From Bacteroidales bacterium (GTDB lineage: Bacteria > Bacteroidota > Bacteroidia > Bacteroidales > UBA3824), in assembly GCA_017417315.1 (NCBI GenBank), contig JAFPZK010000028.1, positions 1 to 55,548 of the forward strand: 55,548 nucleotides of DNA. The letters are read 5' to 3'. Position 1 is the stretch's first letter. The number at the start of each line of letters is the position of its first letter. Position numbers and translations under genes: made by a program. This document shows positions 1-55,548 of the stretch, one piece after another. Under the pieces are notes generated by a model, which was not told the DNA's origin, did not search any database, and saw only the letters and a list, made by a program, of their open reading frames with translations.

Positions 1-495
1 ACACGCATACGACGGTTATATCGTCGGCGATGAAAGGTCTATGTTCAATCCCAATTCCGTAATGCTGTCGATTTACAACCGTAATTACAACAGTTATTGG
101 GCAAAGTCCGCATCTTACACATTCATAGAGCCTTACATACACATCGACGAGAACAATGTAAAACCGAAAATTGAAAAATTGCTCAACGGCGAAGAGATAA
201 TAGTAGATGATGGATGTTTCCGCTATTATCTTAGCGAAATACAACGTTGCGACAGTGTTTTAGCATTATTGGTAACATTGGGACTTTTGACATACGATTA
301 TGAAAACTATCGTGCCAAAATACCAAATAAAGAAGCCGCAAATATATTAAGGGGGGATATTTACGACATACAATAACACAAAGGATTCCTAAGTCACTCA
401 AAGGGTTCTCCCGCCGCATAATTCTCGTTGGAATCAATTACAACACAAAAGAATCCAAACACGAAGTTGAGATGGAGGTAATTGAGGGGAATTGA
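1..495 (+). pseudogene. Truncated ATPase/PD-(D/E)XK nuclease gene, remnant
   Basis: The window opens inside this gene. The frame beginning at base 2 reads HAYDGYIVGDERSMFNPNSV and continues to a stop at 374-376. It aligns along its length with the middle of the intact protein at 34579-36204 (YDGYEIGN, FNPTSV, NREVA). About 18 bases later another frame (394-495) reads IILVGINYNTKESKHEVE, matching IVLVGINYDAKSKRHECE at the C-terminus of the intact protein. Roughly the 110 residues between, which carry the nuclease core, are missing, and the two pieces are in different frames. I read it as an internal deletion plus frameshift, so it should make no active enzyme. Confidence 0.75.
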
Positions 496-586
496 AATCA
501 TCGAGCCCACCCAATCCGCCGAAGCGTTGAAAACGTGGAGCGATGCACCGGGCAAGGTGTTTAGGATTTTGGTGGAGTGGGAATAA
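482..586 (+). pseudogene. C-terminal relic resembling a zinc alcohol dehydrogenase
   Basis: An open stretch without its own plausible start reads GIEIIEPTQSAEALKTW, then SDAPGKVFRILVEWE and a stop at 584-586. The pattern of an acidic helix with AEA, a Trp, PGKV and a closing hydrophobic strand is how medium-chain zinc dehydrogenases end. It is fused directly to the ATPase relic just upstream. Family assignment rests on the end pattern only. If right, it is the stump of a sugar dehydrogenase gene cut by the accessory DNA. Confidence 0.4.
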
Positions 587-602
587 AATAGTACGATAGG
601 AT

Positions 603-2078
603 ATGCAGTTACAAAAGTCTGAAAGTCAACATACTGAGTTTAAAAAGACTTGGCAAGACGAATACCTAAAATGGATTTGTGCATTCGCCAACACCGATGG
701 AGGTGTACTCTATGTCGGTGTTGACGATTTGGGTGAAGTGTGCGGTGTGGACAACAGCAAACGTCTTTGCGAGGACATTCCTAACAAAATTCTGCATACG
801 ATGGGATTGATTTGCGCTGTCAACCTCCACCAAGACGACGGCAAAGATTATCTTCAAATCGTTGTGGAAAAATATCCCTTCCCTGTCAGTTACCACGGCA
901 AGTATTACAAACGTTCAGGCTCTACCACACAGGAAGTTACGGGGTTTGAACTCGATAAGATGATACTTGCCGTCCAAGGCAGGACGTGGGACAGTGTTCC
1001 CGTGCCGTTTGTCAAAGTTGATGATTTAGATAGGGATTCGATAAGGCTTTTCAAACGTATGGCTCTCGACCACAACCGCCTTGACCGAGAATCGTTGGAA
1101 GTGTCTGACGAGGTTTTGATGCGGAATTTGCGTCTGTACGAAAATGATTACCTGACCAAGGCCGCCGTAATGTGCTTTCACCCCGACCCCGAAAAATTTG
1201 TAACTTGCGCCTACATCAAAATCGGCTTTTTTGCCGACAACGACGCCGACATTCTCTATCAAGACGAAATACACGGTTCTCTGATTATGCAGGTGGAAAA
1301 GACTATGGACTTGATTTACACCAAGTATATGAAGGCTCTTATCAGTTACGATGGCATCCACCGCAAAGAAACGTTCTTTTTTCCAAAAGAGGCATTCCGC
1401 GAACTTCTCTTGAACGCCGTCATTCACCGCGACTATATGAAGCCAACCCCCATTCAAATAAGGGTTTACGCTCAAAATATCCGCATTTGGAACTTTGGCA
1501 AAATGCCCGTGGATGTACCTGTGGAGAACCTCTACAAGCCTCATTCCTCCGAACCTCGGAATCCCAACATCGCCAACGTGTTTTTCAAGGCGGGATATGT
1601 GGAGAGTTGGGGACGCGGCTACCATAATATATCCGACATCTGCAAATTCCGCAATGCCAAACTACCTGAACCACAAGAAAATTCAGGCGGCCTTATGGTA
1701 AATTGTCCTGCAAGCGAAAAATACATCAACCTTGCCAAAGAGTTGAAAGTGGACGGGGTTAATGATAAGGTTAATGATGGGGCTAATGATAATAGTGAAA
1801 AATCAGTTACTATCAACCCTCAAAGCCGTGAGTTGATAGAAAAGTTGATAGAAAAGTTGATAGAAAAAGGGCAGACAGAGGGTATTAAATTAACAGAAAA
1901 CCGCATTCGTATATTACGTTTGATACTTGCTAACCCTTATATTACCAAGACAGAAATGGCTGATAATATTGGCATTAGTGAAAATGCTGTTAGCAAAAAC
2001 ATAGAAGCGATGAGAGGAAAGTTGATAAAGCGTGTTGGTCCCGATAAAGGCGGTCTTTGGGAAGTTTTGGGGCAGTAG
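603..2078 (+). CDS. AlbA_2/Schlafen-type ATP-binding protein with C-terminal winged helix
   Basis: 491 aa. The N-terminus (about 5-130) is an AlbA_2 putative DNA-binding domain: ESQHTEFKKTW, then FANTDGGVLYVGVDDLG. A GHKL-type ATPase domain follows at about 265-365, with FRELLLNAVIHRDY as the N-box, IRIWNFGKMP, and the glycine-rich GYVESWGRGYHNI. Residues 385-422 are a low-complexity linker built from VND and LIEK repeats. The last 60 residues form a winged helix (ITKTEMADNIGISENAVSKNI) and end GPDKGGLWEVL. Proteins of this build are often annotated as RecG-like or as putative regulators; the true activity is not established. A paralog of nearly the same length lies at 7667. It is cytoplasmic, with no signal peptide. 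The gene is convergent with the SNF2 gene at 2179. Confidence 0.85.
   Translation: MQLQKSESQHTEFKKTWQDEYLKWICAFANTDGGVLYVGVDDLGEVCGVDNSKRLCEDIPNKILHTMGLICAVNLHQDDGKDYLQIVVEKYPFPVSYHGKYYKRSGSTTQEVTGFELDKMILAVQGRTWDSVPVPFVKVDDLDRDSIRLFKRMALDHNRLDRESLEVSDEVLMRNLRLYENDYLTKAAVMCFHPDPEKFVTCAYIKIGFFADNDADILYQDEIHGSLIMQVEKTMDLIYTKYMKALISYDGIHRKETFFFPKEAFRELLLNAVIHRDYMKPTPIQIRVYAQNIRIWNFGKMPVDVPVENLYKPHSSEPRNPNIANVFFKAGYVESWGRGYHNISDICKFRNAKLPEPQENSGGLMVNCPASEKYINLAKELKVDGVNDKVNDGANDNSEKSVTINPQSRELIEKLIEKLIEKGQTEGIKLTENRIRILRLILANPYITKTEMADNIGISENAVSKNIEAMRGKLIKRVGPDKGGLWEVLGQ
1758..1867 (+). repeat. In-gene tandem repeats in the linker of the AlbA_2 protein
   Basis: Two short repeat runs lie inside the upstream coding region. 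At 1758-1793 a 12- to 15-base unit encodes VNDKVNDGANDN. At 1832-1867 three 12-base copies of gttgatagaaaa encode LIEKLIEKLIEK. They sit between the ATPase domain and the winged helix. The paralog at 7667 carries a different repeat at the same place. Confidence 0.85.
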
Positions 2079-2138
2079 ACTTCCCCGATACTTCCCCATA
2101 GATTGTATCATTTCTTTTCTTTATCATCCTTCAATGTC

Positions 2139-2157
2139 TGCACAATCGTTTTGTGCA
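2139..2157. terminator. Perfect hairpin between convergent genes, possible terminator
   Basis: TGCACAA, five loop bases (2146-2150), then TTGTGCA form a perfect 7-bp stem between the stops at 2078 and 2179. No clear T-run follows on either strand, so it is at best a weak or factor-assisted terminator. Confidence 0.35.
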
Positions 2158-2178
2158 AGTCCAAAATATTAATTATGC

Positions 2179-4482
2179 CTACTTCATTATCAAATTTTTC
2201 ACTTGTTCAATTGTTAACGAATTAGATTTCACGGCATTAAATATGTCAATGGTCTGTTTTTTAGATTCTTGTAGTTGAAGTATTTTTTCTTCGACTGTGT
2301 TTTTATAAATCAGCCTAAGAACCAATACGTCTTTGCTTTGACCTATGCGGTGGGCACGAGCAAACGCTTGTTCCTCTACTGCGGGATTCCACCAATCATC
2401 TAACATTATAATTTTGTTTGCGGCAGTCAAGTTAAGACCTATCCCTCCGGCTTTCAAACTTATCAAAAATGCTGTAATAGTTTTGTCTGTTTGAAAACGA
2501 TTGACAGGCTCTAATCTGTTAATCGTGCTACCAGTCAATTCAACAAAACCGACTTCACGTTCTGTCAGATGCTTTTTTAACATATCCAAAACTCCGACAA
2601 ATTGTGAAAAAACTATTACTTTGTTCTTTTCGTTTTTAAATTGTTCTATGTAGTTTAATGCCAATTCAAGTTTTGTTGAAATAAATTCTTTGGAACTATT
2701 CAATGATGTCGGCAATAGGTTTGGTGAAACACAAGTTTGACGTAAACGAAGCAAACCTTCCAAAGCAATGCTGTTCAAACGACCCGAAATGCCTGTTTCT
2801 ATTGCCTTGATAAAAACTCCTTGAACCTTATCATAGATGCCACGTTCTTTTTTTGACATTTCGATACGTATTGTTTTTTCAAAACGTTCAGGCAAATCAG
2901 TTAGAACATCTTTTTTGACGCGACGTAAGATAAACGGATTTAATAACTTACTCGACATCTTAACAAACTGTTCGCTTGAATTAAAATTAAGTTTGGCAAT
3001 TCGTGCAAACAAACCCTTAAATTCAGGAATCAGTATGAAGAAATGTGACCAAATATCATTTATTGAATTTTCAATTGGTGTTCCTGTAATGATGATTCTA
3101 TGATTACTTGACAACTTGCTGATTGCCAAATGTTTTTTAGAATCCTTATTTTTTAATACCTGAGCCTCGTCCATTACAATAGTATCGTATTTTATTGATT
3201 TAAAGTAATCTAAATGAATTCTCACAATATCATACGACACCAAATTGATTATACTGTTAGTACGTTTTTCATACTCTTGAACGGATATTTTGTCCGCCAA
3301 AAACGGTATGAATTTTTTGATTTCATTCTCCCAATTGGAAATCAATGATGTTGGTGCTATAATAAGAAACGGTGCTTGGGGGCTTTTGATAGTAGCCAAA
3401 TGAGCCAAAATTTGAACAGTTTTACCGAGTCCCATTTCGTCAGCGAGCAAACAGCCTTTGTTGTTTTTACGCATTTCTTTTAACCAAAGGACTCCTTTAT
3501 TTTGATATGGTCTAAGAGTAGCCTTAAATAATGACTTTAACAGATTTTTATAACTCTGTACTTCTATTTCGGAATTCGGGACGTTTTTCTTGAAAAATTT
3601 TATACAATCCGCCGAAAAAAATTGTTCAACAAAATTTTCGTTTGATTGTTTGTTTACAAAGTCATCGTTTTTCATAATGACAATTTGACCGCTAAATTCC
3701 GCTATATTTCTGTTGTTCAAATACGCAGACAAAATTTGCGTTAGTTCATTATCATTTTGTTTTTTGTCAGTTGAAAACCAAGAAATACCACTCTTATTTG
3801 TTTTCAAGTGTAATTCTGATTTTGCTTTTTTAGAATTTGTAACAAATACCTTCCATTTTTTTGATACTAAGCCTTTAATAAAATCTATATCGAATCCGTT
3901 CAATGTCATTGAAACGGTATTATCTTTATAGTACGGTTTTAAATCAGCAAGATATTTTTGCTCTTCCTGATAATTTCGCATCAAATATCCATTGTTTTGC
4001 GTCTTATATGGATAATCATTATATATTGGGAAAAGAGGAATAATTGCATCTTCATATAGAAAACGCACTTGTATATTCTTAAACCAACTAATTGAATTGT
4101 CAATATATAATTCTCCTCTGATAATTTTTTCTGTTGTATAATTTACAGGATTTTGGCGATTATAATGTGATTGATAAGTATATCTGTGAAGACTGTCGAA
4201 TTTCTTGGTTATGTAGAAGAAAAAACTATTGGATTGAAGTAAATCATCAATAGATTTAATAGCGGTTAAAACATTGGGAATCCGAAATGGCTGATTAATG
4301 TATCCGAGATTATTCAGCAATAGTATAAACTTTTTGGAACCAATTAATTCTGAATGAATTAAATCTTCTGTCGAAAGACGAGTTTGAAAGGGCGATATTC
4401 TATTGGATTCGCCATTACAAATCTCAACCCGAATATCATTGTCTTTAAACAATTCCTGTATGCAAACCAACTTGTAATTCAT
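2179..4482 (-). CDS. SNF2-family helicase/ATPase of the radical SAM operon
   Basis: 767 aa. Residues 1-320 match nothing I recognise. The rest is a complete SNF2 motor: Walker A in LLADEMGLGKT (about 347), DEAQ box in TIVMDEAQVLKN (about 437), motif III ITGTPIENS, and a C-terminal lobe with LKAGGIGLNLTAANKIIML, WNPAVEEQAFARAHRIGQ and NTVEEKI near the end. Such enzymes use ATP to move on double-stranded DNA or remodel protein-DNA complexes. The start lies 2 bases after the stop of the radical SAM gene, so the two are almost certainly translated together. No HNH, nuclease or zinc-finger SWIM motif is seen. A SNF2 motor is an unexpected partner for a peptide-modifying enzyme; its job here is unknown. 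Confidence 0.9.
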   Translation of the reverse strand: MNYKLVCIQELFKDNDIRVEICNGESNRISPFQTRLSTEDLIHSELIGSKKFILLLNNLGYINQPFRIPNVLTAIKSIDDLLQSNSFFFYITKKFDSLHRYTYQSHYNRQNPVNYTTEKIIRGELYIDNSISWFKNIQVRFLYEDAIIPLFPIYNDYPYKTQNNGYLMRNYQEEQKYLADLKPYYKDNTVSMTLNGFDIDFIKGLVSKKWKVFVTNSKKAKSELHLKTNKSGISWFSTDKKQNDNELTQILSAYLNNRNIAEFSGQIVIMKNDDFVNKQSNENFVEQFFSADCIKFFKKNVPNSEIEVQSYKNLLKSLFKATLRPYQNKGVLWLKEMRKNNKGCLLADEMGLGKTVQILAHLATIKSPQAPFLIIAPTSLISNWENEIKKFIPFLADKISVQEYEKRTNSIINLVSYDIVRIHLDYFKSIKYDTIVMDEAQVLKNKDSKKHLAISKLSSNHRIIITGTPIENSINDIWSHFFILIPEFKGLFARIAKLNFNSSEQFVKMSSKLLNPFILRRVKKDVLTDLPERFEKTIRIEMSKKERGIYDKVQGVFIKAIETGISGRLNSIALEGLLRLRQTCVSPNLLPTSLNSSKEFISTKLELALNYIEQFKNEKNKVIVFSQFVGVLDMLKKHLTEREVGFVELTGSTINRLEPVNRFQTDKTITAFLISLKAGGIGLNLTAANKIIMLDDWWNPAVEEQAFARAHRIGQSKDVLVLRLIYKNTVEEKILQLQESKKQTIDIFNAVKSNSLTIEQVKNLIMK

Positions 4483-4484
4483 AG

Positions 4485-5849
4485 TCAGAACTTATAAAAG
4501 TAGTTAAAACTATTAATCATAGTTTCTTCCAAGTTATATTTGAAAGAATTGTTACATTTAATCTGCATTATCTCCTCATTCCAATTATCCAATCTGCCTT
4601 TAAAATTAAAATCATCTATTCGACAGCCACCACAACAAATGTATTTTAAGTAACAAGATGAACAAGGTGAAACATTATCAACAGATGTTTTTTCGTTGAT
4701 TTGCCTTGCCTTTTCAATGAATACTTCAAGAGGTTGTTGCCTAATGTTGCCCAATACATCAACCTCGATTATCCTATTGCAAGTATAAACATTGCCGTCC
4801 GCACCTATGGAGAGACTTCCGAAACCGCAATTTCGGCTGACTACATTCGGTTCATGACCTAAGATGAAATTTGCATACGATGAGTTTTTGTCTATTTTTT
4901 CTTGTTCGGCTTTCATCACCTCAAAATAATGTTCATTTTCTTTATCCGAGTAATGCGTATTTCTGCCCGGCAGCATCTTTTTACTCAATTTAAAGAAGAT
5001 ACAATTATTGGTACGTGACTTTATTGATTCAATCAGTTTATCGTACCTTTGAACGTCTGCAATATTTTCAAATGTGAAAGTAGAAGCGACGTGTGTTCTT
5101 ACACCATTATTGGCAAATCTCACAACAGTATCAACCGCATGGTTAAACATTCTTTTGCCACGAACAAGCGAATATGATTTTTCGTCAACTCCGTCAATAC
5201 TTATTTGAATTTCAGAAATATATTGTGATAATTCATCAATAGTTTGATCATTCCACAGCGTGCCGTTGGATAATACGCTGACAAACAAGCCAATATTATG
5301 CGAGTGCTTTATTATTTCAGCAAATCCACTATGCATGATAGGCTCGCCGCCTGTGAAAGTAATCATTTCTCCGCCTAACTGTTTAAAATCTGTAATTAGC
5401 GATTTCCATTCATCGGTGCAGAGTTCGTTTGTAAGTTTTGAACCTGCATACATAAAGCAATGAGTGCATCTCAAATTACATTCATTAGTGAGATAGATGT
5501 ACAATTTCTTATAGGATTCGCTTTGAAGGCAGTCAATTTTGAGTTCGGTGTTAATGGTCGCAAATTTTCTTGCGAATATTCGTTTTAATAACGACATAAA
5601 CTCGGTTTTCTGTTGTTCGGACTTGATGTGTTGATGAAAAACTTCACCGATAGTTTTCCCGTCAATAAGATCCTCTAAAATTTGTTTTTGAAACTCAGAC
5701 TCAAAAACAATCCAATTGCCTGCATCAACAGAAATAGCAATCAAAAAGCCACCGTGCTTTTTGATGACAATGTTATCAGCGAATCTTAATACATCAGTAC
5801 TTCTTATATTCTGTGAGAATTTCATAGTAGAGAAGAAGTGGGCAGACAA
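4485..5849 (-). CDS. Radical SAM/SPASM peptide maturase with N-terminal RRE-like domain
   Basis: 454 aa. Residues 20-95 (NIVIKKHGGFLIAISVDAG, then helices and GKTIGEV) look like a PqqD-type RiPP recognition domain, the module that binds a precursor leader. The radical SAM cluster motif CNLRCTHC has C124, C128 and C131, with GGEP at 167-170. The SPASM region has a full cysteine set: C341-X10-G-X4-C357, C396-X2-C399-X5-C405-X3-C409, and C432. That predicts two auxiliary 4Fe-4S clusters, as in enzymes that install thioether or carbon cross-links in ribosomal peptides. A second start at Met9 (5825) is possible. The gene lies 27 bases after three small Cys-containing peptides and 2 bases before the SNF2 gene. 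The product of the reaction cannot be read from the sequence. Confidence 0.92.
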   Translation of the reverse strand: MSAHFFSTMKFSQNIRSTDVLRFADNIVIKKHGGFLIAISVDAGNWIVFESEFQKQILEDLIDGKTIGEVFHQHIKSEQQKTEFMSLLKRIFARKFATINTELKIDCLQSESYKKLYIYLTNECNLRCTHCFMYAGSKLTNELCTDEWKSLITDFKQLGGEMITFTGGEPIMHSGFAEIIKHSHNIGLFVSVLSNGTLWNDQTIDELSQYISEIQISIDGVDEKSYSLVRGKRMFNHAVDTVVRFANNGVRTHVASTFTFENIADVQRYDKLIESIKSRTNNCIFFKLSKKMLPGRNTHYSDKENEHYFEVMKAEQEKIDKNSSYANFILGHEPNVVSRNCGFGSLSIGADGNVYTCNRIIEVDVLGNIRQQPLEVFIEKARQINEKTSVDNVSPCSSCYLKYICCGGCRIDDFNFKGRLDNWNEEIMQIKCNNSFKYNLEETMINSFNYFYKF

Positions 5850-5876
5850 TACGATAATATTGACTGCCCGTCTCAG

Positions 5877-5990
5877 TTAGTTGTTATTAACTGAACAGTG
5901 AGTAAAACAATACATTGCATCAACTCTGTCGGAGTCAACAACATTGACTACTTCCCAGTCAAGGGTCAGTTCGAAAGTTTTGTTTTCCAT
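5877..5990 (-). CDS. Candidate RiPP precursor peptide, copy 3 (37 aa)
   Basis: 37 aa. The leader half reads MENKTFELTLDWE, then VVNVVDSDR; the tail is MYCFTHCSVNNN. It shares with its two tandem neighbours an identical length and the pattern MENK[T/S]FELT[L/I]DWE..N.VD[S/T]DR..., ending M.C[F/Y].[H/Y]C.VN. Only the positions between these blocks vary. There is no signal peptide and no double-glycine site. It sits directly upstream of the radical SAM gene, which has a leader-binding domain. C28, F29, C32 and the residues between are the likely modification site by analogy with other SPASM systems; this is inference. Confidence 0.85.
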   Translation of the reverse strand: MENKTFELTLDWEVVNVVDSDRVDAMYCFTHCSVNNN

Positions 5991-6015
5991 TTTTATTTGG
6001 ATTTAATTTGTTTTT

Positions 6016-6040
6016 TCTACTTCCTTTAAGGCGTTTCGAT
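6016..6040 (-). repeat. Conserved 25-base leader element before precursor copy 3
   Basis: A 25-base sequence identical at 6016-6040, 6235-6259 and 6439-6463. Each copy lies 22-26 bases upstream of a precursor start codon. On the coding strand it contains CCTTAAAGG, a near-palindrome, followed by AAGTAGA. It is too far from the start to be a normal ribosome binding site. It may be an mRNA processing or translation-control element, or simply the edge of the duplicated unit. Confidence 0.85.
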
Positions 6041-6098
6041 GTCTCCGTTTATTAGTACTTGACAACACCACCAATGTCATATTTGGCGATGAAAAAAG

Positions 6099-6212
6099 TT
6101 AACTGCGATTAACATCACAATGTTTGAAGCAAAACATAGCACTTACTCTGTCTGTGTCTACAAGGTTTACTTCTTCCCAGTCAAGTGTCAGTTCGAATGA
6201 CTTGTTTTCCAT
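6099..6212 (-). CDS. Candidate RiPP precursor peptide, copy 2 (37 aa)
   Basis: 37 aa. It begins MENKSFELTLDWEEVN, continues LVDTDRVSAM and ends FCFKHCDVNRS. The reading frame stays open upstream, but the start is fixed at 6212 because the two neighbours start at the same MENK. Cys28 and Cys32 are conserved with an aromatic residue at 29 and His/Tyr at 31. The VN after the second Cys is also conserved (positions 34-35), which suggests the tail is recognised or modified and is not just a spacer. It belongs to the same transcript as the copies on both sides. Confidence 0.88.
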   Translation of the reverse strand: MENKSFELTLDWEEVNLVDTDRVSAMFCFKHCDVNRS

Positions 6213-6234
6213 TTTAGATTGATATAAATTTTGT

Positions 6235-6259
6235 TCTACTTCCTTTAAGGCGTTTCGAT
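6235..6259 (-). repeat. Conserved 25-base leader element before precursor copy 2
   Basis: Second copy of the 25-base element, identical to the other two. Similarity to copy 1 continues beyond it at higher coordinates (gattcttcctttt, then tatgt.gcac). That fits tandem duplication of a unit of about 200-220 bases made of leader and peptide. Confidence 0.85.
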
Positions 6260-6298
6260 TCTTCCTTTTTCTTGTTTCTATGTAGCACAAATATGCTC

Positions 6299-6412
6299 TC
6301 AATGAAGGTTAACTTGACAATACTTATAGCAACCCATCGTAGCGAATCTGTCCGAGTCTACAACATTTATTGCTTCCCAATCAATGGTCAATTCGAATGT
6401 TTTGTTTTCCAT
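6299..6412 (-). CDS. Candidate RiPP precursor peptide, copy 1 (37 aa)
   Basis: 37 aa, the first precursor in the direction of transcription. It reads MENKTFELTIDWEAIN, then VVDSDRFATM and GCYKYCQVNLH. It is the most diverged copy: Tyr replaces Phe at 29 and His at 31, and Gly replaces the aromatic at 27. The leader and the positions of both Cys and of VN are nevertheless unchanged. Three copies with a constant leader and a partly varied tail are typical of precursor families processed by one maturase. Confidence 0.88.
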   Translation of the reverse strand: MENKTFELTIDWEAINVVDSDRFATMGCYKYCQVNLH

Positions 6413-6438
6413 TTCTGATTTCTCAATTAAACAATTTC

Positions 6439-6463
6439 TCTACTTCCTTTAAGGCGTTTCGAT
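6439..6463 (-). repeat. Conserved 25-base leader element before precursor copy 1
   Basis: Third copy of the element. It lies between the stop of the 137-aa gene (6507) and the first precursor. No promoter match TAnnTTTG is visible in this gap or between the precursors, so the peptides are probably transcribed from further upstream. Confidence 0.85.
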
Positions 6464-6506
6464 TCTTCCTTTTGTTGTTATTATGTCGCACGAGACTGTT
6501 TGCACT

Positions 6507-6920
6507 TTATGCCTTTCTTTTCTCGTGTTCAGCCATTTGTTGTATTTTGTCGAACGGCACTTCATTGTATAATTCAACAAATTTTTTGTGTACATCTTCA
6601 ATGGTCTTGAATGTGTCAGTATTTTTGCTTTGAATTATTTTGAACATTTTTGATTCAAATTTCTTCAAAGTCTCATCCGAAACAATTTCAGTTTCATCAA
6701 TAGTCACGGACACTCCGTTACTATTACACATATCTTCAATGATTTCTAACACTCTTGAAACCGCCATTGAAGCATTAGGAATGCATTCATCCCATATTTT
6801 TCCAAGTAAAGTCTGATATTTTATCATTCTTTTATACTTAGTACGCCTACGCACTTTTCGGCAGTTCGGCACTTCCGTTTCCTCCTTTGCAAATTTACAA
6901 CCCAACATCCGTTCTGCCAA
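6507..6920 (-). CDS. Unknown protein at the head of the peptide operon
   Basis: 137 aa if started at 6920, or 106 aa if started at Met32 (6827). I do not recognise a family. Residues 1-31 are unusually basic (RKVRRRTKYKR). The rest is predicted mainly helical and acidic (SMAVSRVLEIIEDMC, then VHKKFVELYNEVPFDKI), without signal peptide or membrane segment. A promoter-like TAAATTTG at 6890-6897 lies inside the longer form and favours Met32. It lies between a small regulator and the precursors, on the same strand, and could be an operon-specific accessory or regulatory protein. Confidence 0.65.
   Translation of the reverse strand: MAERMLGCKFAKEETEVPNCRKVRRRTKYKRMIKYQTLLGKIWDECIPNASMAVSRVLEIIEDMCNSNGVSVTIDETEIVSDETLKKFESKMFKIIQSKNTDTFKTIEDVHKKFVELYNEVPFDKIQQMAEHEKRKA
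6890..6920 (-). promoter_or_regulatory. Possible Bacteroidetes promoter for the peptide operon
   Basis: TAAATTTG (6890-6897) matches the -7 consensus TAnnTTTG. TTGG lies 19 bases upstream (6917-6920) as an imperfect -33 element. Transcription from here would cover the unknown protein (from Met32), the three precursors, the maturase and the SNF2 gene. Confidence 0.45.
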
Positions 6921-6958
6921 GCATTTCCCGTGACAATTTGTCCATACTTTTGTGAAAG

Positions 6959-7192
6959 TTAGGCAATGGAATCGTGATTATTTGTCAAGGTCATCGGTTT
7001 GTACAAGGCAAAAAAATTGTAGCCGAGTATCTCAGAAATCTTATAGAGGAGATCTGTATCAATGCTTTTGCGCTTGAAGATGCGGTATATGTTAGAGGGG
7101 TCGCAGTTCAGTTTCTTGGCGAACCAAGTTTTCGGTCGTTCCGTCTTGATGAATACGTCCTCTATTTCGTGTCCTATGTGAATGGTGTTCAT
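6959..7192 (-). CDS. Small XRE-like helix-turn-helix regulator
   Basis: 77 aa from the chosen start MNTIHIGHEIEDV; the frame is open 12 codons further up, but those read RRVSARKARL and look non-coding. KTWFAKKLNCDPSNIYRIFKR is a helix-turn-helix of the Cro/CI kind, followed by SIDTDLLYKISEILGYNFFALY, which is typical of small Bacteroidetes XRE proteins. No second domain for ligand or DNA cleavage is present. It is the first gene of the peptide operon and sits next to a region dense in inverted repeats, so self-regulation through those repeats is likely. Confidence 0.7.
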   Translation of the reverse strand: MNTIHIGHEIEDVFIKTERPKTWFAKKLNCDPSNIYRIFKRKSIDTDLLYKISEILGYNFFALYKPMTLTNNHDSIA

Positions 7193-7235
7193 AATTAGCC
7201 TTGCTTTGCGAGCCGACACCCTACGCACAAAAAAA

Positions 7236-7380
7236 GCGTGAAACCGTTTCTTTGATGTGCTTACTTCAATCGATGGCGTCCGGAAAATTGCCTTGTAAGT
7301 AAATAAGCACGAAACGGCTCACGCATATAGCGTGAACCATCCGCAACTTACTCCCACTTACAAAAAATAGTTTTCCGGAC
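7236..7380. promoter_or_regulatory. Interleaved inverted repeats upstream of the regulator
   Basis: The gene-free stretch 7193-7666 contains two inverted repeats that cross each other. GCGTGAAACCGTTTC (7236-7250) pairs with GAAACGGCTCACGC (7311-7324). GTCCGGAAAA...TTGTAAGT (7278-7300) pairs with ACTTACAA...TTTTCCGGAC (7356-7380). A perfect hairpin TCACGC-5-GCGTGA lies at 7319-7335. The order A-B-A'-B' would make a pseudoknot in RNA; in DNA it offers several dyad operator sites. The rest of the stretch is AT-rich and shows only the promoter at 7616. Confidence 0.6.
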
Positions 7381-7615
7381 CTTTTCGATTGGAGAGTTAA
7401 GAGCGTAAAGCCCAATGTTTTAATATGTTAGTTTATAGTTTTCTGTTTCGTATGTTTTGTTTTTAATTCGGTGTAAAGGTAGCGAAAAATATGATATGAG
7501 GCATATTTATATGATAGTTTTTTGTTGAAAAATATTCAATTTGTTCATAATCAGATAATTGAGTTTTCGGTCACTGTCATTTATTCCAAAATGGAATATC
7601 TGTCGCCAAAAATTC

Positions 7616-7646
7616 TTTGCTTCCTCAAAAACTTTTATTACATTTG
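7616..7646 (+). promoter_or_regulatory. Bacteroidetes promoter of the second AlbA_2 gene
   Basis: TTTG (7616-7619), a 19-base spacer, then TACATTTG (7639-7646): an exact consensus match. A start point near 7653 would leave a leader of about 14 bases before the ATG at 7667. It rules out the longer reading of the gene that begins at 7559. Confidence 0.75.
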
Positions 7647-7666
7647 TGGCAAACAAAACAACGCCT

Positions 7667-9139
7667 ATGAACGCAGAAAACCAAAACATCGAATACAAGG
7701 AATCTTGGCGCGATGAGTATTTGAAGTGGATTTGCGGCTTTGCAAATGCGCAGGGCGGCAAACTCTACATCGGTATCGACGACGGCGGCAATGTTTGCGG
7801 CGTAAAGGACGCACACCGCCTTTCGGAGGATATTCCTAACAAAATTGTCGCGCTGTTGGGCATTGTAGCCGATGTGAATGTCCATACCAAGGACGGCAAA
7901 GAATACATCGAGATAGACGTTGCACCGAGCAATGTACCTATCTCGCTCAAAGGCGTTTACCATTACCGTTCGGGCAGCACCAAACAGGAGTTGAACGGTA
8001 TTGCCTTGCAACAGTTTGTGCTCAAAAAACTTGGGCGCACTTGGGACGACATTATCTGCGAACAGGCCACCATCAACGACATCGACCGAAAAGCCATAGA
8101 TTATTTTTTGCGCAAATCAGTTGATGCTCAGCGACTTCCCGAAGAAACGCACAACAGTAGCACCGAAGACGTTTTGAAAAATCTTCACCTTATTGATTCT
8201 GACGGCAAACTCAAAAATGCCGCAATCCTTTTGTTTGGCAAGTGTCCGCAGGATTTTATTACGGGTGTGTATTTCAAAATCGGTTTTTTTGGCAAGGACG
8301 ACACCGACCTCATTTTTCAAGACCTTGTGGAAGGCAACATCTTGAAAATGTGCGACACTGTGATTAAAATCCTCAAAGCCAAATACTTGATTTCGCCGAT
8401 ACATTACGAAGGTTTGCAGCGCATCGAACCGCTTGAAATTCCCGAAGATGCATTCCGCGAGGCGATTTTCAATTCTATTATCCACAAGGACTATATGGGC
8501 GTGGCTATTCAGATGAAAGTTTGGCGCGACCGCATAGAACTTTGGAACTACGGACGATTGCCCGAAGAACTCACTATCGCCAAACTCCACGAGCCACACG
8601 CCTCCAACGCCCGCAACAAGAACATTGCATTTGCCTTTTACAAGGCGGGCTTCATCGAGGCTTGGGGACGCGGTATATCAAAAATAGTTACCCAGTTCAC
8701 CGCAGCGGGTCTCAAAGAACCAAAATTTGAGGACTTCTGCGGCGGTGTGCGCGTTACCATTTATCGTAATACTGATTTGGTGGCGGAAACTATTGAAAAA
8801 AACAATGGCGAGGACGTAGAAAAAGAAGGGGAGGTTACAAAAAAGGTCACTGTAAATGAGAGTGAGGTCACCAAAAGGGTCGTAGAAAATACAGAAATTG
8901 CACAGAAAATTGCACAGAAAAATGTACAGAAAATTGCACAGAAAAATGCACAGAAAATCTTTGCGTGTATAAAACGTAATTCGTTGATTACTATTGCTGA
9001 AATGAGCAAGAGGACAAGATTATCAGTAAGGAGTGTCAATTATTACATTGAGCAATTAAAACAACAGGGTTTAATAATCCGTATCGGTCCCGACAAAGGC
9101 GGCCATTGGGAAATTATAAAACAGAATAATAACAATTAA
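7667..9139 (+). CDS. AlbA_2/Schlafen-type ATP-binding protein, second paralog
   Basis: 490 aa from ATG 7667. Domain order is the same as in the gene at 603: AlbA_2 domain (NIEYKESWRDEYLKWICGF, FANAQGGKLYIGIDDGG), GHKL ATPase (FREAIFNSIIHKDYMG, IELWNYGRLPEEL, GFIEAWGRGISKI), repeat linker, winged helix (ITIAEMSKRTRLSVRSVNYYI) ending GPDKGGHWEI. The linker is made of AQKI/AQKN units and differs completely from that of the paralog, although the domains on both sides are similar. The aldo/keto reductase follows after 5 bases and may be read through from this promoter. Confidence 0.87.
   Translation: MNAENQNIEYKESWRDEYLKWICGFANAQGGKLYIGIDDGGNVCGVKDAHRLSEDIPNKIVALLGIVADVNVHTKDGKEYIEIDVAPSNVPISLKGVYHYRSGSTKQELNGIALQQFVLKKLGRTWDDIICEQATINDIDRKAIDYFLRKSVDAQRLPEETHNSSTEDVLKNLHLIDSDGKLKNAAILLFGKCPQDFITGVYFKIGFFGKDDTDLIFQDLVEGNILKMCDTVIKILKAKYLISPIHYEGLQRIEPLEIPEDAFREAIFNSIIHKDYMGVAIQMKVWRDRIELWNYGRLPEELTIAKLHEPHASNARNKNIAFAFYKAGFIEAWGRGISKIVTQFTAAGLKEPKFEDFCGGVRVTIYRNTDLVAETIEKNNGEDVEKEGEVTKKVTVNESEVTKRVVENTEIAQKIAQKNVQKIAQKNAQKIFACIKRNSLITIAEMSKRTRLSVRSVNYYIEQLKQQGLIIRIGPDKGGHWEIIKQNNNN
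8900..8959 (+). repeat. Five 12-base tandem units in the linker of the second AlbA_2 protein
   Basis: Five successive 12-base units based on gcacagaaaatt/gcacagaaaaat encode AQKIAQKNVQKIAQKNAQKI. The unit is a multiple of three, so copy-number changes would alter linker length without breaking the frame. Confidence 0.85.
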
Positions 9140-9144
9140 ACAAT

Positions 9145-10092
9145 ATGGAACTTAGATCACTTGGAAATACATCCTTAAAACTCTCTGCTCTTGGTTTTGG
9201 AGCGTCGAGTCTTGGCGGGGTGTTCCATTCGCTAAGGGAGGCGGACGGAATCAGTGCGGTGCATACCGCTGTGGAAAACGGTATCAACTTTATCGACGTG
9301 TCGCCATATTACGGACACTTGAAAGCCGAAACCGTTTTGGGAAAGGCGTTGAAGGAGATTCCTCGCGACAAATTCATACTCTCCACCAAAGTAGGACGAT
9401 ACGGCAAGGACGGCGTCAACACTTGGGACTATTCAGCCAAACGCGCCCACGACAGCGTTTATGAGAGTATGGAGCGTCTCAATGTGGATTACATCGACCT
9501 AATCAACGTCCACGACATCGAATTTCAGGCTGCATTGCCTGGCGGATTGCAGAAGGTGTGCGACGAAACCCTTCCCGCACTTGTGGAACTTCGCGAAAAG
9601 GGCGTTGTTGGGCACGTGGGCATCACCGACCTCCAACTCGAAAACCTCAAATGGGTGGTGGAACATTCGCCCGCAGGCACGGTGGAGTCGGTCTTGAACT
9701 TCTGCCATTACTGCCTCTGCGATGACAAACTCGTTGACTTCCTCGACTTTTTTGAGAGCCGTGGAGTGGGCGTCATCAATGCAAGTCCGCTTTCGATGGG
9801 CTTGTTGACAATGCGCGGCGCACCCGATTGGCATCCCGCGCCCAAAGAGTTGCGCGAGGCGTGTGCCAAAGCCGCCCAATACTGCGATTCAATCGGCTAT
9901 CCGATTGAGAAACTCGCTATGCAGTACAGCCTTGGCAACGAGCGCATTACATCCACATTGTTCTCCACCACCAACCCCGACAACGTATTGAAAAACATCG
10001 ACTTCATCAGCCAACCCGCCGACGAGGAGGTTGTGGCAAAAGTCCGTGAGATTATCGGTGCTCAGTTCAGAGTAAGTTGGAAAAATTCGTAA
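9145..10092 (+). CDS. Aldo/keto reductase, L-fucose (aldose) dehydrogenase-like
   Basis: 315 aa, a TIM-barrel NAD(P)H oxidoreductase. The catalytic tetrad is visible: Asp in FIDVSPYYGH, its Tyr, Lys in ILSTKVGRYG, and His in LINVHDIEF. The sequence type (LGNTSLKLSALGFGASSLGG, then INASPLSMGLLT) is that of the L-galactose/D-threo-aldose dehydrogenase group, which oxidises the C1 of L-fucose-like sugars. A FucP-type permease follows at 10156, which supports a role in L-fucose use. The later enzymes of such a pathway (lactonase, dehydratase) are not in the window. A likely dehydrogenase relic at 482-586 may be the remains of another pathway member. Confidence 0.8.
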   Translation: MELRSLGNTSLKLSALGFGASSLGGVFHSLREADGISAVHTAVENGINFIDVSPYYGHLKAETVLGKALKEIPRDKFILSTKVGRYGKDGVNTWDYSAKRAHDSVYESMERLNVDYIDLINVHDIEFQAALPGGLQKVCDETLPALVELREKGVVGHVGITDLQLENLKWVVEHSPAGTVESVLNFCHYCLCDDKLVDFLDFFESRGVGVINASPLSMGLLTMRGAPDWHPAPKELREACAKAAQYCDSIGYPIEKLAMQYSLGNERITSTLFSTTNPDNVLKNIDFISQPADEEVVAKVREIIGAQFRVSWKNS

Positions 10093-10155
10093 AAGGCTGT
10101 TTTTAAGCCACTTAATTTGTACTACTACATTTTTTACCTAAACTTTTATAAATTT

Positions 10156-11415
10156 ATGAAGACGATTGAAAAAAAGTACTTACTTCCGTTTTGCCTGATT
10201 ACCTCGCTGTTTTTTCTTTGGGGATTGGCAAACCAAATGACGGACACGCTACTTAGCGCGTTCAAGAGAATTATGTCGATGTCTGACACTCAGACATCGC
10301 TGATACAAACAGCATTTTACGGGGCGTATTTCTGTTTCGCACTGCCTGCCGCACTTTTTATAAGACGGTTTAATTATAAAAGCGGCGTTTTGTTCGGACT
10401 TTTGCTTTATTCTGCCGGAGCGATGTTGTTTTTTCCGGCATCAAAAGTGATGTCCTACACATTCTATCTTGTTGCAATATACGTACTTGCGGGAGGTTGT
10501 GCAATTTTGGAAACCTCCGCTAATCCGTATATTTTGTCGATGGGTTCTGCTGAAACAGCCACACGAAGGCTTAACATTGCACAGTCTTTCAATCCGATAG
10601 GCTGTATAACGGGAATTTTGCTGAGCCAGTTTTTTATACTGTCAGAATTAAATACTGCAACTGCCGAAGACCGTACCGCAATGTCAGAGGCTGACTTGTT
10701 AGCCGTTCAACAACATGAATTAGACGCTGTTACGGGTACTTATATGATGGTCGGTTTTGTTTTGTTAGCAATTTTGGTGCTAATATTTCTCTCTAAAATG
10801 CCTCAGGGTGGCGATGACAGCAAAGATAGCGTAGAAGACGGATTTTCAAGGCTTTTAAAGAATAAAAGATACACTTACGGAGTCTTGGCTTTGTTTTTTT
10901 ACGAAGGTGCGCAAGTTGGTGTATGGTCGTTTACGATACGGCTTGTAATGAATGAGTTAGGCGTTGCAGAGGCAAATGCTGCCACTTATTATTTGATTTC
11001 AACGATATGTTTTTGTGCTGCCAGATTCTTGTTTACGTGGCTTATGAAATGGTATCGTCCGTCAAAACTTTTGATGTGGGCGGCTGTCGGAGCGTTGATT
11101 TTGAGCCTTGGCGTAGTCCTTACATCTGGTGCCGGAATGCTTTGTATTACGGTGTTAATCGGCATAAGTTTCTTTATGTCGCTGATGTTTCCGACGATTT
11201 ACGGTCTTGCGCTTGAAAATGTCGGTAGTGATTCTAAAATTGGTGCGTCAGGGTTGATAATGGCGATACTCGGTGCGGCGTTGATAACCCCTGTTCAAGG
11301 TATGGTTTCAGATGCTTCCGGAATTAATATTTCGTATTTAGTGCCGGTAGTTTGCTTTGTCATAGTCTTGTTTTATGCACGGTATGTTGAAAAGTTGAAA
11401 GTAAAAGCAGAATAA
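10156..11415 (+). CDS. fucP: L-fucose:H+ symporter-like MFS permease
   Basis: 419 aa from MKTIEKKYLLPFCLITSLFF; the in-frame upstream extension MYYYIFYLNFYKF has no support. It has about twelve hydrophobic segments. Family features are LFFLWGLANQMTDTLLSAF in the first helix, FYGAYFCFALPAALFIRRFNYKSG, and ETSANPYIL, which matches the conserved ANPY segment of FucP-type carriers. It probably moves L-fucose or a related sugar across the inner membrane with protons. It follows the aldo/keto reductase by 63 bases on the same strand and ends at a strong hairpin. Confidence 0.85.
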   Translation: MKTIEKKYLLPFCLITSLFFLWGLANQMTDTLLSAFKRIMSMSDTQTSLIQTAFYGAYFCFALPAALFIRRFNYKSGVLFGLLLYSAGAMLFFPASKVMSYTFYLVAIYVLAGGCAILETSANPYILSMGSAETATRRLNIAQSFNPIGCITGILLSQFFILSELNTATAEDRTAMSEADLLAVQQHELDAVTGTYMMVGFVLLAILVLIFLSKMPQGGDDSKDSVEDGFSRLLKNKRYTYGVLALFFYEGAQVGVWSFTIRLVMNELGVAEANAATYYLISTICFCAARFLFTWLMKWYRPSKLLMWAAVGALILSLGVVLTSGAGMLCITVLIGISFFMSLMFPTIYGLALENVGSDSKIGASGLIMAILGAALITPVQGMVSDASGINISYLVPVVCFVIVLFYARYVEKLKVKAE

Positions 11416-11422
11416 AATTAAA

Positions 11423-11449
11423 AAGGCGGCACATTTGATATGCCGCCTT
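11423..11449. terminator. Terminator hairpin between convergent fucP and fba
   Basis: AAGGCGGCA, nine loop bases, TGCCGCCTT: a 9-bp perfect stem. On the minus strand it is followed by TTTTAATTTTATT, so it serves best as the terminator of the aldolase gene. It also lies just after the fucP stop. Confidence 0.75.
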
Positions 11450-11479
11450 AACAAATAAAGCTTATGGTTATTAGTACTA

Positions 11480-12478
11480 TTACAATTTGTCGTTAGAACC
11501 GAGAACGTTCACGATTTTGTGAATGTACATTTTCTTCATGTTTTCGCGAGCCGGTTTCAAATATTGACGCGGGTCAAAATGTCCGGGGTTTTCTGCCAAA
11601 TATTTTCTGATAGCAGCCGTCATAGCAAGACGAGAGTCAGAGTCGATGTTGATTTTGCAAACGGCAGATTTAGAAGCCTCGCGGAGTTGTTCTTCGGGAA
11701 TACCAACTGCATCGGGAAGTTTACCGCCATATTTGTTGATAGTGTCAACTTCGTCCTGAGGAACAGAAGAAGAACCGTGAAGAACGATTGGGAAACCGGG
11801 GAGTTTCTTCTCAATTTCGTGAAGAATGTCGAAAGCCAAAGGAGGAGGAACTAATTTGCCGGTTTTCGGGTCTCTTGTGCATTGTGCGGGAGTAAATTTG
11901 TATGCACCGTGAGAAGTACCGATTGAAATTGCCAATGAATCGCAACCTGTTCTCTGAGAGAAGTCGATAACCTCTTCGGGTTTTGTGTAGTGAGAAACAG
12001 CCGAAGAAACTTCGTCTTCAACACCTGCTAAAACGCCGAGTTCTGCCTCAACGGTAACGTCGTATTTGTGAGCGTATTCTACAACTTTGCTTGCAAGAGC
12101 GATGTTCTCTTCGTAAGGAAGTGAACTACCGTCAATCATAACTGATGAAAAGCCCATGTCGATACAATCTTTGCAGAGTTCAAAAGTATCGCCGTGGTCA
12201 AGGTGAAGAACGATTTGCGGGTTAGCGCAGCCGAGTTCTTTTGCGTATTCAACAGCACCCTGAGCCATATAACGGAGGATAGTAGCGTTAGCATAGTTGC
12301 GTGCGCCTTTTGATACCTGCATGATAACGGGTGATTTTGTTTCAACGGCAGCCTGAACGATAGCCTGCATTTGTTCCATTGTGTTGAAGTTGAAAGCCGG
12401 AATTGCATATCCGCCTTTAACTGCTTTGGCAAACATTTCTCTTGTGTTTACCAATCCTAATTCTTTGTATGATACCAT
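11480..12478 (-). CDS. fba: Class II fructose-bisphosphate aldolase
   Basis: 332 aa. Zinc-dependent aldolase of glycolysis and gluconeogenesis, splitting fructose 1,6-bisphosphate to DHAP and glyceraldehyde 3-phosphate. Visible are GGYAIPAFNFNTMEQ at the N-terminus, the zinc-binding LHLDHGDTFELC, FSSVMIDGSSLPYEENI, VEAELGVLAGVEDEV, the metal and substrate region SIGTSHGAYKF, and PIVLHGSSSVP. Length and order are normal for the Bacteroidetes form. The gene lies 31 bases after the 135-aa unknown gene, has no promoter match of its own in the gap, and is probably read from the promoter at 12941-12971. Confidence 0.95.
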   Translation of the reverse strand: MVSYKELGLVNTREMFAKAVKGGYAIPAFNFNTMEQMQAIVQAAVETKSPVIMQVSKGARNYANATILRYMAQGAVEYAKELGCANPQIVLHLDHGDTFELCKDCIDMGFSSVMIDGSSLPYEENIALASKVVEYAHKYDVTVEAELGVLAGVEDEVSSAVSHYTKPEEVIDFSQRTGCDSLAISIGTSHGAYKFTPAQCTRDPKTGKLVPPPLAFDILHEIEKKLPGFPIVLHGSSSVPQDEVDTINKYGGKLPDAVGIPEEQLREASKSAVCKINIDSDSRLAMTAAIRKYLAENPGHFDPRQYLKPARENMKKMYIHKIVNVLGSNDKL

Positions 12479-12509
12479 AATAAATTTTTATATTAGAATT
12501 TAGTATTTT

Positions 12510-12917
12510 TTATCCGAATAAATAATTCCAAGCCTTGTCGAAATCGTTGAAATAATCGAAATCGGAATCAGAATTTACTTCATTGATTGTCTGTTCGTTG
12601 CTAAGGCGTACAATATAATCGCCGGGCATAACGATTGCTGATTTTTTTACGTGGGCTTTTTCTACCGCTTCAACAAGTACTTTTGCGATATATTCTTGAA
12701 TGTCAATGGTATAGACAACGCCTCTTTTTCTTTGGTCGGCGAGATAATAGTCGGCATCCGTTTCAACGATGTAGTCGGCTATTTGTTTGTTGATATTTTT
12801 TATTTCCTCTTTGGAAAGAGAGGCTTTAAAACTTTCCTGTTTCCACTCCGTCCAAATAAGTTTTTTATCTTCATCAAAACTGATTTTTAACAGTTCGTCA
12901 TCGCGTAATATTTTCAT
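12510..12917 (-). CDS. Conserved-looking hypothetical protein upstream of fba
   Basis: 135 aa, cytoplasmic, not recognised. It starts MKILRDDELLKISFDEDKKL and alternates strands with helices (SKEEIKNINKQIADYIVET, then YIAKVLVEAVEKAHVKKSA). The strand-helix order and size recall STAS-like or SpoIIAA-like proteins, but no diagnostic residues confirm this. The C-terminus is acidic (SDSDFDYFNDFDKAWNYLFG). It has a good promoter and probably heads the transcript that includes fba. Confidence 0.7.
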   Translation of the reverse strand: MKILRDDELLKISFDEDKKLIWTEWKQESFKASLSKEEIKNINKQIADYIVETDADYYLADQRKRGVVYTIDIQEYIAKVLVEAVEKAHVKKSAIVMPGDYIVRLSNEQTINEVNSDSDFDYFNDFDKAWNYLFG

Positions 12918-12940
12918 ATCTGACTGAAATTTAATTTTGA

Positions 12941-12971
12941 CAAAATTATGAAAAAAAACTTTACCGTCAAA
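12941..12971 (-). promoter_or_regulatory. Bacteroidetes promoter for the 135-aa gene and fba
   Basis: On the minus strand, TTTG (12968-12971), a 19-base spacer and TAATTTTG (12941-12948): an exact match. The coding start follows 24 bases later. Confidence 0.75.
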
Positions 12972-13020
12972 TCTTTTTAATGTTTTTTTAATTAATTTTT
13001 TTTTATCGGGGAAAATGCGT

Positions 13021-13028
13021 TATCTTTG
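13021..13028 (+). promoter_or_regulatory. Promoter -7 element of the toxin-antitoxin pair
   Basis: TATCTTTG matches TAnnTTTG and lies 31 bases before the antitoxin start at 13060. The T-rich stretch 19-21 bases upstream could act as a weak -33. It excludes the in-frame start at 13015, which lies before it. Confidence 0.55.
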
Positions 13029-13059
13029 CGGTGTTAACGTTTTAAATTTAAGGGCAGAA

Positions 13060-13338
13060 ATGAGTACAACGGCATTAACAGGACTAAGAGATTATCTTTG
13101 CGGCTCTTTATCACTTGCGAATATGCTTTGGTTGAGTCAGCAGTTGGCGGACTATGTCCAACAGCAACAAGCATATCAGAATTTGCTTCCGCATACAAAA
13201 GAAGAATTATGTGCTGCGCTTGATATTGCGGAAAAACAGTTTGAAGCCGGTGAATATGTTAGTAATGAGGAAGTTATCAAATGGATAGATGAGGAATTAT
13301 CTAAGGAAGATCAATTAGAAATGTCGTTAGCAGTATGA
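13060..13338 (+). CDS. Antitoxin of a ParE/RelE-type toxin-antitoxin module
   Basis: 92 aa from MSTTALTGLRDYLCGSLSLA. It is small, helical and acidic toward the C-terminus (EEVIKWIDEELSKEDQLEMS), the usual form for the toxin-wrapping part of an antitoxin. The N-terminal part probably dimerises and may bind DNA. The stop overlaps the start of the toxin gene by four bases (ATGA), so the two are translationally coupled. Assignment relies mainly on the partner gene. Confidence 0.7.
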   Translation: MSTTALTGLRDYLCGSLSLANMLWLSQQLADYVQQQQAYQNLLPHTKEELCAALDIAEKQFEAGEYVSNEEVIKWIDEELSKEDQLEMSLAV

Positions 13339-13649
13339 AACTGATTTGGGAAAAAATAGCATTGAGGCAGTTGAAACAAGTTGCAGGATATATTGAAATC
13401 GGTTTTGGCTCAAAGCGGAAAGTTGTTTTTCTTCGGGAGGTAAAACATATAACTGAATTATTATTGTCTAATCCTTATATAGGTGCATTAGAGCCAGTAT
13501 TGTCGGAGCGTTCAAAGTCTTATAGAAGTATTTTAGTCTGCAATATGGATAGAATGGTCTATTATGTAGATGATAATAATATTATTCACATTTCAGCCTT
13601 TTGGGATTGCCGCAGTGATGCCGGAAAGCAAACACGGCATTTAGCGTAA
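13335..13649 (+). CDS. ParE/RelE-superfamily toxin
   Basis: 104 aa. KLIWEKIALRQLKQVAGYI opens like ParE/RelE toxins. SYRSILVCNMDRMVYYVDDN followed by IIHISAFWDCRSD gives the characteristic central strands and the closing segment where family members read 'vlaV.HgrR'; here it is FWDCRSD. ParE forms poison DNA gyrase and RelE forms cut mRNA in the ribosome. The sequence does not decide between them, although this motif is common in ParE-like members. It overlaps the antitoxin gene and is followed by aguB after 36 bases. Confidence 0.75.
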   Translation: MKLIWEKIALRQLKQVAGYIEIGFGSKRKVVFLREVKHITELLLSNPYIGALEPVLSERSKSYRSILVCNMDRMVYYVDDNNIIHISAFWDCRSDAGKQTRHLA

Positions 13650-13685
13650 TTTTTTTCGATATTTCTGAAAATAAAAAAAATAAAA

Positions 13686-14567
13686 ATGTATAAAATAGCA
13701 ATTTTACAATTAAATCTTGATTCCGACAGACAAACGAACATGAAAAAAGCCACGGAATTTATCACCGAGGCTTCTAAAAACGGTGCTAACGTTATCTGTT
13801 TGCCGGAACTTTATTCGTCGTTTTATTTCTGTCAAAGGGAAAATCCTGATTATTTTGACTTTGCAGAAGAGCGCGGCGGCGTTTCGTTTCAGCATTTTTC
13901 ATCGCTTGCAAAAAAACTCGGTAGCGTGATAATCGTTCCGTTTTTTGAAAAACGCGACAAAGGCGTTTATCACAATTCGGCGTATATGATTGATACTGAC
14001 GGTTCTGAGGCGGGACTTTACCGCAAAATGCACATTCCCGATGACCCGTGTTATTATGAGAAATTTTATTTTAATCCGGGTGATTTGGGATTTAAGGCTT
14101 TTGACAACAAGTTCGGCAGACAAGGTATGCTCATTTGTTGGGATCAGTGGTTTCCTGAGGGAGCGCGTTTGACGGCAATGCAAGGTGCGGAAGTGTTGTT
14201 TTATCCGACGGCAATCGGTTGGCATCCTTACGAAAAAGGCGAAGAAGGCGACCGTCAACGCGAGGCTTGGATAACGGTTCAGCGCGGACACGCCGTTGCA
14301 AACGGTATTTACGTGGCTTCCGTCAACCGCACGGGCTTTGAAAAACACGAAACCACCGAAGAAAGCGGTATTGACTTTTGGGGCAGTTCGTTTATTGCCG
14401 GACCTCAGGGCGAAATTATTGCTCAGGCGTCAACGGATAAAGAAGAAATTCTTTATGCTGATATTGACCTCAACCGTCTTGAAAACGTCCGTCGCAACTG
14501 GCCGTTTTTCCGCGACCGCAGAACTGAGTATTACGTAAATTTGATGGAAAAATGGGGCAGAGGTTAA
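13686..14567 (+). CDS. aguB: N-carbamoylputrescine amidase
   Basis: 293 aa, nitrilase superfamily. The Glu-Lys-Cys triad is complete: E41 in CLPELYSS, K114 in YRKMHIPDD, C151 in LICWDQWFPE. SIDFWGSSF-type and GDRQREAW segments match the AguB branch, which hydrolyses N-carbamoylputrescine to putrescine, ammonia and CO2 in the agmatine route of polyamine synthesis. An agmatine deiminase gene, often its neighbour, is not in the window. It ends 10 bases before a bidirectional terminator. Confidence 0.92.
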   Translation: MYKIAILQLNLDSDRQTNMKKATEFITEASKNGANVICLPELYSSFYFCQRENPDYFDFAEERGGVSFQHFSSLAKKLGSVIIVPFFEKRDKGVYHNSAYMIDTDGSEAGLYRKMHIPDDPCYYEKFYFNPGDLGFKAFDNKFGRQGMLICWDQWFPEGARLTAMQGAEVLFYPTAIGWHPYEKGEEGDRQREAWITVQRGHAVANGIYVASVNRTGFEKHETTEESGIDFWGSSFIAGPQGEIIAQASTDKEEILYADIDLNRLENVRRNWPFFRDRRTEYYVNLMEKWGRG

Positions 14568-14570
14568 CAT

Positions 14571-14605
14571 AAAAAAATGCGGGTTTAGTCTCCCGCATTT
14601 TTTTT
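14571..14605. terminator. Bidirectional terminator between aguB and the rhomboid gene
   Basis: ATGCGGG (14577-14583) pairs with CCCGCAT (14592-14598), with an A-run on the left and eight T on the right, so it works on both strands. The stop codon of the rhomboid gene (14585-14587) lies inside the loop, a very compact arrangement. Confidence 0.88.
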
Positions 14606-15130
14606 AGCAATTTTTTTCGCGATAAAAACGCCCGCTATGAAGCCGAACAAATGAGCCTCCCAAGATATGTGCGGGTCTTTCGGCAGGACACCCCAAAGTG
14701 CGCCGCCGTAGAGAAAAAATATTATGCCCGAAATTATCAGCGTTTTTAGCGAAAACTTAAAAATTCCCATCGCTAACAAAAAGCCCAACAACGCGAAAAT
14801 TACTCCTGACATTCCGATATGGTAACTTGTCCGAGCCAAAAGCCATACTAACGCTCCGTCAAGCAGTGCTGACAACGCCCAAACTTTCCACGCAGAGTTT
14901 TCATAACACCAAAACAGCGTGAAAGTAAGAGCGAAAATTGCACCCGTATTGGAAATCAAATGCCCCCAACTTCCGTGAATAAACGGTGCGAAAATTATAC
15001 CTTTTAGACCGCTTATTGTTCTGGGCATAATTCCGAATGTGGCAAATTCTCCGGGCAAAACCCAGTCAGAGAAAAAACTTATCCACATCAAAGCAACGAT
15101 TGATGAGGAAATAATTAACGCTTTTGTCAT
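14585..15130 (-). CDS. Rhomboid-family intramembrane serine protease
   Basis: 181 aa with about six hydrophobic segments. The catalytic Ser is in HIGMSGVIFALLGF (GxSG motif) and the catalytic His in SWEAHLFGFIAGV. HGSWGHLISN supplies the conserved His-Asn pair of the family. It is expected to cleave transmembrane proteins within the inner membrane; the substrate is unknown. It begins 6 bases after ddl on the same strand and so shares its transcript. Confidence 0.88.
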   Translation of the reverse strand: MTKALIISSSIVALMWISFFSDWVLPGEFATFGIMPRTISGLKGIIFAPFIHGSWGHLISNTGAIFALTFTLFWCYENSAWKVWALSALLDGALVWLLARTSYHIGMSGVIFALLGFLLAMGIFKFSLKTLIISGIIFFLYGGALWGVLPKDPHISWEAHLFGFIAGVFIAKKIAKKNAGD

Positions 15131-15136
15131 TTCTGA

Positions 15137-16381
15137 TTATCTTTTTGCGCCTTTTGCACCGAAACTCATTCCGCCGCCCATTGCAAAAATATTTTGGTCA
15201 AAACTGCGTTTAAGTTTTTGTTTTTCAGCGTTTTCTTTTATTGCGACATTGATGACATCGTCCAAGACGTCAACGAATTTTTTACCTGTTGCCTCCCAAA
15301 GATAGAATGAAAGCGAACCCGGAATAGCATTGATTTCGTTAACGTAAACCTCGCCGGTTTCTTTGTTGCGCATAAAGTCAATACGGATAATGCCCGAAGC
15401 GTTCATCTCTTTAAACGTCTTAACTGCCAGTGTTTGAATCATTTTAGTAACATCTTCCGGCAAATCTGCGGGGCATTTTCTCTGACTGTCAGACATCGAA
15501 CCTGAACCTTTTGCACCGGCTACTTTTGCACCGCCTTTTGCGCCAAATTTCATGCCTTTTGCACCGCCTTTCGACGAGCCTGAACCCATGTATTTGTCTT
15601 GATAAGAAAGAATGTCGCCGCTGCGTAACGGTTCTTCCAAAACTGACGGTTTGCAGTCGTGATAACTTCCGTAAACAGAGCAGTTTATCTCTTGAAGATT
15701 CTGAACCATTTTTTCGATAATGATTTTATCGGTGAACTTAGATGCCAAATCCACTGCGGCTTCAAGTTCTTTTTCGTTCGCGGCTTTTGAAATGCCGACC
15801 GAGGAGCCGAGAGTTGCGGGTTTTACGATAAGCGGATAACCGATTTTTTCGGCTTTGGCTTTCATAACGTCGTGATTTTCAAACCATTCTTTGTCGGTTG
15901 TCCACATATAGTCAACGCACGGTATGCCGCACGACTGACACATATATTTTGTTGCGATTTTATCCATCGCGATATTGCTTGCGCGGAGATTGCTGCCGAC
16001 GTAAGGTATGCCAATCATTTCAAAAAAGCCTTGCAACGAACCGTCTTCGCCGTAAGAGCCGTGAAGAATCGGAAACGCAACGTCGATTTTCGTTACGACT
16101 TTCGACTTGAACATATTGGATTTGTAACGGTAAAGATTAAAATCGCCGCGTGTCGGAGTCATATAAACTTTTTCGCACCAAGAGAGCAACTTGCTCATAT
16201 TGCGGTAATTAGAAACTACTGTCAAACCCGGACCCGTGTACCATTCGCCTTCTTTTGAAATGTAAACGGGTACGATATTGTACTTAAATTCGGGAAAAGC
16301 GTGAATTGTCTGCAACGCCGAAATTACTGAAATTTCGTGTTCAACCGACATTCCGCCGAAAAATACGCCTAATGTTATCAT
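15137..16381 (-). CDS. ddl: D-alanine-D-alanine ligase with a low-complexity loop insertion
   Basis: 414 aa, longer than the usual 310-370. ATP-grasp enzyme making the D-Ala-D-Ala dipeptide for peptidoglycan. Seen are GVFFGGMSVEHEISVISA at the N-terminus, HGSYGEDGSLQGFFE, VKPATLGSSVGISKA and RIDFMRNKETGEVYVNEI followed by NAIPGSLSF. Between DKYMGS and CPADLPED (residues 266-302), where the active-site omega loop lies, is a stretch of only S, G, A, K, M, F and V in KGGAKGMKFGAKGGAK-like repeats. A similar MSFGAKGAKR closes the protein. Catalytic residues appear intact, so it should be active. Confidence 0.93.
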   Translation of the reverse strand: MITLGVFFGGMSVEHEISVISALQTIHAFPEFKYNIVPVYISKEGEWYTGPGLTVVSNYRNMSKLLSWCEKVYMTPTRGDFNLYRYKSNMFKSKVVTKIDVAFPILHGSYGEDGSLQGFFEMIGIPYVGSNLRASNIAMDKIATKYMCQSCGIPCVDYMWTTDKEWFENHDVMKAKAEKIGYPLIVKPATLGSSVGISKAANEKELEAAVDLASKFTDKIIIEKMVQNLQEINCSVYGSYHDCKPSVLEEPLRSGDILSYQDKYMGSGSSKGGAKGMKFGAKGGAKVAGAKGSGSMSDSQRKCPADLPEDVTKMIQTLAVKTFKEMNASGIIRIDFMRNKETGEVYVNEINAIPGSLSFYLWEATGKKFVDVLDDVINVAIKENAEKQKLKRSFDQNIFAMGGGMSFGAKGAKR

Positions 16382-16403
16382 GATTTGTTTATTTATACGG
16401 CGG

Positions 16404-16434
16404 CAAAGTTAGCAAAAATAAAACAAAAGGCAAA
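16404..16434 (-). promoter_or_regulatory. Bacteroidetes promoter of ddl
   Basis: On the minus strand TTTG (16431-16434), a 19-base spacer and TAACTTTG (16404-16411): an exact match, 22 bases before the ddl start. Confidence 0.78.
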
Positions 16435-16465
16435 GAAAAATTTTTTTTTAATAATTCATTCCGAA

Positions 16466-16523
16466 ATTGCGGAATACAAACCGCACTTTTTGATAAAAAT
16501 TGCGGAATGGAAACCGCAGTTTT
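16466..16523. repeat. Two tandem hairpin units upstream of ddl
   Basis: attgcggaat..aaaccgca.tttt occurs at 16466-16490 and again at 16499-16523, a period of 33 bases. Each copy can fold as TGCGG-8-CCGCA. They lie between the ddl promoter and the promoter of the RNA candidate in otherwise AT-rich sequence. They may be operator sites or transcriptional insulators. Confidence 0.7.
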
Positions 16524-16661
16524 AACTTTATTTCTAAAAATACGGAAAAAAAGAATATTTTTTTGTCATTATAACCTATTATTCCTTAATATGTTATAAT
16601 AAAAAATAAAATTTTTTGTAAAAAAACTTAAAAAAGTTATGTAAATAAGAATTTTTTATTC

Positions 16662-16669
16662 TATATTTG
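16662..16669 (+). promoter_or_regulatory. -7 element in front of the structured RNA candidate
   Basis: TATATTTG matches TAnnTTTG. The possible -33 (TATG at 16638-16641, 20-base spacer) is imperfect. Transcription would start near 16676. Confidence 0.55.
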
Positions 16670-16675
16670 CTGCGG

Positions 16676-16955
16676 ATAAGGCTGCGACCTTTTTACATAC
16701 GCAGTCCTGATTCCAAGGACGTTTATTGGCAGTATTTTTCTCCATAACAAACTTCGCAACTTTGTTCAACCGAAAAATATGGCAACTTGGACGTCCACGC
16801 TATGTGCATATATTGGCATTGTTGTGTTCGTTATTTACATGACATGCCTTTATATAGGCGTGGGTTTTCGCGTTGCTTATCTCGGTTGAAAGGCGATTGC
16901 GAAGGTCTGTTATGGTGGGGTAAGCGATGTTAATAAGAAACTCCCACGTCTTTTT
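16676..16955 (+). ncRNA. Structured non-coding RNA candidate, or long attenuated leader
   Basis: No convincing reading frame fills 16382-17007, yet this part folds well. A long rod: GGACGT (16717-16722) with ACGTCC (16791-16796), TATTTTTC (16733-16740) with GAAAAATA (16772-16779), AACAAA (16746-16751) with TTTGTT (16761-16766). A second arm: GGCAT (16815-16819) with ATGCC (16844-16848), extended by CCACGC (16795-16800) with GCGTGGG. The same CGTGGG can instead pair with CCCACG at about 16943-16948, which is followed by TCTTTTTT as a terminator. A 6S-like or other small RNA is possible, as is an attenuated leader for the gene at 17008. It does not look like tmRNA, RNase P RNA or SRP RNA. Confidence 0.42.
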
Positions 16956-17007
16956 TATTTTTATTATCCGTGTTTGGTGAGGTTCTACGGGCAAAATTTC
17001 CTAAATA

Positions 17008-18666
17008 ATGAAAAAAGTATTGTTTTTTTGTGTTGCATTGTGTTTGAACTTTGCCGTTAAAGCACAACGCAGTGAAGTTACTGTAAGTGCGGGAAACGCT
17101 GGTGTAATGATGACTAACGCTACTGCTTGTGTAGAATTTGATTATAAAAACACTCAGGTCGGAGAATTTCCTGCTGGAAGCAACAAAAAAGATGCAGAAA
17201 AAATCGGGAATTTACAATCTTTGGACGCTTATCTGAAATCACGCGGGGACGATTTTGTAAGAGATTGGCCGCAAGACCATTTAAAAGCCGAGCAGATGTT
17301 CAATTATGAAATGACAAGATTAGCGAAAAAAGGCGGTTTTAATTTTGATCTTTCCAATCCGTATGACCAAAAAGGTAAAGATTATAAGGTACGGGTTATT
17401 GTTGATAAGTTGGATATGGGTAACGGTGCGGGATATTTTATTCACAATCCGTATTCTTTCAAGACAAAAAGCGGCGGTGCAATTTTTCAAGGCACGGTTG
17501 AAGTCATAAATCTTAAAACGGGTATGGCTGAATGTGTTTTTGATTGTCCTTTCGTTAAAGGCAGCCCAAATCCGTCGGAAACAGGCCGTTTGAAATTAAT
17601 GTATATGAATTTGGGGCAAAATATACTTTCGTTAGTTAAAAAAGGTGTGTCTAACGGTGGAGCAGTTGCAGCATCTTTGTCAAAACCTGAGCAGAAAGAA
17701 ACTTCGGCACAAAGTACACAACCTCAAAATCCAAATAACAAGCCTCAAAATCAGAATGTTACTACTAATAATGCCTCAGTGTTTACGGTTAGCCGCATTG
17801 TGCCGCAAAACTTTGGTTTAGAGGATAATATGATTATAAAAAATTCTTCTCAGTATATAATAAATAGTGTTATTGTTTTTGAAAACGGCAACAAAATCAC
17901 GGATTGTCAAAATCTCGCACCCGGCGAAGACAGAACGGTTATGAAATTTTCTGACGATGCTCTTTCGCGTTTCAGAGGCAGCAATTTGCAATTTCAGATA
18001 GAAAGCGGCGAAGCAAAAAGTTCGGGGGCGCAGTTTGACGTTCAGTATAAGGAAAAACATGACGATTTGATTATTGAAGTGATTTCTTCCGGACGTTATT
18101 CGGCAAATGATAAGAGTAAAAACACATCTTCCGACAAAGATCAAAGCGGCGACAAGGGTTTCAGAATGTGTTTCGATTATATGCACGGATTTTGGGACAA
18201 TAATCTTCATTCCGACCAGTTGGCTTTCCTTTTCGGTGCTAACGTGATACAAGGGTTGTATGTAGGTGTAGGGCCTTTGTTTAATGGCGGATATGGAAAC
18301 GGAATGGATTTTTCGTGTGCTGCCGGCGGCGATTTCAAAGTCCGCTACACTGCTCCGTATTGGAATGTAAGACCGTATATTGAATACGATTTCAGATACC
18401 TTTATAATTTTGATTCGAAAGACGGCGGAATTGAAAACGGAATCGGATTCGGTGTTTGTTTTGCTAAAAAAGTTTTCTTAGGGATTCAGTATAGTTTTTA
18501 CAATACTGAGGTTGCAGAACAGAAAACTAAAAAAGTTTCTTACACTTATTATACAGGTTCCGGTCGTAACCGCAAAGCACATACGGGTTATAAAAACGAA
18601 CCCTATACTGAAACTCATGATGAAATGAAAAATTATGTAGGTATCCGTTTCGGGCTTATGTTTTAG
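17008..18666 (+). CDS. Secreted outer-membrane protein, multi-domain, unknown function
   Basis: 552 aa with signal peptide MKKVLFFCVALCLNFAVKAQ. Residues 21-210 form a periplasmic-type domain of unknown family. A Gln/Asn/Pro linker lies at about 220-250. A second small domain follows, then from about 370 to the end aromatic alternating strands typical of a beta barrel (MCFDYMHGFWDN, RPYIEYDFRYLYNFDS, ending YVGIRFGLMF with C-terminal Phe). It starts a same-strand run of envelope genes. The structured RNA candidate lies just upstream and may control it. Confidence 0.75.
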   Translation: MKKVLFFCVALCLNFAVKAQRSEVTVSAGNAGVMMTNATACVEFDYKNTQVGEFPAGSNKKDAEKIGNLQSLDAYLKSRGDDFVRDWPQDHLKAEQMFNYEMTRLAKKGGFNFDLSNPYDQKGKDYKVRVIVDKLDMGNGAGYFIHNPYSFKTKSGGAIFQGTVEVINLKTGMAECVFDCPFVKGSPNPSETGRLKLMYMNLGQNILSLVKKGVSNGGAVAASLSKPEQKETSAQSTQPQNPNNKPQNQNVTTNNASVFTVSRIVPQNFGLEDNMIIKNSSQYIINSVIVFENGNKITDCQNLAPGEDRTVMKFSDDALSRFRGSNLQFQIESGEAKSSGAQFDVQYKEKHDDLIIEVISSGRYSANDKSKNTSSDKDQSGDKGFRMCFDYMHGFWDNNLHSDQLAFLFGANVIQGLYVGVGPLFNGGYGNGMDFSCAAGGDFKVRYTAPYWNVRPYIEYDFRYLYNFDSKDGGIENGIGFGVCFAKKVFLGIQYSFYNTEVAEQKTKKVSYTYYTGSGRNRKAHTGYKNEPYTETHDEMKNYVGIRFGLMF

Positions 18667-18706
18667 AAAAGAATTTTTATATTAACTAAATAAATATTAA
18701 ATAATT

Positions 18707-19342
18707 ATGAGAAAATTAAAAGTTTTATTAGCAGCAGCCGCAGTAGCGGTTTCATCTTCTGCCTTTGCGCAGGATTTGAGTTTCGGCGTAAAAGCCGGAT
18801 TGAATTTGTCAAAACAAGCGTACAAAGTTGGTGGTACAAAAGTTTCTTCCAGTGATAACAAAATGTTAACCGGAATATGTATTGGAGCGTATGCAGATTT
18901 GAATTTTTCCGATATGTTGGCTCTTGAAGCAGGGTTGCAGTTTGAACAAAAAGGCGGAAAGATGAAAAGTGGTAAAGAAACAGAGAAAGAAGTAATCAAT
19001 TATTTTACGATTCCTGTAAATTTGAGAGCGAATTTACCTGTTGGAGATAATAATTTGTATTTTCTTGCCGGTCCAACGTTTGGAATCGGTCTTTCAGGCA
19101 AAGAAACCTATGAGGATGAGGACGGCTCTGAATCAGCGAGTGCTAAATTTGGCAATGGAGAAGACGATGATTGTAAACGTATAAATGTAGGTTTGCTTTT
19201 CGGTGCCGGTTTTGAAATGTCTAATAACATCGGTGTAAGAGTTACTTACGATTTGGGGTTGTCGAATCTTATTCCGAAAGGCGACAGCGACAATTCTGTA
19301 AAAACTAACGTTCTCGGCTTGGCAGTTACTTACAAATTCTAA
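18707..19342 (+). CDS. Outer membrane beta-barrel protein (porin family)
   Basis: 211 aa. Signal peptide MRKLKVLLAAAAVAVSSSAF with AQ cleavage. The mature part has the eight-strand pattern of small Bacteroidetes barrels: FGVKAGLNLSKQ, LALEAGLQFEQKGG, YFTIPVNLRANLPV, LYFLAGPTFGIGLSG, VGLLFGAGFEMSNNIGVRV and the closing LGLAVTYKF ending in Phe. Loops are acidic (YEDEDGSESAS, NGEDDD). The role may be structural or adhesive; no enzyme motif is present. 40 bases after the previous gene, 14 before the next. Confidence 0.85.
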   Translation: MRKLKVLLAAAAVAVSSSAFAQDLSFGVKAGLNLSKQAYKVGGTKVSSSDNKMLTGICIGAYADLNFSDMLALEAGLQFEQKGGKMKSGKETEKEVINYFTIPVNLRANLPVGDNNLYFLAGPTFGIGLSGKETYEDEDGSESASAKFGNGEDDDCKRINVGLLFGAGFEMSNNIGVRVTYDLGLSNLIPKGDSDNSVKTNVLGLAVTYKF

Positions 19343-19356
19343 TTCCTATAACAACT

Positions 19357-20652
19357 ATGATAAAACGCTTTGTATTAGCGTTTTCAGCACTCTTTCTTGC
19401 GCTTAACCTTTCGGCGCAAGAAACTGCTGTTGAAAATAATGAAGTTGAACCGAGTACGTGGAGCGTAGGTTTCTTTTTCGGTCCGAGAATGAACTTTATG
19501 AATTTCAATAACCTCAGCGACGATATTAGTTGCGCAAAAAGTATGCGCGGCGGCGGAGTGTTTTCGCTGTTTGCTTATAGAGAGTTCAAAGACGGAAAAT
19601 TCGGCATACGTCCTCAAATCTCGCTTGTAAACCGCGGCGCAAAACTTACGGGCATAGAATCAAAGTATTGGGAAAATGCGGATTACACCGTTAAAGCCAA
19701 ATATTTGGATTTGAGAATGCCGGTAATAATGAATCTCGGCACTCCGAAAGAACTTACTTTCGGCTCATTGCAGCCTTACATTTATTTGACACCTATTTTA
19801 GGTGCGGCAAGAGGCGGAGAAATCACGTTGGAAGAAAATTTGGATCCTGATGACGAGCCTATGATGATGACCGTATCGGCTTCAAAAGCAAATTTGTCAA
19901 GTTGGTATCTCGGAGCGGGATTAGGCGCAGGATTGAAATATAATTTTCAAGTTCTCGGAGAGAAATGTTATGCTGGTGTTGAAATGATGTTTGATTACGG
20001 AATTTCAAATACTTACAGTAAGAAAGAGAAAGACGGCGATATTACGGATGTCGGATATTTAGTCAATTATACTAATTATAAGATTTCCGGCAAGCGTAAA
20101 TTTTCGGGGGTGGAAATCGCTTTTACGGCGTGTGTTCCGATAAGCCTTTTCAAGCACAAACGTCAGAAACCCGAACTTCCGCCGATTGTCGAACAGCCTG
20201 TAATTGAAGAAGATACTGCGGTTGTCGTGGAAGAAAAGCCGTGTTACGAGTTGGACGAAATCATTACTTTGATTTCTAACGGCGAAAACGTAAAAGGCAA
20301 AACGATTTGCGCCATCAACACTATTAATTTTGACTTCGGCAGTGCGAAAATCAAGCCCGAAAGTTACGATTATTTGGACAAGTTGGCAAAAATCTTAAAG
20401 CAGACCGGCGCAAACATCAAGGTTAACGGTCATACCGACAACAAAGGTAAAGACGCTTACAACTTGAAACTTTCGCAAGACCGTGCAAAATCGGTTGTAG
20501 AGTACCTTGTTAAGCAAGGTATTGAAAAAAAGAAACTTACTTCGGAAGGTTTCGGTTTCCACAGACCTTTGACGGATAACGACACGGAAGAACACCGCGC
20601 CATGAACCGCAGGGTTGAGTTTGAAATCTTGGAAGAAGAAAGCAATAATTAA
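19357..20652 (+). CDS. OmpA-family outer membrane protein with peptidoglycan-binding domain
   Basis: 431 aa. Signal peptide MIKRFVLAFSALFLALNLSA. Residues 22-270 are a beta-barrel domain. A Pro/Glu-rich hinge (PELPPIVEQPVIEEDTAVVV) leads to a C-terminal OmpA domain at about 320-428: INFDFGSAKIKPESYDYLDK, VNGHTDNKGKDAYNLKLSQD, RAKSVVEYLV and NRRVEFEIL. The Asp in GHTDN and the Arg in the LSQDRA segment are the usual contacts to diaminopimelate of peptidoglycan. It anchors the outer membrane to the wall. Part of the same-strand envelope cluster. Confidence 0.92.
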   Translation: MIKRFVLAFSALFLALNLSAQETAVENNEVEPSTWSVGFFFGPRMNFMNFNNLSDDISCAKSMRGGGVFSLFAYREFKDGKFGIRPQISLVNRGAKLTGIESKYWENADYTVKAKYLDLRMPVIMNLGTPKELTFGSLQPYIYLTPILGAARGGEITLEENLDPDDEPMMMTVSASKANLSSWYLGAGLGAGLKYNFQVLGEKCYAGVEMMFDYGISNTYSKKEKDGDITDVGYLVNYTNYKISGKRKFSGVEIAFTACVPISLFKHKRQKPELPPIVEQPVIEEDTAVVVEEKPCYELDEIITLISNGENVKGKTICAINTINFDFGSAKIKPESYDYLDKLAKILKQTGANIKVNGHTDNKGKDAYNLKLSQDRAKSVVEYLVKQGIEKKKLTSEGFGFHRPLTDNDTEEHRAMNRRVEFEILEEESNN

Positions 20653-20673
20653 CAATTAAAAAACATTAGAATT

Positions 20674-21135
20674 ATGAAAAAATTGAATTTTTTAGCGGCA
20701 TTTTTCCTTGCCGTAGCGATGTTGACGACCACATTTACGTCTTGTAACAAAGATGATGAAGACGGCAGTTCAGATCCGAAAGATTTAATCGGGACTTGGA
20801 AACTTGTTTCAGTGGAAGAATGGTGGAAAGATTTGGAGGACGGAGAATCTGACCACGATAAATATACAATCGATTCTGATGATGATGACGAGATGGTTAT
20901 CTTGACTTTTAATGAAGACGGGACATGTACGTCAAAAGAATATGATGATAAAAAAGGAAAAATAGTAACAGAAACAGTTTCTTATACCGCAAGTAACGGA
21001 GTAATAAAATTTAGTTCGGGAGTTGAATACGGTGAATGTAATTTTTCTGTCAGCGGAAGTACCTTAACATTTTCTAAGGAACTAACGGAAGATGACGAAT
21101 GGATGAAAGCCGTTTGGGTATTTAAAAAGCAATAG
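20674..21135 (+). CDS. Lipocalin-like lipoprotein
   Basis: 153 aa. Lipoprotein signal MKKLNFLAAFFLAVAMLTTT ends in the lipobox FTSC. After an acidic tether (NKDDEDGSSDPKD) comes LIGTWKLVSVEEWW, the opening of Bacteroidetes lipocalin-like domains, then MVILTFNEDGTCTSKEY and LTFSKELTEDDEW. Such proteins form a small beta barrel that may bind a ligand at the cell surface; none can be named. The next lipoprotein starts 3 bases after the stop, so the two genes are coupled. Confidence 0.8.
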   Translation: MKKLNFLAAFFLAVAMLTTTFTSCNKDDEDGSSDPKDLIGTWKLVSVEEWWKDLEDGESDHDKYTIDSDDDDEMVILTFNEDGTCTSKEYDDKKGKIVTETVSYTASNGVIKFSSGVEYGECNFSVSGSTLTFSKELTEDDEWMKAVWVFKKQ

Positions 21136-21138
21136 ACT

Positions 21139-21843
21139 ATGAAAAAAATTCAAACACTAATCTCGGCGGTTGCTTTGTTTTCCTTTTCGTTGTTTTCTTC
21201 CTGTCTTGATGACGGGAAAGAGACAATCGTTTTGGAGGACGAAGAAGTTGCAGCGACGGGTATTTACCGTGCCGTTCCGAAAGCAACGGTGGAGAAGTTG
21301 CAAAACCACATGCCGATATATGAGGGCGACAATCCGCCGAGTATAGAGGGCTGTTATTTGATAGATCCGATGGTTGTGGTCTATTGTGAAGACCAAGGTA
21401 ACGGCGGATATGATCCCGGAGAGGAAGTAATTGAAACCAAAATACGTTTCTCTAATCAAAACAATGGCAAAGGTACTATTGATTATGAAGGGGAGAGTGG
21501 TTCTTCAAGAGAAGTCGGCAAAGGTGCTTTTATCAGCGGCGACGGCAATAATTTTACTGCATATTTTGATACAAACGGTGAACATGACGGCAATAGCGGT
21601 ATAATAAAGACGACTCGTGCATTGATTATTTCCGGCACAAAAACGTCTTCTGGTATCAAGGACTTAAAATATGCCTTTACGATGGTAAAAAAAGTCGGCG
21701 ATGTGGACGATGAACTTATGGAAGAAGGCGTTTACCGTGTCTTTAAGGACAAAGACGGTTTGGCTAAAAACAGCACATGGACGTATAGTAAAAAATATGC
21801 AGCCGGTCATCCGTTGCCGTCAATTATGCAGAAAGTAAAATAA
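21139..21843 (+). CDS. Lipoprotein of unknown function
   Basis: 234 aa. Signal MKKIQTLISAVALFSFSLFS with lipobox SSC at about 20-22. The mature protein is acidic and strand-rich. Two segments resemble each other loosely (TGIYRAVPKATVEKL and EGVYRVFKDKDGLAK), which suggests a two-part beta structure. No known family is recognised. It is the last gene of the envelope run and is followed by a strong terminator. Confidence 0.7.
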   Translation: MKKIQTLISAVALFSFSLFSSCLDDGKETIVLEDEEVAATGIYRAVPKATVEKLQNHMPIYEGDNPPSIEGCYLIDPMVVVYCEDQGNGGYDPGEEVIETKIRFSNQNNGKGTIDYEGESGSSREVGKGAFISGDGNNFTAYFDTNGEHDGNSGIIKTTRALIISGTKTSSGIKDLKYAFTMVKKVGDVDDELMEEGVYRVFKDKDGLAKNSTWTYSKKYAAGHPLPSIMQKVK

Positions 21844-21867
21844 AATCTTTTCGTTTTTTCTCTATTT

Positions 21868-21899
21868 AAGGGGGCAAAAAGAAATTGCTCCCTTTTTTT
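21868..21899 (+). terminator. Rho-independent terminator of the envelope gene run
   Basis: AAGGGGGC (21868-21875) pairs with GCTCCCTT (21887-21894) with one G-T pair, followed by seven T. It ends the plus-strand run and abuts the stop of the convergent gene at 21899. Confidence 0.82.
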
Positions 21900-23665
21900 C
21901 ACTCTTTTATTTCCAAAATCTGTTTGCAAACAACCATTTCGACACCTTTATAGATTACTAATAAGCAGTGCAAAGTTGTCTTTTTTGATTTTTCGATTAC
22001 GAACCCAGACTTTGAATATTTTTCCAACTGCAAAATACCTTCTGCGGTTTTGTTTGTGATTTCAGTTTCGGTTGCATCTGATTTTGCATATTTGAATTCA
22101 ATCAAATAACTGTGTGTTAAATCATGGTAAAGGTTGGTTCTCGGTTCAAGATACAAATCAGGGAAACCGTCAGACGTATCAGGCTCGGAATGAGCAAAAT
22201 ACACATGGCTCCTGCACGTTGCGGCAAGTGTAAAACCGTGGACAAAACTTTCGCCTTTTGCTTTGTCGCGGCTTGCGGCATATTTTTTCAAAAGGTCTGC
22301 CGTATAATCGAAAAACGGTTTCCAAACACCGTCAAAAGCCATTTGAGATAAAGCCTCGTCAACAATCCAAGAATCGCATTTCAAATCGTTCTCTTCGTAA
22401 TTTTCGATTAAGTATTCAAAAAGTTGTTCCCTGACCACGATGTTCGGAATTTTGAAAATGACTTCGCCCCTTGCCAAACCGCCTATCGAAACCATACCGA
22501 AATAATAAAGAAGGCTTACGAAATTCTTTTTTTCGGTGATTTTTTCCGCCGGAAAATGGTCGTTGAGCGGCGCAATATATTGTCCGTCGGTTGCAAGTTT
22601 TTGAATTATTGAGGCTTCGTATTTAAATTCGCGGTCTTTGCGGATTAACATTTTGAGTTTTGCATAATCCGTGCGGATATTGCTGTCAATGATTTTTTTG
22701 GGAAATTCATTATGGCTGCACAAATTATCCATGAAATACAAAATCATATCCGAATTATACATTGTAGTTTTACCGAAAGCATCCTCTGCAAAACAATAAT
22801 TGTCATACCAATGGCGGATTGTTTCGATAATTTCGTCTTCGGAATACTGAAAATGATAAAATCCGCCATAATAGCGAACCATTTCGCGCACGTTGTTTTC
22901 TGTAAAGCCCATAAGTTCGTTGAAACGTGCGTCCGTGGAATAATTTGTCCCTATGTTGAAACCGCTTGTTAAATCGTCTAACGTTACCGGCGAGACTCCC
23001 GTGATGAAAAGTCTTTCTATGGAAGTCTGACAGCCGTCTTTTAGCGCGTTGAAAAACGCCCTCAGATAGCCCGTGCGGTGAGTTTCGTCCATATAACGTC
23101 CTAACTGTGTGTGGTCGGAGAGTATGTTGTTGGTAAAATTATCGTATTCGTCTATGAAAAAATAGATTTTTTTATCGGGGACAACTTCGCTGACGATATA
23201 TTTTAACTGTTCTATGGCTTTGTATTCGCGTTTTACGAGTTGCTCCTGCGCATCTTCGGGATAAAATTCCTTGTAAGTTTTGCAAAAATGTTTGAACATC
23301 AGGTCGCAATATCCGTCAAAACTCTGCTTGTAATCATCAATAGAACCGCTGACCATTGCGAAATTCAGATGCAACACCAAATATGAATTACGGTTTTCTG
23401 TCGGATTGTTGTGAATCCACAGCCCCGAAAACATTTTGTCGAAAATGTCTTTTTTATTGATGTCGTAATATGTTTTTAACATATTGAGCAACAATGTCTT
23501 ACCGAATCTTCTCGGACGGACAATGAAGAAATATTTGTTAGCATTTTCCATTTCGGGGATAAACATAGTTTTGTCCACGTAATAACTATTGTCATTACGC
23601 AGCATTTCAAAACCTTGAATGCCGTAAGGTATGCGTTTTGGTTTCAACTCTGTTTGCATGGTCAA
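21899..23665 (-). CDS. AAA-ATPase/PD-(D/E)XK nuclease-like protein (DUF1703 type)
   Basis: 588 aa. N-terminal PYGIQGFEMLRNDNSYYVDK leads to a modified Walker A, RPRRFGKTLLLNML (about 48-60); Walker B is IYFFIDEYDNF. ITGVSPVTLDDLTSGFNIG is the family's sensor region. The C-terminus has a nuclease core: GFPDLYLEPRT (Asp) and SYLIEFKYAK (E-x-K, about 521). These proteins are greatly expanded in Bacteroidetes and are suspected of roles in mobile DNA or defence, without a proven reaction. It stands alone on the minus strand. It is the classic subtype; those at 1-495 and 34579 form a different subgroup. Confidence 0.9.
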   Translation of the reverse strand: MTMQTELKPKRIPYGIQGFEMLRNDNSYYVDKTMFIPEMENANKYFFIVRPRRFGKTLLLNMLKTYYDINKKDIFDKMFSGLWIHNNPTENRNSYLVLHLNFAMVSGSIDDYKQSFDGYCDLMFKHFCKTYKEFYPEDAQEQLVKREYKAIEQLKYIVSEVVPDKKIYFFIDEYDNFTNNILSDHTQLGRYMDETHRTGYLRAFFNALKDGCQTSIERLFITGVSPVTLDDLTSGFNIGTNYSTDARFNELMGFTENNVREMVRYYGGFYHFQYSEDEIIETIRHWYDNYCFAEDAFGKTTMYNSDMILYFMDNLCSHNEFPKKIIDSNIRTDYAKLKMLIRKDREFKYEASIIQKLATDGQYIAPLNDHFPAEKITEKKNFVSLLYYFGMVSIGGLARGEVIFKIPNIVVREQLFEYLIENYEENDLKCDSWIVDEALSQMAFDGVWKPFFDYTADLLKKYAASRDKAKGESFVHGFTLAATCRSHVYFAHSEPDTSDGFPDLYLEPRTNLYHDLTHSYLIEFKYAKSDATETEITNKTAEGILQLEKYSKSGFVIEKSKKTTLHCLLVIYKGVEMVVCKQILEIKE

Positions 23666-23680
23666 ATATTTTTTATTTCA

Positions 23681-23688
23681 CAAAAATA
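23681..23688 (-). promoter_or_regulatory. -7 element of the DUF1703 gene
   Basis: TATTTTTG on the minus strand matches TAnnTTTG and lies 16 bases before the start at 23665. A TTTG at 23712-23715 is 23 bases away, which is a loose -33. Confidence 0.45.
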
Positions 23689-23730
23689 CGGTTTTTCTTT
23701 TAAAAATAAAACAAAAAGGCAAAGACTTTT

Positions 23731-23762
23731 TTTGCTATTTCAAAAAATAACATTTACCTTTG
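23731..23762 (+). promoter_or_regulatory. Bacteroidetes promoter of the lamin-tail protein gene
   Basis: TTTG (23731-23734), a 20-base spacer, TACCTTTG (23755-23762). The coding start follows at 23801 or 23831. Confidence 0.72.
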
Positions 23763-23800
23763 CTGAATAAAAATAAATATAACCATAAACTTTATAGATT

Positions 23801-26020
23801 ATGCGGTATTTTTTGCCTCTAAAATCAAATATGTTAAAAAATATTCTTTTGTCTTTGTTTTTGGTGTTGACAGTCCTGAAAACCGCTGCGCAAGACGTTG
23901 ATTTTATGACGGATGACTTTAATTCTATCGAAACGTGGAACTTTGAAAACGAAAATTTTACAACCTCTGCCGACGGTTTTATCGTTCATAACTCTGATGT
24001 TTACGGTACTGATTTTATTTATAAAGAGTTAAAGGATTTTTCTTTGGACAACGGAACGGTTACTTGGAAGGTGGAGATAACAACGGATTTCAAAAATTCG
24101 GGGAATAATAATTTTAGATTTTTTTTCTTAGCAAACCATGAAAATACTGATTATGAGGATTTTGAAGGGGTAGGCTTGGCAACGGGCGTTAAAAATTCGC
24201 TTATATTTATAAGGTGTAACGGTAAAAAAACAGAAACGCTTTATACTTTTCAAGAAGAGTTTTCTTCGGGAAGTTTTCTCGTAACGCGCTCTGTTTCAGG
24301 AGTGTGGACTGTTAACGGAGAAACTGTTTATGATGATAACGGCAAAAGTTATCAGGCTGATTATCTGTTAACTGCCTTTAAGTTCAATAAAACCGGTGCA
24401 AAAAAGTTTGCGTTTAGGTTTTTGGAGTTTCAGCAAGTGTTTGAAGAAAAGCCTATTCATTATGAAGCCGAAATTTTTCAGGCAAAACCATCAGAAATCG
24501 TTATTAATGAAATTATGGCTGATGTTTCGCCTGCGCCGTTTGCCTTGCCTGAGAAAAAATACGTCGAAATTTTCAACACTTCCCGCAACGCCTTTAACAT
24601 CAAAAATTATACTTTTGTAATTGGTCAGGACGAGTTTGTGTTGCCCGAAATGTGGCTAAAAGCCGGTGATTATCTTGTCCTTGACGATAGTTTTATTAAA
24701 ACTGACAAACTTACTGTTTCGGGAAAATTTTTGGCGTTGAAAAATGCTGACGGAAAGTGTCTGGATTCGTTGACATATTCCGTTTCTTTGTATAATGATG
24801 ACGACAAAAAGTCGGGCGGATTTTCCATGGAGAGAATCGACCCTAAAAAGAATTGTTATCAGCAAAATAATTGGAAAGCCTCACAAAACCTTGCGGGCGG
24901 TACTCCGGGCGAAAAAAATTCAGTTTATAAAGTTACTTCCGAAACCGAGACCGAAATCAAAATCGAAAAAACGTTTGCCGTTAACAAAAATCAGGCTTTG
25001 GTGTGGTTTAATTCCGAAATTCTCTCCGCTGATATTGACAAACCTTTTGCAATTACTTCTGACAAAAAGTCAATTTTAGTTACCTTTGAAAATGATTTTC
25101 TTGACGGGAAAAATTACGAATTGCAAATTAAAAAGGTGCAAAACTTTTCGTGCAGTCTTTTGGAAAACATTACCGAGAATTTTGTTTATCAAAAGCCTGA
25201 TTATCAAGATATTGTTATTAACGAAATTTTGTTTAATCCAGTAACGGGAGGAAAACGTTTCGTAGAACTTTATAATAATTCGGATTATGAATTTTCGCTT
25301 TATGGTCTTAGCCTCAACAGTTTAACGACTGAAAAAAGTTGCACCGTAAACGATTTTCTGTTTCTACCCCAAAGAGAATACGTCGTTTTGACGGCTGACA
25401 CTTCGGACATTCAGTCAAAATATGATTGCGGTGGATTATTTTTACAAGACAAAAAGTTTCCGACACTTGACGAAAAAGAAGGTATACTCGTTTTGAAAAA
25501 TATTGACAATATTACTTTGGATTCGGTTTATTATTCAAAAACGTTTCATAATAAGTTTTTGAGTTCTCAGGAAGGTGTTTCGTTGGAAAGACTTGATTTT
25601 AATGACGATAATAAATGGCAGTCAGCTTCTGAAAGTTACGGTTTTGCAACGCCCGGCAAAGAAAATTCCCGCTCTGAAATTTTTCAGCCCGAACCGCAAG
25701 GTGATTATCAAGACGAAATAACTATTGAAAATCAGTTGTTTACGCCGCTTAATGAGGACAAAATGTTTACTTTGGTGTTTAATTTCAAGACTTTGGAAAC
25801 TACGCTTAACATTTCGGTTTACGACGAAAAGGGTCGTTTCAAAAAAACTTTGGCGGACAACCTTGTTGCTGCAAAAAATGAAAAGGTTTCTTGGGACGGA
25901 CTTGATGAGGCTTCAAATCGTTGTCCGACAGGAATTTATATTGTCTTGATAAAGACTGCGGACTCTTTCGGTAATGCAAAAAATTACAAAAAAGTTTGTG
26001 TAATAGGCACAAATAATTAA
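23801..26020 (+). CDS. Secreted protein with lamin-tail domains and FlgD-like C-terminal domain
   Basis: 739 aa, or 729 if started at Met11 (23831), which gives a cleaner signal peptide MLKNILLSLFLVLTVLKTAA. Residues 35-215 are a jelly-roll-like domain. Two lamin-tail domains follow: IVINEIMADVSPAP...KKYVEIFNTS at about 230-340 and IVINEILFNPVTGGKRFVEL at about 470-600. Both hold GDYLVL/REYVVL and end in ERxD, W and GTPGxxNS-like motifs (GTPGEKNS, ATPGKENS). The last 90 residues (LNISVYDEKGRFKKTL, then WDGLDEASNRCPTGIYIV) match the FlgD-type Ig fold. The domains bind surfaces or DNA in other proteins; this one is probably exported to the envelope or outside. Confidence 0.82.
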   Translation: MRYFLPLKSNMLKNILLSLFLVLTVLKTAAQDVDFMTDDFNSIETWNFENENFTTSADGFIVHNSDVYGTDFIYKELKDFSLDNGTVTWKVEITTDFKNSGNNNFRFFFLANHENTDYEDFEGVGLATGVKNSLIFIRCNGKKTETLYTFQEEFSSGSFLVTRSVSGVWTVNGETVYDDNGKSYQADYLLTAFKFNKTGAKKFAFRFLEFQQVFEEKPIHYEAEIFQAKPSEIVINEIMADVSPAPFALPEKKYVEIFNTSRNAFNIKNYTFVIGQDEFVLPEMWLKAGDYLVLDDSFIKTDKLTVSGKFLALKNADGKCLDSLTYSVSLYNDDDKKSGGFSMERIDPKKNCYQQNNWKASQNLAGGTPGEKNSVYKVTSETETEIKIEKTFAVNKNQALVWFNSEILSADIDKPFAITSDKKSILVTFENDFLDGKNYELQIKKVQNFSCSLLENITENFVYQKPDYQDIVINEILFNPVTGGKRFVELYNNSDYEFSLYGLSLNSLTTEKSCTVNDFLFLPQREYVVLTADTSDIQSKYDCGGLFLQDKKFPTLDEKEGILVLKNIDNITLDSVYYSKTFHNKFLSSQEGVSLERLDFNDDNKWQSASESYGFATPGKENSRSEIFQPEPQGDYQDEITIENQLFTPLNEDKMFTLVFNFKTLETTLNISVYDEKGRFKKTLADNLVAAKNEKVSWDGLDEASNRCPTGIYIVLIKTADSFGNAKNYKKVCVIGTNN

Positions 26021-26104
26021 AAAAATATTTTATCTTTGGCGTTTGGTATTATCATTGTGGTATTTCGTGATAATGTATGTTAAAAAACAAAAATTAAAAA
26101 AGAA

Positions 26105-27175
26105 ATGGATACAACCGTATTGAAATGTCCCGGCTGTGATTCTCCGTTGCCCTACAACGCCGAGAAAAAGTTGTGGAAATGTGAATATTGCGGTTCGGAA
26201 TATACGCGGGAGCAGATTTTGGAACTTACCGCTCAAAAATCCGATACTGATATTGACATCAACAAAAAAGAATATAAGGAAGATTTGGAAACTCCTGACC
26301 CGGAGCAACCCGAACTCAACCTTTATCGTTGTCAAAACTGCGGTGCTGAAATGGTTGCCGACCAAAATACGTCGTCAACTTTTTGCGTTTATTGCGGAAG
26401 TACCGGTATTTTGAAGTCAAGGCTCGAAGGCAAATTCCGTCCGAAATACATCATTCCGTTTTCAAAAACCAAAGAAGACGCTATTGCGGCTTATAACGGT
26501 TTGAGAAAAGGGCGTTTTCTCGCCCCGAGTGAGTTCGGAAGACAAGAAAACATCGAAAAACTAACCGGCGTTTATATTCCGTTTTGGCTTTATGACGGAT
26601 TTTCGCAAGGTTTGGTCGAAGGCGACAGACACGAAAAAACTTCTTGGCGTTCAGGAGATTACGTTTATACAAAAACCGACGTTTACCACGAACTCAGAGC
26701 CGGAAGTGAGGCTTTTGAAAGAGTTCCTGCTGACGGTAGCGAAAAATTCGACGATGATTTAATGGACTCCATCGAGCCGTTCAAACTTGAAGAGTTAGAG
26801 CCTTTTAATTACTCTTATTTGTCGGGCTTTTTGTCAGAAAAGTACGATGTCGGAGCCGAAAAAGACGAACAACGCGCAAGTCTTAGAATGAATAATTCTT
26901 TGAAACAATCGTTGTATTCTACGATTCGCGGTTCGCTGGTTTCGCCGACTGAAAGACTTAATTGTAATATTGAAAAAGTAGAGTATGCTTTGCTTCCTGT
27001 TTGGATGCTTAACACTTTTGTTGACGGCAAGGCGCATACTTTTGCCATGAACGGTCAGACGGGTAAAATAGTCGGCGATATTCCTATTGACGGAAAAAAA
27101 TCGTTTTTTTACTTTTTGTTTCTTGCAGTGTTAGGTTTCGGTATCGGAGCCTTGGTTGATTATCTTTTCTTTTAA
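26105..27175 (+). CDS. Zinc-ribbon membrane-anchored protein
   Basis: 356 aa. Two zinc ribbons: CPGCDSPLPYNAEKKLWKC with CEYCGSEY at 8-35, and RCQNCGAEM with FCVYCGSTG at about 79-103, each with two CxxC pairs. The middle part (KYIIPFSKTKEDAIAAYNGL to YALLPVWML) belongs to a widespread uncharacterised family often annotated as TFIIB-type zinc ribbon or as PriA-like; no helicase motif is present. One transmembrane helix closes the protein (FFYFLFLAVLGFGIGALVDY). TATCTTTG at 26031-26038 is a possible -7 element without a good -33. Confidence 0.8.
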   Translation: MDTTVLKCPGCDSPLPYNAEKKLWKCEYCGSEYTREQILELTAQKSDTDIDINKKEYKEDLETPDPEQPELNLYRCQNCGAEMVADQNTSSTFCVYCGSTGILKSRLEGKFRPKYIIPFSKTKEDAIAAYNGLRKGRFLAPSEFGRQENIEKLTGVYIPFWLYDGFSQGLVEGDRHEKTSWRSGDYVYTKTDVYHELRAGSEAFERVPADGSEKFDDDLMDSIEPFKLEELEPFNYSYLSGFLSEKYDVGAEKDEQRASLRMNNSLKQSLYSTIRGSLVSPTERLNCNIEKVEYALLPVWMLNTFVDGKAHTFAMNGQTGKIVGDIPIDGKKSFFYFLFLAVLGFGIGALVDYLFF

Positions 27176-27180
27176 AAAAA

Positions 27181-27186
27181 AGGAGG
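27181..27186 (+). promoter_or_regulatory. Unusually strong Shine-Dalgarno
   Basis: AGGAGG with 6 bases to the ATG at 27193. Most genes in the window lack a recognisable Shine-Dalgarno, as is usual in Bacteroidetes. Confidence 0.6.
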
Positions 27187-27192
27187 TTAAAA

Positions 27193-28035
27193 ATGAAAAA
27201 AGTTTTTTCAATTATATTTTTAATTTTCATCTGTTCAATCGGTTTTGCACAGGACAGGTATTCAATCGGGGAGAGGACTGAGGCTAATCCTTACGTAAAT
27301 AAATTTTCCGTAACCTCTGAAAAGATGAATTACATTCTTTCAACGCCATACGTTGATACGGCATACAAAATTTATGATTATGCTGACGTTTTGCCGGAGT
27401 CAAAACGTAGGGAAATCAGAAGGCGTTGTCAGGAGTTTGTTAACAAAACCGGACTTGATATTGCAATCGTGGTTGTTGACGGAGTTAAAAAGCCGTCTTA
27501 CGGAAGTTTTTCTCCGCAAGAGACTTTCATTCAGGACTTTTATGATTACAATGATTTTAAGCGGGACGGTGTAATGATGCTTTTGAACGTTTCTTCGGAA
27601 GTCCGTTCTCATCATTCTATTTTTGATGCCGGGAAACTTTATGAGGAGTATTTTATGGCTTCAAAACTTGAATATTACGGTCCTGAAATGAAAGCATTGT
27701 ATAATGCCGGAAATTATTACGGTGATATAATGTGGTTTATAGAGCATGTAGAAGAGGATTACCTTTATGATATTTCGTTTCCGTTTTGGAAATGCAGTAT
27801 CTTTGCATTGATTTTTTCGTTGATATTTTGGGGTGTACACCGTTCAAAATATAAATTGAGACTTAAAGCCACGAGTGCTAACAGTTATAAGAAAGAGGGT
27901 TCGTTTAAGTTGACACAAAATCGTACTGATTTTGTCAAAACGTTTACCACGAAGACTTATTCACCGAAAAGTTCGGGTTCTTCGGGCGGCGGACGCGGTT
28001 CTTCGGGCGGCGGACATTCAGGCGGAAGTTTTTAG
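27193..28035 (+). CDS. TPM-domain protein with Gly/Ser-rich tail
   Basis: 280 aa. Signal MKKVFSIIFLIFICSIGFAQ. A TPM domain lies at about 58-195: KIYDYADVLPESKRREIRRR, then TGLDIAIVVVDG and DGVMMLLNVSSEVR. A transmembrane helix follows (about 198-217, CSIFALIFSLIFWGV). The tail is basic, then SSGSSGGGRGSSGGGHSGGS. TPM proteins are linked to membrane protein quality control, and some have phosphatase activity. Topology suggests the domain is periplasmic. The preceding zinc-ribbon gene ends 17 bases upstream; the pairing of these two families suggests a shared process. Confidence 0.85.
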   Translation: MKKVFSIIFLIFICSIGFAQDRYSIGERTEANPYVNKFSVTSEKMNYILSTPYVDTAYKIYDYADVLPESKRREIRRRCQEFVNKTGLDIAIVVVDGVKKPSYGSFSPQETFIQDFYDYNDFKRDGVMMLLNVSSEVRSHHSIFDAGKLYEEYFMASKLEYYGPEMKALYNAGNYYGDIMWFIEHVEEDYLYDISFPFWKCSIFALIFSLIFWGVHRSKYKLRLKATSANSYKKEGSFKLTQNRTDFVKTFTTKTYSPKSSGSSGGGRGSSGGGHSGGSF

Positions 28036-28068
28036 ACATAGAATTAAAATTTAAATATTAACTCAACT

Positions 28069-29004
28069 ATGAAAAAGTTATTTTTTGTTGTTTTGATGTG
28101 TGTGTTGTGTTTTAACATTGACGCACAAGTTGCTCCTTTGCATGTTCAAGGGATTAATGTTGTTAATGCCAAAAACGAAATCGTAAATTTAAGAGGCGTT
28201 AGTTTTTCTTGGCATAATTGGTGGGGGCAGTATTATACTGCCAATATGGTTAAGGAATTAAAAAATGCTTGGCATTGCAATATTGTTAGGGCATCTATCG
28301 GTGTGGGACCGTCAAATGATTACATAAAAAATCCCGAATACGCTTTAAAATGCCTTGACAATGTCGTTGACGAGGCTATTAAACAAGATTTGTACGTTAT
28401 CATTGACTTTCATTCGCACGACCTTGACCCAAAAGCCGCTTTGAATTTTTTTAAAATTCAGGCTAAAAAGTACGGAAGTTACCCTAACGTAATTTTTGAA
28501 CTTTTCAACGAGCCGGTCAATCAGTCTTGGGACGAATTGAAAAAGTATGCCGTCAGCATCAGCAAAGTTATCAGGAAATATTCTGATAATTTGATTTTGA
28601 TGGGAACGCCGCAGTGGTGTCAGCAAATCAATCTTGCCGTTTCTTCACCGATAGAAGGTGTTGATAATCTGATGTATACGTTGCATTTTTACGCAAACAC
28701 CCACAAAGAGCCGCTCAGGGCATCTTTGGAAAAAGCCGTCAAAGCGGGCGTGCCTGTTTTTGTTTCGGAGTGCGGCTCTATGAGTGCTGACGGCAACGGC
28801 AAAATCAACGAAGAGGAGTTCTCAAAATGGCTTTCTCTTATGGAGCAATACAAATTGCCGATGATTTTTTGGTCGATGGCGGATAAAGAAGAGGTCTGCT
28901 CGCTTTTGAGGCCGAATACAGACCCCGATGGTCCGTTAAAAGATGCCACTATTACCGACTGGGGAAAACTCTGCAAAAATTATCTTTTGGAGCATAATAA
29001 ATAA
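28069..29004 (+). CDS. Glycoside hydrolase family 5 endoglucanase-like enzyme
   Basis: 311 aa. Signal MKKLFFVVLMCVLCFNIDAQ. LHVQGINVVNAKNEIVNLRG and VSFSWHNWW open the TIM barrel. The acid/base Glu is in IFELFNEPVN (about 147) and the nucleophile Glu in VFVSECGSMS (about 234). LHFYANTHK holds the conserved His-x-Tyr. This is the arrangement of GH5 endo-beta-1,4-glucanases (subfamily 2-like). There is no carbohydrate-binding module and no sorting domain, so it is probably periplasmic or surface attached by other means. The GH3 gene at 30417 could finish the degradation to monosaccharide. Confidence 0.88.
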   Translation: MKKLFFVVLMCVLCFNIDAQVAPLHVQGINVVNAKNEIVNLRGVSFSWHNWWGQYYTANMVKELKNAWHCNIVRASIGVGPSNDYIKNPEYALKCLDNVVDEAIKQDLYVIIDFHSHDLDPKAALNFFKIQAKKYGSYPNVIFELFNEPVNQSWDELKKYAVSISKVIRKYSDNLILMGTPQWCQQINLAVSSPIEGVDNLMYTLHFYANTHKEPLRASLEKAVKAGVPVFVSECGSMSADGNGKINEEEFSKWLSLMEQYKLPMIFWSMADKEEVCSLLRPNTDPDGPLKDATITDWGKLCKNYLLEHNK

Positions 29005-29017
29005 GGACACACCTTAT
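29001..29017. terminator. Short hairpin between convergent GH5 and rpe genes
   Basis: ATAAGG, five loop bases, CCTTAT. The stem overlaps the end of the GH5 gene and stops just before the rpe stop. There is no T-run on the plus strand, so terminator function is uncertain. Confidence 0.35.
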
Positions 29018-29018
29018 A

Positions 29019-29681
29019 TTATAGTGCAGAATTTTTCAGTAAGTTGACATTTTCGTCGAAGTTTTCTGCGTTGAAGAGATAACTTCCTGATACTAAAACA
29101 TCTACGCCGGCATTTACGAGTTTGCCGGCGTTTGTATTATCTACACCGCCGTCAACTTCAATCAACGCTTTGGCATTGTGTTTTACAATCATCTCTTTGC
29201 AGCGTGAAATTTTTGAATAAGAATTTTCTATAAACTTTTGTCCGCCGAATCCCGGATTGACGGTCATAATCAAAACCATGTCAACATCAGAAATTATCTC
29301 TTCCAACATCGAAACCGGCGTTGCGGGATTAAGAGCGATTCCGCATTTACAACCTTTTGTCTTTATGAAGTTTATCAGACGGTGCGAATGTTTTGTTGCC
29401 TCGTAATGAAATGTCAGCATACCTGCTCCTGATTTGATGAACTCTTCGGCGAACTGTTCGGGGGCGTTTATCATCAGATGAACGTCAAGAAGTTTGTCAG
29501 AATGTTTCTTAAATGCCTTGACAATCGGCAGTCCGAAAGTGATATTCGGGACAAATTGTCCGTCCATAACGTCGATATGAATCCAATCGGCGGGACTTTT
29601 GCAGATTTTTTTTGCCTCAGACTCTATGTTTGCGTGGTCGCAGGAGAGTATAGAGGGCGAAATTATGACTTTTTTATCCAT
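29019..29681 (-). CDS. rpe: Ribulose-phosphate 3-epimerase
   Basis: 220 aa. Interconverts ribulose 5-phosphate and xylulose 5-phosphate in the pentose phosphate pathway. The family signature is complete: SPSILSCDHANIESE, WIHIDVMDGQFVPNITFG with the metal-binding HIDVMDG, LDVHLMI, MTVNPGFGGQKFI, and EVDGGVDNTNAGKLV with the second catalytic Asp. Normal length. It lies alone on the minus strand between GH5 and a kinase gene; TAAATTTG lies 27 bases upstream. Confidence 0.96.
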   Translation of the reverse strand: MDKKVIISPSILSCDHANIESEAKKICKSPADWIHIDVMDGQFVPNITFGLPIVKAFKKHSDKLLDVHLMINAPEQFAEEFIKSGAGMLTFHYEATKHSHRLINFIKTKGCKCGIALNPATPVSMLEEIISDVDMVLIMTVNPGFGGQKFIENSYSKISRCKEMIVKHNAKALIEVDGGVDNTNAGKLVNAGVDVLVSGSYLFNAENFDENVNLLKNSAL

Positions 29682-29707
29682 TTTTTGTCAGTAAAAAAAA
29701 TTTTTTG

Positions 29708-29715
29708 CAAATTTA
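29708..29715 (-). promoter_or_regulatory. -7 element of rpe
   Basis: TAAATTTG on the minus strand matches TAnnTTTG; the matching -33 is not clear. Confidence 0.5.
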
Positions 29716-29781
29716 TAAAACAATTTTTTCATAATTGCTTTTCTATTATTATTTTTACACGGTTATTTTAAAGAAAAAATT

Positions 29782-30396
29782 ATGCATATAGCAATCGCAG
29801 GAAATATCGGTTCGGGAAAGACAACTTTGACCGACAATTTGGCAAAACATTACGGTTGGATTCCGAATTATGAAGATGCGGGAGAAAACCCGTATCTTAA
29901 TGATTTTTACGATGATATGCCGCGTTGGGCGTTTAATTTGCAGGTTTATTTTTTGCACGGACGGTTAAAGAAAATTCTTGACATAAAAAATTCGGGCAAA
30001 GACATTGTTCAGGACAGAACTGTTTATGAAGACGCTTATATTTTTGCGGAAAATCTTTATGAAATGAACCTTATGAGCGAAAGAGACTTCAAAAATTACC
30101 TTGACATTTTTGAGTTTACGACTTCGCTTTTGCAGCCGCCGGACTTGTTGCTGTATCTTAAAGCCGGCGTGCCGACCTTGTTGAAACAGATTAGAAAACG
30201 CGGCAGAAAATATGAACTCGGCATTTCGCCGGATTATTTGTCGAAACTTAACGAAAAATACAATTCGTGGACAAAGTCGTATGACAAGGGAAAAATTCTT
30301 GTTATTGATATTGACGAGTTGAATTTTTCAAACACTCAGGAGGATTTGTACAAAGTTACTGAGTTGATTGATAAGGAATTAAAGATTAAAAAATAA
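29782..30396 (+). CDS. Deoxynucleoside kinase
   Basis: 204 aa. P-loop IAIAGNIGSGKTTLTDNL at the N-terminus, the substrate motif VQDRTVYEDAYIFAENLY (DRS-like DR), and the lid QIRKRGRKYE with clustered Arg. This is the deoxyadenosine/deoxyguanosine kinase group (dNK family), which phosphorylates salvaged deoxynucleosides with ATP. Substrate preference cannot be decided from sequence. The GH3 gene follows after 20 bases. Confidence 0.88.
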   Translation: MHIAIAGNIGSGKTTLTDNLAKHYGWIPNYEDAGENPYLNDFYDDMPRWAFNLQVYFLHGRLKKILDIKNSGKDIVQDRTVYEDAYIFAENLYEMNLMSERDFKNYLDIFEFTTSLLQPPDLLLYLKAGVPTLLKQIRKRGRKYELGISPDYLSKLNEKYNSWTKSYDKGKILVIDIDELNFSNTQEDLYKVTELIDKELKIKK

Positions 30397-30416
30397 TAAT
30401 AAAAATTACCAATTAC

Positions 30417-32852
30417 ATGAAAAAGTTACTATTAACTGCCGCGACGGTTGCGGCTTCGGTTCTGATGTTTTCTTCTTGCGGGAATAACAAAGCGGAAGAA
30501 CCCGTTGAGGAGGATTTTAATGGCGGCTCTTACATTGACCAAGCCGTTAACTATGCCCGTGAAATAGTTTCGCAACTTTCTTTGAAAGAGAAACTTGCTC
30601 AACTTCAATCGGGTAGTATTTATGTTATTAAAGATGCCTCCGATTCTTTGGGTAACCTTAATTTCGACACCCTGAGAAAGTATTATCCTTACGGAATGGG
30701 TATGATGAACATTGATTTCGGCGGCACACCCGGCGAGAAGTATTGCCGGACGGTTAATTCTCTGAAAGAGTACAACAACACTTTGGCGCACCCGATACCG
30801 ATGATTTTTATCGGTGAAGGTCTGCACGGTTTGATGAGTATGGGGACGACTGTTTTTCCGCAGGCGATTTCGTTAGGGTGTAGTTTTGACACGACGTTGC
30901 TTAGAAAAGTTTACGAAGTTACGGCTCAGGAGGCGAAAGCGCGGGGAATCAATATGTTGTTTTCACCGATTTTGGATTTGGCGCGAGAGCCGCGTTTCGG
31001 AAGAATTGAGGAAATGTATTCTGAGGACCCGTTTTTGTGCGGTATTTACGGACGGACGGCAGTTGAGGCGTTTCAAAATGCGGGCGAGGACGGCAAACTT
31101 GAAATGGCAGCGACTTTAAAGCATTATATGGGACACGGACAAGTAGAAGGCGGACGTAATGTTGCGGCTTATACGGGTTCGATGAATGATTTGATGAATA
31201 ATCATTCTTTGCCTTTTGAAATGTGTGTTAACGCGGGTGTTGCGTGTGTTATGCCGGCTTACAATGATGTGTGTGATTTGCCTGTAACGGTCAACAAGCA
31301 CCTTTTGGTAGATGTGCTTAGAAAACAGTTTGGTTTTAAGGGTTTGATAGTTTCGGATCAGAATGCCGTTGACAGAATGTATGATGTTAATCATTTGGCT
31401 TCATCATATCAGGAAGCGGCAGAGATGGCGATTCGCAGCGGTATCGAAATTGACATTATCGGTCGTGAAGGTACGTTTCAGTTGTTGGAAAAGGCTGTTG
31501 AAAGTGGTGAATTGTCAGAACGTTACATTAATCGTGCCTTGGTGAGATTATTGGTTTTGAAATGGCGTTTGGGGCTTTTTGAAAACGATCCGAAAACCGA
31601 CATCGCTTATATGAACAGCGTTACTAATAATCAGGCGCATAAAGATTTAGCGCGTGAAACAGCGAGAAAGACGATGGTTCTTTTAAAGAATGACGGCACA
31701 CTTCCGTTGGATAGCACTAAATTGAAGAAAATTGCTGTTATCGGTCCTAATGCTAACACGTTGGATTACGGTGGTTATACGGCAGAGCCTGTTTATCCGG
31801 GCGTAACGGTTTTGGACGGTATCAAAAAGTTTGCTGCTGAAAAAAATATAAAAGTTGAATATGCGGAAGGTTGTCGTTTGTCTAACTCTCCGATTGCTTT
31901 TTGGCAGAATGACAATCAGGAATTGATTTCTCAGCAAGAAGCGCAAAAACTTATTAATCAGGCTGTTGCTGTTGCAAAAACTTCTGACATCGTAGTTTTG
32001 TGTATGGGCGAAAACGTTTCATATTCGCGAGAGGCTTGGGGTGAAAATCACCGTGGCGACCGTGATGATTTGGAATTGTTAGGGTATCAAAATCTTCTTA
32101 ATCAAGAACTTAAAAAGACGGGTAAACCTATTGTAACGTTGATTTTCGGCGGCAGACCTCTGAATTTAAAACCTGCGCGTGATAATTCAAATTCTTTGGT
32201 TCAGTGTTTTTATTTGGGACAAGAGTGTGGAAATGCAGTCTCTGACGTTCTTTTCGGTCGTTATAATTTTGAGGGTAAACTTTCTGTTTCGTTGCCTGCC
32301 TCAGCGGGAGCGTTGCCTTGTTATTATAATATGAAACCGAACCGTTTCAGAAGTTATGTTTTTGAGGACAGGGGCGACACTATTTTCCCGTATGTTTTTG
32401 ACACGGTAAAAAATGTTTATTCGTATGTTGAAAATGCTTGGGAGCCGCCGACAAATCATGCAGTTTATCCTTTCGGTTACGGTTTGAGTTATACAACATT
32501 TGATATTTCTGCTCCTGAAATTGAGCGTGATACTTTAACTTCGAGCAAAACGGTTAAGATAAAAACTACGGTTAAGAATACGGGGTCGAAGGACGGTGCT
32601 GAGGTTGTTCAACTTTATATTCGGGACGAATTTTCGAGTGTTGTCCGTCCGATAAAAGAATTGAAAGCGTTTAAGAAAGTTTGGTTGAAAGCGGGCGAAA
32701 GCACTCAGGTTGAGTTTGCTATTACAAAAGAAGACTTGATGTTTTACGATCAGGATTTGAAAAAAGTATTTGAATCGGGTAATTTCTTGGTTTATGTAGG
32801 TTCAAGTTCTCGGGACAGGGATTTGAAATTAACACACTTTTATATAAAGTAA
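30417..32852 (+). CDS. Glycoside hydrolase family 3 beta-glucosidase, lipoprotein
   Basis: 811 aa. Lipoprotein signal MKKLLLTAATVAASVLMFSS with Cys21 (SSC). The GH3 N-terminal barrel has LSLKEKLAQLQSG, FIGEGLHGL, FPQAISLGCSFDTTLL, ATLKHYMGHGQVEGGRN and the nucleophile Asp in GLIVSDQNAVDRMYD, where most relatives have SDW. A C-terminal alpha/beta sandwich follows (TMVLLKNDGTLPLD, DIVVLCMGENVSYSREAWGE), then a fibronectin-III-like domain (YPFGYGLSYTTFD, KNTGSKDGAEVVQLYI). It removes terminal beta-linked glucose or xylose from oligosaccharides at the cell surface or in the periplasm. Confidence 0.93.
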   Translation: MKKLLLTAATVAASVLMFSSCGNNKAEEPVEEDFNGGSYIDQAVNYAREIVSQLSLKEKLAQLQSGSIYVIKDASDSLGNLNFDTLRKYYPYGMGMMNIDFGGTPGEKYCRTVNSLKEYNNTLAHPIPMIFIGEGLHGLMSMGTTVFPQAISLGCSFDTTLLRKVYEVTAQEAKARGINMLFSPILDLAREPRFGRIEEMYSEDPFLCGIYGRTAVEAFQNAGEDGKLEMAATLKHYMGHGQVEGGRNVAAYTGSMNDLMNNHSLPFEMCVNAGVACVMPAYNDVCDLPVTVNKHLLVDVLRKQFGFKGLIVSDQNAVDRMYDVNHLASSYQEAAEMAIRSGIEIDIIGREGTFQLLEKAVESGELSERYINRALVRLLVLKWRLGLFENDPKTDIAYMNSVTNNQAHKDLARETARKTMVLLKNDGTLPLDSTKLKKIAVIGPNANTLDYGGYTAEPVYPGVTVLDGIKKFAAEKNIKVEYAEGCRLSNSPIAFWQNDNQELISQQEAQKLINQAVAVAKTSDIVVLCMGENVSYSREAWGENHRGDRDDLELLGYQNLLNQELKKTGKPIVTLIFGGRPLNLKPARDNSNSLVQCFYLGQECGNAVSDVLFGRYNFEGKLSVSLPASAGALPCYYNMKPNRFRSYVFEDRGDTIFPYVFDTVKNVYSYVENAWEPPTNHAVYPFGYGLSYTTFDISAPEIERDTLTSSKTVKIKTTVKNTGSKDGAEVVQLYIRDEFSSVVRPIKELKAFKKVWLKAGESTQVEFAITKEDLMFYDQDLKKVFESGNFLVYVGSSSRDRDLKLTHFYIK

Positions 32853-32853
32853 T

Positions 32854-32880
32854 AAAAAAAGCGGGGCTTCCCGCTTTTTT
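32854..32880. terminator. Bidirectional terminator after the GH3 gene
   Basis: GCGGG (32861-32865), loop gctt, CCCGC (32870-32874), seven A before and seven T after. It serves both the GH3 gene and the convergent wzz-like gene. Confidence 0.88.
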
Positions 32881-34046
32881 TATTTTGTTTGTTGTTCTAA
32901 TTCTTTAACTCTGCTTTTGAGTTTTAAGAATGTGATTTTTATCAGTGCTGCAACAAAACCGATAATGCAACCTATAATAGTATATAGCAATATAGTTTTT
33001 AGTGTCGGAGATGACGGTTTATTGCTTACGGAATGACTTTCGATTAGTTTAAATTTGTCATTATCAATATCGGCTAATTGTTCGGTCAATAACGCTTTTT
33101 GAGCGGTAGACGCTTTGCTTTCGTTGATGACTGAGGTTATGATTCCACCGACGGGTTCAGTTTGGTTGAGGATAAGACCTTTGCCGTCCAAGCCGGTTTC
33201 TTTTACAAAAAACTGATTTTCTTTGCTTCCGTTCATGTGGCTGATAGCGGCTTGCGTGATAGAGTCCATGTTAGATAATTGTTTTTCAATATCGCCTAAT
33301 TGTGTTCTGAAACCGACTGACAGACTTTTGAGACGGTCATCAACGTATGCAGATGTACCGAGGTATTCTGTCAGACCTTTTTCTGCGGCATCCAAAACGG
33401 CGTTATCAGTAACGGAAAGTGTAACGTCAAAAAAAGGAAAATAAGTGTATTCTTCGATAACGGTGTCGTTTACTTGACGTTTTTTAGTTCTTGTAAAGCC
33501 TTCGTATACTTTGAATTTTATGTTTTTGATTTTTACGGCTTCTTCTTTGGGCATATTGAGTTTTATAGCCAAATATTCGGGAGCGTTAATTGCTACATTG
33601 CCGAGTTCTTTAATGCTGCCTTCGTAAAAACTATTCGTTATTATACCTGATGAATATCTGATTGTACTATCGTATACTTTTTCTGCTGAAAAATATGAGA
33701 TAACTCCTAAGACAATACCTACGACTGTAAATCCGGCAATTAGTATAAGATTTTTTGCGAAAGCGAGAAGTAGGAAATCGAAAAAGCGTTTAAAGGCTGA
33801 CGGTTTCTTTTTTCCGTCAGTGTTTTCAGCATTTTCTTTTTCTCCTTTTTTCTTCCTTAAAAATCCCGGAATAAGGCGTGAAAGGTCAAATTCGGCCTCT
33901 CTTTCTTCTTGGTCGATTTGCATTTGACGGATAGTATTGAACTGGGAATTAATCAGTTCGTACTGTTTCATCACTATTTCGTGAAAGTCTTTTTCTCTCA
34001 AATCGGATTTATTATCCTGATTGTTAATGTTTTGTTCGTTATTCAT
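32880..34046 (-). CDS. Wzz-like polysaccharide chain-length/co-polymerase protein
   Basis: 388 aa from Met8 of the longest frame (start codon 34044-34046); the upstream ATG at 34067 falls in the promoter -7 element. A cytoplasmic N-terminal part (about 1-90) with coiled-coil-like KQYELINSQFNTIRQMQ is unusually long. Transmembrane helix 1 is LILIAGFTVVGIVLGVISYF, followed by a periplasmic domain of about 230 residues. Helix 2 (ILLYTIIGCIIGFVAALI) is preceded by the Pro-containing SNKPSSPTLKT typical of the Wzz/PCP family. No kinase domain. It sets the length of the surface polysaccharide, so it fits the locus downstream on the opposite strand. Confidence 0.82.
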   Translation of the reverse strand: MNNEQNINNQDNKSDLREKDFHEIVMKQYELINSQFNTIRQMQIDQEEREAEFDLSRLIPGFLRKKKGEKENAENTDGKKKPSAFKRFFDFLLLAFAKNLILIAGFTVVGIVLGVISYFSAEKVYDSTIRYSSGIITNSFYEGSIKELGNVAINAPEYLAIKLNMPKEEAVKIKNIKFKVYEGFTRTKKRQVNDTVIEEYTYFPFFDVTLSVTDNAVLDAAEKGLTEYLGTSAYVDDRLKSLSVGFRTQLGDIEKQLSNMDSITQAAISHMNGSKENQFFVKETGLDGKGLILNQTEPVGGIITSVINESKASTAQKALLTEQLADIDNDKFKLIESHSVSNKPSSPTLKTILLYTIIGCIIGFVAALIKITFLKLKSRVKELEQQTK

Positions 34047-34064
34047 CTTGAAAAATTTTTGGGA

Positions 34065-34072
34065 CAAAGGTA
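34065..34072 (-). promoter_or_regulatory. -7 element of the wzz-like gene
   Basis: TACCTTTG on the minus strand matches TAnnTTTG and lies 18 bases before the chosen start. Confidence 0.55.
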
Positions 34073-34189
34073 ATAATTTTTCTTGGAATTTTGTATAAAA
34101 AAAACTATAAAAAATATTTTATGATTTTAACATTTTTTTAACGGGTAGTTTCAAATATAAATGTTAATTTTGCGCTTGAAATCTCGAAT

Positions 34190-34270
34190 TTTAGAAGACT
34201 CTGTGGAGCAATCTATACGGACGAAATAAATTTTGAATTTCATTTTCCTTACCAAAAAAGAAACCTCTGA
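34190..34270 (+). pseudogene. C-terminal relic of another ATPase/nuclease copy
   Basis: The frame ending at 34268-34270 reads YTDEINFEFHFPYQKRNL, almost identical to the last residues of the intact protein at 34579-36204. No body precedes it. It lies in the 506-base gap between the wzz-like gene and the intact copy; the remainder of that gap is AT-rich with no other feature that I can support except the doubtful frame at 34365. Confidence 0.72.
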
Positions 34271-34297
34271 AAAACTAACTTTTTTTGGGGGGAGGAA
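34214..34297 (+). repeat. Direct repeat, left copy, flanking the ATPase/nuclease gene
   Basis: About 84 bases nearly identical to 36148-36231, with only a handful of differences. It covers the last 18 codons of the gene family plus the first part of the downstream sequence (gaaaaactaactttttt and a G-rich run). Confidence 0.85.
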
Positions 34298-34364
34298 GGA
34301 AAGTGTAAAGTAAATTTAAAATCGTTATTTCGATCGATGCCTGTAAATTTCTGTTTGAAACATT

Positions 34365-34607
34365 TTGTATAAAAAATATTCCAAAACAATATGCCCTGCT
34401 TTGTACACTGATTTTGACGAATTGGTTTCGAAAATAATCACCCACAGACATCGTAAGATGCTTTCAAAACTTATTAATTTCAAGTTTAAAAAGCATCCGA
34501 GGTATAATTTACCAAAGGAAAGATTGGAATTTTTGAGTTTTTGGGTCAGAAAAAAAGCGGGGAAGTTGTTGAAAAACTATGGGCAGATTTCTGAAAAAAG
34601 GCAATGA
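34365..34607 (+). pseudogene. Doubtful frame or gene fragment before the ATPase/nuclease
   Basis: 80 codons opening with TTG, preceded in frame by a stop at 34356-34358. The predicted protein is very basic (THRHRKMLSKLINFKFKKHP, then FWVRKKAGKLLKNY) and overlaps the next gene by 29 bases. Composition is protein-like, so it may be the tail of a lost gene, but no family is recognised and no start is convincing. Confidence 0.25.
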
Positions 34608-36204
34608 CGGTTTTCGGGCAGTAGTAAATGGCGAATATGTTGATAAGAGTCAATTGATTGAGATTGTCAATGCAACTCTTAATACGGAACGTCAATTTAT
34701 ATGTGTCAGTCGTGCGCGTCGGTTTGGAAAATCGATAGGTGCAAAGATGCTATATGCCTATTACGATTTGTGGTCGGCATCAAGAGATTTGTTTAATGGT
34801 TTGCGTATCGTTTCTTCTTCCTCTTTTGCACGTCATTTTCAACGCTATCCTGTCATTTATCTTGATATGACAGATTTCGTAACGCGTTACCAACCAAAAG
34901 AAATTGTCTGTCATATTCAATCCGACATCATTGAAGAGGTAAAGGAGATTTTTCCGAATGTTAATTATCGAAAAAACAGCGATTTGGCTGAGGTTCTCTA
35001 TACTATTGCTTCTCAGCATATAACAGAGAAATTCATTATGATAATTGATGAATGGGATGCTATTTTGAGAGAATTTAACAATGAAACGGAAGTAATAGAT
35101 CAATATATCAACCTGCTTAGGAGATTGTTTAAATCAGTTAATGCAATGTCTACTTTTGCCGGTGTTTATATGACAGGAATTTTACCAATCAAAAAGTATA
35201 ATACACAGTCGGCTTTAAATAATTTTCAAGAATATTCGGTTGTTCAACCGGGGGCAATGGCTGAATGTTTCGGTTTTACAGCATCAGAGGTTAATGAGTT
35301 ATGTTCAAAGTATGATATGGATTTTGCTTCATTAGCCGAGTGGTATGACGGATACGAAATAGGAAATTGTAAGAAATTGTTTAATCCTACGTCTGTGATG
35401 ACAGCGATATATAACAGATATTGTGATAGTTATTGGGCAAATTCAGGAGCATACGACACCGTGTCTACATATATTCGTAGGGATTTTGACGGGCTGAAAG
35501 ATACCGTGTTGCGTTTATTAGCGGGTGATAATTGTTTTGTCGATACAGCCACTTTTCAAAACGATATTAATGTTGTTCGCAGTAAAGATGATGTACTTAC
35601 ATTGTTGATTCATTTGGGCTATTTATCGTATGACAGAGACAACAGATTGTGTAAAATTCCAAACCGTGAAGTTGCTGCGGAATTTAAAAATGCAATAGTT
35701 ACTGAATCCGGTTGGAATATTATTGCTGACACAATCAAGCAATCAGAACAATTATTGAAAGATACTATTGATGGTAATAATGATGCTGTTGCAATAGTGT
35801 TGGATACAATTCATACAGACAACACTAGTATTTTAAAATATAATGATGAAAATTCATTGGCTTGTGTCTTGACTATTGCATATTATACGGCAAAAAAAGA
35901 TTATTTGATGATACGTGAATTGCCATCGGGTAAAGGCTTTGCCGATATAGTTTTATTACCGCGGCCATCGCGTAATATGCCAGCTGTTGTTTTGGAATTA
36001 AAGTATAATCAATCAGCAGATACAGCTATAAAACAGATTCATGAAAAACGTTATGCAGGAGTGTTGAAAGATTTTGCAGGAGAGATTGTCCTCGTAGGTA
36101 TCAATTACGATGCAAAATCCAAACGGCATGAATGTGAGATAGAAAAATATACGAACGAAATAAACTTTGAATTTCATTTTCCTTACCAAAAAAGAAACCT
36201 CTGA
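34579..36204 (+). CDS. AAA-ATPase/PD-(D/E)XK nuclease-like protein between direct repeats
   Basis: 541 aa. NGEYVDKSQLIEIVNATLNT leads to the Walker A variant CVSRARRFGKSIGAKML (about 46-53). Walker B is FIMIIDEWDAIL, and the sensor region YMTGILPIKKYNTQSALNNF has the form typical of this subgroup. The C-terminal nuclease core has GKGFADIVLLPR (Asp) and AVVLELKYNQS (E-x-K, about 474), so unlike the relic at 1-495 it appears intact. Function is unproven; the family is thought to act on DNA in mobile-element or defence settings. The gene's 3' end is duplicated upstream at 34214-34297, so it sits between direct repeats at the border of the polysaccharide locus. Confidence 0.88.
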   Translation: MGRFLKKGNDGFRAVVNGEYVDKSQLIEIVNATLNTERQFICVSRARRFGKSIGAKMLYAYYDLWSASRDLFNGLRIVSSSSFARHFQRYPVIYLDMTDFVTRYQPKEIVCHIQSDIIEEVKEIFPNVNYRKNSDLAEVLYTIASQHITEKFIMIIDEWDAILREFNNETEVIDQYINLLRRLFKSVNAMSTFAGVYMTGILPIKKYNTQSALNNFQEYSVVQPGAMAECFGFTASEVNELCSKYDMDFASLAEWYDGYEIGNCKKLFNPTSVMTAIYNRYCDSYWANSGAYDTVSTYIRRDFDGLKDTVLRLLAGDNCFVDTATFQNDINVVRSKDDVLTLLIHLGYLSYDRDNRLCKIPNREVAAEFKNAIVTESGWNIIADTIKQSEQLLKDTIDGNNDAVAIVLDTIHTDNTSILKYNDENSLACVLTIAYYTAKKDYLMIRELPSGKGFADIVLLPRPSRNMPAVVLELKYNQSADTAIKQIHEKRYAGVLKDFAGEIVLVGINYDAKSKRHECEIEKYTNEINFEFHFPYQKRNL

Positions 36205-36231
36205 AAAACTAACTTTTTTAGGGGGAGGGAA
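36148..36231 (+). repeat. Direct repeat, right copy
   Basis: Right-hand partner of 34214-34297. It includes the true 3' end of the intact gene and continues past the stop into the same gaaaaactaactttttt and G-rich sequence. Confidence 0.85.
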
Positions 36232-36268
36232 AAATATAAACTTAGTGAAATAAAATAATTTTGGAAGA

Positions 36269-37006
36269 ATGATAAAAATATTAAAAAACCTTGCTTTTGT
36301 ATGTGCACTTGGTGTAGTGTTGGGTTCTTGTAGTTCAATATCTGACACAGAGTTTGAAGTTAACGGTGTAAAATTTAAAATGATAGCCGTAGAAGGAGGT
36401 TCTTTTATGATGGGTGCTACTCTTGGACAGGGCAAAGATGTATGTGAGAACGAAAAACCTGCGCATAAAGTAATTGTAGATGACTTTATGATTGGTGAGA
36501 CTGAGGTAACACAGGAATTGTGGTTTGCTGTTATGGGTAATAATCCTAGTTATTTTAAAAGTAGTGAAGAGAATCTACCGGTAGAAAATGTTTCTTGGAA
36601 TGACGTGCAGGGGTTTATCAAAAAACTCAATGAAATTACGGGACAACAATTTCGTTTACCATATGAAGTTGAGTGGGAATATGCTGCACGTGGAGGCAAG
36701 AAATCGACAGATAAGAAATATGCAGGAAGTGATGATGTCAATGAGGTGGCTTGGTATCAGGATAATGCAGGCGGAAAAACTCATGCAGTAGCTACAAAAA
36801 AGGCAAATGAATTAGGTATTTATGATATGAGTGGCAATGTGTATGAATGGTGTATGGACTTTTGTAGTGTATATGATAGCAATGTATGTAAAATGCGTAG
36901 TGGTTCATATTCAAATTCAAGTGAAATCGTTAGAGTTTCATTTCGCCATTCATTGAATGTATATAGTAGAGGAGAATATCTTGGGTTTCGTTTGGCATTA
37001 CACTAA
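36269..37006 (+). CDS. SUMF1/formylglycine-generating-enzyme-like lipoprotein
   Basis: 245 aa. Lipoprotein signal with lipobox GSC at about 20 (ALGVVLGSCSS). The rest is one SUMF1 domain: MIAVEGGSFMMGATLGQG, KPAHKVIVDDFMIGETEVTQ, PVENVSWNDVQGFIKKLNE, FRLPYEVEWEYAARGG, YDMSGNVYEWCMD, then RSGSY and GFRLALH. True formylglycine-generating enzymes need a catalytic Cys pair near the C-terminus; I do not see it, so this is probably a C-lectin-fold protein of another role. TAATTTTG at 36256 is too close to the start for a standard promoter. Confidence 0.83.
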   Translation: MIKILKNLAFVCALGVVLGSCSSISDTEFEVNGVKFKMIAVEGGSFMMGATLGQGKDVCENEKPAHKVIVDDFMIGETEVTQELWFAVMGNNPSYFKSSEENLPVENVSWNDVQGFIKKLNEITGQQFRLPYEVEWEYAARGGKKSTDKKYAGSDDVNEVAWYQDNAGGKTHAVATKKANELGIYDMSGNVYEWCMDFCSVYDSNVCKMRSGSYSNSSEIVRVSFRHSLNVYSRGEYLGFRLALH

Positions 37007-37158
37007 TAATTTCTGAATTTGATTTCAGAATTTTACGTCGTTATATACTTGCGAAATTTGAGTATAATATTGAATGTATATATATAACTACTAGTTTGTG
37101 CTGAGTAGATAATTGATATTCAATTAGATATATGAGGGTATAATTATTTATATATTTT

Positions 37159-38376
37159 ATGGAAAATAAGAAATTAGCTATATTTGGAGGAGATCCTATT
37201 AGAAAGGATAAAATTTTTTATGGTCGTCAATGTATTGAGGATGATGACATTCAGGCAGTAGATGCAGTTTTGAAGAGTCCATATATAACTTGTGGACCAA
37301 AAGTATTTGAGTTGGAGCAAAAGTTATCTCAATATGTTGGCGCGAAACACGCTGTTGTATGCAGTAATGGTACTGCTGCTCTTCATTGTGCATGTTTGGC
37401 TGCAGGAATTGGTCCTGGTGATGAAGTTATTACTACACCCCTAACATTTGCTGCTAGTGCTAATTGTATTCTTTATTGTGGAGCAAAACCTGTTTTCGCC
37501 GACATAGATCCAGTTACATATAATATTGATCCTATAAGTATCCGTACTCATATTACACCAAAAACTAAGGCCGTAGTGGCGGTGGATTTTACTGGCCAAG
37601 TTGTTAAGATTAAAGAGATTCGAGATATTTGTGATGAGTTTGATTTGGTTTTTATAGAAGATGCTGCACATTCTATTGGTACAAAATATGATGGTGAATG
37701 TGTAGGTAGTTTGGCTGATATGACTTGTTTTAGTTTTCATCCGGTGAAGACTATAACTAGCGGAGAGGGTGGAGCGATTACAACAAATGATGATGGATAT
37801 TACAATAAACTTGTTTTGGCTCATACACATGGTATAACACATGATGAGGCAATGATGGAGGAGGCTCCTCATGAAGGTATTTGGTACTATGAACAGATAG
37901 CGTTGGGTTTTAATTATCGAATGACTGATTTTCAAGCCGCTCTTTTGCTTAGTCAACTTAATAAATTGGAACGTTTCAAGAAACGTCGTCAAGAGATTGT
38001 TGAACGTTATAATGAGGCATTCAAGAATCTTGATGGTATTATAGTTCAACAGGAAATATCTGAATCTGATACTTGTCGTCATCTTTATATTATTCGTCTT
38101 GATTATAATAAACTTACGTGTACGCGAAGAGAGTTCTTTGATGCTATGAGTGCAGAGAATGTACAATGTCAGATTCATTATGTACCTGTTTATTGGTTTC
38201 CTTATTATAAACATTTAGGGTATGAATTGGGGCTTTGTCCAAAAGCAGAAGAAATATATAAAGGTATACTAAGTATTCCGCTTTATCCACTTCTTTCTGA
38301 TGGTGATGTGGAGGATGTTATTTGTGCTGTTACTAAAATTGTAACATTCTACAAAAATCCTAATATGACATTATGA
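37159..38376 (+). CDS. pseC: PseC-type UDP-4-amino-sugar aminotransferase
   Basis: 405 aa, DegT/DnrJ/EryC1 family. It transfers an amino group from glutamate to the 4-keto sugar UDP-2-acetamido-2,6-dideoxy-L-arabino-hexos-4-ulose, the second step to pseudaminic acid. Visible are SPYITCGPKVFELEQKL, AVVCSNGTAALHCACLA, FIEDAAHSIGT, the PLP-binding K197 in FHPVKTITSGEGG, and GFNYRMTDFQAALLLSQL. Codon use is more AT-rich than in the following genes. The stop overlaps the next start (ATGA). No dehydratase PseB precedes it, which is unusual for a pse operon. Confidence 0.93.
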   Translation: MENKKLAIFGGDPIRKDKIFYGRQCIEDDDIQAVDAVLKSPYITCGPKVFELEQKLSQYVGAKHAVVCSNGTAALHCACLAAGIGPGDEVITTPLTFAASANCILYCGAKPVFADIDPVTYNIDPISIRTHITPKTKAVVAVDFTGQVVKIKEIRDICDEFDLVFIEDAAHSIGTKYDGECVGSLADMTCFSFHPVKTITSGEGGAITTNDDGYYNKLVLAHTHGITHDEAMMEEAPHEGIWYYEQIALGFNYRMTDFQAALLLSQLNKLERFKKRRQEIVERYNEAFKNLDGIIVQQEISESDTCRHLYIIRLDYNKLTCTRREFFDAMSAENVQCQIHYVPVYWFPYYKHLGYELGLCPKAEEIYKGILSIPLYPLLSDGDVEDVICAVTKIVTFYKNPNMTL

Positions 38377-39206
38377 AAAATAAAATTGTTCTTGGTACAG
38401 TGCAATTTGGTCTCCAATACGGAGTAAACTCTGCCGGTCGTCCAAATCAAGAGATTGTCAAAAATATTTTGTCAGAGGCTGCAAAAGGAGGTATTTCCGC
38501 ATTGGACACTTCGAGCGCATACGGTAATTCCGAGGAAATACTTGGCGACAGTATTGCTAATCCAAATCCGTTTAAAATAGTCTCAAAATATCCCAAAGGA
38601 GAGTTGTCCGTTGTCGAATCATTTAACGGCTCGTTGAAAAGATTGAAAACAGACAAACTTTATGGTTATCTACTTCATCATTTCGAAGTATATAAGAATA
38701 ATCCTAAAGTTTGGGACGAATTTGTTGCGCTGAAAGAATCAGGAAAAACAAAAAAAATAGGTTTTTCTCTTTACACCCCTGATGAGTTAGAATTTATTCT
38801 TGAAAATAACACGCCGTTTGACTTAATTCAGATACCATTCAATCTCTTCGACAAAAAATTTTTGCCGTATATGAAGAAACTGCACGACGCCGGAGTTGAA
38901 ATTCATGTGAGGAGTACATTCTTGCAGGGATTGTTTTTTAAAGACAGAAACTCATTGCCAAAGAAACTCAAACCGATGGGAAATTATTTGATTCAGTTGG
39001 ATGAGTTTTCAATGAAATCAGGTTTGAGCATTGCTGAAATAGCCCTCAATTATAATATTCAGAATCCGTATATTGATGGCGTGCTTATAGGTGTGGATAA
39101 TGTTTCTCAGTTAAAAATGAATTTGGCGTCAGTGAAGGATATTCCGATTGACGTTGACATAGATGTTAAAGAAAAAGAATTGTTAAACCCTGTAAACTGG
39201 AATTAG
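38373..39206 (+). CDS. Aldo/keto reductase of the nonulosonate block
   Basis: 277 aa. TIM-barrel oxidoreductase with the tetrad Asp and Tyr in SALDTSSAYGNSE, Lys in IVSKYPKG, His in YLLHHFEVY. It is distinct from the enzyme at 9145. It overlaps pseC by four bases and precedes the cytidylyltransferase by one base, so it belongs to the pathway operon. Canonical pseudaminic acid synthesis needs no such reductase; it may act on a keto group in a modified sugar or on the donor of an acyl group. Substrate not predictable. Confidence 0.87.
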   Translation: MKNKIVLGTVQFGLQYGVNSAGRPNQEIVKNILSEAAKGGISALDTSSAYGNSEEILGDSIANPNPFKIVSKYPKGELSVVESFNGSLKRLKTDKLYGYLLHHFEVYKNNPKVWDEFVALKESGKTKKIGFSLYTPDELEFILENNTPFDLIQIPFNLFDKKFLPYMKKLHDAGVEIHVRSTFLQGLFFKDRNSLPKKLKPMGNYLIQLDEFSMKSGLSIAEIALNYNIQNPYIDGVLIGVDNVSQLKMNLASVKDIPIDVDIDVKEKELLNPVNWN

Positions 39207-39207
39207 C

Positions 39208-39984
39208 ATGAAAGTTTTGGCGATAACACAAGCAAGATATGGTTCTACAAGGCTGCCCGCAAAGATTCTCAAGGAGGTTAACGGACAGACCCTACTGGAA
39301 ATTCACCTAAGAAGAATACTCCAAGCCAAGAATGTTGACAAACTAAAAATTGCGACCACCGACGAGGAAGGCTCCAAGTTTATTGTTGAGGTCGCTAATA
39401 AAGTTGGCGTTGAGTATTTCAAGGGTTCAGTGGATGATGTATTGAGTCGTTTTTACGGAACTGCTGCGCCAGAAAAGCCTGATTATGTGGTTAGGCTGAC
39501 ATCAGATTGTCCGTTGATTGATCCCTCAATTATCGACAAAGTGATTGATTATGCAGTGAACCACGATTATGACTATGTAAGGACTGATGCCGCGTCTTTC
39601 CCTGACGGTCTTGATACCGAAGTAATGAAGTTTTCAGCTTTGGAAAAAGCGTATGTTGAGGCAAATATGAAGTCTGAACGCGAACATGTTACTCCATATA
39701 TTTGGAAAAACGGTACGGCGGACGGCGGCTCTATTTTTAAGTCTTACAAACTAAAAAACGAAGCGGGAGAATACAATGCCAACGACTATCGTATTACAAT
39801 TGACGAGCCTGAAGACTTCGAAGTTATCAAGAGGCTTATCGAGGCTTTGGGCATTGATAAAAGTTGGAAAGAATATATTGATTTCCTTGTGGCTCATAAA
39901 GAAATTTATGAAATCAATAGCCGATTCAGCTACAACGAGGGATACGACAAATCAATTAGAAATGACAATACAATAAAAAAATAG
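39208..39984 (+). CDS. spsF: SpsF-like cytidylyltransferase
   Basis: 258 aa, CMP-KDO synthetase/SpsF fold. KVLAITQARYGSTRLPAKIL contains the nucleotide-binding loop (R.GSTRLP.K), VVRLTSDCPLIDPSII the metal and CTP region, and RITIDEPEDFEVIKRL the closing motif. In spore-coat and several nonulosonate clusters such proteins stand where NeuA/PseF does. Here a full PseF is missing (only its tail remains at 41296-41376), so this enzyme is the best candidate for making the CMP-activated sugar. The C-terminal 20 residues are polar and probably disordered. Confidence 0.85.
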   Translation: MKVLAITQARYGSTRLPAKILKEVNGQTLLEIHLRRILQAKNVDKLKIATTDEEGSKFIVEVANKVGVEYFKGSVDDVLSRFYGTAAPEKPDYVVRLTSDCPLIDPSIIDKVIDYAVNHDYDYVRTDAASFPDGLDTEVMKFSALEKAYVEANMKSEREHVTPYIWKNGTADGGSIFKSYKLKNEAGEYNANDYRITIDEPEDFEVIKRLIEALGIDKSWKEYIDFLVAHKEIYEINSRFSYNEGYDKSIRNDNTIKK

Positions 39985-39991
39985 ATTCATA

Positions 39992-41299
39992 ATGGGTACA
40001 GGACAAGAACTCTACAAAAGAGCGAAACAAGTAATTCCTGGCGGCACATCGTTGCTGTCAAAGCGTCCGGAACAATTGTTGCCGGAAAACTGGCCTGCTT
40101 ATTACAGCAAGTCAAAGGGTTGTCGAGTTTGGGATCTTGACGGTCGTGAATATATTGACTGCGGACTGATGGGTGTGGGTACCAATACGCTTGGTTATGC
40201 ACGTGAAGAAGTTGATGAAGCGGTTATGAGGGTAGTTCGCGACGGCAATTTGACTACTTTTAATTGTCCCGAGGAAGTATATCTTGCAGAACGTCTTATA
40301 AAGATGAATCCTTGGGCAGGCGGAGTACGCTACACTCGTGGCGGCGGCGAGGCCAATTCTATGTGTGTACGCATTGCAAGAGCCTTTACAGGCAAGGACA
40401 AGGTGGCAATTTGTGGTTATCATGGATGGCATGACTGGTATGTGTCTGTGAACCTTGGCGAAAGCGATGCCCTTGCAGGTCATCTTCTGCCTGGTATTCC
40501 AACCGCAGGTGTGCCGAAGGAACTTCGTGGAACTTCAATTCCTTTCCATTACAATGATTTTGAAGAAATAGAGAACATCATTAGAAATACAGAGGATCTT
40601 GCAGCGGTCAAGATGGAAGTTTGCCGCAATTTCGGTCCTGAGAAGGGATATTTGGAACATATCCGCAATTTGTGCAATGAATATGGCGTGGTTCTCATTT
40701 TCGACGAATGTACATCAGGTTTCCGTGAGACGTTTGGAGGCCTTCATAAGAAATACGGCGTATATCCTGATATGACCATCTATTCCAAAACTATGGGAAA
40801 CGGTTATGTAATTGCTGCCGTTCTTGGTAAGAAGGAAATTATGGATGCTGCTCAGTGTTCATGGATAAGTTCAACTTTCTGGACTGACCGCATTGGACCG
40901 ACCGCAGCTCTTGCTGCTCTTGATGTGATGGAAAAGACCAAATCTTGGGAGTATATCACAGAAAAGGGAAGGCAAAACAAAGTCCGTTGGCAAGCACTTG
41001 CCGACAAATACGGCTTGAAGATTAACCAATGGGGTATTCCTGCTCTTGCTGGTTTTACCTTTGCTTCGCCTAATGCTCTTGCCTATAAGACCTACATCAC
41101 ACAAGAAATGCTTAAAAAAGGGTACATTGCAGGTAATCTGATGTACACCTGCCTTGCCCACACTGATGAGATTCTTAATGGCTACTTTGAGGCTCTTGAT
41201 CCAATCTTTGCCGACATTCGTGATTTTGAAGACGGCAAAGATGTGATGAAGTCACTTGATGGTCCTGTTTGTCAGGCTGGATTCAAGAGACTCAACTAA
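39992..41299 (+). CDS. Class III aminotransferase, glutamate-1-semialdehyde-mutase-like
   Basis: 435 aa, PLP fold type I. AKQVIPGGTSLLSKRPEQLL at the N-terminus and VRYTRGGGEANSMCVRIAR, YHGWHDWYVS, LIFDECTSGFRETFGG, then the PLP Lys in YSKTMGNGYVIAAVLG. It belongs to the HemL-like branch found in polysaccharide gene clusters, not to haem synthesis, as its neighbours show. It probably adds or moves an amino group on a sugar or a side-chain precursor. Its stop lies inside the relic of pseF, which marks a recombination junction. GC content is higher than in pseC and the later glycosyltransferase genes. Confidence 0.9.
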   Translation: MGTGQELYKRAKQVIPGGTSLLSKRPEQLLPENWPAYYSKSKGCRVWDLDGREYIDCGLMGVGTNTLGYAREEVDEAVMRVVRDGNLTTFNCPEEVYLAERLIKMNPWAGGVRYTRGGGEANSMCVRIARAFTGKDKVAICGYHGWHDWYVSVNLGESDALAGHLLPGIPTAGVPKELRGTSIPFHYNDFEEIENIIRNTEDLAAVKMEVCRNFGPEKGYLEHIRNLCNEYGVVLIFDECTSGFRETFGGLHKKYGVYPDMTIYSKTMGNGYVIAAVLGKKEIMDAAQCSWISSTFWTDRIGPTAALAALDVMEKTKSWEYITEKGRQNKVRWQALADKYGLKINQWGIPALAGFTFASPNALAYKTYITQEMLKKGYIAGNLMYTCLAHTDEILNGYFEALDPIFADIRDFEDGKDVMKSLDGPVCQAGFKRLN

Positions 41300-41376
41300 T
41301 CCAAGACATCGATACCGAGACGGATTGGAAATTGGCGGAAATGAAGTACAAATTGTTGAACGGAGCAAATGCGTAA
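41296..41376 (+). pseudogene. C-terminal relic of a classical pseF
   Basis: The frame 41296-41376 reads LIQDIDTETDWKLAEMKYKL and LNGANA, then a stop. QDIDTExDWKxAExKYK is the usual end of PseF, the CMP-pseudaminic acid synthetase. No start or body is left. Its stop overlaps the pseG start (41369), as in intact pseF-pseG pairs, so pseG's upstream neighbour was once pseF. Confidence 0.75.
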
Positions 41377-42322
41377 GCAAAAAATCTATTTCCGCGCTGA
41401 TGCCGGCGCAAAGATTGGGTACGGACATTTCATCCGTACTCTTGCATTGGCAGATATGTTGAGGGTCGAATTTGACTGCACTTTCTTCACCTCGGTACCT
41501 ACCGAGTACCAAACATCTGAATTAAAGAAAGTTTGCAAATACATTCCGTTGGAGGAAGAAACCAAATTCGACAAATTTCTTGAGTATCTTTGCGGAGATG
41601 AGATTGTTGTCCTCGACAATTATTTCTATTCAACTGAATATCAGAAGCAAATAAAGAGTAAAGGTTGCAAATTAGTTTGCATAGACGACATTCACGACAA
41701 ACATTATGTAGCGGATGTCGTAATTAACCACGCATTGACCGACACAAGTCTTTTTAGTATAGAGCCATATACAAAATTGTGCCTTGGATTTGACTACGCA
41801 TTATTGCGTGCTCCATTCCTAAAACTAGTCTCCAATACATTCAGAAACAATGATTTGATAGTGAATTTTGGCGCGGCAGATCCACACGGGATTACCGACA
41901 AGGTAGTTTCGATGTTGCTGATGATGGACATTCCATATCACATCGTTGTTGTGTTGGGCGACAAGGTTTTTCTGTCGGAAGAAAACAAACAGAAAGTAAG
42001 CACACGGAAAAACCTCACGGCGGAGCAGATGGCAGAACTGTTTGAAAAATCTGCGGCGGGAATCCTTTCCGCAAGCACCGTCTGTATAGAGGCTTTGAGC
42101 CGAAATCTACCATTGGCTGTGGGCTATCACGTGGACAATCAGATAGAATTATATGGTTGTATTGCAAATTCAAAAGCGGTGCTGCCGTTGGGTAATTTGC
42201 AGGAAATAGACATCGTTTCATTGTTGAAGGCAATTAAAAATATTAACTTACAAAACAATAGCAGATTCCCTGACGGCATCAAGGAACGTTATAAAGAATT
42301 GTTTTTGTCGCTTGCGAAATGA
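41369..42322 (+). CDS. pseG: PseG, UDP-sugar hydrolase
   Basis: 317 aa, GT-B-like fold related to MurG. It removes UDP from UDP-2,4-diacetamido-2,4,6-trideoxy-L-altrose. Signs are IYFRADAGAKIGYGHFIRTL with the catalytic His in GYGHF, VVLDNYFYSTEYQ, LVCIDDIHDKHYVADVVINH, LIVNFGAADPHGITDKV and AGILSASTVCIEALSRNLP. In many genomes PseG is fused to or beside PseH. Here pseH overlaps the end by four bases. Confidence 0.93.
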   Translation: MRKQKIYFRADAGAKIGYGHFIRTLALADMLRVEFDCTFFTSVPTEYQTSELKKVCKYIPLEEETKFDKFLEYLCGDEIVVLDNYFYSTEYQKQIKSKGCKLVCIDDIHDKHYVADVVINHALTDTSLFSIEPYTKLCLGFDYALLRAPFLKLVSNTFRNNDLIVNFGAADPHGITDKVVSMLLMMDIPYHIVVVLGDKVFLSEENKQKVSTRKNLTAEQMAELFEKSAAGILSASTVCIEALSRNLPLAVGYHVDNQIELYGCIANSKAVLPLGNLQEIDIVSLLKAIKNINLQNNSRFPDGIKERYKELFLSLAK

Positions 42323-42780
42323 CTGATTATCAGATAATAAACTATGTAGATTGCACAGAGGTGCAGCATCGTGGAATTTTGGAGTTGCGCAATCTTCCAG
42401 AAATTCGCCGATGGATGACCAACTCTGCACCAATCGAATGGGAAAATCATTTGAATTTTGTCTCGACGTTGAAGAGCAACAAAGACAGGCGGTATTTTGC
42501 AATTTTCAGGCAAGGGAATCTTGTGGCGACATACAATTTGACAAAAGAGTCCGATACAATATGGGAAAGAGGAATCATAACTTCTCCAATGTTTCAAGGT
42601 TCTGGGTCAACGTTGGAAATCGAAAAATTGATTCTGGACAGTTTGCCCAAAAGTGAGTTTTCAATCATAACTGCAAAAGTTAAACTCGACAATCTTCGCT
42701 CAATAAGATACCACGAGAAGGTTGGTTTTATGGAAACCATCAGGGATGACCAATATGTATATTTTAAATTAGCATTGTAA
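42319..42780 (+). CDS. pseH: PseH-like GNAT N-acetyltransferase
   Basis: 153 aa, GNAT fold. RGILELRNLPEIRRWMTNSA, FAIFRQGNLVATYNL, then the acetyl-CoA region around FQGSGSTLEIEKLIL (most relatives have G.G..G) and the closing NLRSIRYHEKVGFMETIRDD typical of PseH. It should acetylate the 4-amino group made by PseC. The gene overlaps pseG (ATGA) and pseI (TAATG) and is therefore tightly coupled. Confidence 0.88.
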   Translation: MTDYQIINYVDCTEVQHRGILELRNLPEIRRWMTNSAPIEWENHLNFVSTLKSNKDRRYFAIFRQGNLVATYNLTKESDTIWERGIITSPMFQGSGSTLEIEKLILDSLPKSEFSIITAKVKLDNLRSIRYHEKVGFMETIRDDQYVYFKLAL

Positions 42781-43787
42781 TGTCTAATACATTCATCATA
42801 GCCGAGATGTCGGCGAACCACAATCATCACAAAGAAATAGCCGTCGAAACAATAAAGGCAGCGAAAAAGGCAGGTGCAGATGCTATAAAGATTCAGACTT
42901 ACACGGCAGACACTTTGACTTTGGACTGCGACAAGCCTGATTTTGTATGCGGCAAAGGATTGTGGGAGGGCGAAACGTTGTACAACTTGTACAAAAAAGC
43001 CTACACACCGTGGGAGTGGCACGAGGAAATTTTCAGGGTTGCCAAAGAAGAAGGATTAGTTTGTTTTTCAACTCCTTTTGACAAGACGGCAGTGGATTTT
43101 CTGGAAGAACTTGGCAATCCAATTTATAAGATTGCATCGTTTGAAATCACTGACATTCCGCTGATTAAATACATTGCCTCAAAGCATAAGCCCATAATAC
43201 TCTCCATTGGAATTGCCACCTTGGAAGATATTGAATTGGCTATACAAACCATACGCGCCGAGCAAAACAATAACATAACTTTGCTGAAATGCACTTCTGC
43301 ATATCCCGCACCGATAGAAGATGCCAACTTATTGACGATACACGATATGAAACAGCGTTTCGGGGTAAAGGTTGGATTGTCGGATCACACGATGGGCAGC
43401 ATTGTTCCCGTAACGGCAGTTGCGTTGGGCGCAGAGGTTGTGGAAAAGCATTTCATCATCGACCGTAAAATTGGCGGACCGGACGCTGCATTTTCGATGG
43501 AAGCCGAAGATTTTGCACAAATGGTTAGCGACATCCGCAATGTTGAAAAAGCATTAGGCAAAGTCAATTATCCATCAGACCCGTCAAAAATCAAAGGACG
43601 GGAGTTTTGTCGCTCGTTGTATGTGGCGAAAGATGTGAAAGCGGGCGACATAATAACAGAAGAAAACGTCCGTTCAGTACGCCCTGGTTACGGCTTGCAC
43701 CCGAAATATTTGCAAGATATTTTAGGGAAAAAGTTTTTAATAAGTTTGGAAAAAGGCGAGCGATTATCTTTAGAAGTGGTTAGTTAA
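42780..43787 (+). CDS. pseI: PseI, pseudaminic acid synthase
   Basis: 335 aa, NeuB family. It condenses the freed 6-deoxy diacetamido-L-altrose with phosphoenolpyruvate. IIAEMSANHNHHKEIAVETI, IKIQTYTADTLTLDCDKPDF (the PseI form; sialic acid synthases read differently here), KIASFEITDIPLI, VGLSDHTMGSIVPV and VEKHFIIDRKIGGPDAAFSM line the barrel. A C-terminal SAF antifreeze-like domain (about 275-335, CRSLYVAKDVKAGDIITEEN) completes it. Together with PseC, G and H it identifies the sugar class as pseudaminic acid or a close isomer. Confidence 0.94.
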   Translation: MSNTFIIAEMSANHNHHKEIAVETIKAAKKAGADAIKIQTYTADTLTLDCDKPDFVCGKGLWEGETLYNLYKKAYTPWEWHEEIFRVAKEEGLVCFSTPFDKTAVDFLEELGNPIYKIASFEITDIPLIKYIASKHKPIILSIGIATLEDIELAIQTIRAEQNNNITLLKCTSAYPAPIEDANLLTIHDMKQRFGVKVGLSDHTMGSIVPVTAVALGAEVVEKHFIIDRKIGGPDAAFSMEAEDFAQMVSDIRNVEKALGKVNYPSDPSKIKGREFCRSLYVAKDVKAGDIITEENVRSVRPGYGLHPKYLQDILGKKFLISLEKGERLSLEVVS

Positions 43788-43812
43788 TAGTATTGAGTGT
43801 GATTGAAAAATA

Positions 43813-45081
43813 ATGCAGTTTCATTTAAAAAAAATTCTTTCTTTGCAGCATAATAAGACACTTCAGAAAGGTGTGATGTTTTCTTTTTTTTCTTTTCTGA
43901 ATGCGGGAATAAATTTTGTATTACTTATTTTAATCGCTGGTTTTATTTCTCCAGAAGGTTACGGACATATCAATCTTTTTACAACTACGATTCAAATTTT
44001 TACATTAGTAATTTGTTTTAATACAAACGGGTTTGAATCTATTGTTTATTTTAAAAAGGATGCAACGGAGTTTCGGAGAACTATTAATACTATTTTGTCC
44101 TTAGGAATAGGTTGTTTTTTGTTGTTGAGTATTTTACTCTTATTATTGAGTGAAACATTTGAAAAATTAATAGGGCTTGATTTTTATTTTATGTGGATTG
44201 CGTTATGGATTTGTTTATTCTCAATTATAACGCAGTTGAATCTTAATATTTTCAGAATAGAAGAAAAAATACAAAAATACGGATTTTATGCTGTAACATT
44301 AGCAGTACTGAATTTTGCATTGACATTTTTGTTGGTTATAACGTTTAAACAAGATTGGAAGGGGCGCATTTATGCGCAAGTTATAGCGTATTTTTTATTG
44401 TTCTTATTCAGTATAGTTTTTTTGATAAAAAATAAGTATATAACGTTAGTCAAGCCGAATTGCGAATCAATTAAAGAAGCATTGGGCTTCGGTTTACCGT
44501 TAATTCCGCATAGTGCATCAAGTTGGTTAAGACAAGGATTGGATAGATATTTTATAAATGTTTTTCATAATACAACGCAAGTCGGATTGTTTTCGTTGTC
44601 AATGAATTTTGCGAATATAATTTTGATGGTGGGGGATGCTTTTAATCAGACGAACTCGGTTTATATATATAAAAATCTTTCGGCAGAGAATCAAGATGAG
44701 GTGAAATATAAATTGAAGAAACAAACTTTGCTTTTAAGTGGGTTGTTTTTATTGATAACAATACTGATAATTAGTTGTTCTTATTTTCTTATTCCGATTA
44801 TATTTCCTAAGTATGAAAGAGCTGTGGTATATGTTCCGTTTTTATGTTTGAGTATGTTTTTTAAGTGTATTTATTTTCAGTTTTGTAATTATTTGTTTTA
44901 TTACAAAAAAACGCTTGGATTAATGTATATAACATTTAGTTGTTCTTTGTTACATACTATATTATCATTTTGTTTAACAAGGTACTCTATATTATATACT
45001 ACGATAATAAGTGCGATAATTGATTTGCTGATAACAACGGGTGTGTTTTTCTATTCGAGAAGATTTTATAAAATTTGGTAA
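43813..45081 (+). CDS. wzx: Wzx-type oligosaccharide flippase
   Basis: 422 aa with about twelve hydrophobic segments; opens KGVMFSFFSFLNAGINFVLL with FISPEGYGHINLFTT, the usual start of the MOP/Wzx family. GFGLPLIPHSASSWLRQGLD and RYFINVFHNTTQVGLFSLSM carry the mid-protein motif. It moves lipid-linked repeat units across the inner membrane. From here to about 49530 the DNA becomes markedly AT-rich. Confidence 0.88.
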   Translation: MQFHLKKILSLQHNKTLQKGVMFSFFSFLNAGINFVLLILIAGFISPEGYGHINLFTTTIQIFTLVICFNTNGFESIVYFKKDATEFRRTINTILSLGIGCFLLLSILLLLLSETFEKLIGLDFYFMWIALWICLFSIITQLNLNIFRIEEKIQKYGFYAVTLAVLNFALTFLLVITFKQDWKGRIYAQVIAYFLLFLFSIVFLIKNKYITLVKPNCESIKEALGFGLPLIPHSASSWLRQGLDRYFINVFHNTTQVGLFSLSMNFANIILMVGDAFNQTNSVYIYKNLSAENQDEVKYKLKKQTLLLSGLFLLITILIISCSYFLIPIIFPKYERAVVYVPFLCLSMFFKCIYFQFCNYLFYYKKTLGLMYITFSCSLLHTILSFCLTRYSILYTTIISAIIDLLITTGVFFYSRRFYKIW

Positions 45082-45138
45082 AAAATCAATAAGGCAAAAG
45101 AGTATTGCTTCGAATGTTTTCGTATAAATGTTAATGGT

Positions 45139-46248
45139 ATGAGAAAATTAATAATTCTTGAACATGAGCCGCTATCAAGAAGACTATATGATATGTGGTG
45201 TATTGACAAATTGTCTAAGTATTTGGAACTTGAATATTGGGATATTTCTCAAGTTCTATATCCGGGGATAATAATTCCATCTATTATTGAAAGTGAATAT
45301 GTAAAAAAGTATGTGGAAAGGGATAAATTAGTATCTGCCATAAAAAATACAGATTCTGATGGGGTTATTATTGCGTTGGAAGTGATGTTTTTGTATAAAA
45401 ATAGGTTCGTTTTTGAATTGTTAAAGAAATTAAACTTTTTATGTATTCGGATAGATTTTTATGCAAATACTGCTATTCAAGTAAAGCGTAGGAGAAGTTT
45501 ATTGTCATATTTTTCTATTAAAAAAGTTTTTACATATATAGAAAATTTCTTGATGAGTAAACGGTATAAAGCATTGTATAAATATTCTTTTTCATCGTCA
45601 GTGGCTGCTAATCCTGATTTTTATATTAATCATCCAGACTATGAACGGTTTATGAATGAAGATAAAATATCATTAGTTTCTAATGAGTATATATTATTTA
45701 TTGATACTTATTATCCGTATCATCCTGACATAAAGTATTATAATAATAGTTCTATTCATTATGTTGCGGATGCTTATTATAAATCAATGAATAAATTATT
45801 TAAATTCTTAGAAGAAAAATATAATATGCCTGTAGTCATTGCTGCTCATCCGAAAGCTATTTATGAACAAAATCCTTTTCATGGAAGATCTATTTTTTAT
45901 AATTCTACATCCAATTTAGTTAAATATGCTCAGTATATAATTACTCATGAGAGTAATTCTTTGTCATATATTGCTCTTGCTGATGTGCCATTTATGATTG
46001 TGTATCCTGATAGTTATCGATTAGTAGATGGGTTGAAAGATTATATATTGAAATTAGGCGAGTTGTTAAATCATGAGGTTTTTAATATTGATGAGGATTA
46101 CTCTGATTTGGTTTTTACGAGATTGGATGAGATTATTAGACATGATTATATAGAAAATTATATTTCTCATAGTAGTATTATGGGGACAAATAATTATCAA
46201 ATCATATTAGAAGCGTTGAAAAAAATAGAAAAGACCGTGTCAAAGTAG
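45139..46248 (+). CDS. Possible glycosyltransferase of unknown family
   Basis: 369 aa, no signal or membrane segment. MRKLIILEHEPLSRRLYDMW is not a familiar start. The second half has MPVVIAAHPKAIYEQNPFHG and YAQYIITHESNSLSYIALAD followed by VPFMIVY. A HP dipeptide followed by THESNS resembles the nucleotide-binding part of GT-B enzymes that use CMP-sugars or CDP-polyols (HP and S/T motifs). Since the locus makes a CMP-nonulosonate and no other candidate transferase for it is evident, this protein is a plausible pseudaminyl-type transferase. That is inference from two short motifs and context. Confidence 0.6.
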   Translation: MRKLIILEHEPLSRRLYDMWCIDKLSKYLELEYWDISQVLYPGIIIPSIIESEYVKKYVERDKLVSAIKNTDSDGVIIALEVMFLYKNRFVFELLKKLNFLCIRIDFYANTAIQVKRRRSLLSYFSIKKVFTYIENFLMSKRYKALYKYSFSSSVAANPDFYINHPDYERFMNEDKISLVSNEYILFIDTYYPYHPDIKYYNNSSIHYVADAYYKSMNKLFKFLEEKYNMPVVIAAHPKAIYEQNPFHGRSIFYNSTSNLVKYAQYIITHESNSLSYIALADVPFMIVYPDSYRLVDGLKDYILKLGELLNHEVFNIDEDYSDLVFTRLDEIIRHDYIENYISHSSIMGTNNYQIILEALKKIEKTVSK

Positions 46249-46261
46249 TAGTTGTTGTTAT

Positions 46262-47347
46262 ATGGTCATATATATTATTATATTTTTATTAATATTGTGT
46301 AGTTCTATTTTTGAATTACTGAAAGGGAGGAAACTATTCGGTTTATTTATTGTAAACGTAGTTGTATTGGTCTTTTTTGTAGGTTTTAGACAATGTGGTG
46401 CAGATTTTAGTGCTTATACTGAATATTTCCCTATAATGCATAATTCACAAATCTCAGAAATATTTACTCCTAAGATTTCTATGGAACCGTTATTTATTAT
46501 ATTAAATATATTCTCTCCATCATTCGAGTTTTTGATTTTTATTGTATCTGTTCTTTCTATTATTTTATTAGCAGTAGTGTTATATAAATATTCACCATAC
46601 CCATTGTTTTCTTTGTTATTGTTATTTTCTGGTATCTTTTTGTTGACATATATGGGGCAAATTAGGCAAGGGTTAGCACTTTCCTTTGTTATGGGTGCCT
46701 TTTTTATATCCCAAAAAAATATTGTTGTTTCGTGTATTTTTATTCTTTTCGCGATACTTTTTCATTATTCAGCATTAATAGCATTTTTATTTTTTATTGT
46801 ACCATCCAAAATATATACATATAAAAAATATATTTTAAGTTTTGTGTGTATAGTTGTTTTGGCTCCTATGTCTAAGTATTTATTAGCGCAAGTGATAGAT
46901 TTCTTACCTTCTTTTGCCGGAAATAAATTGTATTTGTATATCAAAGTAGAAAAAGGTTCTTCTGCTATTAGTTTGCCTCTTTCTTTGTATAGGTTGTGTG
47001 TATTTTCGATTTTATATTTTTTATTATTAAAGAAGCAAAGTTTTTTTTATAGAAGAAATGGAACTAAGATTCGAAAAAAAATGGATTACAAGTTGTTGAA
47101 TTTGTATTTTATAGGGATATGTATTCCATTTTTCTTTTATTTTTTACCACAAATTAGTGGAAGAGGGTTTATGTATTTTTCCTGCTTGGATGTATTTTTG
47201 ATACCAATGTGTATTTATAATTTAAGAATTAAGATAAATAAAATACTAATTATTTCTGTATTTTCTATTATAGGGTTATTGCTTATGGTTAAGTTTTTGA
47301 ATAACTTCTCATCGGTATATATACCTTATACTAATGTTTTGTTTTGA
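46262..47347 (+). CDS. EpsG-like polysaccharide polymerase
   Basis: 361 aa, about ten hydrophobic segments. VGFRQCGADFSAYTEYFPIM resembles the G.D...Y motif of EpsG/Wzy proteins, and FLLTYMGQIRQGLALSFVMG holds the conserved R-Q-G-A/L pattern. ILFAILFHYSALIAFLFFIV has the His-Y-S found in the family. It probably polymerises repeat units in the periplasm. It overlaps the next gene's longest frame by 14 bases. Confidence 0.82.
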   Translation: MVIYIIIFLLILCSSIFELLKGRKLFGLFIVNVVVLVFFVGFRQCGADFSAYTEYFPIMHNSQISEIFTPKISMEPLFIILNIFSPSFEFLIFIVSVLSIILLAVVLYKYSPYPLFSLLLLFSGIFLLTYMGQIRQGLALSFVMGAFFISQKNIVVSCIFILFAILFHYSALIAFLFFIVPSKIYTYKKYILSFVCIVVLAPMSKYLLAQVIDFLPSFAGNKLYLYIKVEKGSSAISLPLSLYRLCVFSILYFLLLKKQSFFYRRNGTKIRKKMDYKLLNLYFIGICIPFFFYFLPQISGRGFMYFSCLDVFLIPMCIYNLRIKINKILIISVFSIIGLLLMVKFLNNFSSVYIPYTNVLF

Positions 47348-47351
47348 AAAA

Positions 47352-48494
47352 ATGAAAATCACTTATTTAATTGATGGAATGTATAATTCCGCAGGAATGG
47401 AAAGAGTTGTTGCTAATAAAGTTAATTATTTATCGTCATTGGGGTATAATATAACTATATTAACAACAAATCAGAAAAATAGGGATTATTTTTATTCCAT
47501 ACCAGAATGTGTAACAAAAATTGACTTGGATATAAATTTTGATGACTATATCAAAAGTAATATTTTTATTAGATTACAATCTTATAGTAAAAAGAAAGTA
47601 CTTTTCAAGGAAAGATTATCATATTTTTTGTTAAATAATAAACAAGATATTTTAATTTGTCTTATGACAAGGGGGATGGAATTCTTATTTGACATTCCTG
47701 ATGGAAGTAAAAAAATATGTGAATGTCATTTTAATAGATATTCAAATTATTATATAGGTAAGGCCGATAATAGAACTTTTATTCAACGGATTGTTTATAG
47801 TATACGGGATTTTTGGATTCGTAAGAGAATAAAAAAGTTTGATAGATTTGTTGTACTTACTCAAGAAGATAAAAAGTATTGGGGAAATGCCTATTCTAAT
47901 ATAATATGTATTCCTAATAGTATAACTTATGCAAAGAATGTTGCAAGTTTAAAAAATAAAGTGGTATTAGCAGTTGGAAGATTAAATTATCAAAAAGGAT
48001 TTGATATATTATTAAGTATTTGGGCACTAATTTCTCCTCGATTTCCTGATTGGAAATTACATATATATGGTAGCGGCGAAGATTCTGAAAAATTAGAGAA
48101 ACTTGCTAAGTCTTTAGGTATAATATCGTCTGTGATATTTTTCTCTCCTACGCAAAGAATAGATGAGGTATTTTTATCTTCAAGTATTTTTGCATTTCCT
48201 TCAAGATTTGAAGGATTGCCAATGGTATTACTTGAAGCAATGAATAAAGGGCTACCATCAGTTGCATTTAATTGTAAATGTGGTCCTTCTGATATTATTA
48301 AGAATTCTGAAAATGGCTTTTTGTGTAATATGGGTGATAATAAAAGCTTTCAAAATGCCTTAGAAATGTTAATGAGTAGTTATGATTTAAGAGTAAAAAT
48401 GGGATATAAAGCAAATTTATCTGTTCGAGATTATGACCACCACATCATAATGAGAAAGTGGGATAATCTTTTTAAAGAACTATTGAAATCGTAA
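47352..48494 (+). CDS. Glycosyltransferase family 4
   Basis: 380 aa from MKITYLIDGMYNSAGMERVV; the longer frame from 47334 overlaps the polymerase gene. N-terminal GMERVVANKVNYLSSLGYNI gives the acceptor-side Gly motif. VVLAVGRLNYQKGFDILLSI is the donor-side R/K region and FPSRFEGLPMVLLEAMNKGL is the E-x7-E motif of GT4. NCKCGPSDIIKNSENGFLC follows. It is a retaining enzyme acting on the cytoplasmic face; the sugar cannot be told. Confidence 0.92.
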   Translation: MKITYLIDGMYNSAGMERVVANKVNYLSSLGYNITILTTNQKNRDYFYSIPECVTKIDLDINFDDYIKSNIFIRLQSYSKKKVLFKERLSYFLLNNKQDILICLMTRGMEFLFDIPDGSKKICECHFNRYSNYYIGKADNRTFIQRIVYSIRDFWIRKRIKKFDRFVVLTQEDKKYWGNAYSNIICIPNSITYAKNVASLKNKVVLAVGRLNYQKGFDILLSIWALISPRFPDWKLHIYGSGEDSEKLEKLAKSLGIISSVIFFSPTQRIDEVFLSSSIFAFPSRFEGLPMVLLEAMNKGLPSVAFNCKCGPSDIIKNSENGFLCNMGDNKSFQNALEMLMSSYDLRVKMGYKANLSVRDYDHHIIMRKWDNLFKELLKS

Positions 48495-48527
48495 TATAAT
48501 CTTATTTACTAAATTTAAAAAGCATAT

Positions 48528-49532
48528 ATGATGGAGAGAAAAATTTTATTTTATTCGAGTGTTGATGATATAAAATTGTTTAAAATTCAACAATTTTATT
48601 CTATTGATATATCTATATTAGAGAAACTTGGTTTTCAAGTTAAGACTACTAACAAAATATTAGATTTTTTTAAATTTTGGAGTTATGATATTGGTTTTTA
48701 TTACTTTTATAAATATAGTTTTTTCCCAGCATTAATAGCTAAGTTGTTTTTCAAGAAGAATTATTTTACTGGTGGAATTGATGATTTTGTATCCGGAAAT
48801 AAGAAAATAAGAAAAAGACAGATATTGTTTTTTAAATTATCTTATTTAGTAGCAAATATATGCATAATTGTATCCAATAGTGATTTAAATAATATAAAGC
48901 GTTTATATCATAATAAATTGAATAAAAAAATTGCATTTTCATTTCATGGAATTGATTTGAATAGATTAATTGCTAATTTTGATGATTTGTCCCATAAAAA
49001 TAATTCATTTATGACACTTGTTTGGCAAGGAAGGAAGGAAAATGTTATTCGAAAAGGGGTTGATAAAGCACTATATATTTTTTCGGAGTTGAAAAAATAT
49101 GAACGATTTAAAGATTCAAAATTTTATATTTTGGGTAAATGTGGCGAGGGAACTAAATTCTTAAAAGAGTTAAGTATAAATTATGATATAGAAGAGGCAG
49201 TTATATTTACTGATGAAGTTTCTGAAGATGAAAAAGTCAAGCTTTTGCAGCACAGTAGTTATTATTTTCAATTATCTTTATATGAGGGGTTTGGAATTGC
49301 TGCATTGGAAGCACTTTCTATGAAGAATATTGTTATTCATAGTGGGAAGGGCGGATTACAAGATGTTGTAGGTGATGATGGAATCTTGTTTTCTGAGGGT
49401 GATACTGTGCAACAATTATATGATAAAATTAATGATTTTGATATTTCGACACTTAAAAGAGCCGAAAAAAGAATTTTAGATAATTTTAGTATTGAGAAGC
49501 GAATGTTAGATTTTAAAAAAATACTTTGTTAA
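48528..49532 (+). CDS. Glycosyltransferase, GT4-like
   Basis: 334 aa, slightly short for the family. TLVWQGRKENVIRKGVDKAL is the donor-binding region, FYILGKCGEGTKFLKEL the middle, and FQLSLYEGFGIAALEALSMK the E-x7-E motif, followed by VIHSGKGGLQDVVGDDGILF. N-terminal half less conserved. Start may be the second Met (48531). Lowest GC part of the window. A third transferase in the locus after 45139 and 47352. Confidence 0.86.
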   Translation: MMERKILFYSSVDDIKLFKIQQFYSIDISILEKLGFQVKTTNKILDFFKFWSYDIGFYYFYKYSFFPALIAKLFFKKNYFTGGIDDFVSGNKKIRKRQILFFKLSYLVANICIIVSNSDLNNIKRLYHNKLNKKIAFSFHGIDLNRLIANFDDLSHKNNSFMTLVWQGRKENVIRKGVDKALYIFSELKKYERFKDSKFYILGKCGEGTKFLKELSINYDIEEAVIFTDEVSEDEKVKLLQHSSYYFQLSLYEGFGIAALEALSMKNIVIHSGKGGLQDVVGDDGILFSEGDTVQQLYDKINDFDISTLKRAEKRILDNFSIEKRMLDFKKILC

Positions 49533-49533
49533 A

Positions 49534-49920
49534 ATGCTTTTCTCCCAAACTTTATTTTTAGACCTTCTTGAACAAGCCTTGAACTCGCCCCGTTTGCGTG
49601 TGAATTTTGACTTGCGTAATTCTTCTGAGGATACCTCACAACGTATGTTAAATGCATTGCAACCAGATACTAAAGTTCCAGTTCATAGGCATAAAGGAAC
49701 CTCCGAAACCGTCATTTTATTGAAAGGAAAAATAAAAGAAATCTTTTACGATGAAAACGGTAAAATCACGGATGAGTTTCTCTTGAATCAAGATTGCATA
49801 GGAATTAATATTCCTAAAAATCAGTGGCATACAATAGAAGTTTTAGAACCGTCAATTATAATCGAAATGAAAGATGGTTCATACAAAACTCTTGATAATA
49901 ACGATATTATGACATTTTAA
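49534..49920 (+). CDS. wbuC: WbuC-family cupin protein
   Basis: 128 aa, single cupin fold. RMLNALQPDTKVPVHRHKGT holds the first metal motif, SETVILLKGKIKEIFYDENG the first strands, GINIPKNQWHTIEVLE the second His. WbuC is regularly found beside L-FucNAc genes in O-antigen clusters; its reaction is not established. It starts one base after the previous stop and lies just before capE. Confidence 0.85.
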   Translation: MLFSQTLFLDLLEQALNSPRLRVNFDLRNSSEDTSQRMLNALQPDTKVPVHRHKGTSETVILLKGKIKEIFYDENGKITDEFLLNQDCIGINIPKNQWHTIEVLEPSIIIEMKDGSYKTLDNNDIMTF

Positions 49921-49932
49921 ACCAATTCAATT

Positions 49933-51006
49933 ATGTCTGTATTTAAAGATAAAACCCTTCTGATTACGGGCGGAACGGGTTCGTTTGGTAATGCCGTTTT
50001 GCGCCGTTTTTTGGACAGCGATATTAAGGAAATCCGTATTTTCAGCCGCGATGAAAAAAAACAAGATGATATGCGGCATGCACTTCAAAACCCGAAAGTC
50101 AAATTTTACATTGGCAATGTTAGGGAAAAATCTTCCGTTGATATTGCGATGAAAGATGTTGATTACGTGTTTTCTGCAGCTGCGTTGAAGCAAGTTCCGA
50201 GTTGCGAATTTTTCCCAGCAGAGGCCGTCAGAACAAATATTCTCGGTACGGAAAATGTCCTTAATTCTGCAATCGAACACGGCGTTAAAAACGTTGTCGT
50301 GCTTTCAACAGATAAAGCCGCTTACCCGATTAACGCTATGGGAATGTCAAAGGCGTTGATGGAAAAAGTTGCCGTTGCAAAGGGGCGTGAACTTGGCGAA
50401 AACGCTTCAACCACAATCTGTTGTACACGTTACGGCAACGTTATGGCTTCACGCGGTTCTGTGATTCCGCTTTGGGTCGAACAAATGGAAGAAGGTAAAC
50501 CAATTACAATCACCGACCCGAATATGACACGCTTTATGATGACTTTGGACGATGCCGTTGATTTGGTCGTTTATGCCTTTACGCACGGTCATAACGGTGA
50601 TTTGTTCGTTCAAAAAGCACCGGCGGCAACGCTCTCAACACTTGCTCAGGCGTTGAAAGAAACGTATTCAAAAGTCAATCCGAAATTCGGTGAAACCGAG
50701 GTTAAAATCATTGGTACGCGGCACGGTGAAAAACTTTATGAAACTCTTGTTACCCGTGAAGAAATGGTCAGAGCCGAGGATATGGGTAATTATTACCGTA
50801 TTCCGTGTGATACACGCGGTCTTAATTATGACAAATTTTTCACCGAAGGTAATGTAGACGTTTCAAAGATTGACGATTACCATTCTCACAACACTCGCCG
50901 CCTTAACGTGGAAGAAATGAAAGAACTTTTATTAAAACTTCGCTTCGTCCGTGAAGATTTAGGTTTGCAGGAGAGGGCAAAAGCAAGGGACATTCGCAGC
51001 GAATAA
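49933..51006 (+). CDS. capE: CapE/WbjB UDP-GlcNAc 4,6-dehydratase/5-epimerase
   Basis: 357 aa, extended SDR. LLITGGTGSFGNAVLRRFL binds NAD(P). KKQDDMRHALQNPKVKFYIG, SAAALKQVPSCEFFPAEAVR and VVLSTDKAAYPINAMGMSKA follow. In the last, Met-x-x-x-Lys stands where most SDRs, including PseB, have Tyr-x-x-x-Lys; this is the hallmark of CapE/WbjB. It starts UDP-L-FucNAc synthesis by making UDP-2-acetamido-2,6-dideoxy-L-arabino-hexos-4-ulose and its epimer. The first of these is also the PseB product. Start fits: 12 bases after wbuC. Confidence 0.93.
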   Translation: MSVFKDKTLLITGGTGSFGNAVLRRFLDSDIKEIRIFSRDEKKQDDMRHALQNPKVKFYIGNVREKSSVDIAMKDVDYVFSAAALKQVPSCEFFPAEAVRTNILGTENVLNSAIEHGVKNVVVLSTDKAAYPINAMGMSKALMEKVAVAKGRELGENASTTICCTRYGNVMASRGSVIPLWVEQMEEGKPITITDPNMTRFMMTLDDAVDLVVYAFTHGHNGDLFVQKAPAATLSTLAQALKETYSKVNPKFGETEVKIIGTRHGEKLYETLVTREEMVRAEDMGNYYRIPCDTRGLNYDKFFTEGNVDVSKIDDYHSHNTRRLNVEEMKELLLKLRFVREDLGLQERAKARDIRSE

Positions 51007-51021
51007 TTTAATAATACAAAT

Positions 51022-52227
51022 ATGAAAATTCTTGTAACAGGTGCAAACGGTTTTGTCGGTAAAAATTTGTGTGCCGAACTTGAAAATATTTCATTAGGTA
51101 AAGTTATACGTTACGGGAACTTTAAAATTGAAGAAATCTTTCGTTTTGATATCTCAAATACGATACAGGATTTAGAAAACTTTTGTCAAAAATCTGATTT
51201 TGTCTTTAATCTTGCCGGTGTTAACCGTCCGAAAACTCAGAACGAATTTATGCAAGGCAATTTCGGTTTTGCTTCCGAATTGTTAGCAACGCTAAAAAAG
51301 TACGGAAACAAATGTCCCGTTATGCTTTCGTCATCGCAACAGGCTTCTTTGACGGGACGTTTCGGCAACAGCGAATACGGTCGTAGCAAAAAAGCCGGCG
51401 AAGATCTTTTTTTAAACTATTCTTCTGAGACGGGCGTACATGTAAAGATTTTCCGTTTCCCGAACCTTTTCGGCAAATGGTGTCGTCCGAATTATAATAG
51501 TGCCGTTGCTACTTTTTGTAATAACATTGCTAACGGTCTGCCGATTCAGGTCAATGACCCCGAAGTTGAACTTGAACTTCTCTACATTGACGACCTTATT
51601 GACGAAATGATTTTGTGCCTTAAAAACGAGGAACATCATTGCAGTTTTAACGGTCTTGAAGTTATCCCCGATAATAACGGAAAATATTGTTATGTTCCTG
51701 TAACACATAAAGTTAAATTAGGTAGAATAGTTGAATTGTTGAATGATTTTAACGGTCATGGATTTTCAACATTGAAGCTTTCAAAAATTCCCGATAATTC
51801 TTTTGAGAAGAAATTGTATTCAACATTTTTGAGTTATCTTCCGAAAGAAAAAATTGCGTTTCCGCTGAAAATGAATATTGACCAAAGAGGTTCGTTTACG
51901 GAACTTTTGCATTTTCCTGATTGCGGACAGGTCAGTATTAACATCAGCAAACCGGGCATAACGAAAGGTCAGCATTGGCATCATTCCAAATGGGAAATTT
52001 TTATTGTCGTAAAAGGACACGGACTGATTCAGGAGCGTAAAATAGGCAGCGATGAGGTTATAGAATTTGAAGTCAGCGGTGATAAAATTGAAGCGGTAAG
52101 AATGTTGCCCGGTTACACTCATAACATTATCAATCTGAGTGATACGGAAGATTTGGTAACCGTTATGTGGGCTAACGAACAATTTGATAAAAATCGTCCC
52201 GATACATTTTTTGAACCCGTAAAATAA
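51022..52227 (+). CDS. capF: CapF/WbjC epimerase-reductase with C-terminal cupin
   Basis: 401 aa. N-terminal SDR (about 1-245): MKILVTGANGFVGKNLCAEL, FNLAGVNRPKTQNEF, VMLSSSQQASLTGRFGNSEY with Tyr-x-x-x-Lys, FRFPNLFGKWCRPNYNSAVA. C-terminal cupin domain (about 285-401): GSFTELLHFPDCGQVSINIS, ITKGQHWHHSKWEIFIVVKG and YTHNIINLSD. The cupin half epimerises C3 and the SDR half reduces C4 in the UDP-L-FucNAc route. Fifteen bases after capE. Confidence 0.94.
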   Translation: MKILVTGANGFVGKNLCAELENISLGKVIRYGNFKIEEIFRFDISNTIQDLENFCQKSDFVFNLAGVNRPKTQNEFMQGNFGFASELLATLKKYGNKCPVMLSSSQQASLTGRFGNSEYGRSKKAGEDLFLNYSSETGVHVKIFRFPNLFGKWCRPNYNSAVATFCNNIANGLPIQVNDPEVELELLYIDDLIDEMILCLKNEEHHCSFNGLEVIPDNNGKYCYVPVTHKVKLGRIVELLNDFNGHGFSTLKLSKIPDNSFEKKLYSTFLSYLPKEKIAFPLKMNIDQRGSFTELLHFPDCGQVSINISKPGITKGQHWHHSKWEIFIVVKGHGLIQERKIGSDEVIEFEVSGDKIEAVRMLPGYTHNIINLSDTEDLVTVMWANEQFDKNRPDTFFEPVK

Positions 52228-52232
52228 GAATT

Positions 52233-53399
52233 ATGTCAGCGAATTTTAAGAATAACGGGAAGTTGAAACTTCTCATCATAGTAGGCACACGTCCTGAAAT
52301 TATCCGTTTGTCAGCGGTTATAAAAGCATGCAGAAAGTATTTTGACACGCTATTGGCTCATACGGGTCAGAATTACGATTATAATCTTAACGGCATATTT
52401 TTCAAGGATTTGGCACTTGACGATGCTGAAATTTATATGGATGCTGTCGGCAAGGATTTAGGCGAAACGATGGGCAATATAATTGCGAAGTCGTATCAGT
52501 TGATGATTGAAACTCAGCCTGATGCGGTTTTGGTTTTGGGCGATACAAATTCCTGCCTTTCAGTTATCGGTGCAAAACGTCTTCACATTCCGATTTTTCA
52601 CATGGAAGCGGGCAACCGTTGCAAGGACGAATGTTTACCGGAAGAAACAAACCGCAGAATTGTTGATATTATCAGCGACGTTAATATGGCGTATTCGGAA
52701 CATGCACGCCGTTATTTGGCGGAATGTGGTTTACCGAAAGAGCGGACTTACGTTACGGGCTCGCCAATGGCTGAGGTTTTGAGGGCAAATCTTTCGAAAA
52801 TTGAATCAAGTGATATTCACAGCCGTTTAGGGTTGGAAAAGAAAAAATACATTTTGCTTTCGGCTCATCGAGAAGAAAACATTGACACTGAAAAGAATTT
52901 TACTTCGCTTTTTACGGCGATAAACAAGATGGCGGAGAAGTTTGATATGCCGGTTTTGTATTCATGCCACCCGCGCAGCCGTAAACGTTTGGAAGCAAGC
53001 GGTTTTGTCCTTGACAAGAGGGTTATTCAGCACGAGCCGTTAGGTTTTCATGATTATAATTGTCTGCAAATAAATGCGTTTGCGGTTGTTTCTGATTCGG
53101 GAACATTGCCGGAAGAGAGTAGTTTCTTTTTATCAGTTGGACATCCATTTCCGGCAGTTTGCATACGGACATCAACAGAGAGACCCGAAGCATTGGATAA
53201 AGGTTGTTTTGTATTAGCAGGCATAGACGAAAAATCATTGTTACAGTCAGTTGATACTGCGGTAGAACTTGTCAAAAATTCAGAGTACGGCATTCCCGTT
53301 CCCGACTATACCGATGAAAATGTATCAATGAAGGTTGTCAAAATCATTCAAAGTTATGTCGGGGTAGTCAATAAAATGGTTTGGAGAAAATATGTGTAA
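52233..53399 (+). CDS. capG: CapG/WbjD UDP-N-acetylglucosamine 2-epimerase-type enzyme
   Basis: 388 aa. LLIIVGTRPEIIRLSAVIKA, AHTGQNYDYNLNGIFF, VLVLGDTNSCLSVIGAKRLH, FHMEAGNRCKDECLPEETNR, LLSAHREENIDTEKNFT and VVSDSGTLPEESSFF are the WecB-family motifs with the active-site Asp, Glu and His. Together with capE and capF it completes UDP-L-FucNAc by epimerising C2. The next gene begins 3 bases later. Confidence 0.94.
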   Translation: MSANFKNNGKLKLLIIVGTRPEIIRLSAVIKACRKYFDTLLAHTGQNYDYNLNGIFFKDLALDDAEIYMDAVGKDLGETMGNIIAKSYQLMIETQPDAVLVLGDTNSCLSVIGAKRLHIPIFHMEAGNRCKDECLPEETNRRIVDIISDVNMAYSEHARRYLAECGLPKERTYVTGSPMAEVLRANLSKIESSDIHSRLGLEKKKYILLSAHREENIDTEKNFTSLFTAINKMAEKFDMPVLYSCHPRSRKRLEASGFVLDKRVIQHEPLGFHDYNCLQINAFAVVSDSGTLPEESSFFLSVGHPFPAVCIRTSTERPEALDKGCFVLAGIDEKSLLQSVDTAVELVKNSEYGIPVPDYTDENVSMKVVKIIQSYVGVVNKMVWRKYV

Positions 53400-53402
53400 A
53401 AA

Positions 53403-54593
53403 ATGAATATTGTATTTCTTACCTTAGGTTATCCCGATAATATTAATACGCATAATTTATATACAGATTTGATGTCATCTTTTGTAAAACTTGGACATCA
53501 AGTTTCAGTTTTTATGCAAGATGAAGTCGGGAATAAAACGGTTTCTTTATCAGACCTTGGAGTAAATGTTTACCCTGTATTTACAGGTAAAGTAACGAAA
53601 ACAAGCTTTATTAAAAAAGGTATAAATCTTTTATTACTTCAAAGGCGTTATTACAATGCTGTTTTGGATCAGTGTAAGGATAAAATTGATTTGCTTTTGT
53701 ATTCTACTCCGCCTATAACTTTTTGTGGGGTAATTAGGAAAATAAAGCAACACTATCATTGTATTACATATTTATTGTTAAAAGATATTTTTCCGCAAAA
53801 TGCAGTTGATTTGAAAATATTTTCAAAGCGAAGCCCTTTTTATTGGTATTTTCGGCGGCAAGAAAAAAAATTATACATAAACTCTGACTTAATAGGGTGT
53901 ATGAGTCCTGCAAATGTAAAGTATTTAAAAGAGAATAATCCATATATTGAACCATCTAAAATTCATATTTCTCCTAATTGTATCATTCCAAATGAAAATT
54001 TTGTTTCGACAAAATCGGAAGGTAATGGAGTGAAACTTATTTATGGAGGAAATTTAGGTAAACCACAAGGAATTGATTTTATAATTGAATGTTGTAGAGT
54101 AATAGAAAAAACAGATGGCGTTTTGTTGACTATTGTGGGTAGTGGAACTGAGTATTCTAAATTAGAATTAGCTATTAATACTTTGAAATTAACCAAGACT
54201 AAACTTATTTCTTTTATGCCAAAGGAGGAATATTTAAAACTTATGGCAGAAAATGATATGGGAATGATATTTTTAGATAAATCATTTTCTATACCAAATT
54301 TTCCTTCACGGGTATTAGATTATTTGAATAACGGATTACCAATATTTGCATGTACAGATACAAATTCTGATATAAAGGAAGAAATATGTGAAGCAGGTGC
54401 CGGTTTTTGGTGTGAAAGTAATTCTGTTGATAATTTTCAAGTTATTTTGCAGAGTATTGTTGATAATAAGAATTGTTTACAACCTATGAGACAAAAAGCA
54501 AAAGAATTGCTTTTAACAAAGTATAATGCTTTAAAAGAAGTTGAACTTATATGTGAGAGAGTAGAAGGGCTTATAAAGAATGAATTATCATAA
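53403..54593 (+). CDS. wbuB: WbuB-like GT4, probable L-FucNAc transferase
   Basis: 396 aa. MNIVFLTLGYPDNINTHNLY at the N-terminus, YLLLKDIFPQNAVDLKIFSK (the K/RDxxP-x-x-A segment seen in WbuB), ISPNCIIP, LIYGGNLGKPQGIDFIIECC for the donor side, and NFPSRVLDYLNNGLPIFACT. Position directly after capEFG supports L-FucNAc as the sugar moved. GC is lower than in capG. Its stop overlaps the next start. Confidence 0.87.
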   Translation: MNIVFLTLGYPDNINTHNLYTDLMSSFVKLGHQVSVFMQDEVGNKTVSLSDLGVNVYPVFTGKVTKTSFIKKGINLLLLQRRYYNAVLDQCKDKIDLLLYSTPPITFCGVIRKIKQHYHCITYLLLKDIFPQNAVDLKIFSKRSPFYWYFRRQEKKLYINSDLIGCMSPANVKYLKENNPYIEPSKIHISPNCIIPNENFVSTKSEGNGVKLIYGGNLGKPQGIDFIIECCRVIEKTDGVLLTIVGSGTEYSKLELAINTLKLTKTKLISFMPKEEYLKLMAENDMGMIFLDKSFSIPNFPSRVLDYLNNGLPIFACTDTNSDIKEEICEAGAGFWCESNSVDNFQVILQSIVDNKNCLQPMRQKAKELLLTKYNALKEVELICERVEGLIKNELS

Positions 54594-55548
54594 TGGAATT
54601 AGTTAAACGGTTTTCTTTTATATCTTTTTGTGTATATTTATTTTTTGTACCTTTTAATTGGACGTGGACTAATATTTTTTGGTTTATTTCAGTATTAGGT
54701 GTTTTGATAAATAAAGATGTATACAAAAAGAATATTTTGAAAGTTATTTTCGACGAAGAAAAGTTTTTTATTTTCTTCTCTTCGTGTTATGTTATATGGT
54801 GTTTTGTTAGTCTTTTATGGTCGGAAGATTTGGATAGAGGATTTCTTTTATCAGGAAGATATGTCTCGATAATGTTTTTCCCTATTTTTATATGCTTAGC
54901 ACGGATAGGAGGGGTGTTAAAACGCCATGAATTACTTATTTGGGCTTTTGTCGCGGGGGTGTTAGTATCTTCTTGCGCTTGTCTTTATCTTTCTTATCAG
55001 GATTGTTGGCATGAAACAGAAAATGGTACAGTTTTTAATTTTGATATATGGAATAGAGATATAACAGTTTATGAAACGTTTACTACAGGTCATAGTTATT
55101 TTACTTATGTATTTTTATCTCATTTTACACATCCAGCATATTATTCTATTCATTTTATTTATGTGTTGATATTCTTGATATATATGTTGTTAAAACAGAA
55201 TAAATTATGGATAAAGATTGTCATAAGTTTTATGATATTATATTGTTTTGTTTTTGTTCTTTTTCTGCAGTGTAGAGCAGAATTGATGAGTTTAATTTTT
55301 GTTAGTTTCATCTTTTTGCTATATTATTCTATCAGTAGGAAATATTACAAATCACTCGTTTTAGGTGGATTGATAATAGGAGGGATAATATTTGTTGTTG
55401 TACCTCATACAAGGTTGAGTGGAATGATTAGTGGTTTAAATAAAATATTAGACCGTATTGACAATCAGAGTATACAACCTAATTTAGGTGATGAGGAGTA
55501 TATTCGTATTTTTCTATGGAAAAATGCGTTTGAGATTATAAAGAGAGA
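54593..55548 (+). CDS. O-antigen ligase/polymerase-like membrane protein, 3' partial
   Basis: Starts with ATG at 54593-54595, which shares bases with the wbuB stop (TAATG), and runs off the window after 318 codons. MELVKRFSFISFCVYLFFVP and many further hydrophobic stretches (YVIWCFVSLLWSEDLDRG, LLIWAFVAGVLVSS, IKIVISFMILYCFVFVLFLQ) alternate with short loops. FLQCRAELMSLIFVSFIFLL resembles the R-A motif of the Wzy_C/WaaL family (normally SR..), and a large periplasmic-type loop of about 50 residues (DCWHETENGTVFNF...HSYFTYVFLSHFTHPAYYS) with His residues precedes it. WaaL-like ligase or a second polymerase. Confidence 0.75.
   Translation, partial: MELVKRFSFISFCVYLFFVPFNWTWTNIFWFISVLGVLINKDVYKKNILKVIFDEEKFFIFFSSCYVIWCFVSLLWSEDLDRGFLLSGRYVSIMFFPIFICLARIGGVLKRHELLIWAFVAGVLVSSCACLYLSYQDCWHETENGTVFNFDIWNRDITVYETFTTGHSYFTYVFLSHFTHPAYYSIHFIYVLIFLIYMLLKQNKLWIKIVISFMILYCFVFVLFLQCRAELMSLIFVSFIFLLYYSISRKYYKSLVLGGLIIGGIIFVVVPHTRLSGMISGLNKILDRIDNQSIQPNLGDEEYIRIFLWKNAFEIIKR

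What the first reader, a model, noticed from the sequence alone, without database searches (positions are those of the whole stretch)
2179..7192. Radical SAM/SPASM maturase, three 37-aa peptides and a SNF2 helicase in one operon
Seen: a same-strand run of XRE-like regulator, 137-aa unknown, three tandem peptides with the same leader (MENK[TS]FELT[LI]DWE) and Cys-containing tail, a radical SAM protein with complete CNLRCTHC and SPASM cysteine sets and a PqqD-like front domain, and a SNF2 ATPase 2 bases later. Known: SPASM enzymes with RRE domains modify ribosomal peptides. Inference: a RiPP-type system whose effector side involves a DNA motor. I know of no described system with this combination. 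No peptidase or transporter is present, so the peptide may act inside the cell.
Basis: partly seen in the sequence, partly recalled or inferred. Interest (0 to 1): 0.93.

Follow-up and report, generated by a model that had tools for sequence, protein, structure and literature searches.

The report
Crosslinked-peptide module of phage-defence islands
A bacterial operon encoding three tiny peptides, an enzyme predicted to crosslink them and a DNA-motor-like protein has relatives in other bacteria whose genes mostly sit beside one for a predicted nucleotide-altering enzyme and, at several sites, other anti-virus genes, so it is likely a branch of an undescribed peptide-using form of bacterial immunity.

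Summary
In detail: HTH regulator, 137-aa ORF, three 37-aa peptides with one leader, an RRE-bearing radical SAM/SPASM enzyme and, 2 nt later, a SNF2 ATPase. Relatives suggest what it is. Same-clade maturases (46-50% identical, Bacteroidaceae) are followed at once by a SNF2 gene with the window's N-terminal region in 8 of 8 relatives readable there. Upstream, 8 of 8 readable relatives have one peptide with core GAMYCFKxCDVN and an M42 aminopeptidase gene. In 7 of the 8 with SNF2, an RdrB-like adenosine deaminase (RADAR effector family) lies within about 3 kb of the cassette, same strand or convergent; two also have RdrA-like and cyclase-like genes. Neighbours at some loci include BREX, Zac and Thoeris-like genes. 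A sister clade (9 loci) has candidate peptide plus maturase, no such SNF2. No M42 or deaminase was found in the window, though only 2.2 kb is readable beyond its SNF2 gene, and its three peptide cores have diversified. Best reading: a RiPP-type intracellular peptide module of an anti-phage system. Chemistry, defence and mechanism are untested; the literature searches listed showed no description of it.

The parts
6959..7192 (-). XRE-like HTH regulator, 77 aa (ATG start; ORF opens at GTG 7228)
   Evidence: HTH_3 weak 5.5e-4, below cut-off; homologues at 39-45% lie upstream of two sister-clade (B) peptide/maturase loci, L083 and L105
6507..6920 (-). ORF of 137 aa (opens at TTG; may start at an internal ATG), unknown function
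   Evidence: no family above cut-off
6440..6463 (-). 24-nt repeat copy 1, upstream of peptide 1
   Evidence: exact copies, none in 100 shuffles
6299..6412 (-). precursor peptide 1, 37 aa, core ...FATMGCYKYCQVNLH
6236..6259 (-). 24-nt repeat copy 2, upstream of peptide 2
6099..6212 (-). precursor peptide 2, 37 aa, core ...VSAMFCFKHCDVNRS
   Evidence: by eye nearest to the relatives' core GAMYCFKxCDVN[QRK]N
6017..6040 (-). 24-nt repeat copy 3, upstream of peptide 3
5877..5990 (-). precursor peptide 3, 37 aa, core ...VDAMYCFTHCSVNNN
4485..5825 (-). radical SAM/SPASM maturase, 446 aa, N-terminal RRE-like domain (about residues 13-86 of the modelled 447)
2179..4482 (-). SNF2-family ATPase, 767 aa, with an N-terminal region (1-318) shared with the relatives' SNF2 proteins

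Best explanation
The window carries an operon (regulator, 137-aa ORF, three precursor peptides, radical SAM/SPASM enzyme, SNF2 ATPase) that is likely one branch of a peptide-using anti-phage system, in which the enzyme is predicted to crosslink the Cys-x3-Cys core of each peptide and the finished peptide would act inside the cell together with the SNF2 ATPase. Shown by sequence: the gene set; a conserved leader and core; the SNF2 link at 9 of 9 clade-A loci readable there; an M42 peptidase gene beside the peptide in 8 of 8 readable relatives; an RdrB-like deaminase gene beside the cassette in 7 of 8 relatives; known defence genes around some of them. Inferred: the leader is bound by the RRE domain; the radical enzyme makes a thioether-type or other radical crosslink at the core cysteines; in relatives the M42 enzyme trims the leader; with no exporter gene in the cassette, the product stays in the cell. 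Most likely logic (inferred): the SNF2 ATPase, helped in some relatives by a HIRAN-like partner, reads aberrant or phage DNA, and the processed peptide couples that reading to the deaminase, which would turn ATP/dATP into ITP/dITP as RdrB of RADAR does. The window branch shows no peptidase or deaminase in the DNA read, so it would work with other effectors, in trans, or through SNF2 itself; its three diversified cores suggest several targets or specificities.
For: Window genes. Maturase fold and RRE; radical SAM and SPASM cysteines invariant. SNF2 directly downstream in all 8 relatives readable there: (L126 shows only its N-terminal part before the contig ends, seen by eye in the translation). 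62 database proteins share the SNF2 N-terminal region of a relative, at least four with the same longest-contig length as a maturase (10077, 10145, 73555, 6925), i.e. probably the same contigs. Peptide core GAMYCFKxCDVN in 8 of 8 relatives with readable upstream DNA; purifying selection. M42 in the same 8 of 8: (Pfam on one of them). RdrB-like deaminase in 7 of 8; PADLOC RdrB for the five tested; HxH, HxGEDF, DRLGH and NTDDxG motifs complete in 5 of 7, strict patterns missing HxH in L111 and HxGEDF in L125. Background: 6 of 144 Bacteroidaceae genomes hold an RdrB-like gene at E<=1e-15; one is the cassette genome G719, and the RdrB loci of the other five show no maturase or SNF2 relative in the DNA read. 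Defence neighbours: BrxH, PglZ and ZacABC at L110; ThsA-like and PDC-M62A at L124; HEC-02A at L128.
Against: No wet-lab data. The window shows no deaminase, M42 or recognised complete defence system, so the defence reading is carried over from relatives about 50% identical; but the window is the start of its contig and only 2.2 kb lies beyond SNF2, the side on which five of the seven relatives carry the deaminase. Defence islands collect unrelated systems, so adjacency to RdrB could be co-residence. Clade B shows that the peptide/maturase pair has other uses. HIRAN is supported in 2 of 5 partner proteins, below cut-off. The SNF2 N-terminal region gave no usable model (pLDDT 33). No crosslink was observed. 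The Treponema SNF2 pairing may be independent.
Confidence: 0.5

Rival explanations
1. It is a bacteriocin-type or signalling RiPP cluster: the modified peptide would act on other cells, and SNF2 is an accessory gene (regulator or self-protection).
For: Maturase is nearest in profile or fold to StsB, SkfB and CteB, peptide maturases of the sactipeptide/thioether kind. The three window cores differ mostly by amino-acid changing substitutions (25 non-synonymous against 9 synonymous codons), as in peptides under diversifying selection.
Against: No transporter gene within the cassettes by eye (no transporter search was run; an ABC ATP-binding gene lies about 6 kb upstream on the other strand at L126, and a sugar-permease-like gene 3 kb upstream in the window). 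The core is nearly invariant across relatives, unlike most bacteriocins. SNF2 was always present in clade A where readable.
Confidence: 0.2
2. It is an intracellular cofactor- or regulator-type peptide, as in PQQ or mycofactocin: the trimmed, modified core serves as cofactor or ligand of the SNF2 protein for gene regulation unrelated to phages.
For: Near-invariant C-terminal core and a peptidase gene next to the precursor in relatives; the best NCBIfam match of SNF2 is a pilus-regulating Snf2 helicase, below cut-off.
Against: Patchy presence (1 of 18 genomes in the window's family; 11 of 399 in Bacteroidaceae for both clades) and defence genes beside some cassettes suggest a conflict gene set rather than metabolism.
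Confidence: 0.15
3. Two unrelated systems share an island: the peptide/maturase/SNF2/M42 cassette and the RdrB module are independent, and the window simply shows the first alone.
For: The window (no deaminase found), G652 (cassette, no RdrB match in a 75% complete genome) and clade B (no SNF2) show that parts stand alone; defence genes cluster anyway.
Against: 7 of 8 relatives pair them, in four arrangements: same strand downstream (L110, L127), same strand upstream (L123), convergent (L111, L124, L125), same strand upstream with spacer genes (L128). In five of them the gap between SNF2 and the module is -4 to 24 nt. In 5 of 7 the RdrA query found no RdrA-like gene, so RdrB would need another partner.
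Confidence: 0.3

Closest known systems
Peptide-processing modules of NTP-dependent conflict systems (FxSxx-type; Kaur et al. 2020 eLife, PMC7159879; section 24 read in full, passages elsewhere; author name recalled)
   Same: Small precursor with conserved C-terminus, radical SAM-SPASM enzyme and a metallopeptidase coupled to a conflict system; predicted peptide toxin or signal
   Different: Those are zincin-like peptidases with VMAP- or FtsH-ternary cores and AP-ATPase effectors; here M42 peptidase (relatives only), SNF2, RdrB-like deaminase (relatives only); core is CxxxC, not FxSxx
RADAR (RdrA/RdrB; PMC9994260, passages read)
   Same: 7 of 8 relatives carry an RdrB-like deaminase; two carry an RdrA-like ATPase
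   Different: No RdrA-like gene found in 5 of 7; peptide, maturase, M42 and SNF2 added; far below the curated RdrB/RdrA cut-offs for the one protein of each tested (174.6 of 800 and 82.1 of 600 bits); none of it found in the window
Sactipeptide/ranthipeptide maturases (StsB, CteB, SkfB)
   Same: Radical SAM/SPASM peptide maturases, CteB with an aligned N-terminal domain too; cysteine-bearing core; best profile and fold matches
   Different: 144.3 bits against StsB cut-off 625; two-Cys CxxxC core; SNF2 partner; no transporter gene in the cassette
SNF2 proteins of Zorya, DISARM, Dpd, BREX
   Same: SNF2 motor core (best PADLOC match, DpdE, to residues 319-758)
   Different: Zorya, DISARM and Dpd models far below curated cut-off; BrxH matched only in PADLOC, which has no cut-off (8.9e-28); different N-terminal region and partners
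Class II lanthipeptide loci near defence systems (PMC12715929, search listing and start of abstract only)
   Same: RiPP genes near defence genes
   Different: Different maturation class; the text itself was not read

Membership tests
RiPP with RRE-dependent radical SAM/SPASM maturase | short precursor gene adjacent to the maturase, conserved leader | tested here: met
   three in window, one in each of 8 clade-A relatives with readable upstream DNA
RiPP with RRE-dependent radical SAM/SPASM maturase | CxxxCxxC and SPASM cysteines | tested here: met
   invariant in 21 sequences
RiPP with RRE-dependent radical SAM/SPASM maturase | PqqD-like RRE domain | tested here: met
   in a predicted fold only; CteB and TigE alignments begin at model residues 17 and 8
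RiPP with RRE-dependent radical SAM/SPASM maturase | post-translational crosslink | not testable with these tools
   needs mass spectrometry
StsB-type sactipeptide maturase (NF045574) | curated score cut-off 625 | tested here: not met
   144.3 bits
RADAR | RdrA and RdrB genes at the locus | tested here: not met
   neither found in the 55-kb window (only 2.2 kb readable beyond SNF2); relatives have RdrB-like in 7 of 8, RdrA-like in 2
RADAR | RdrB equivalog cut-off (800 bits) | tested here: not met
   174.6 bits for the one relative's protein tested, L110
Zorya / DISARM / Dpd | SNF2 equivalog cut-off and partner genes | tested here: not met
   192, 104.5 and 60.3 bits against 1500, 950 and 500; no partner of these systems among the 9 ORFs of 0.6-9.1 kb scanned with PADLOC
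FxSxx peptide-processing module | FxSxx C-terminal motif | tested here: not met
   cores end CxVNxx
FxSxx peptide-processing module | precursor + radical SAM-SPASM + metallopeptidase | tested here: inconclusive
   met in relatives with an M42 enzyme instead of a zincin; no M42 relative found in the window

The most novel reading that the evidence does not exclude
A new kind of bacterial immunity armed by a radical-crosslinked ribosomal peptide: the peptide is made, trimmed and kept in the cell, a SNF2 motor reads phage DNA, and the peptide couples that reading to an (d)ATP deaminase. The window branch has gone without the deaminase and multiplied and diversified the peptide.
Probability: 0.33. 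Interest if true: 0.95.

Novelty: new variant of a known kind. Interest (0 to 1): 0.85.

Why it matters
If right, it joins two fields that rarely meet: radical SAM peptide chemistry and anti-phage defence. It gives a precise gene set (M42, peptide, maturase, SNF2, RdrB-like) in genomes that apparently include Xylanibacter ruminicola, so both the chemistry and the defence can be tested. It would also show RdrB-like deaminases working without RdrA, with a SNF2 motor and a modified peptide in its place. The near-invariant core GAMYCFKxCDVN points to one conserved intracellular target.

Tried and rejected
Phage or plasmid cargo: viral-contig hits to the maturase are at most 38% identical (77 loci); the 20 phage records listed are at most 29%; all 365 plasmid records with a match are under 60%, and the best near full-length one listed is Treponema pTS1 at 31%. 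RdrB patterns in viral contigs: no match. Rfam at gathering threshold and tRNA genes: none in the window.

SNF2 N-terminal fold: model failed (pLDDT 33, 4 sequences), so no fold search was made with it. HIRAN for the small partner: 2 of 5 members match, best 1.7e-4, below cut-off; used as a hint only.

Treponema pTS1 (L082): the SNF2-type ORF opens 2 nt after the maturase, though the record annotates its start 360 nt later; two short peptides with LTWNV leaders follow a methyltransferase. BLAST aligns only the SNF2 core with the window's, and the tree puts its maturase with clade B, with long-branch doubt. I count it as a possible independent pairing, not as clade A.

Label test: on the 23-row maturase tree the SNF2 label needs 6 changes and is not clearly clustered by shuffling (107 of 500 as low); 4 clade-A database rows of unknown context (P0001, P0003, P0007, P0072) counted as 'no SNF2', so the test says little either way. 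L111 and L112 (partial maturases) were not in the tree.

Neighbour scan: one search tested 10 genes that I picked by eye from the list (loci L110, L123, L124, L128 only); 9 of 10 matched PADLOC profiles at 1e-5 or better, L123's only weakly. This is not an unbiased sample; neighbours at L111, L125, L126 and L127 other than the RdrB module were not scanned, and L126's look like household genes by eye.
Full report
1. What is in the window. On the minus strand, in order of transcription: HTH protein (6959-7192), 137-aa ORF (6507-6920), three 37-aa peptides (6299-6412, 6099-6212, 5877-5990), radical SAM/SPASM protein (4485-5825) and SNF2 ATPase (2179-4482). The gap between the last two is 2 nt. 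The stretch is AT-rich (31-36% GC at 2-7 kb) against 41-50% at 0-2 and 7-12 kb and 37% at 12-14 kb. It lies between two genes of the same domain make-up (Schlafen/AlbA_2, HATPase_c_4, winged helix) on the other strand (603-2078, 7667-9139). Each peptide is preceded by an exact 24-nt repeat, none expected in shuffles; a 21-nt part of it was found in no other of the 153 loci held then except two copies of this same place. The window is the first 55,548 bases of its contig, so only 2.2 kb can be read beyond SNF2.

3. How widespread. A protein search gave 592 relatives; of the 120 listed, three are at 87-93% and the rest at 46-51%, most of 445 aa. Among whole genomes, hits were 2 of 393 and 3 of 391 (order, two overlapping draws) and 1 of 18 (own family), these three counts including the window's genome, then 3 of 31 (family of G274), 3 of 61, 11 of 399, 3 of 188 and 4 of 45 (overlapping Bacteroidaceae sets) (thresholds 1e-40, 1e-60, else 1e-50). 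They fall into clade A (window and G649, G620, G640, G793, G982, G852, G652, G860, G719) and clade B (G274, G496, G460, G940, G730, G588, G800, G1088, G1195); the split is supported in the tree, except that G620 and G640 have partial maturases and were placed by identity, peptide or neighbours. G982 appears to be Xylanibacter ruminicola: its SNF2 N-terminal region is 100% identical to a record of that name on a contig of the same length, 699258. G649's maturase is 96% identical to a Phocaeicola barnesiae protein.

4. SNF2 is part of the set. In clade A a SNF2 gene of the window's type follows the maturase within 5 nt or overlaps it in 7 relatives, and its N-terminal part is readable by eye in the eighth, L126, before the contig ends; G640's contig ends inside the maturase. 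The N-terminal region aligns across the complete ones and is found in 62 database proteins from a relative's query. Clade B: 0 of 9 loci show a related SNF2 in the 13-20 kb loci read.

5. Peptides. Eight clade-A relatives have readable upstream DNA (G620 does not); each has one peptide of 34-37 aa ending [ETA]R[VIM]GAMYCFKxCDVN[QRK]N. L112's core DNA is identical to L110's, so it was dropped from the next count. Over the other 7, pairwise differences at codon positions 1/2/3 are 42/26/179: strong selection on the protein. The three window peptides keep the leader and C[FY]xxCxVN but differ mostly by amino-acid changes (25 non-synonymous against 9 synonymous codons), so they have diversified. 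In clade B each of 9 loci has, by eye, a candidate of 33-45 aa beside the maturase, in most of the form ME[IL]xYxV...C[FY]xxC; L106's candidate is the least alike.

6. The peptidase. An M42 aminopeptidase gene lies directly upstream of the peptide in 8 of 8 clade-A relatives with readable DNA (Pfam PF05343 2.3e-88 for L123's) and beside the maturase in one clade-B locus (L150). None was found in the window.

7. The deaminase. All-against-all comparison of neighbours showed an 847-920-aa protein in 7 of the 8 clade-A relatives with SNF2. It is an RdrB relative (PADLOC best 5e-29 to 2e-32 for the five tested; NCBIfam RdrB 174.6 bits, cut-off 800, for one) and largely keeps the adenosine-deaminase motifs (strict patterns missed HxH in L111 and HxGEDF in L125). 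Arrangements: same strand downstream of SNF2 (L110, 15 nt; L127, via cyclase-like and RdrA-like genes, the first 7 nt away), same strand upstream (L123), convergent (L111, L124, L125), same strand upstream with spacer genes (L128). The eighth, L126, has none in the 9.4 kb upstream that I read and is cut 1.5 kb downstream; its genome G652, 75% complete, gave no RdrB match. A 110-148-aa partner sits by the deaminase in 5; it matches HIRAN weakly in 2 of 5. L127 and L128 instead have RdrA-like ATPases (5.4e-13, 1.3e-13) with a cyclase-like gene in front; the L127 cyclase matches PycC at 9e-22 and the L128 one is its 52% homologue.

8. Is that pairing chance? In 144 Bacteroidaceae genomes only 6 have an RdrB-like gene at E<=1e-15, and only G719, which has the cassette, scores below 1e-60. 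The six RdrB loci of the other five genomes show no maturase or SNF2 relative; three show an RdrA-like gene, and some are cut short by contig ends. Aureibacter and Cetobacterium plasmids show RdrA-like plus RdrB-like, without the cassette. Shared descent of the cassettes means the 7 cases are not independent, but the six with a complete maturase range from 45 to 69% maturase identity, and the seven differ in arrangement.

9. Setting. At L110 the cassette stands between BrxH/PglZ (BREX; 9.8e-122, 1.9e-45) and a Zac set (ZacA 2.2e-82, ZacB 3.2e-129, ZacC 3.5e-268); L124 has ThsA-like (1.4e-31) and PDC-M62A (2.8e-37) genes, L128 HEC-02A (7.3e-138), L123 a weak SIR2-like match (1.1e-9) (10 genes picked by eye). 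This is defence-island company at the loci tested.

10. Reading. Established: a conserved peptide/maturase/SNF2 cassette, linked in relatives to M42 and RdrB-like genes and at some loci to other defence genes. Inferred from named families: RRE binds leader; SPASM enzyme crosslinks at Cys; M42 trims. Inferred from company: defence. Speculative: SNF2 (with a HIRAN-like partner) as DNA sensor and the peptide as coupler to the deaminase. RdrB of RADAR makes ITP/dITP from ATP/dATP, and its overexpression without phage is toxic (PMC9994260, passages), so a switch would be useful; that is an argument, not a result. The window branch shows only the front half.

11. Literature. Ten searches (SNF2 with radical SAM, SPASM and RiPP; M42 peptidase with radical SAM; ranthipeptide with helicase; RdrB with radical SAM; RADAR with SNF2 or HIRAN; RiPP with anti-phage; sactipeptide/ranthipeptide with Bacteroid-, CxxxC or metallopeptidase; RADAR with radical and peptide; Xylanibacter ruminicola with radical SAM; radical SAM with SNF2, peptide and operon) listed no paper whose title or abstract start describes this set; most listed papers were not opened. 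A survey of Bacteroidales RiPPs (PMC10352776) has no occurrence of SNF2, helicase, M42, deaminase or defense in its main text, and a rumen bacteriocin survey (PMC13289728) none of SNF2, helicase, M42, deaminase or SPASM. The nearest idea is the FxSxx peptide-processing module attached to conflict systems (PMC7159879, section 24). The library holds open-licence papers only.

Noticed in passing
window 6017-6040, 6236-6259, 6440-6463: Exact 24-nt element (within a 42-nt repeat, 83-86% alike) upstream of each of the three peptides, better kept than the peptide genes themselves; possible regulatory or recombination element.
   Followed up: partly
window 603-2078 and 7667-9139: Two genes of like make-up (Schlafen/AlbA_2 + HATPase_c_4 + winged helix) flank the operon on the opposite strand.
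   Followed up: no
L127 1549-7163 and L128 131-5790: RADAR-like variant: a cyclase-like gene in front of RdrA-like and RdrB-like genes, near or joined to the peptide cassette; PycC match shown for L127, L128's gene is its homologue.
   Followed up: partly
L082 5154-12695 (Treponema saccharophilum pTS1): Maturase, SNF2-type ORF opening 2 nt later, methyltransferase and two short peptides with LTWNV leaders and several cysteines: similar logic in another phylum.
   Followed up: partly
L083, L105, L106, L129-L132, L150, L151: Sister family of short peptides, mostly ME[IL]xYxV...C[FY]xxC, with its own maturase and no SNF2 found; L150 has an M42 gene adjacent.
   Followed up: partly
L003 7679-10614 (Synergistaceae, goat rumen): Peptide with two Cys-rich repeats followed by two radical SAM genes, the first 34% identical to the window maturase.
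   Followed up: no
window 37159-54593: Run of genes that look, by eye, like a surface-glycan biosynthesis locus.
   Followed up: no
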